24,361 nucleotides of DNA. Origin: a virus. The stretch spans positions 1-24,361 of IMG/VR virus record IMGVR_UViG_3300030382_001886; one strand, written 5' to 3'. The position numbers and the translations under genes are program-made. Under the pieces are notes generated by a model that saw nothing but the letters and a program-made list of their open reading frames with translations, had not been told where the DNA came from and ran no database searches. Below, piece after piece: positions 1-24,361 of this stretch; position 1 is the first letter of the stretch, and each line of letters opens with the position of its first letter.

Positions 1-216
1 TTCTGATTCATTCATTTTTGAGATCGGCTTTCCAATAATTAAAACTTTCTTTTCTTCTATAGGTTCTTCTTTACTGTCGCAATCTTCACACCAATACATA
101 AAGCCACCACCAATTCCAAAGGGTCTTACAGTATCTCCAATGCCTAAAGGCTTTTCGCAGACCTGACAAACTTCGCCTTGATCTTTTAACTCTTGTAGAT
201 CAAATTCTTTATTCAT
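1..216 (-). CDS. Small CxxC/CxxC zinc-ribbon protein (3' end outside window)
   Basis: Reading leftward from ATG at 216-214, the frame stays open to the window edge, so at least 72 residues are encoded and the C-terminus is missing. C17-x2-C20 and C43-x2-C46 form two CxxC knuckles 22 residues apart, around a glycine-rich segment (residues 34-38), as expected for a small zinc ribbon. A Shine-Dalgarno AAGGGAG lies just upstream and overlaps the stop of the 107-aa gene, so the two are probably translated from one message. The role is unknown; phages carry many small zinc-ribbon proteins that act on DNA or host proteins. The start and zinc knuckles are seen in the sequence; the function is not inferred. 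Confidence 0.7.
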   Translation of the reverse strand, partial: MNKEFDLQELKDQGEVCQVCEKPLGIGDTVRPFGIGGGFMYWCEDCDSKEEPIEEKKVLIIGKPISKMNESE

Positions 217-225
217 TATTCTCCC

Positions 226-549
226 TTAAAACGCTCTGATTATGTAACTTGAATAATCTTTGTAACCCTTGTTAAAATCCCATTTTTTAAACTCTATAAT
301 TTCTGTTTGTTCTTCTATTTCTTCAAAAGTTTCAAAACTAGAATAATCATTTAATAATTCTTTTTTGGTTTCATACTCTGAATAATCGCAACATATAGCA
401 ATTACATCAAATTCAATTTCTTCACCTGTTGAGTTTTCGTATTCTTCCAAGTGTTCAAACAATACCTTTAAACCATCATAACTGAAATTATTAGGTCTAA
501 TTTTTTTGAATGTATCTATAAACATTGATTCTGTTACTATGTCTATCAT
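226..549 (-). CDS. 107-aa acidic protein, unknown function
   Basis: The protein is acidic. It contains a stretch rich in Glu and Tyr (LEEYENSTGEEIEFDVIAIC, residues 34-53) followed by C-C-D-Y. From memory, short phage and plasmid proteins with a 'LEEYE...TGEEIELDVIALCCDF' core are widespread and unnamed; this looks like a divergent member. It is preceded by a good AGGAGA ribosome-binding site, and its ATG overlaps the stop of the 40-aa gene upstream (ATGA, shared bases 546-549), indicating translational coupling in a leftward operon. No membrane segment or signal peptide is visible. Its charge would fit a DNA-mimic or host-protein-binding role, but that is speculation. Confidence 0.75.
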   Translation of the reverse strand: MIDIVTESMFIDTFKKIRPNNFSYDGLKVLFEHLEEYENSTGEEIEFDVIAICCDYSEYETKKELLNDYSSFETFEEIEEQTEIIEFKKWDFNKGYKDYSSYIIRAF

Positions 550-668
550 TTTATCTCCTGATCGTTATTTTCTAGATCTGAATCATTATTTATTATGTCA
601 TCAAAGATCGTAAAATTCGGATTTATGATCTTGATGTTTTCTAAGTGTAATTTACCCTGTAATGTCAT
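546..668 (-). CDS. 40-aa protein bridging two overlapping genes
   Basis: A short leftward frame starts at ATG 668-666 and ends at TGA 548-546. It begins MTLQGKLHLENIKIINPNF and ends in an acidic Asn/Asp-rich tail. Three things argue that it is translated. It has a strong AAGGAGAG ribosome-binding site 4-5 bases before the ATG. Its start overlaps the stop of the 69-aa gene in an ATGA arrangement at 665-668. Its stop overlaps the start of the 107-aa gene in another ATGA at 546-549. Without it the leftward operon would have an unexplained 115-bp gap. No function is recognisable. Confidence 0.7.
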   Translation of the reverse strand: MTLQGKLHLENIKIINPNFTIFDDIINNDSDLENNDQEIK

Positions 669-874
669 TTTCTCTCCTTACTGAAAAAATCTTTCTGTTT
701 TGGTTTTTCTTTGATCGGCTCTTGAAATAGATATTCATTTTTAACATGAAACCTTTGAAATTCATCATTTCTGACACCATCAAAACCTTTCTGAATACCG
801 ATCATCTTCTCCTTACCAATTTCCAGGAATGAATAATTCTGATCATTCTGACTTTTGGCTTTTTTACCTTGCAT
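665..874 (-). CDS. 69-aa basic protein, unknown function
   Basis: First gene of the leftward operon. The product is lysine-rich at both ends (MQGKKAKSQN at the start, KEKPKQKDFFSKERK at the end) with no membrane segment. A purine-rich AAGGGGG site lies 8 bases upstream of the ATG, and the stop overlaps the next start by four bases. The basic, small nature is compatible with a nucleic-acid-binding or host-takeover protein, but no family is recognised. The promoter is not obvious in 875-966; only weak -35/-10-like matches are present on this strand. Confidence 0.6.
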   Translation of the reverse strand: MQGKKAKSQNDQNYSFLEIGKEKMIGIQKGFDGVRNDEFQRFHVKNEYLFQEPIKEKPKQKDFFSKERK

Positions 875-966
875 AAGTTTCCCCCTTATAGCTCTATTTG
901 GTAATTATTAGTTTGTTAATTTAAACCTTAACAGAACCAAATTAATTAAACAACTAGGATAACCAA

Positions 967-980
967 TAAACAGCTGTTTA
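967..980. promoter_or_regulatory. Perfect 14-bp palindrome in the divergent intergenic region
   Basis: TAAACAGCTGTTTA is identical to its reverse complement. It sits in the 266-bp gap between the leftward operon (start at 874) and the rightward gene starting at 1141. This is where an operator controlling divergent early/late transcription would be expected. The flanking DNA is extremely AT-rich and holds no gene. Only one copy was found by eye, so a repressor- or activator-binding role is an inference from position and symmetry. Confidence 0.4.
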
Positions 981-1043
981 GTTTAATATTTTAATTATCT
1001 AAAAATACAGCAATAGCTCGAATAAAAATTTGAATCTGAATAA

Positions 1044-1052
1044 TGCTATAAT
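1044..1052 (+). promoter_or_regulatory. Extended -10 promoter candidate for the terminase-small-like gene
   Basis: The sequence TGC-TATAAT gives a perfect extended -10 element (TG at 1044-1045, TATAAT at 1047-1052). No good -35 hexamer lies 16-18 bases upstream, which is tolerated by extended -10 promoters. It would start transcription near 1059, leaving an ~80-base leader before ATG 1141. Confidence 0.45.
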
Positions 1053-1140
1053 AATTAAGAAAATAAAAATTGATACTAAACTATGGTAAACACTTAAATC
1101 ATGGCTCTACGGCTAACCAGGAACTTCAAAAAATAAGAAA

Positions 1141-1674
1141 ATGACAAAAAAAACAACAAAAACCACAAAATCGGATATTAAATTAATATCTAATAATAAT
1201 AATAGTATTATTAATAATAAGATAATAGGACACCCAAATAAACCTAATAATATTAATATAAGAATATTATTAAAATACTTTAAACAATTACTATTAATAG
1301 GTAATATTAATGTTTCCCTTGATGTTTCAAAAATTGGAAGAAGAAAAGGTAATGAATGGATCAAAAGAGGAAAGATAGCTACAGAAAACAACATTCTTAA
1401 TGATGAATTTTATGTTAAGTTTTACGAGCTGACCGCACACACGCGAGGTCGATGGATTAGCAAAACTATCCAACGTCTACAAAAATCTAACCATAAAGGA
1501 TCTGCCAACTCATTACAGTATTTATTGGAGCAACAAGCACCGGAAGATTTTAAACGATTGGTTCAAGACTCTAGCGACTCAAACGCTACTCAGTTAATAT
1601 TTGCCTTGCAAAATACGACTAGATCACTTCCTGGAAAAATAGAAGATCAAAAATCAATTCCTGGAAATAAATAA
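1141..1674 (+). CDS. Helix-turn-helix protein, probable terminase small subunit
   Basis: The 177-aa product has a low-complexity Lys/Thr/Asn-rich N-terminus (residues 1-45). A helix-turn-helix-like segment follows at about 57-80 (VSLDVSKIGRRKGNEWIKRG), then a helical region. The motif LLEQQAPEDFKR at about 128-140 matches the 'WLLERRxPexW' signature common in small-terminase-like phage proteins, where the HTH binds packaging-site DNA and the helices oligomerise. Its position upstream of terL supports this. The start is not certain: only weak purine-rich sequence precedes the ATG, and a later internal start would remove the Asn-rich tail. The last codons lie inside a direct-repeat array (1644-1717). 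Alternative reading: a generic HTH regulator. Confidence 0.55.
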   Translation: MTKKTTKTTKSDIKLISNNNNSIINNKIIGHPNKPNNINIRILLKYFKQLLLIGNINVSLDVSKIGRRKGNEWIKRGKIATENNILNDEFYVKFYELTAHTRGRWISKTIQRLQKSNHKGSANSLQYLLEQQAPEDFKRLVQDSSDSNATQLIFALQNTTRSLPGKIEDQKSIPGNK

Positions 1675-1717
1675 AAAATTCCAGGTTTCAGATCAAAAAT
1701 CAATTCCTGGAAATAAA
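1644..1717. repeat. 28-bp direct repeats with TTCCTGGAAA boxes
   Basis: An identical 28-base unit occurs at 1644-1671 and 1690-1717 (46-base offset); the first copy covers the end of the HTH gene and its stop. A shorter version (AGATCA followed by TTCCTGGAAA) occurs at 1621-1638. An inverted TTCCAGG lies between the full copies at 1679-1685 and can pair with either flanking CCTGGAA. Repeats at the end of a small-terminase gene could be packaging-site (pac) boxes; this is an inference from location. Confidence 0.65.
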
Positions 1718-1762
1718 GTATAGCTACTGATCAAAAAATAGATCTAAAACATCAAAAAAAAG

Positions 1763-1796
1763 TATTAATTTACCTGGATTTCTGTTAAAATATAGT
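1763..1796 (+). promoter_or_regulatory. Possible promoter for the 83-aa gene
   Basis: Two overlapping -10 candidates occur: an extended TGT-TAAAAT (1783-1791), and TATAGT (1791-1796) with TTTACC (1769-1774) as a -35 at 16 bases. Either would start transcription just before the ribosome-binding site AAGGGAG (1813-1819). In such AT-rich DNA chance matches are common. Confidence 0.3.
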
Positions 1797-1826
1797 AAAT
1801 AACAAACTATAAAAGGGAGTCAAAAA

Positions 1827-2078
1827 ATGACTAAAAAACATTTTATAAAAATGGCTGAAATGCTAAAAAAACAAAGGTTAAATATTCAACATTTATCTAA
1901 TGATGAAGAATTTGGGTTCGGGATTGTTTACACAACAATAGACGAAATCGAACAAGAATTAATTAATATCTTTGTAGAAGAAAATTCAAGATTCGATATT
2001 GAGAGATTCAAAAAAGCAAGTCAGCCAACAGAAAAAGAAATATCAGATCGAGAAATTGTACACCATATAGAAATCTAA
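1827..2078 (+). CDS. 83-aa phage protein, unknown function
   Basis: The start is fixed by a clear AAGGGAG site 7 bases before the ATG. The protein opens MTKKHFIKMAEMLKKQR and has a second block containing ENSRFDIERFKKA (residues 53-65). This two-part pattern ('M[ST][RK]KHF...A' at the start, 'ENPxFDxxRFxxA' near the end) is one I know from many small unnamed phage and plasmid proteins of similar length. It is mostly helical with no membrane segment. It is followed after 18 bases by a strong intrinsic terminator, so it is the last gene of the 1141-2078 unit. Function is unknown. Confidence 0.8.
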   Translation: MTKKHFIKMAEMLKKQRLNIQHLSNDEEFGFGIVYTTIDEIEQELINIFVEENSRFDIERFKKASQPTEKEISDREIVHHIEI

Positions 2079-2096
2079 ATAATCAATAATCAGATT

Positions 2097-2130
2097 AAGC
2101 CTAGAGATTAATTTTTCTAGGCTTTTTCTT
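2097..2130 (+). terminator. Intrinsic terminator
   Basis: A perfect 9-bp stem (AAGCCTAGA at 2097-2105 with TCTAGGCTT at 2116-2124) closes a 10-base loop and runs directly into a T-rich tract (TTTTTCTTTT from 2123). It lies 18 bases after the stop of the 83-aa gene and separates that unit from the terL operon. Confidence 0.85.
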
Positions 2131-2146
2131 TTGCCAAAATTCCGAC

Positions 2147-2202
2147 GCACCCTGCACCCTGCACCCTGCACCCTGCACCCTGCACCCTGCACCCTGCACC
2201 CC
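2147..2202. repeat. GCACCCT heptamer tandem array
   Basis: Seven perfect head-to-tail copies of GCACCCT (2147-2195) are followed by a near-copy GCACCCC (2196-2202). The array is GC-rich and C-rich on the + strand within very AT-rich DNA. The antisense frame through it reads a repeated G-C-R-V-Q-G-A pattern, which is a translation artefact and not a protein. Heptamer arrays of this kind are known in some bacterial chromosomes; their presence in a phage late region is unusual. Confidence 0.95.
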
Positions 2203-2236
2203 AAAAATCCGACACCTTGAAAATCGCACACCAAAC

Positions 2237-2373
2237 AAGAATAAGAAGTAATGATAATGGATAATGGATAATGGAGATGATAGATAATAGGTGATAGATA
2301 GGGTTATAGGAGAGATAATTGTAATAGGTGATAGGGTATGGTTTAGGAGAAAAAGATAGGATAGGGGAGAGTA
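2237..2373 (+). other. 137-base C-free, purine-rich non-coding stretch upstream of terL
   Basis: There is no C on the + strand from 2237 to 2373. The region holds three tandem GATAATG heptamers (2253-2273) and a 13-base direct repeat TAATAGGTGATAG at 2285-2297 and 2322-2334. It carries stop codons in all forward frames and I see no gene. Together with 2079-2236 it fills the 334-base gap between the 83-aa gene and terL. A 13-base dyad (AGATTT-A-AAATCT, 2383-2395) and a TATATT (2405-2410) lie near the terL start, but no convincing promoter or ribosome-binding site. Confidence 0.8.
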
Positions 2374-2412
2374 CTATTCCACAGATTTAAAATCTCATAT
2401 ACAATATATTTT

Positions 2413-3831
2413 ATGGACACACCTATTAGGGATAAGTTATTAGCTCAGATGTCGTTAAAGCCTACTGGGGCGCAGTTAAAGATATTAGATGATGTTGCTC
2501 GTTACAAGTTAGTGGCAGGAGGAGTAAGGGGAGGTAAGAGTAGGTTAGCTGGTGCTTATTTGGTTCTTAAGATTTTAGAGAGTATAGCTGATAAGACTGC
2601 AAAGCCAGGTGATATATATTGGTTGGTGGCTGCAGATTATGAGCGTACTAGGGCTGAATTTAATTATATTGGTAGTGATTTAGCTAGTTTAGGTTTATTA
2701 GGGGAGATGACTAAGCCTATTAATCCTGGTGTAATAAGGTTAAATGTATGTGTATGTGGTGAGGGTAGGTGTTCACATGAGAAGATTGCTATAAAGACTA
2801 AGTCGGCTAGTGATTTTAAGAGTTTAGCGATGGAGGCTCCTAGGGGTATAGTGGCGTGTGAGGCATCTCAGTTGGATTTAGAGAGTTTTTGGAGGTTGGA
2901 GGAGAGGTTAGTGGAGGCTAGGGGTTGGTTGATGTTAGAGGGAACTTTTGAGAGTAGTTTAGGTTGGTATCCAGAGAAATATATACATTGGTCCTCTCCT
3001 GCTGTCCAGAATGCAGAGAACGTTAAGAGCTTTTCACTCCCAACATGGACAAATACGGAACTATTCCCTGGTGGCAGGGAGGATCCAGAGATAATTAAGT
3101 TAGAGAATACGCATAGTGAGTCTTGGTTTATGGAGAGGTTTGCTGGTGTGCCTAGTCCACCGAAGGGAAGGGTGCATGAGATGTTTAGGAATGAGGTTCA
3201 TATTCAGGATATTGATTTTGTGGAGGGTGTTCCTGTATATGTTTGGGTAGATCCTGGTTATTCGAGGGCTACGGAGAGTGCGTATGCTGTTGAGTTTGCA
3301 CAGATTATAGATGGGCAGATAAGAGTATTTGATGAAATTTACGAGCAGGAGAAGATTGGAGCTGAGATTGTTCAGATAGCTATGACTAGAGGTTGGTGGA
3401 ATAAATGTGATAAGTTTGGAGCGATTGATCAGGCTGGATCTCAGCATCAGGCCATGCACAGTCAGGTTGAAGTATGGCAACAGGAGTCAGGTTTGTATCT
3501 ACACCCAACTTATGTAAGAATTATAGAAGGCGTTGAAAGATTTAATACCTTTTTAAAAATTGATCCGATTATGAAAGAACCTAAAATTATTTTTTCACCA
3601 GATTGTAAAGGCGTGATAAGTGAGTTAGGTGGAGGACCGAATCCATTTAACGGACAGACAAAAGTTTACTCCTGGGCAACAGATAGAGAAGGGAATGTAC
3701 TAGGCACAACGCCAAGAGATAGGTATAATCACGCTGTAAAGGCAATAACATACGGATTAATACATGAATTTGGACACGCAAGGGAAGCAAGTTCGTATAG
3801 TCCTAGAGAACCATCAATATCATACTGGTAA
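2413..3831 (+). CDS. terL: Terminase large subunit (packaging ATPase/nuclease)
   Basis: The motor protein that cuts concatemeric DNA and pumps it through the portal. The 472 residues match the usual length. Walker A is G36-G-V-R-G-G-K-S43. The Walker B region is GIVACEASQLD, with E150 the probable catalytic glutamate, although the usual preceding Asp is Cys. The RNase-H-like nuclease domain has D280 (in VDPGY), D339 (in AIDQAG) and D436 (in DRYNHA). No Shine-Dalgarno precedes the ATG; an in-frame stop at 2362-2364 excludes a much longer form. Codon use changes abruptly near codon 356: Lys goes from 18 AAG:2 AAA to 1:5, and Glu from 29 GAG:4 GAA to 1:7 (counted by hand). This suggests a mosaic gene. 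The portal gene follows after 3 bases. Confidence 0.95.
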   Translation: MDTPIRDKLLAQMSLKPTGAQLKILDDVARYKLVAGGVRGGKSRLAGAYLVLKILESIADKTAKPGDIYWLVAADYERTRAEFNYIGSDLASLGLLGEMTKPINPGVIRLNVCVCGEGRCSHEKIAIKTKSASDFKSLAMEAPRGIVACEASQLDLESFWRLEERLVEARGWLMLEGTFESSLGWYPEKYIHWSSPAVQNAENVKSFSLPTWTNTELFPGGREDPEIIKLENTHSESWFMERFAGVPSPPKGRVHEMFRNEVHIQDIDFVEGVPVYVWVDPGYSRATESAYAVEFAQIIDGQIRVFDEIYEQEKIGAEIVQIAMTRGWWNKCDKFGAIDQAGSQHQAMHSQVEVWQQESGLYLHPTYVRIIEGVERFNTFLKIDPIMKEPKIIFSPDCKGVISELGGGPNPFNGQTKVYSWATDREGNVLGTTPRDRYNHAVKAITYGLIHEFGHAREASSYSPREPSISYW

Positions 3832-3834
3832 ATT

Positions 3835-5703
3835 ATGACAACAGAAAAAAGACTTACAGCTAAACAAATTGAACAACTCGTAACTGAAGAAAAAGAAAAA
3901 CCTCAGTATCTTAAATTAAGAGAAAGGTGGGAACTAGACTACAGTTATTACACTCTTGAAGAATATGATGCTGGAGAAGGATATCAAAGTTACACAAGTA
4001 ATAAACCTAGAACAACTGCTGATAAAATAATCAGCTATCTTACTGAAGCAGCGATGACTGTACGGACTAGATATGATAAGAATGATCCAGAAAGCGCAGA
4101 GTCTGGAACAACCTTAGAAAAATTCATTCGTGGATGTATCCGTATGGGGGATGACAGATTAGCCTCTACGTTATCCCCAACGCTGCAAGACCAATTAGCA
4201 TGGTATATTGCTATTCGAGGATGGTATTGTGGCAGAGCTATGTTCAATAAACAGGATAACGGCTCAATTAAATGCGAAATAGAACCTTTTGATCCTCTAA
4301 ATGCAACATGGAAGTTTGATAATAACGGACTTAAATGGATTGCAAAATCACATTCAAGAACCCCAGAATTTATTCAGGATACTTACGGAGTAAATATGGA
4401 ATTTTCTTCAGGTGACCACGAATCTGGCGTAGATGTACACGAATATATAGATAGATTTACGAGAAGCGTAGTCGCAAATGGAAGATATCTTGTAAAACCA
4501 CAGAAACATGAAAATAAAAACTTAAACGGAGATCCTATTGTGCCTGCATTTATCGGATATGTAGGTCCACAACCATTTGTTCAGGGAAATTACTCTGGAG
4601 ATAACGTATGGGGAGATGTAGGAGAAAGTGTTTTTGCACATATTAGGAGTTTGATCGATACGCAAAATAAATCAATGTCTGATTGGCAAACTTTAGTTAG
4701 ACGAGCTGTAAAACACCCAATGATTTTAAGAAGTAGAGATGGAAACCTTAGACTTATGGATGATCCTTACAGGGAAGGCGCAAATATATCATTAAAAGAA
4801 GGTGAAAACTTAGAATTAGCACCTGAAATGAAACTTGTAGCTGATGCTGGAGCATACATAGGTACTGTTAACAGCGAATTACAACAGGGAACTGTTCCTG
4901 ATATCGTATTTGGAGATATTCAATTCCAATTATCTGGTCATGCAGCAAATATTTTAAGAGCAGGAGCGCAACATCAGGTATCTCACAGAATGAAAGCACT
5001 AGGAAATGCAATGACACAGATTGCAAGTATTTTAAGATATCAATATCAAGGTGGTAGATTTGGAAAATTACAGTTTGATGGATTGATGGGAGAAACACAA
5101 ACGTATTTTGATGAAGAAATAGATCCTAAAGATTTAGAAAAAGCAGGAAACCTAGAAGTTATGTTTAAAAATTCACTAGGAATGGAAGATCCACAAAGAT
5201 TCTCAACTGCACAAATGCTTAGAGAAGGACCTGTTCCACTAGCTCCTGATACATATATTTGGAATGAAATACTAGATGTAGAAGATCCTGATAAATGGAA
5301 GAAGGAAATTTTTGCACAACAAGGCTCCAGGTCTGAGCCTAAATCTATCGCTTACAATATGTGGGAAGGCCTGCTTGAAAACCAAAGACCAGTTGAAGCA
5401 CAATTTTATTTAGATCAGCTAAAAAGACAATATACTAATGAACAACGTGAAGAATATATACAAAAACTACAGTTTCAACAGGCAATAATGCAACTTCAAC
5501 AACAACAAATGATGGCAGCACAAGGTCAACCACAACAAGGTCAACCACAACAAGGTGCGCCACCACAAAACCCAAACCCTAGCATGAGAAATAACAACGG
5601 AGTTGTAAGTGGAGCAGAAAGTGGGTATGATTTATTTAGGAGATCGCCTCCTCCAAACAACACGAGAGCGCCTGGAGAGCCAAGACCAGGAGCAAGGGGA
5701 TAA
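3835..5703 (+). CDS. Portal protein
   Basis: Forms the dodecameric ring at the capsid vertex through which DNA enters and leaves. Evidence is a 622-aa length typical of portals, position directly after terL, and a portal-like N-terminal region (residues 22-65: a Y-L-K-L-R-x-R-W block, then LEEYDAGEGYQSYTSNKPRT and ADKI). Further on, a helical core contains SLIDTQNKSMSDWQ (the stem/wing region). The C-terminus (about residues 540-622) is Gln-, Pro- and Arg-rich low complexity with a tandem GQPQQ, likely disordered inside the head. No ribosome-binding site is obvious in the 3-base gap, so translation is probably coupled to terL. The gene uses A-ending codons throughout, unlike the front of terL. 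Confidence 0.85.
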   Translation: MTTEKRLTAKQIEQLVTEEKEKPQYLKLRERWELDYSYYTLEEYDAGEGYQSYTSNKPRTTADKIISYLTEAAMTVRTRYDKNDPESAESGTTLEKFIRGCIRMGDDRLASTLSPTLQDQLAWYIAIRGWYCGRAMFNKQDNGSIKCEIEPFDPLNATWKFDNNGLKWIAKSHSRTPEFIQDTYGVNMEFSSGDHESGVDVHEYIDRFTRSVVANGRYLVKPQKHENKNLNGDPIVPAFIGYVGPQPFVQGNYSGDNVWGDVGESVFAHIRSLIDTQNKSMSDWQTLVRRAVKHPMILRSRDGNLRLMDDPYREGANISLKEGENLELAPEMKLVADAGAYIGTVNSELQQGTVPDIVFGDIQFQLSGHAANILRAGAQHQVSHRMKALGNAMTQIASILRYQYQGGRFGKLQFDGLMGETQTYFDEEIDPKDLEKAGNLEVMFKNSLGMEDPQRFSTAQMLREGPVPLAPDTYIWNEILDVEDPDKWKKEIFAQQGSRSEPKSIAYNMWEGLLENQRPVEAQFYLDQLKRQYTNEQREEYIQKLQFQQAIMQLQQQQMMAAQGQPQQGQPQQGAPPQNPNPSMRNNNGVVSGAESGYDLFRRSPPPNNTRAPGEPRPGARG

Positions 5704-5705
5704 AT

Positions 5706-6791
5706 ATGCCTTTATATAAAATACAACTAGGAAAAGGAAAAGCACAAACAGTTGATGCTGCAAATAGAGTTGAAGCTATTAGAATAGCAGATAGATTAGC
5801 AGCACAGGAAGAAACGTATGTTGCATCTGTCGAATCAACAGGTGAACAAGGCGAAGTCGCTGCTACACCTTTTGTAGCAGATGAAGATTCATTTAGACCA
5901 ACACCAGTTATGCCATACAGCGAAGGTTTACCTTTTAGGTCTACTGTATTAGACGAAGAAGGAAATTTAAGAAAAGAGTTTGAAGAACGTATGGGAGGAG
6001 AAGGATTGAGAGCAGGTGAACAAATATCACAATCTCCTTTTTTAGACACAACAGCTTCTTTTACTCCAACAGCAGGATTAATTCCAGGGGCAACAGGCCC
6101 AGCAGGTGGATCAGAGTTAACGAAAGAGCAAATAGCTTTACAAAGGCTAGGAATGGATGAAGCCCCACCAGGAGCGCTTCCCACAGGATCAATAGAACCA
6201 TTAGGCACTGTACCTTTAGGTGAACTTGATCCTTATGCGTTATTTGTAAAAGCTTTAGGAATGGAAGATAGACCAATAACAGATCCTTACAGAAGGTACA
6301 TGGGATCGCAATATATGGGATTTCTTAATCCTTTTAGGTTTCAAGCTCTTTTAGGTAATAGGGTAGGCGCAGGAGGACTGTTTAATGAAGGATCACAGGC
6401 ACCAGGATTTGCAGATTATTTATCTGTTGTACAAAATCCTATGCAGGCTAGACAAAACGCAGCAGATTTATTTGCAAGATCTGTGCAAGGTGGATTTGGA
6501 GCTGGAACTGCAGCGCAAGAGCTTCTTGGAAATTTAATAGGTAGTCAAGGACAATTTAGTCCATTCGGAGCATTAGAAGATAATCAACGAAATGTACTTA
6601 ATGCTTTTGGAAGTTTAGGTCAACAAGCGTTACAAAATAGAATAGGAAGTGCAGCAATGAATTTATTTGGGAGATCATTGCCTAGTGCAGAGGATGTTTA
6701 TACAGATTACTTTACAAGATCGCAAGCAGGTCAAGATGTAGCACCAACATTTGGACAAGCGCTACAAAGGGCTTATGGTCTAGGAGTTTAA
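5706..6791 (+). CDS. 361-aa unknown protein, possible internal/ejected virion protein
   Basis: The N-terminus (residues 1-45) looks like a small folded domain (Y-K-I-Q-L-G-K-G-K, then a basic/acidic helix). It is followed by a Pro/Gly/Thr-rich disordered stretch to about residue 165. The C-terminal half (about 190-361) is helical, Gln/Ala-rich and contains DPYRRYMGSQYMGFLNPF and NLFGRSLPSAEDVY. No named family is recognised. A ribosome-binding sequence AGGGGA overlaps the end of the portal gene. It sits between the portal and the giant protein, a position where short-tailed phages encode internal core or ejection proteins; this role is inferred from context only. Confidence 0.8.
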   Translation: MPLYKIQLGKGKAQTVDAANRVEAIRIADRLAAQEETYVASVESTGEQGEVAATPFVADEDSFRPTPVMPYSEGLPFRSTVLDEEGNLRKEFEERMGGEGLRAGEQISQSPFLDTTASFTPTAGLIPGATGPAGGSELTKEQIALQRLGMDEAPPGALPTGSIEPLGTVPLGELDPYALFVKALGMEDRPITDPYRRYMGSQYMGFLNPFRFQALLGNRVGAGGLFNEGSQAPGFADYLSVVQNPMQARQNAADLFARSVQGGFGAGTAAQELLGNLIGSQGQFSPFGALEDNQRNVLNAFGSLGQQALQNRIGSAAMNLFGRSLPSAEDVYTDYFTRSQAGQDVAPTFGQALQRAYGLGV

Positions 6792-6794
6792 TTT

Positions 6795-7154
6795 ATGGCT
6801 ATGCCAAGTTTTGCAGAAAACTATCCTAATCAGTTTTTAGAACCTAGGTTTCAAAATCCTTTTTTAGATTATCTTGAAGCAACTCCAGAAGGACAATTTG
6901 GAATATTTCAATCTATAGCTCAACCTTTTGCTACTGAAAAACGTAAAAGAGAAACAATATCCAACGTATTTCAACAGGCAAGAAACGAATTTTTAGGAGA
7001 ACTTGCAAGCGCTGCAAGGCAAGGTGAAACACCATCTCTTACTTTTTCAGAATTTTTAGAAAAATTTCCAGTATCACAAAGAATAGAACAACAAGCAGGA
7101 TCGCCTTACACAAGATCATTAGCTCCTCCAACAAGATTTTTATACGGATTTTAG
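6795..7154 (+). CDS. 119-aa unknown protein between portal and giant protein
   Basis: Begins MAMPSFAENYPNQFLEP and ends in an aromatic tail RFLYGF. The middle is helical, with charged segments (EKRKRETISNVFQQARNEF, about residues 49-67). It starts 3 bases after the stop of the 361-aa gene with GGAG as ribosome-binding sequence. Its stop codon is embedded in the AGGAGG site of the next gene. Its phenylalanine-rich 'NPF' segments recall the C-terminal half of the 361-aa protein, so both may belong to the same internal complex, but I recognise no family. Function is unknown. Confidence 0.75.
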   Translation: MAMPSFAENYPNQFLEPRFQNPFLDYLEATPEGQFGIFQSIAQPFATEKRKRETISNVFQQARNEFLGELASAARQGETPSLTFSEFLEKFPVSQRIEQQAGSPYTRSLAPPTRFLYGF

Positions 7155-7163
7155 GAGGCTCTT

Positions 7164-10100
7164 ATGGTAATGCGTAAGTTATACCAATTAGATAAAGGCA
7201 TTGATGCAAGTATAAAAAAATTTGCAAATGAAATGTACCCAGGATCGCCTTACAGCTTCCTTACCAATTTCCTTACTGGAGAAGGGTTTCAAAGTTACCA
7301 ACAAGAAAAAAGAAAAAAGGAGAGCAGAGAACAAAAAGTTCCTCAATCAGGAGGACCACAACCTTATTATTACGGAACACCAACACCAAGAGGTACTCCT
7401 TTACCTGGATCTGCTCCTCCTGAAGAAGGAATATGGAGAAAATGGTTATTTGACGAAGCGTTACCAGGAATAGGAAAAAATTTATTAAAAGTAGGTACTG
7501 CTGTCACAAGTCCAGATATATATAATTTACAATTATCAAAATCTGATCCCCTTGCTAAAGGAAAGCCTTTTAAAGAAATGGTACAACCTGCTGCTACACA
7601 AAAAACAAGAGATGACTTGTGGAATCAGGAATTACAAAATATTGCTAGAGGTCAACGAACAGTCCTTCCAGAAAGTTCGTATGAATGGCAGCTACCCTGG
7701 ATGGAAGATAAAGGAATTGAAAGTTCAGTAGGAAAAGCATTATTTGATACTGCAACTGGAGTTACACCATTTGATGTAGCATTACCAGCAGGTTTTGCAT
7801 CTAAAGTATTCCCTTGGGCAGTTAAAGGTTTAGCAGCAAAGTCAGCCTCGGCAACTAACTGGGGTAAAAAAATATTTTACGGAGCTCTACCAGCTATAGT
7901 AGAACCTCTATCCAGAAGTACAAGTTTTGCAGATAGATTCGCAGCAGAACTAGCTTTCGATCAAGCTATTAAGGCATCTACTGAGGCAGGTGGAATAGGG
8001 TTTGGATTAACAGCTCCTACAGTTTCTAATATGATTCTTCGTTCAGGAGGCAGGGCAATCACTAATATTGGAAAGAAAGGGTTGCATAATATTCCTACAC
8101 TTGATGATTATTTAAAAAACCCAGAGGCAGTCAATCAAATTAGACCAACAAGAATAATCCCTGGTCGAAATGTTCCAACAATAGCAGGTGGAGCAACAAA
8201 CCCAAAACCAACAGAATTTTATGGTAGAGATACAAGCGCACCAACTTCAGGCACCTCTAACGATCCAAGATTTTTAACAAATGGGGAGTTCCAAAGATTA
8301 AACTTTAAAATTAAATTAATGGATGCAAACGATATAACTACATCTAATGATCCGTACAGTCCAACATTTGCAAAAGATCCAAAATATCCAACAGTAAAAC
8401 AGCCAAGAGATAGGTTTGGAGATCCTTTAACATCAGCAGAAGAAAAGAAAAGTTTAATTGATATGGCTAAAAATTTAAGAGTTGATGAACTTATTGACGA
8501 TACATCAAGAATGGATAGTGGTTTGCCTATTATTGGTCAAGGTCACGTTGAAAGTGGAAATAAACGTATGATGGCAATAAAACTGGCTAGAAAAGATTAC
8601 CCTGAAGTTTACAAAGAATATATAAAAGTATTAAGGAATAGGCTTGAAGAATATGGAATACCTAGAACAGAATTAGATCAATTTGATTTAACAGAGCAAA
8701 TGCCTGTGTTGGTAAGGGAAAGACAGACAATATTACCAGATGATGCTCATTTGCCTATAGCAGAAAGAACAGTAAGGAAATATGTTATAGATGCAAATAA
8801 ATCAGGATTAGAAGAATTTTCTGTATTTGAAGAAGCAGGACAGTTAGCTGAAGCATGGAGTGACGATCTTCTAACTAGGATAATTCCAGTAGGAAAAAAT
8901 ATAAGAACAACTTTACAAGCAAGCTCTAACGCAGAAGTTGTAAATGCTTTTAGAAGTTTTGTTAAAGGAAACCCTAATGTAAAAAATTGGTTTAGAGGTG
9001 GTAAGTTAACAGAATTAGGAACTGACAAACTTACGCAAGGCTTAAGAGTAAAAATATTTGGACAAGACAATGCAGAATATTTAATTCAAAATATTGATGT
9101 AGTTCCTGACAATCAAACTAGATTATTGTTTAATGCTATAGATGAAGCTTTAGCACCATTAGCAGTAATTAAAGGTAAAACTAATAAATTTACTGAAGCA
9201 ACTGATTACGATATATCAAACGAAATTATTTCAGCTATAAAAAGATTTAGGACTATAAAAGATGAAACTGCACGACACAATGCAAGTTTAATAAAAGGTC
9301 AAACATCAAAAAGCCTTAAAACAGCAGTTGATGAATACTTGCAGCAAGGTCAAATGTTTGCTGAGTTTAAATCTGATGAAATTGAAACATTACTTTTAAC
9401 TTTATTTAATGGTATAGGAAGAAAATCAGCAACATCAAAACAACTATCAAGCGTGTTTAGCAAGTACGAACAACTTGTTGAACAAAACCTTGGCCAAGCA
9501 TCTATGATGCCAGTAACTAAATTACAGATTCTTGAACAAGCAATAAGAAGTGCTGCTCCAGAAGGAACAGAGCTTGTTACAGATAATGTAGGTAGAGTGG
9601 TTACAGCATTAGATGAGGAAGTTAAAGGGATAGATCCGAAAGTAGAAACTAAAAGCGTAGATGATACTACTTTTGATAAAGATGCAGACAACCCATTACC
9701 TAAAAAGAAGCACGAAGAAATTAAAAAACAAATTAAAGAAGATGGTGGATATGAAGAAGGAGAAGATCTTGCGTTTGGTAATGATGGAACAGAATCTGAC
9801 ATGAACCCACCTGGAGATAGAACTCCTGTAACCAAACAAAACCCTGAGATGCCTCTTATAAGATCGACAGGTACCCAAACTCGTTTTTCTAGTGGAGATG
9901 ATGCTATAAAAATGACAACAAGAGGTAGGGCAAGACACAACGAAAGGCCACTAGAACAAGTAGTACAAAAAGAACCTATTGTTATAGATCCTGATATAAA
10001 TAATGCTGATGATGCACCTAAAGTTGTTCCATCTCCTATGTTTAAGCAACTTTTAGGTGATGGCACAATAAACATTGGGTATAATGCAAAACAAAAAATT

Positions 10101-13100
10101 GTTAATAATCTATATTCATTTGTGCGCTCACTCAGAATAAAACCTGAACTTTTAAATATAAAGCATAAAGAAGGAAATCTTATAGAGGGAATGATTGATT
10201 TTTGGGAAAGCAAAACAAGGATTGCTGAAACACAAGCTACTAGAATCGGAGAAGTTGTAGAAGCCAGATTAAATGCTGTATTTAAGGTTAATAAAAATGG
10301 AACTGTAGACAACGTGCATCTTATTGAAAAATCTTTAACTGACAACAAAGGCAATATTGTTTTAAAAAATGGAAAAGAAATTATTAAAAAATTCAAACCT
10401 ACTCTTACTGACATAGCGGCAAGGTGGCCTGAGTATGTAGGAGAATTGTCTGAAAAACAGGTCAAGGCAATGGAATCAGTTCAAGATGAAGTTTTACCTG
10501 TTAGTCAGTTATGGAGTGAACTAGAAGAAGTTGCTGAAAAATATGGTATATCCAATTACAAGGATGCAATAACTATAAGAGCTGACATTATGGAGGGAGG
10601 ATTTTATTTACCAAGAGGTGGTGAAATAGGTGATGGAACTCTTGATATAGGCAGAGTAATAAAGAAAAGATCTAAGCCTTGGAATAAAACTGCTAAGTTT
10701 GATAGTCAGGGAGAAGGCATAGATAACGGAATTGAATACGATTCTCTTAAAGATTCTATTCAAAAATTAACTAGAAGTGTTTTAAATCAACACATTAATA
10801 TTGTGCTTTCAACAGCATCTAAAAATTTTAGGGATGCAAGTGGAGAACCTGTATGGAGAACATTAAATGATCTTGTTGAAATGGAAAACCCTGGATTAAA
10901 AGTAAAGTTAGATGGCATTAAAAAAGAATGGAGCAGGCTTACAGGGTTAAGAAATATGCTTGAAGTAAGAACACAAGATGTTGGTGATACACTATTAGAT
11001 GAACATAGTGGAAATTTAGATAGAATTTTTGAAATACTTACCAAAAAATTATATGTGGTTAAAGCTGGACCAAATAAAAATTACACAAAAAAACAAATAG
11101 AAAATGCTTTAAGTGATTTATTAAAACAATTAAGTCCAGTCAGGCAAGAATTTAATTCAGCATTAAAAAGACTTGATAAGCAAGGTTACGAAGGTTATAG
11201 AAAATTAAGTGATTTAGGATTCAAAGAATTATCTAATATGTATTTAGATGAAACAGCTGCTAAATCTTTTCTTAATTTTTTTGATGATCTTAGTTCTACT
11301 CAAAAAAATGGTGTTTTACAATTTATGCAAACATTTAATGCTGCTTATTTGATGACCAAATCAACTGTTGACTTTTCTGGTCCTGGTATTCAGGGAAGCG
11401 TTGGTATGTGGACAAATCCTAAAGTTTGGGGAAAGGCAACTTTAGCAAACTTTAAAGCGTTTGTAGATCCAAAAACATTAGGTAAAAGACTTGTTGAATT
11501 TGATAACCAAGCTGCAAAAACAGGCAGACCAACTGTAAGAGAAGCTGTAATTGAAGGATTAGTAATAAATCGAAACATTTCTGAAATTCAAATGGGTGTC
11601 GGTAATTCAATTAGAATGAAAAAAGTATTAGATAAATTAGGAGGCATGACTCCACTTTCTTTTAACAGAGCTTTTACAGATTTTGGAAATGTATACAGGT
11701 TAGGAGAATTTGATAGTTTGGTTGAAGAAGCTGTAGCTAGAGGCAGAACAATAGAAGATATGCGTGCAGACGGAACTTTAAAAACTTTTGCTGAAATAGC
11801 AAATAAACTTAGTGGAACAATGAATTTAAGCAGAAGGTATAGGAATTTTACAGATATAGCAGCAGCAACTTTATTTGCACAAAGATACTATATGGTCAGA
11901 GCTAGAAATATGTATAAAGCTATAAAAGGAACAGCAAATCCTTTTACAAAAGACTTAGAATCAAAAATTATGGCTAGAAGATATCAAAAATTCTTCGCTT
12001 ACACAACAACAGTTACTTATCTTATTAATTCAGCACAGGGGGAGGAAACAGATTTTTCACCTATAGTTAGAGATCCAGTAACAAAAAAGTGGAGAAAAAA
12101 TGGTAACTTTATGGCACTTCACATACCTTTTTCTGATAAACAATGGTCTTTAATGGGTTCTGTAATAAATATACCTGGTCACATATTTAGCTTTGTGGCT
12201 GGCACAGCTAATGCAATACAAAATAAAAGCCCTAAGAGAGCTTTAGACCAATTGATGGGTACAGGAAGAAGTGTAGGTTCAGGTATGATTAAATTAATGA
12301 ATGAAGAATGGAATGGAACGCCTATATGGGATAAAAGAGATTGGACAGAAGGTAGAAGCGAACAAGTTTTAGTTGATATACTTATGTATTTAGGGGATGC
12401 GTTTTCTCCATTTTCATTTGAGGCTATTGCAGAAGTAACGGAAGATGGAGTTAAAAATGCTAAAGAATTTCTTGAATCAGAAAAGAAAGTTATGGATTTG
12501 GGAGTGTTAGTTAGAGATTATGGAGTTGACACAGCAGAAGCAGTAGCTGAATTTGGTGGACAGGTTACTTCAGATCAAAGTTATACAGATATATTAATAC
12601 AAGAAACCAGAAAAAGAGGCATAGACTTTACAAGGCTAGAACCACATCAGAAAAAAGATTTTAAAGAAATTGTTCAAGAAAAATATGCTAAAGAAAAACG
12701 AGGATTAGTTAGAGCAGTAGGACAATTATTTGGTAGGTCAACTGAAGCATTAGGCACTCCACATCAAAGATTACAAGAGCAAAGAATATTTAAACAGCGA
12801 GAATACCTTGAACGACTAAAGCGTGGCTATGGAAAAGGTGGCATAAATGATACTTATGGACCAAAACAATTTGCTAGAGATGTAAGAAATGCAGATGCTG
12901 ATTACTACACTAAGCGCCAAGGTCAAATTGAAAAAGACGGAGATCCTTATGTAGACGAACATTCTTACGAAGAATCTAGCGAAAACATAATTGCATCAGA
13001 ACAATACTACGATATGATGGAAGTTTATTATGATAAAGAACTTGAAGAAACCGATCCTGCAAGATTTGAATTGCAAGACAAATTATTTTTAGGGCAAGAA

Positions 13101-13580
13101 GTTGAATTAAAAGATGGAAGCGTTATTGGTAATTGGACACCTGAACAGATTGAATATGTATCAAGAAACATAAATGACCTTTATTACGAACCTGAAGTTT
13201 TAGAAAAAATGATGCAATATGGTCAAATGGGAGTTTACCCACTTAAATATTGGCATAAAGACAGAAAAAAATCTGAAGATGCACGAAAAAGATTTAAAAA
13301 CGCAGGTAGCCCTGGAAGTGCATTAGATCCAAACGCAGTATTTTTGTGGGATTCAAGAACATTTAACTTACGAGTGCAGGTTCCAGAAAAAGTCCAAGAA
13401 AAAGTCCAAGCCTACTTACCATTTATTAATTATCTAAATGAAAATGCAGAAATCCCACCTACTCCAACACCTAGACTTACTCCAGTTCCTGTAGGTGCAG
13501 ATGCTCCATCAACAGATGCTATTATGCCTTGGCCTACGCCTTCAGCTATAGGTACAAAGCCTGGATGGAGTCCACGATAA
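7164..13580 (+). CDS. Giant polyvalent-type protein with ParB/DdrB-like domain; probable ejected virion protein
   Basis: At 2138 residues this fills about a quarter of the window. Visible parts in order: a basic start and Pro/Gly-rich linker (about 55-95); a hydrophobic Ala/Gly-rich region (195-300); a DdrB-like ParB-superfamily domain (about 412-570) with GQGHVESGNKR at 458-468, then P-V-L-V-R and DANKSGLEEF; a charged linker (810-945); a long helical region; a block at about 1395-1760 with the 'STVDFSGPGIQGSV' and 'RYYMVRARNMYKA' segments and mildly hydrophobic stretches near 1610 and 1663-1680; charged helices; and a Pro-rich tail. The ParB domain plus the C-terminal block match the 'polyvalent protein' architecture (Iyer, Burroughs and Aravind), thought to be delivered with phage DNA. 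A perfect AGGAGG precedes the ATG by 5 bases. No protease, lysozyme or methylase motif was recognised. Confidence 0.8.
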   Translation: MVMRKLYQLDKGIDASIKKFANEMYPGSPYSFLTNFLTGEGFQSYQQEKRKKESREQKVPQSGGPQPYYYGTPTPRGTPLPGSAPPEEGIWRKWLFDEALPGIGKNLLKVGTAVTSPDIYNLQLSKSDPLAKGKPFKEMVQPAATQKTRDDLWNQELQNIARGQRTVLPESSYEWQLPWMEDKGIESSVGKALFDTATGVTPFDVALPAGFASKVFPWAVKGLAAKSASATNWGKKIFYGALPAIVEPLSRSTSFADRFAAELAFDQAIKASTEAGGIGFGLTAPTVSNMILRSGGRAITNIGKKGLHNIPTLDDYLKNPEAVNQIRPTRIIPGRNVPTIAGGATNPKPTEFYGRDTSAPTSGTSNDPRFLTNGEFQRLNFKIKLMDANDITTSNDPYSPTFAKDPKYPTVKQPRDRFGDPLTSAEEKKSLIDMAKNLRVDELIDDTSRMDSGLPIIGQGHVESGNKRMMAIKLARKDYPEVYKEYIKVLRNRLEEYGIPRTELDQFDLTEQMPVLVRERQTILPDDAHLPIAERTVRKYVIDANKSGLEEFSVFEEAGQLAEAWSDDLLTRIIPVGKNIRTTLQASSNAEVVNAFRSFVKGNPNVKNWFRGGKLTELGTDKLTQGLRVKIFGQDNAEYLIQNIDVVPDNQTRLLFNAIDEALAPLAVIKGKTNKFTEATDYDISNEIISAIKRFRTIKDETARHNASLIKGQTSKSLKTAVDEYLQQGQMFAEFKSDEIETLLLTLFNGIGRKSATSKQLSSVFSKYEQLVEQNLGQASMMPVTKLQILEQAIRSAAPEGTELVTDNVGRVVTALDEEVKGIDPKVETKSVDDTTFDKDADNPLPKKKHEEIKKQIKEDGGYEEGEDLAFGNDGTESDMNPPGDRTPVTKQNPEMPLIRSTGTQTRFSSGDDAIKMTTRGRARHNERPLEQVVQKEPIVIDPDINNADDAPKVVPSPMFKQLLGDGTINIGYNAKQKIVNNLYSFVRSLRIKPELLNIKHKEGNLIEGMIDFWESKTRIAETQATRIGEVVEARLNAVFKVNKNGTVDNVHLIEKSLTDNKGNIVLKNGKEIIKKFKPTLTDIAARWPEYVGELSEKQVKAMESVQDEVLPVSQLWSELEEVAEKYGISNYKDAITIRADIMEGGFYLPRGGEIGDGTLDIGRVIKKRSKPWNKTAKFDSQGEGIDNGIEYDSLKDSIQKLTRSVLNQHINIVLSTASKNFRDASGEPVWRTLNDLVEMENPGLKVKLDGIKKEWSRLTGLRNMLEVRTQDVGDTLLDEHSGNLDRIFEILTKKLYVVKAGPNKNYTKKQIENALSDLLKQLSPVRQEFNSALKRLDKQGYEGYRKLSDLGFKELSNMYLDETAAKSFLNFFDDLSSTQKNGVLQFMQTFNAAYLMTKSTVDFSGPGIQGSVGMWTNPKVWGKATLANFKAFVDPKTLGKRLVEFDNQAAKTGRPTVREAVIEGLVINRNISEIQMGVGNSIRMKKVLDKLGGMTPLSFNRAFTDFGNVYRLGEFDSLVEEAVARGRTIEDMRADGTLKTFAEIANKLSGTMNLSRRYRNFTDIAAATLFAQRYYMVRARNMYKAIKGTANPFTKDLESKIMARRYQKFFAYTTTVTYLINSAQGEETDFSPIVRDPVTKKWRKNGNFMALHIPFSDKQWSLMGSVINIPGHIFSFVAGTANAIQNKSPKRALDQLMGTGRSVGSGMIKLMNEEWNGTPIWDKRDWTEGRSEQVLVDILMYLGDAFSPFSFEAIAEVTEDGVKNAKEFLESEKKVMDLGVLVRDYGVDTAEAVAEFGGQVTSDQSYTDILIQETRKRGIDFTRLEPHQKKDFKEIVQEKYAKEKRGLVRAVGQLFGRSTEALGTPHQRLQEQRIFKQREYLERLKRGYGKGGINDTYGPKQFARDVRNADADYYTKRQGQIEKDGDPYVDEHSYEESSENIIASEQYYDMMEVYYDKELEETDPARFELQDKLFLGQEVELKDGSVIGNWTPEQIEYVSRNINDLYYEPEVLEKMMQYGQMGVYPLKYWHKDRKKSEDARKRFKNAGSPGSALDPNAVFLWDSRTFNLRVQVPEKVQEKVQAYLPFINYLNENAEIPPTPTPRLTPVPVGADAPSTDAIMPWPTPSAIGTKPGWSPR

Positions 13581-13598
13581 AAGGTTTAACTTGAATTA

Positions 13599-13628
13599 TT
13601 GACAAAATCTTCCAACTACATTTAGGAT
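13599..13628 (+). promoter_or_regulatory. Sigma70-like promoter upstream of scaffold/capsid genes
   Basis: TTGACA (13599-13604), a perfect -35, is followed after 18 bases by TAGGAT (13623-13628, four of six matches to TATAAT). It lies in the 93-base gap after the giant gene, the first sizeable gap in the operon, and would provide extra transcription of the abundantly needed scaffold and capsid genes. Confidence 0.55.
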
Positions 13629-13656
13629 TATACAAACGACATATTTGTCGTATAAT
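13628..13656 (+). promoter_or_regulatory. Second promoter with a dyad touching its -10
   Basis: A perfect TATAAT at 13651-13656 has TTATAC 17 bases upstream (13628-13633). Inverted repeats ACGACA (13636-13641) and TGTCGT (13646-13651) fill the spacer and touch the -10 box, a typical operator placement. The downstream ribosome-binding site is AGGAGA (13665-13670). Either this or the neighbouring TTGACA promoter could be the active one. Confidence 0.45.
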
Positions 13657-13673
13657 TTTAGTACAGGAGAAAA

Positions 13674-14549
13674 ATGACAACTGAAAGAACTTCTTCAGAC
13701 GCTGTCACTCAGGAGCCTCAACAACAGGAACCAGATCTTCTTACCGATAACACTACAGAAGAACAATTACAAACTGAAGTAGATCAAGGATTATCGGAAG
13801 GAGCTAAAGAGAATGTTGAATCTGGGGAGCCTGAATCAAGCGATCAGGGAGCAGAAACTACAGAGGTTAGCAATAACGACTCTACACAACCACCACAACA
13901 AGAAGAAAATCGTGCTTATTCTCATGAAGAAGTATCGAAAATTCAAAGTAGTTACGATAAACGTGCAGCTGAGAATGACAAACAAGTTTCTCAGCTACAA
14001 GAGCAAGTTAATCAATTACAGCAACAGTCAACTACCCAGAATCAACAGTATTCAGAGCAACAAATAGTTGGTGCTAGGGATTCTTTCATTAGAGATAAAA
14101 CTCAATGGTTGGTTCAACAGGGAGTAGATGAATCACAAGCTACTATGCAAGCAAGACAGGAAGGTGAAGCTGCTGCTCAAACTGCCATGGCTCAAATGAA
14201 ATTGGACCAAGAAAAGCAGTCAATAGAGCAACAGAAACAAGAACTGGATCGTCAAGCAAAGGTAACTGTTACAAATCAAATAGCTAGTAGGTACAATGTA
14301 TCAGCTGGCGACCTTGAAGGATTTACTACACCTCAACAAATGGAAAAGTATGCTGCTGCTGTAAGCCAAACTAATAAGGTTGTTAGAGAAACGACTCCAC
14401 AACTTAACACTTCAGGCGATGTTCCTCCTGATAACATTCCAAGCAATGATGACGACATTCTTGACAGATTTGCTTCTGGTGATCCAAAAATCACTATGGA
14501 TATGTATGAAGGCGCCATGAAAAGAATGAATCCAAATTGGAACGGATAA
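13674..14549 (+). CDS. Probable scaffold (capsid assembly) protein
   Basis: The 291-aa product is acidic and Gln/Glu-rich. It has a disordered N-terminal third, a long coiled coil (about residues 85-200, with repeated 'QLQEQVNQLQQQ'-type heptads), and a short C-terminal helix with aromatic and basic residues (M-Y-E-G-A-M-K-R-M-N-P-N-W). An acidic, coiled-coil protein immediately before the major capsid gene is the classical arrangement of a scaffolding protein, which shapes the procapsid and leaves during packaging; the basic C-terminal helix is typically what binds the coat protein. The start is set by AGGAGA 3 bases before the ATG. No protease domain is seen. Confidence 0.8.
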   Translation: MTTERTSSDAVTQEPQQQEPDLLTDNTTEEQLQTEVDQGLSEGAKENVESGEPESSDQGAETTEVSNNDSTQPPQQEENRAYSHEEVSKIQSSYDKRAAENDKQVSQLQEQVNQLQQQSTTQNQQYSEQQIVGARDSFIRDKTQWLVQQGVDESQATMQARQEGEAAAQTAMAQMKLDQEKQSIEQQKQELDRQAKVTVTNQIASRYNVSAGDLEGFTTPQQMEKYAAAVSQTNKVVRETTPQLNTSGDVPPDNIPSNDDDILDRFASGDPKITMDMYEGAMKRMNPNWNG

Positions 14550-14576
14550 AAAACTTTTAAAAAATAAGGAAAAACA

Positions 14577-15449
14577 ATGGCAACAAGCGTACAAACTGCC
14601 TCAACTGGTAATTTAAGTTCGGTACAAAGAACTATAATTGCTCAAATGAGGTACACAGAAGAACACAATATGCCTGTTGTTGGTTTAATAGAAAAGTTTA
14701 CTTTAGGTAAAGGTGAGAAACAAATTGACATTCCAAAAGCTGCGCAGGCAACTGCATCAGATTTGGTTGATGGTCAAGATATGACAGATTCTGAAGAAAT
14801 TAGTGCTTCAATAGTATCTGCAACTACCTCTGAAGTTGGACTTAAATTTATAATAACCGACAAATTGGCAAGACAATTTAACCAAGACGTAATGCAAGTA
14901 ATCGGCAGACAAGGTGGAGATGCTATGGCAAGGAAAAAAGACACCGATGCTATCGCTCTTTTTGCTAGTTTTAGTACACAACTTGGAGCCGATGGTGCAA
15001 ACTTTAGTTTGGCTAATGCTACTTCAGCTATAGCAAGAGGAAAAGGTGACAAATTTGGAACTAATCCATTTATCGTTCATCATCCAAACGCTATATTTAA
15101 GTTAACACAAAGCTTAACTACACCTTTGGCTACTTACCCACTACCAGACGTATTCAACAAACCACCAGTAAAAGATTTCTTTACAGGAATTAGAATTGGT
15201 GGAGTACCATTCTTTGAAGATGGAAACATCCAAAAAGTATCTGGCGTTGATTCTGGTTATGGCGTATTAGCTACTTCAGGAGCTATGGGTCACGTCACAT
15301 CTGCTGCTCGAAACGTAGAGCGACAGAGAGATGCTTCTCTTAGAGCTACTGAAATGGTTATAACAGAGGACTATGGAATGTTTGAACTAGACGACTCTAG
15401 GGGAGCTAGATTACAATATGAAATAGGAAACCACTCAACGAGTGCATAA
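14577..15449 (+). CDS. Major capsid protein, HK97 fold
   Basis: The 290-aa product forms the icosahedral shell. It starts with a short flexible arm, then a segment on a conserved pattern 'MPVVGLIEKFTLGKGEKQID'. After that come a region resembling the E-loop and spine helix (residues about 84-130, including LKFIITDKLARQF), 'NPFIVHHPNAIFKL' (about 163-176), 'GVPFFEDGN' and a C-terminal beta-rich end, consistent with short HK97-fold coat proteins of podo- and siphoviruses. Its position after the scaffold gene and the strong AAGGA ribosome-binding sequence support this. There is no delta-domain and no protease, so maturation probably depends on the separate scaffold. Confidence is from fold-like pattern and context, not a database match. 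Confidence 0.85.
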   Translation: MATSVQTASTGNLSSVQRTIIAQMRYTEEHNMPVVGLIEKFTLGKGEKQIDIPKAAQATASDLVDGQDMTDSEEISASIVSATTSEVGLKFIITDKLARQFNQDVMQVIGRQGGDAMARKKDTDAIALFASFSTQLGADGANFSLANATSAIARGKGDKFGTNPFIVHHPNAIFKLTQSLTTPLATYPLPDVFNKPPVKDFFTGIRIGGVPFFEDGNIQKVSGVDSGYGVLATSGAMGHVTSAARNVERQRDASLRATEMVITEDYGMFELDDSRGARLQYEIGNHSTSA

Positions 15450-15460
15450 AGGAGTAAGTA

Positions 15461-15799
15461 ATGGCAGTTGATACTGAATTAAGACAGCAAATCAATGCAC
15501 AAGGATTTTCAGTTGGCGACATCGAAACTTATGGTGGCGTACCAAGAATTACTTTGTACAGCGAGGAAACTGTTACAGACGAAAAAGCACAACCTGTTAA
15601 AAGTAAGGATGGAACCATCAAAACAAGATGGGTTCCTCAACCAAATTTACCAGGAGATGCTGATAGTTTGAGGAAATATTTTGCGAGAGGACTTAAATTG
15701 TCACCTCCAGGAAAACCTAAAAGTTCAGATCATCCATTAATTAACCCTTCGTTTATAAAAGGTGCAACCTTAGATAAAAATGGAAACCCATTAATTTAG
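15461..15799 (+). CDS. 112-aa head-region protein, unknown
   Basis: A small protein directly after the capsid gene (11 bases, with a strong AAGGAG site). It has an acidic/helical start (DTELRQQINAQGF), a beta-type middle, and a Pro/Lys-rich second half (LSPPGKPKSSDHPLINPSF). No cysteines and no membrane segment. Its position fits a minor head, capsid-linking or completion protein; no family is recognised. It is followed by an unusual structured 110-base gap before the next gene. Confidence 0.75.
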   Translation: MAVDTELRQQINAQGFSVGDIETYGGVPRITLYSEETVTDEKAQPVKSKDGTIKTRWVPQPNLPGDADSLRKYFARGLKLSPPGKPKSSDHPLINPSFIKGATLDKNGNPLI

Positions 15800-15811
15800 G
15801 GTTGCGCTTAA

Positions 15812-15859
15812 ACTGGATGTAAAGATCAGGCGAGTCCAGTATAATCTTTTCGACTGATC
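15812..15859 (+). promoter_or_regulatory. Possible H-type RNA pseudoknot in the capsid operon
   Basis: ACTGGA (15812-15817) can pair with TCCAGT (15835-15840), and GATCAG (15824-15829), which lies in that loop, can pair with CTGATC (15854-15859). The two 6-bp helices interleave as in an H-type pseudoknot. A further short stem CAGG/CCTG (15861-15864/15877-15880) follows, then the AGGAGG ribosome-binding site (15896-15901). A TATAAT (15840-15845) overlaps but lacks a -35. A leader control element or processing site is possible; the pairing is seen, the function is inferred. Confidence 0.4.
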
Positions 15860-15909
15860 GCAGGGTGTATAAGAAACCTGTAACAAAAATTAAATAGGAG
15901 GTTAAGCAA

Positions 15910-16680
15910 ATGGCTTATCCAGTTACTGTTCAAGGCTCACCTGGCTTTGAAAAATCAACAACTACTTCTGCTAAACACAGAGTAGGACAAAAAATGGAAC
16001 TACCAGATGGTAGAGTATTTTTTTATGGCTATACAGGGGAAGCAATTACTGCTGGTAAACTTTGTATGACTACTGCCACTTCTAGTGGACACATTAAGGA
16101 CTTAGCAGTTGCAGCAGCAGCAGCAGCAGATGCTACTCAAATTAAAGTAACCAATGCTACTACAGCTATAACAGGTAGTGGCGCATATACTGGTGATTTT
16201 GCTACAAGAGGCGATTATCAAGATGGTTATGTATTCGTCAACGATGCAGCAGGTGAAGGGCAAGTTTGGCAAATAAAGGATCACAGTACTGCCGCTTCTA
16301 GTGGAACTATAACTATAGATTTTTACGACAATGATGTTGTAGCTACTGCACTAACAACTTCAAGTGAAGTTGGTCTAGCAAAAAATCCATATAATTCCGT
16401 AGAAGTATGGGATTTAAGTGATATTGATGGACCATGTATTGGAGTTCCAAATAGAGATATTGCATCTGGAAGTTATGGTTGGTTCCAAACTAAAGGATAT
16501 GCAGCAGTTTTGACTAATGGTACATTTGTAGTTGGTAAAAACGTGATGACAGGATCAACAACTGATGGTTCTGGTGATGTTATGGCAGACGATTCTAGCG
16601 CAGAGTTTTTAATTGGTGGCGTTGTTAACGTAGGAGCAACTACTGAATATTCTTTAGTAGACTTAAATATTAGAGGATAG
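15910..16680 (+). CDS. Probable capsid decoration/stabilisation protein (DUF2190-like)
   Basis: The 256-aa product is mainly beta. The order 'LPDGRVFFYGYTGEAITAGKL' (with GRVFFYG about residues 34-40), an Ala-rich stretch, 'DFATRGDYQDGYVFVNDAAG', then 'GPCIG' (174-178), 'GSYGWFQTKG' and a C-terminal 'TEYSLVDL' matches a family I recognise from many phages. It is normally encoded close to the capsid gene and related to DUF2190/capsid-decoration beta-barrels. Such proteins bind the outer capsid surface. The AGGAGG ribosome-binding site suggests high expression, consistent with a protein needed in many copies. Codons 16111-16128 form a (GCA)6 run coding poly-Ala. Confidence 0.7.
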   Translation: MAYPVTVQGSPGFEKSTTTSAKHRVGQKMELPDGRVFFYGYTGEAITAGKLCMTTATSSGHIKDLAVAAAAAADATQIKVTNATTAITGSGAYTGDFATRGDYQDGYVFVNDAAGEGQVWQIKDHSTAASSGTITIDFYDNDVVATALTTSSEVGLAKNPYNSVEVWDLSDIDGPCIGVPNRDIASGSYGWFQTKGYAAVLTNGTFVVGKNVMTGSTTDGSGDVMADDSSAEFLIGGVVNVGATTEYSLVDLNIRG

Positions 16681-16681
16681 C

Positions 16682-17041
16682 ATGGCGAATATATGGTTGC
16701 CTATGTCAGCAGGTCAATCTCATATTGCTAAAAAATATGTAGATAGTCACGCCACACAGGATCCAACTGTATTTATTGTAGGACCAGAGGGTGGGAAGCA
16801 ACCTGTGAAAATACCAGATGCTCCCACCTTAGATCCTATTCAGCTAAAAGATATACTTGAATGGCAAGATGAGGTAGCTTATCAAAACCATAAAGAGCAA
16901 CAGAAAAAAGAAGCAGAAAAGGCTAAAATAAGAAGTCAACCAGGTTATGTTGATAAATTAGGAGATGCTAAAGCTGCTATGGTGGCAAGATCGGATTGGG
17001 CAAGAAATAAAAAATTAGGTAAAAATAAATTGTATTTTTAA
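16682..17041 (+). CDS. 119-aa unknown protein, helical C-terminal half
   Basis: The ATG lies one base after the decoration gene's stop; a GAGGATAG purine box overlaps the end of that gene. The N-terminal half is Pro/Thr-rich (FIVGPEGGKQPVKIPDAP). The second half (about 62-119) is a highly charged, Lys-rich helix with possible coiled-coil character (HKEQQKKEAEKAKIRSQPG). No family recognised. Its position between decoration and adaptor genes fits a head-completion or internal head protein; that is inference from order only. Confidence 0.75.
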   Translation: MANIWLPMSAGQSHIAKKYVDSHATQDPTVFIVGPEGGKQPVKIPDAPTLDPIQLKDILEWQDEVAYQNHKEQQKKEAEKAKIRSQPGYVDKLGDAKAAMVARSDWARNKKLGKNKLYF

Positions 17042-17043
17042 AT

Positions 17044-17120
17044 AGGTGAAGGGCTTGTCAGCGAAAGTTAGTCTTTGAGCAATAATCTTTAGAAGAATTA
17101 TAAACACAAGCCCTTTATCT
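17044..17120 (+). promoter_or_regulatory. Long stem-loop with structured 47-base loop
   Basis: Bases 17044-17058 pair with 17106-17120 over 15 bp, with two G-U pairs; a perfect 10-bp core is AAGGGCTTGT/ACAAGCCCTT. The 47-base loop holds further pairing possibilities (ATAAT/ATTAT at 17082-17086/17097-17101; AAAG/CTTT nearby). It begins 3 bases after a stop codon and ends near the ribosome-binding site of the next gene. The loop is too large and the T-tract too weak for a typical terminator, so an mRNA-control or processing element is more likely. Confidence 0.55.
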
Positions 17121-17139
17121 TAAAGAGGAACTATTTAAA

Positions 17140-18417
17140 ATGGCAATATTACAATCAGAAACTAGAGAATCAATAAGGCAAGCCATAGGAGATCACCTAG
17201 GAGCTGTGTACGTTGGCGTTGCTAACGGATCTACAAGTACAAGCACGTTAGTCGATAGCGCTGGACTTATGGGTGGAGATGACGACTATATAGGCAAATG
17301 GATACTTGTGACTGATGCTACAGATGGAACAACTGTAAATATCAGAAGAATTACCGATTATACAGCTAGCAGTACAACTTTATCTTTTGCTACTGCTATG
17401 TCATTTACTCCTGCTAGTTCAGATACTTATGAATTATGGGATGCAGAGTTTAACCCTGAAAGAGTAAACAGAATAATTAATGATTGCATATCCGAAGTAT
17501 CAGATAGAATTTTGGTTCCAGATGAAGATACTTCTTTATACGGAGATATGAACCAACAAACCTACACAATACCTTCAAATATTTCAATGATTTCAAAAAT
17601 ACAGTACAGAGCATCTGTAGATTCAGAAGAACTTAATGATGCTAATTCTTCAGATTGGACTGCTGGTACCTACACTACAGTTTCTTCAGATACTGTTCAA
17701 TACAGAGAAGGAACTAAATCTTTAAATTTACTCAATGCTAGTGCAAGTATAGCTGATGGAACTGCATTAGCTTATTCAAATGCAACAAGCGCTAAAGATA
17801 TAAGCGATATGGATAAGATTGAGTTTTGGATTAAAAGCTCATCTGCCCTAACTGCTGGTAGCTTAGAACTAGAATTATGGGAAACAAGCGTTTCAGGAAC
17901 TAAAAGAGAAACTTTATCTTTACCAGCTATTTCAGCTAGAACCTGGACTAGAGTAGAACTTACATTAGCTAATCCTGAATTAGATACCTCCATACAGGCC
18001 GTACAATTCGTTTCTAACCACGCTTCAGAACTAGATAGTGCTGAACTATGGGTAGACGAAATTAAAGCGTTCAGGACTGAAACAGAACATTATGAAACTT
18101 TAGATAATTATTTATGGAAAGTGAACAGAGAAGATAGAACCTTACATATAACAAATCAAGGTAGAGGCTTAGTATTTAATAAAAAAATAAAAATTGTAGG
18201 TTTTGACAAGCCTGCTACTTTATCTGCTGATAGTTCAACTTGTGAAGTTAGTTCAAGTTTAATTGTATATCTGGCAGCATATAGACTTTTAATGTCAATT
18301 AGTGGAGGTAGGGTAACTGATCCAGATGATAGTAGAACGGCAGCAGGTCAATATAGAGCTTTAGCTGAAAGGATACTTAGTGGATTAGCCACACCTCAAG
18401 GAGTACCGACTAAGTAA
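17140..18417 (+). CDS. Probable head-tail adaptor/neck protein with inserted carbohydrate-binding-like domain
   Basis: The N-terminal part (about 20-130) contains a small beta domain (DYIGKWILVTDATDGTT, RRITDY) and a helix, FNPERVNRIINDCISEVSDRI, of a type seen in neck/adaptor proteins. The C-terminal part (about 355-425) has YLAAYRLLMS and helices. Inserted between them, at about residues 165-312, is a jelly-roll module with the marks of carbohydrate-binding/galactose-binding domains: W173, 'REGTKSLNL', 'DKIEFWIKSS', 'ARTWTRVEL' and 'AELWVDEIKAF'. The adaptor would close the portal vertex; the inserted domain may face the outside and touch host glycans. Gene order (after head proteins, overlapping the propeller gene) supports the neck role. 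The next gene overlaps by one base. Confidence 0.65.
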   Translation: MAILQSETRESIRQAIGDHLGAVYVGVANGSTSTSTLVDSAGLMGGDDDYIGKWILVTDATDGTTVNIRRITDYTASSTTLSFATAMSFTPASSDTYELWDAEFNPERVNRIINDCISEVSDRILVPDEDTSLYGDMNQQTYTIPSNISMISKIQYRASVDSEELNDANSSDWTAGTYTTVSSDTVQYREGTKSLNLLNASASIADGTALAYSNATSAKDISDMDKIEFWIKSSSALTAGSLELELWETSVSGTKRETLSLPAISARTWTRVELTLANPELDTSIQAVQFVSNHASELDSAELWVDEIKAFRTETEHYETLDNYLWKVNREDRTLHITNQGRGLVFNKKIKIVGFDKPATLSADSSTCEVSSSLIVYLAAYRLLMSISGGRVTDPDDSRTAAGQYRALAERILSGLATPQGVPTK

Positions 18418-20306
18418 TGGTTTCTTCAGTAGGAAGCGTAATAGACAAAAACGAAATTTTGTTAAATGGATATAGGTTTCCAATTAAAGGACCTCCTAGA
18501 AGGGTACTTACTTCATTGTTTGCACCTAAAATAAGTATAGGTGAATCAGATCAAACTGCTGCTCAACATATTTCAACTTTGTCATTTAGTGATTTTAGAG
18601 GTGGAATAGGAATAGAAAGAGGTGTTGATTCTTCAACTATTGATAGGGCTTGGTTTGCAACTACACAATTAAGGTTTAAAGAACATTTAGTTCTTCCTCC
18701 ATTAACAACTGCAACGGCTGCATCAGGTGAATCAGGTTCAGTTCAGGCTATTCATGATTTAAGCAATGAAATTTACGCAGCTTTTGGAACAAAAATATTA
18801 AAATATTCAAATACAGATACCTGGGGAAGTTCTTTACACACATTACAAGGTGATGCAACTGATGTAATTAAAGTTAGGATAAGCAATACAACTTATCTTG
18901 TTTGGGCATCCAATGCTGCAGGATATACTTATACTTCAGATGGCAGTAGCTATACAAATAAAGCAGATTCAGTATTTAAACCTAAATATTTTGCATATTG
19001 GAATAATTTATTGTGGGGAATAACCGAAGATGGATTATTAGGATATTCTTCAAACTTAACTTCCTGGACCAATGATGCGCAATTACAATTACCTGACGAT
19101 CATGTTACAGCTTTATTCGTAGGCAGGGATTCAAGTGCTAACCCTGTATTGTATGCAAATACAAAGGTTGGATTATTTGTTCATGATAATACAAATACTA
19201 AATGGCTTGAAACTGAAATAGGATTACCATTTAACGAATTTGCAGGACTTAGCTCTCTTAAATGGAGAGATTCTGTATATTTTCCAGTTGGACTAGCTGT
19301 TTACAAGTATAAAGTTGGAGAAACAAGTACGTTACAGGTTGTCGGACCAGACAGAGATCATGGATTACCTTCTGCATATAGAGGAACAATAAGACAACTT
19401 GTTGGCACACATAATGATTTAATTGCACTTGTTGACGGAACAACAGGAAATGAAGGTGATATATGGGCTACAGGCTCATCTCAAACTGGACACAGAAGTC
19501 AAGTTATTGAGGCATCAGGCCTAAGTTCTTTACTTGGATACAATGAATTAGGTTGGGAAGTAAAGTGGGCAGGAACTACATCTCAACAAGCTGCTACTGC
19601 TGCTCATGTTAGTTCAGCATACGATGAATATAGATTATGGTTTGCTGCAACAGATACTATTTATTTTACTGCTTTAAGCGAAGATGTGATTAACCCAGAC
19701 CAAATTACCGATTTTAAATTTGATACTGCTGGAGAACTTCAAACACCAGACTTTGATGCAAACGATATTACTTCAACAAAATTAGCTTTAAAATTAAAAG
19801 TTCAAACTTCTCATTGTTCAAGCACAGAAACTGTAGCTGTATCATACGCAACAAATGGAAGCACATCATTTACAAGCCTTGGTTCTATAACATCAGACGG
19901 AGTTACAGAATATAATTTTCCTAATTCTGCTGCTCCTTCAGGACTAGAGTTTAAATCAATTAGGTTTAAATTAACTTTAGCTAGGGGAACTACAAGCACA
20001 AAGGTATCTCCTGACATAAATAGGTTTGAATTACAGTTTAGGCGAAAGCTAGAAGCAAAATATGGCTGGCAAGTAACTATAGACTTAACTAGACCTAGAG
20101 GTAAAAAAGGATATAAAGGAAAAACTCCTAGTGAATTAGACGATCTTTTAAGAACAATAGTAGATTCAGATACTTTGCTTTCTTATACATTTAAACATAA
20201 TGACACTAATTATACTCATTATGTAGACGTAGCTCAGTTGTCTGGCTTTGAAATGACAGGACTTGACGATAGATTTGAAAGAACATTAACACTATTGGAG
20301 CCATAA
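18417..20306 (+). CDS. Beta-propeller-like tail (tubular/nozzle or hub) protein
   Basis: The ATG shares base A with the previous stop (TAATGG), implying coupled translation. The 629-aa product has a short N-terminal segment with GGIGIERG (about residues 62-69) and W-F-A-T-T. Then come five or more blade-like repeats of 50-60 residues in which beta strands end in aromatic-plus-Gly patterns (for example IYAAFGTKILKYS, YLVWASNAAGYTY, LLWGITEDGLLGYSS and LYANTKVGLFVHD). The C-terminal 150 residues include a beta-sandwich and a basic segment with RPRGKKGYKGK. Propeller proteins with this location are typical of short-tailed phage nozzle proteins. Alternative: a siphovirus tail hub; no tape-measure gene is visible to support that. 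Confidence 0.6.
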   Translation: MVSSVGSVIDKNEILLNGYRFPIKGPPRRVLTSLFAPKISIGESDQTAAQHISTLSFSDFRGGIGIERGVDSSTIDRAWFATTQLRFKEHLVLPPLTTATAASGESGSVQAIHDLSNEIYAAFGTKILKYSNTDTWGSSLHTLQGDATDVIKVRISNTTYLVWASNAAGYTYTSDGSSYTNKADSVFKPKYFAYWNNLLWGITEDGLLGYSSNLTSWTNDAQLQLPDDHVTALFVGRDSSANPVLYANTKVGLFVHDNTNTKWLETEIGLPFNEFAGLSSLKWRDSVYFPVGLAVYKYKVGETSTLQVVGPDRDHGLPSAYRGTIRQLVGTHNDLIALVDGTTGNEGDIWATGSSQTGHRSQVIEASGLSSLLGYNELGWEVKWAGTTSQQAATAAHVSSAYDEYRLWFAATDTIYFTALSEDVINPDQITDFKFDTAGELQTPDFDANDITSTKLALKLKVQTSHCSSTETVAVSYATNGSTSFTSLGSITSDGVTEYNFPNSAAPSGLEFKSIRFKLTLARGTTSTKVSPDINRFELQFRRKLEAKYGWQVTIDLTRPRGKKGYKGKTPSELDDLLRTIVDSDTLLSYTFKHNDTNYTHYVDVAQLSGFEMTGLDDRFERTLTLLEP

Positions 20307-20737
20307 TGGTTACACCTGGATTTACTACTACTGCTAAAGGTCAACGAAGAAGTATTCCAGAAAAACCTGCTGATTTTTCAGGTAGTATGCCAGAGTATGT
20401 TGTTTATAACCAATTATTGCGCTTTGGATTAAAACCAAACCAAGATTTTCAATTTCAAGCAAGATTTGGTGGAGGTAAGATTGAACGTGGAGGAATGGTT
20501 ATTGATTTTCTTTTTTCTAATCCTCCAGGCTTAGCTATAAATGTACAAGGAGTTTATTATCACTATGAACAAGGTAGTGCAAACATAGCAAATGACTTGC
20601 TTGCTAGAGAGATACTTGCAGGGCAGGGCATATCTCTTATATTCTTAGATGATGACGATATAATGGCAAATCCTACATTTTATGTAAGAGAGGCATTGAA
20701 TTTTAAAGATTACTCTAAATATAGTTTAGGAAGATAA
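20306..20737 (+). CDS. Vsr/PD-(D/E)XK-like nuclease-fold protein in the tail module
   Basis: The 143-aa protein has a compact order of motifs: E30 in a helix (MPEYVVYNQLLRFG), D67 at the end of a strand (GGMVIDFLF), then AINVQGVYYHY with N79, V80, Q81, G82 and H86, followed by helices and a final LIFLDDDDI strand. In Vsr endonucleases the aligned region is E, D, then T-H-G-C-F-W-H; G82 and H86 align with G and H, while the T/H pair is V80/Q81 here. In DUF559-type members the same place is E-x-D-G-x-x-H. The fold is therefore likely restriction-endonuclease-like, but the changed residues make activity uncertain. It overlaps the propeller gene by one base. Confidence 0.6.
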   Translation: MVTPGFTTTAKGQRRSIPEKPADFSGSMPEYVVYNQLLRFGLKPNQDFQFQARFGGGKIERGGMVIDFLFSNPPGLAINVQGVYYHYEQGSANIANDLLAREILAGQGISLIFLDDDDIMANPTFYVREALNFKDYSKYSLGR

Positions 20738-20738
20738 C

Positions 20739-22637
20739 ATGACAAGATTACAAGGAAGTTTATATAACGATGCAGGAACAGCAATACAAGGGGCTACTGT
20801 AACTGCACTAGAAGCCAGCGCTGATGACTCTGGAAGTACTATTGGCAGTACGGATACAACTGATGCAAATGGATTATGGCAATTTACTTCAGGCCTAACA
20901 GGTAAAAATGTAGATATCAAAATTCAATCTGGTTCCTCAATAAGATATTTAAAACACTCAGATCATATTCAGGTTGAACACGCCTGGATTCGTTCTGACA
21001 CAGCAGCAGGTACTGCACCACTTAGAGTAGAAAATGCAACAAACAGCGCCTCTAACCTTCTTTTAGAACTTGTTGGGGATAACTCTACAAGAGCTGATAA
21101 TGATGAAATAAAAGTTCATTTTAGTTTAGATAATGATGCAGGAGAAGAAACTATATTTGCAAGGATAACTGCTGAAGCCAATGATGTTTCAAATGGAACA
21201 GAGGATGGTGAACTTAAATTTGGTGTAATGGTATCTGGAACTTTAACAGATGTATTTACAATTAATTCTTCTACAGCAGGAGTAACTGATATGAACTTAG
21301 ACGTATCAGGTGATTTAACACTAGATGCTGATGGTGGAGATATATTTTTTAAAGATGGTGGTACTACATTTGGTAGCGCAACTAACAGCTCTGGTAATTT
21401 AATAATTAAATCAGGAACAACGACTGCTCTTACATTTACAGGTGCAGACGTTGCTGTAGCAGGAGATCTTACTATATCAGGTGATGATCTTAAAATGGCT
21501 ACAAACACAGATACATACATTTTAGTAGCAGATGGTACAAGTTATAATCCTGTTGCTGTAAGTGGTGATGTAACAATTAGTAATGCTGGTGCAATAACGA
21601 TTGCAAATGATGCAGTTGAATCAGGAATGTTAAATGACAATATTATATCAGGGCAAACTGAAATCACATCAGGATTAGCAGATGCTGACGAACTATTATA
21701 TTCAGATGGTGGAACTGTTAAAAGAGTAGGTTTAGATACACTTTCAACTAAAATTTTAAGTGGTACTGTAACAACAGCTACTGATGCAACTAACTCAGCT
21801 CACGTGCTAGTAACAGATAACGAAAGCACAAATGAAGAAAACTTAGTTACTTTTGTTGAAGATGCTACAAATTCTACTGGTAACGTAGGATTAGAGATGG
21901 ATGGAAACCTTACATATAACCCTAGTAGTGGAACATTAACGGCAACAGCATTTGCTGGAAATATAACAGGCACCTTAACTGGTAATGCAACTGGTACTGC
22001 TGCTACTGTAACAGGAGGAACTCAGGCTGCCATAACCACATTAGCTAATTTAACAACAAGTGGAGCTTTAAATGCAGGTTCTATAACATCTGGGTTTACA
22101 TCTATTGATGTTGGCTCAGGTACAATCGACACAACAGGTGCAGTTAGCACAGGAGATTTAAGTCCAGCAGGAGATGTAGCTATAGCAGATGCTAAAGTTA
22201 TAAAGTTAGGTGGTGCAAGACCAGCAGACGATGAGCCTGCAACTAATAATACTGGTTATGGAATTGTTGTTCTATTTGATGCAGGAGCAGCAGTAGCAGT
22301 AGGTGATGCTGTTTCAGTAGATACTAATGGTAGAGTTATAAAAACAGTTGCAGATGCTACTGGAACTTTATCAGGTCCTTGTATAGGAATAGCAACAACA
22401 GCAGCAGGTAGTGCAGATGATGATGTATATGTAATGACACATGGAATATTTAGACACGATGATTGGGGATTAACAGCAGGTTCTGCTGCATTTGTAGAAG
22501 AAGGAGACCCTGGAGATTTATCTGCAACAGCACCAAATGATGATGGAGATTATGTTCAAAGAGTAGGTGTAGCAGTAAAAGATGATGTTCTTTTAGTTAT
22601 GCCAAGTATTGATGTGATAGAACACACAGGAGCGTAA
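20739..22637 (+). CDS. Tail fibre protein with N-terminal carboxypeptidase-regulatory-like domain
   Basis: 632 residues. Residues 1-65 have a CNA-B/CarboxypepD-regulatory-like beta-sandwich signature (MTRLQGSLYNDAGTAIQGATV, then TDANGLWQF). A typical long fibre shaft follows (about 70-490), rich in Gly, Asn, Asp and Thr with repeated 'DGGTxFGSATNSSGNLIIKSG'-like segments. The C-terminal 150 residues form a beta domain with GPCIG (546-550), 'VMTHGIFRHDDW' and 'QRVGVAVKDDVLLVMPS', also found at the ends of environmental phage fibres. Its start is one base after the nuclease-like gene's stop. Receptor binding is the probable role; the N-terminal domain likely attaches it to the tail. Confidence 0.7.
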   Translation: MTRLQGSLYNDAGTAIQGATVTALEASADDSGSTIGSTDTTDANGLWQFTSGLTGKNVDIKIQSGSSIRYLKHSDHIQVEHAWIRSDTAAGTAPLRVENATNSASNLLLELVGDNSTRADNDEIKVHFSLDNDAGEETIFARITAEANDVSNGTEDGELKFGVMVSGTLTDVFTINSSTAGVTDMNLDVSGDLTLDADGGDIFFKDGGTTFGSATNSSGNLIIKSGTTTALTFTGADVAVAGDLTISGDDLKMATNTDTYILVADGTSYNPVAVSGDVTISNAGAITIANDAVESGMLNDNIISGQTEITSGLADADELLYSDGGTVKRVGLDTLSTKILSGTVTTATDATNSAHVLVTDNESTNEENLVTFVEDATNSTGNVGLEMDGNLTYNPSSGTLTATAFAGNITGTLTGNATGTAATVTGGTQAAITTLANLTTSGALNAGSITSGFTSIDVGSGTIDTTGAVSTGDLSPAGDVAIADAKVIKLGGARPADDEPATNNTGYGIVVLFDAGAAVAVGDAVSVDTNGRVIKTVADATGTLSGPCIGIATTAAGSADDDVYVMTHGIFRHDDWGLTAGSAAFVEEGDPGDLSATAPNDDGDYVQRVGVAVKDDVLLVMPSIDVIEHTGA

Positions 22638-24049
22638 TGGCTAATCAAGTAGATAAAATAAATGGTCTAACATTAGCTAAAATACAAGCAGTAAATGGTC
22701 TTACTGATGCTAATATACAAGCAGTAAATGGTCTTGAAATGGTTGGTACAGTTGACCCTAGCGTATTGGTATCTTATCGACAAGTAGAAGCATCAGGAAG
22801 TGGCATAGGTTGTGATACAGCAAACGTATCTGCTGTTTATGATACAGATAATAATTATGTAGTAATTGGAACTAGGGAAGCAGGTGGTGGAGGTAGATGT
22901 GTTGTTGGGGCATATAATTCTGGTAATAATGACATAGATTTTGGTGCAGAGCAGTCGATTACAGCTTCAGGTTCAGTTTCTGGTCTGTCTATGGATTACG
23001 ACCAATATAATAATAGGCTTTGGGTAGCTTGGATTGGTGGTACAGGTAATCAAATTTTTGCAAGAGTTGGAACAATAAATGGTCCTGTGATAGGAGATTC
23101 AGCATCTCCTTTAACTATTACTTGGGGTACCACTTTGACAATTCGTGAGGGTTCAGGAACCTATTCTGGTAAATATAATCAAGGATTACTTGGACAGGGA
23201 CTAGCAGTAGACCAGACTGATGGAGCATGTTTAGTTGCTTGGAATCCTGCCGATAAAGCGATTTCTGGTGGGGCTGGTGGTAGTGACAATCACCCACATG
23301 GAGTAATACTAGAGATTGCTGATGTCAGCACAAATAATGATTTATCAGCAGCACCATCACCAAGTCAGTTGGTAACAGGAAGTTCAGCACAAAATTATCC
23401 AATGATTCTTGTTGCATACGACCCTGATAATACAGAGTGGGTTGGTATTACAGACCCTGCTAATGATATTAGGGCATTAAGAATTACAAATAACTCAGGC
23501 ACACCTACAGAAGCTAACGAAACTACACTTGCTAATAATAGTGGACATAGTTTACAAGGTGACGGTGGTGGTGCTACAGCAGGTATTTTAGGTAGGTATG
23601 GTGGTGACCATTTTGCTTATGACACTGGTAATAATGTTTTTCATGTAGCCAGTTGTCACGCATCTGCTTCTGAAATATTTGCATTTACAAATAGTGGTTC
23701 AGGTATTACTTTTAACGAAGGTGGGCAAGCAGTTGCAACTGGAGAAGTAATATCTCAAGATGGTAAAGCAGGAGGGATTTCTTATCATGAAAGTAGGCAG
23801 AGAATAGTGGTGCATGGTACTGATGACAGTTCCCAAGAATTTGAAGTATTTACTTATGATGGAAGTAGTTATACAAGTATAAATAGTGGTTCTTTAGTGG
23901 AAATAGTTAGTGACAATGATGGTTTTTATTATGGCTCATCTTGCAGGGGTTCAAATATGGATTCCTTTTTATCTAATGGGCATTTACTTACTGGAGTGGA
24001 TTATGATGAGAGGGAACCATATTATTGCATAATAGACTCAGGGGGTTAA
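22637..24049 (+). CDS. Second tail fibre/receptor-binding protein with 'NGL' repeats and beta-propeller-like body
   Basis: The start overlaps the previous stop by one base (TAATGG). The N-terminus has three copies of an NGL unit at 11-residue spacing (INGLTLAKIQA-VNGLTDANIQA-VNGLEM), as in attachment regions of other fibres. The body (about residues 45-460) is rich in Gly, Asn, Ser and Asp. It carries repeated aromatic blades (NNRLWVAWIGG, CLVAWNPAD, EWVGITDPAN, FHVASCHAS, QRIVVHGTDD), suggesting a propeller or beta-solenoid. Cysteines are few. The C-terminus is cut short before the next gene by two bases. Receptor binding is inferred; no enzyme motif was found. Confidence 0.65.
   Translation: MANQVDKINGLTLAKIQAVNGLTDANIQAVNGLEMVGTVDPSVLVSYRQVEASGSGIGCDTANVSAVYDTDNNYVVIGTREAGGGGRCVVGAYNSGNNDIDFGAEQSITASGSVSGLSMDYDQYNNRLWVAWIGGTGNQIFARVGTINGPVIGDSASPLTITWGTTLTIREGSGTYSGKYNQGLLGQGLAVDQTDGACLVAWNPADKAISGGAGGSDNHPHGVILEIADVSTNNDLSAAPSPSQLVTGSSAQNYPMILVAYDPDNTEWVGITDPANDIRALRITNNSGTPTEANETTLANNSGHSLQGDGGGATAGILGRYGGDHFAYDTGNNVFHVASCHASASEIFAFTNSGSGITFNEGGQAVATGEVISQDGKAGGISYHESRQRIVVHGTDDSSQEFEVFTYDGSSYTSINSGSLVEIVSDNDGFYYGSSCRGSNMDSFLSNGHLLTGVDYDEREPYYCIIDSGG
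22676..22735 (+). repeat. Tandem 33-base repeat encoding the NGL unit
   Basis: A 27-base unit with one mismatch occurs at 22676-22702 and 22709-22735 (33-base, 11-codon period); the last 21 bases are identical (22682-22702 and 22715-22735). It keeps the reading frame and encodes the repeated 'IQAVNGL' of the fibre N-terminus. Confidence 0.9.
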
Positions 24050-24051
24050 CT

Positions 24052-24351
24052 ATGGCAAAAATAATTAAGAGAAAAGATAATCACCTTGTTGAAAGGTGTC
24101 TTGGGGATTCTGAAACAATAAACTTAACTTCAAATGGTTGTTCATGGACACATAATGGCATAAATGCTTATTCTCAAGACCTTACTACTAATGACCATGA
24201 AATAATTACTGGTGTTACTGCTCCTACTAGGTTTTTTGCTGGGTTTTTTTACTATGATACTGATTGGTCACTAGATACAGACGCATTAAATGAGCATAAT
24301 ACAATGGCAAATGAGGTACCAAGTATATCCCCAATAGTAGCAGAGTTATAA
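24052..24351 (+). CDS. 99-aa unknown protein at the end of the tail module
   Basis: The ATG at 24052 is preferred because a GGGGG purine run (24041-24045) lies 6 bases upstream and overlaps the end of the fibre gene. A TTG 27 bases upstream would overlap that gene and has no site of its own. The product starts MAKIIKRKDNHLVE, has one pair of cysteines (residues 16 and 29) and ends in an acidic tail. No membrane segment is evident. Small genes after fibres sometimes encode assembly chaperones, but no family is recognised. The stop is 10 bases from the window edge. Confidence 0.6.
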   Translation: MAKIIKRKDNHLVERCLGDSETINLTSNGCSWTHNGINAYSQDLTTNDHEIITGVTAPTRFFAGFFYYDTDWSLDTDALNEHNTMANEVPSISPIVAEL

Positions 24352-24361
24352 AAAAGTAGAA

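Follow-up and report, generated by a model that had tools for sequence, protein, structure and literature searches.

DdrB, a DNA-protection protein of the Dar system of Escherichia phage P1, is 995 aa long. A metallopeptidase has been proposed for its C terminus (PMC5512222), and its gene lies near those of DarA, Hdf and DdrA. Phage-type polyvalent proteins may combine a DdrB-ParB domain with LPD38 (Iyer et al., 2017; PMC5512222), a combination also seen here in the giants L017, L033 and L048 (2200-2400 aa). Epsilon15 gp16-like proteins, such as those of Alcaligenes phage Piluca and Acinetobacter phage TPWB-05, have ∼950 aa and carry DdrB in their C-terminal half. DdrB-ParB domains were named in 2017; a survey published in 2025, which took PF02195 as its basis and covered ParB folds that bind nucleotides, mentions neither DdrB nor polyvalent proteins.

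Here we describe P0001, a giant protein encoded in a window of 24,361 nucleotides (the whole stretch of DNA analyzed) from an uncultivated, apparently marine virus. P0001 is probably a phage-type polyvalent-like giant protein, and we give a probability of about 0.6 to the reading that P0001 is a carrier, packaged in the virion and ejected from it, with an exchangeable DNA-acting module of the anti-restriction type.

P0001 and Its Gene Neighborhood

The open reading frame of P0001 begins with ATG, is open and complete, and is kept as a coding unit in relatives, with homologues in L002, L098/L100, L103/L104 and L105. Little space separates it from the 119-aa gene on one side and from the scaffold-candidate and capsid genes on the other, and the operon order in the family is terL, portal candidate, variable gene, 119-aa gene, giant, scaffold candidate and capsid. 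The head operon proposed in the first-pass annotation was borne out, with TerL upstream and the major capsid protein (PF25209) downstream (Table 1). The portal candidate had no family match in Pfam, PHROG, NCBIfam or PDB profile searches.

Table 1. Features of the head operon and parts of P0001, with positions in the window.
Feature	Position	Strand	Basis or remark
Terminase large subunit	2413..3831	+	phrog_2, E 4.8e-10; tblastn to terminases
Putative portal	3835..5703	+	position and size only; kept in >130 viral contigs
361-aa variable gene, no assigned function	5706..6791	+	32-46% identity vs 80-93% in neighbors
119-aa conserved gene, directly upstream of giant	6795..7154	+	conservation in relatives
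Giant protein P0001	7164..13580	+	2138 aa; ORF and homologues
Residues 1-376, N-terminal region	7164..8291	+	Gly/Pro/Ser/Thr/Asn-rich; clade-specific
Residues 377-556, ddrB-like ParB domain	8292..8831	+	PF18763 match and structure model
VESGNKR, residues 462-468, with GxxR (G465, R468)	8547..8567	+	near-invariant block, 26 sequences
Residues 557-785, helical second half of DdrB-like region	8832..9518	+	common to P1 DdrB and others
Residues 786-990, acidic linker	9519..10133	+	without recognized domain
Residues 991-1330, middle of family-wide backbone	10134..11153	+	hhalign to distant clade, probability 96.9%
Residues 1331-1770, C-terminal core	11154..12473	+	kept across virus family; distant collinear LPD38-module similarity
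VDFSGPGIQG, residues 1402-1411	11367..11396	+	family consensus ATGDxSAxGIQG
Residues 1771-2138, C-terminal tail	12474..13580	+	conservation limited to clade
Putative scaffold	13674..14549	+	position and composition
Major capsid protein	14577..15449	+	PF25209, E 4.3e-9

A DdrB-ParB Domain in the N-Terminal Part

A ParB/DdrB-like domain had been proposed at residues 412-570, and its presence was confirmed. PF18763 (ddrB-ParB) matched residues 377-520 in the Pfam search (E 1.3e-15; 58 bits against a curated cut-off of 27.6 bits), and the same domain was found in L098, L104 and L105. P1 DdrB and its P1-like relatives matched over residues ∼377-781 (tblastn, E 5e-4 to 2e-10), and the predicted structure matched ParB folds. 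The proposed bounds fared less well, with a start slightly late (the fold begins at ∼377) and an end far too early (DdrB-like similarity continues to ∼781). The motifs quoted in the first-pass annotation were all located in P0001 (VESGNKR, PVLVRER at 514, DANKS at 543, and VDFSGPGIQG), and QPRDR lies at residue 413; these matches are not due to chance. Every family-invariant residue is present (Q413, R415, R417, G453, G465, N466, R468, Y486, P514, R518 and N545), and P0001 shows the full PF18763-family pattern of QxRxR, VESGNxR, extra-helix Tyr, PVLVR and Asn. GxxR is the pattern of the phosphate-binding (Box II) motif of ParB folds (PMC12704722).

The AlphaFold2 (AF2) model of the DdrB-like domain had a pLDDT of 82, and its six best VIA matches were ParB N-domains, with Z scores of 6.2-7.1 and the next match at 4.5. 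A Foldseek search of the model against the PDB gave nothing at E <= 0.001, ParB topping the list only after VIA re-alignment, and a PDB sequence search with the DdrB profile gave no convincing match. Residues 377-785 are predicted to form a ParB-fold, putatively NTP-binding domain with a helical extension.

Neither an HExxH metallopeptidase motif nor a Pfam metallopeptidase match was found in P0001, and autoprocessing of the kind suggested for P1 DdrB would thus be unavailable to it. In this respect P0001 departs from what a full-length orthologue of P1 DdrB would show.

The C-Terminal Core and Its Relation to LPD38

The VDFSGPGIQG block lies in a core (∼1330-1770) that is conserved across the virus family. 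The first-pass annotation had linked this region with the polyvalent-protein-associated (LPD) domains; the conserved block was confirmed, a direct LPD match in Pfam, PHROG or NCBIfam was not found, and collinearity with LPD38 was weak. The core matched none of the Pfam, PHROG and NCBIfam models, and PF18857 (LPD38; curated cut-off 27 bits) gave no match to P0001, L098, L104 or L105 at E <= 10. When profiles were compared, a 12-member alignment of the core was collinear with the LPD38 module at a score of 39.1 (P 8e-4), with a probability of only 24%, and the maxima of the shuffle controls were 22.9 and 25.9. A longer, gappier alignment of 20 members scored 24.7 (probability 0.5%), and a first hhalign comparison with a five-sequence C terminus gave 0.1%, so that the outcome varies with the choice of alignment. 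In one sister virus of this family, the giant at the same gene position has a genuine PF18857 LPD38. Judged from sequence comparison, membership of the core among the LPD domains is plausible.

Searches for the core beyond the virus family were negative: its motif gave nothing significant among 80 DdrB-bearing loci, tblastn found no match in cultured phages, and a PDB sequence search with the core profile found no convincing match. As far as found, the core is a separate family confined to this uncultivated virus group. The AF2 model of residues 930-1800 had a pLDDT of 57 and is therefore unusable for claims about fold. Among the BFVD matches of this poor model (best E 8e-3) were several proteins named "large polyvalent protein associated domain", which is a hint only.

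It had also been suggested that the middle and linker could hide a new effector. This is not supported for ∼990-1330, which belongs to the family-wide backbone (Table 1). In the linker at ∼786-990, the Pfam search found no recognizable domain.

The N-Terminal Module Changes Within the Virus Family

In the large family of uncultivated viruses that includes the window, the middle and core of the giant (∼990-1770) recur throughout, whereas its N-terminal payload is not common to all members. DdrB-ParB is limited to the clade of the window, and most of the family keeps the core without it. The giants of L180, L182 and L185 carry a C5-cytosine methylase at a comparable place, which looks intact (SPVCK, IENV and QHRPR are present), and some family members have a mere 75-111 aa there. 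Similarity between P0001 and its methylase-bearing relatives covers ∼990-1770 only and stops short of the N-terminal flank, and residues 1-376 did not resemble the N-terminal backbone that distant relatives have. Use of the same slot is therefore demonstrated within the distant clade and only positional for the window.

The giant also diverges far more than its neighbors, with 33% amino acid identity and a dN of 0.71, in contrast to 92-94% and 0.04-0.06 for terL and the portal candidate; the neighboring head genes overall are 90-94% identical where the giant is 33%. A search for hosts in bacterial and archaeal genomes, using portal-candidate and core profiles, found none.

Possible Functions of P0001

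Polyvalent proteins have at least two conflict-type domains and a late or virion gene neighborhood; in P0001 the DdrB-ParB domain is certain, the LPD38-like core is a weakly supported second, and the gene lies between terL and capsid. The head operon, the P1-type DdrB domain and the methylase at a comparable place in relatives together suggest that P0001 is a probable DNA-acting carrier. We infer that it is packaged, ejected and protects DNA, in the following way. P0001 would be made late, together with the head genes; its middle and C-terminal core (∼990-1770) would most likely serve to dock it within the head or the portal, and this region would also carry it out with the viral DNA. The N-terminal DdrB-like module (377-785) would work on DNA in the newly infected cell, most likely shielding the incoming genome from restriction or similar nucleases, like the P1 Dar proteins. 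A more specific version, in which a payload slot before one core holds either the DdrB ParB-fold module or a C5-cytosine methylase and the ParB module acts as an NTP-gated clamp that loads onto the incoming genome to shield it, is speculative and we think it unlikely; if true, a ParB-type switch would be serving DNA protection and not segregation.

P1 DdrB is annotated as aiding the addition of DarB to the capsid, so the domain might serve in assembly instead of acting as an effector. P0001 might then be chiefly a structural protein of the virion interior or an assembly protein, whose DdrB part recruits internal proteins or aids head maturation, with no enzymatic effect on the host. Epsilon15-like podophages have DdrB (gp16-like) in operons of the internal-virion type, and most of the family has the core but no DdrB; both observations are consistent with this. 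However, the nucleotide-binding-type residues are strictly kept, the methylase of the relatives indicates a DNA-acting payload, and a divergence far above that of the portal candidate and capsid is unexpected for a purely structural part, and we consider this reading improbable.

We give slightly less credence to the ParB domain being an injected, NTP-regulated nuclease or NTPase directed at host DNA or rival elements and not a protector of phage DNA. Targeting of this type was proposed by Iyer et al. (2017), other domains of the ParB superfamily are reported to have nuclease and NTPase activity (PMC5512222), and the active-site arginine is conserved. Nevertheless, our literature search found no DdrB-ParB domain that had been assayed for DNase activity, and the alternative payload of the sister viruses is a methylase, an enzyme that is usually protective. 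A tail tape-measure protein, finally, is very improbable: P0001 is giant, long and partly helical, but its gene lies between terL/portal candidate and scaffold/capsid, away from tail genes, it has no tape-measure match in Pfam or PHROGs, and it contains a globular DdrB domain and a mixed helix/strand core (core model pLDDT 57), and we rejected this identity on gene context and the absence of family matches. The sole tape-measure-related hint was a sub-threshold PhageMin_Tail match in L105 (17 bits against a cut-off of 33).

The combination of one core with a changing front module (DdrB-ParB, C5 methylase or almost nothing) amounts to a natural experiment on the role of DdrB-ParB. The swap of modules before a constant core suggests that DdrB-ParB and the methylase are two solutions to one problem, of which restriction of incoming DNA would be the simplest form, and the exchange supplies defined constructs for testing a shared anti-restriction role. 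The ATGDxSAxGIQG core provides a sequence family for recognizing such carriers in uncultivated viruses that have no match in current profile libraries.

Comparison With Known Systems

P0001 shares with ParB the ParB-CTPase fold (PDB 7bnk, 7bm8 and 6sdk; Z up to 7.1) and the GxxR phosphate motif, but it has no recognized helix-turn-helix or dimerization domain, no ParA partner was seen, and it is too distant for PF02195. Like the epsilon15 gp16-like proteins, it places DdrB-ParB in a virion operon, although the arrangement within the protein is the reverse and similarity is limited to DdrB. With P1 DdrB it has in common the DdrB-ParB region of ∼400 aa, at 25-26% identity, and the company of virion-head genes; P0001 differs in its putative C-terminal carrier part of 1350 aa without HExxH, and the window has no recognized DarA, Hdf or DdrA. 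The DdrB-ParB and LPD38 polyvalent proteins resemble P0001 in size and in the placing of DdrB-ParB ahead of a conserved C-terminal module, for which the collinear profile match was weak; unlike L017, L033 and L048, P0001 has a C-terminal core that PF18857 does not recognize. The protein class is already known; what is new is the exchangeable payload.

A ddrB-ParB domain in the giant protein of the head operon

The sole confident Pfam domain of P0001, the 2138-aa giant, was ddrB-ParB (PF18763; residues 377-520, 58 bits, E 1.3e-15), and a tblastn search of 50,697 phage records with this protein matched 30, all inside residues ~377-781. Among these were P1 DdrB, P1-like phages, and epsilon15-like podophages, the last through proteins of internal-virion type; many P1-like plasmids also matched. 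All invariant positions of a 26-member alignment (Q413, R415, R417, G453, V462, G465, N466, R468, Y486, G498, P514, R518, and N545) are present in P0001. Its VESGNKR block contains the GxxR pattern of Box II; in ParB folds this pattern contacts phosphate, and its arginine is required to bind nucleotide (PMC12704722). A model of the DdrB region (AF2, 22 sequences; pLDDT 82) gave no significant match by Foldseek alone; after VIA re-alignment, ParB N-domains were the top six matches (Z 6.2-7.1; next row 4.5), five of them with 89-102 residues superposed at 2.5-3.2 Å. Sequence was the primary basis for the fold assignment, and structure the secondary one. Because of the Pfam match, the retained invariant residues, and the VIA matches, the ParB/DdrB part of P0001 is real. 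The first-pass annotation was right both in naming this domain and in assigning the protein to the polyvalent type. It had also suggested that the middle of P0001 could hide a new effector, but no new effector domain was found there.

Positions of the giants, window genes, and other features
Sequence	Position	Strand	Feature	Remark
Window	~2148-2205		ACCCTGC tandem repeat	non-coding, upstream of terL
Window	3835-5703		portal candidate
Window	5706-6791		361-aa gene
Window	7164-13580	+	P0001, 2138 aa	starts 9 bases past 119-aa gene
Window	13674-14549		scaffold candidate
Window	14577-15449		capsid
Window	15910-16680		256-aa gene	after capsid
Window	20306-20737		143-aa gene
Window	20739-22637		632-aa gene
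L105	8230-14135		giant	two overlapping frames, 1081 and 915 aa
L118	12124-17406		giant
L123	15018-20426		giant
L133	6557-12772		giant	PF18857
L180	14864-21079		giant	PF00145
L182	4080-10700		giant	PF00145
L185	1688-8338		giant	PF00145

Distribution of the domain and of the shared middle and core

As a query, P0001 recovered near-identical contigs only; the portal candidate reached relatives at 85-93%, and a profile made from it retrieved more than 130 contigs, with identity down to 35%. These IMG/VR contigs are presumably marine, judging from their sample numbers, and no host for the family was found among bacterial or archaeal genomes. Most members with a long enough contig had one gene order, running from terL through the portal candidate, the variable gene, and the 119-aa gene to the giant (1514-2217 aa) and the capsid. 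A 7-base unit is repeated in tandem before terL of the window, and the 143-aa gene, 86-94% identical in relatives, matched no family; its residues (IDFLF ... AINVQG ... D) give at most an impression of a nuclease.

What the giants share across clades is the middle and core. Across clades, residues ~1330-1770 matched at blastp E 1e-12 to 1e-24, a profile search of the shared part gave E 1e-54 or better, and hhalign gave 96.9% for the stretch beginning near residue 990. The N-terminal 376 and last 370 residues of P0001 had no match in the distant clade. In a DdrB profile search, the domain was limited to the window's own clade (L096, L098/L100, L103-L106, and overlaps) and was absent from more than 20 distinct giants of distant clades; Pfam likewise found no DdrB in 10 distant-clade giants. 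The split giant of L105 may reflect a real frameshift, a programmed shift, or a sequencing error. L118 and L123 belong to a clade whose portal candidate is 56-58% identical, and the first 1700 residues of their giants had nothing detectable in common with P0001; both giants run off their contigs, and the absence of the core may reflect just the contig ends.

A C5-cytosine methylase at the corresponding position

The giants of L180/L182 and L185 match PF00145, a C5-cytosine methylase, at residues ~377-704 (E 4e-22 and 4.5e-19). On sequence inspection the methylase looks intact: SPVCKxFS occupies the place of the catalytic cysteine, and IENV and QHRPR are present. The alignment of a 5'-truncated relative (L189) also spans this region, with similar motifs. 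Flanks of the L182 giant align at 1-331 and from 826 on with L148, and at 1-336 and from 837 on with L187, enclosing ~495-500 aa in L182 versus 75-111 aa in the other two, in which the slot is almost empty. These alignments show a modular slot in the methylase clade. In the window's clade, the module has an equivalent position with respect to the shared middle and core, but the N-terminal flank is too different for proof that the slot is the same. P0001 is ordinary in kind, and the informative twist is the exchange of payload.

Relationship of the core to LPD38

The first-pass annotation had placed a polyvalent-protein-associated domain at the C-terminus, a claim for which a profile alignment gave weak support and Pfam gave no match to LPD38 in the core. 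A 12-member core profile aligned collinearly with the module from LPD38-bearing giants (score 39.1, P 8e-4, probability 24%), with NEEWNGTPI opposite N..F.G.PI, and controls reached 22.9 (100 column shuffles), 25.9 (60 block shuffles), and 13.8 (reversed module); a longer, 20-member core alignment scored only 24.7. L133, of the same virus family and with a portal candidate 36% identical, has at the same gene position a giant that lacks DdrB and ends in a true LPD38 (PF18857; 34 bits versus a cut-off of 27; module match 98.9%). We read these results as probable distant homology of the P0001 core to LPD38, short of established membership.

Divergence of the giant from its neighbors

Between the window and its relative L114, terL, the portal candidate, the 119-aa gene, the scaffold candidate, the capsid, and several genes further on had 87-95% protein identity (dN 0.03-0.08). 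For the giants, identity was 33% and dN was 0.71, and synonymous sites were nearly saturated (pS 0.63), against a dS of ~0.4 for the scaffold candidate and capsid. The pattern fits replacement of the giant, at least partly, by recombination from another lineage; rapid divergence alone may also account for it, since dS was high in terL and the portal candidate too. The 361-aa, 256-aa, and 632-aa genes diverged similarly (35-46% identity), and the 256-aa gene, just past the capsid region, could encode a decoration or fibre protein. Compared with the near-identical L002, 56 of the 66 differing positions from 2500 on were in 10000-12500, the giant's middle and core, and a single in-frame gap at residue 1710 accounted for 15 of these. 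Almost no differences were in the DdrB part.

Proposed role of P0001

In the best-supported reading, P0001 would be a carrier that is packaged in the virion and ejected with the DNA, and whose N-terminal module would bind NTP and, early in infection, act on DNA, with protection as its most likely effect. Entry into the cell with the genome, which the first-pass annotation had also inferred, is likewise a predicted step. We favor this because the nucleotide-pocket residues are conserved, the gene lies in the head operon, the core is family-wide, and the alternative payload is a DNA methylase. For DdrB-ParB domains, Iyer et al. proposed roles as NTP-regulated DNases or in NTP sensing (PMC5512222). 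DdrB of P1 belongs to the phage head (39 peptides; PMC9024508), and the Dar proteins of P1 are ejected along with the DNA and shield it against type I restriction (PMC12810830).
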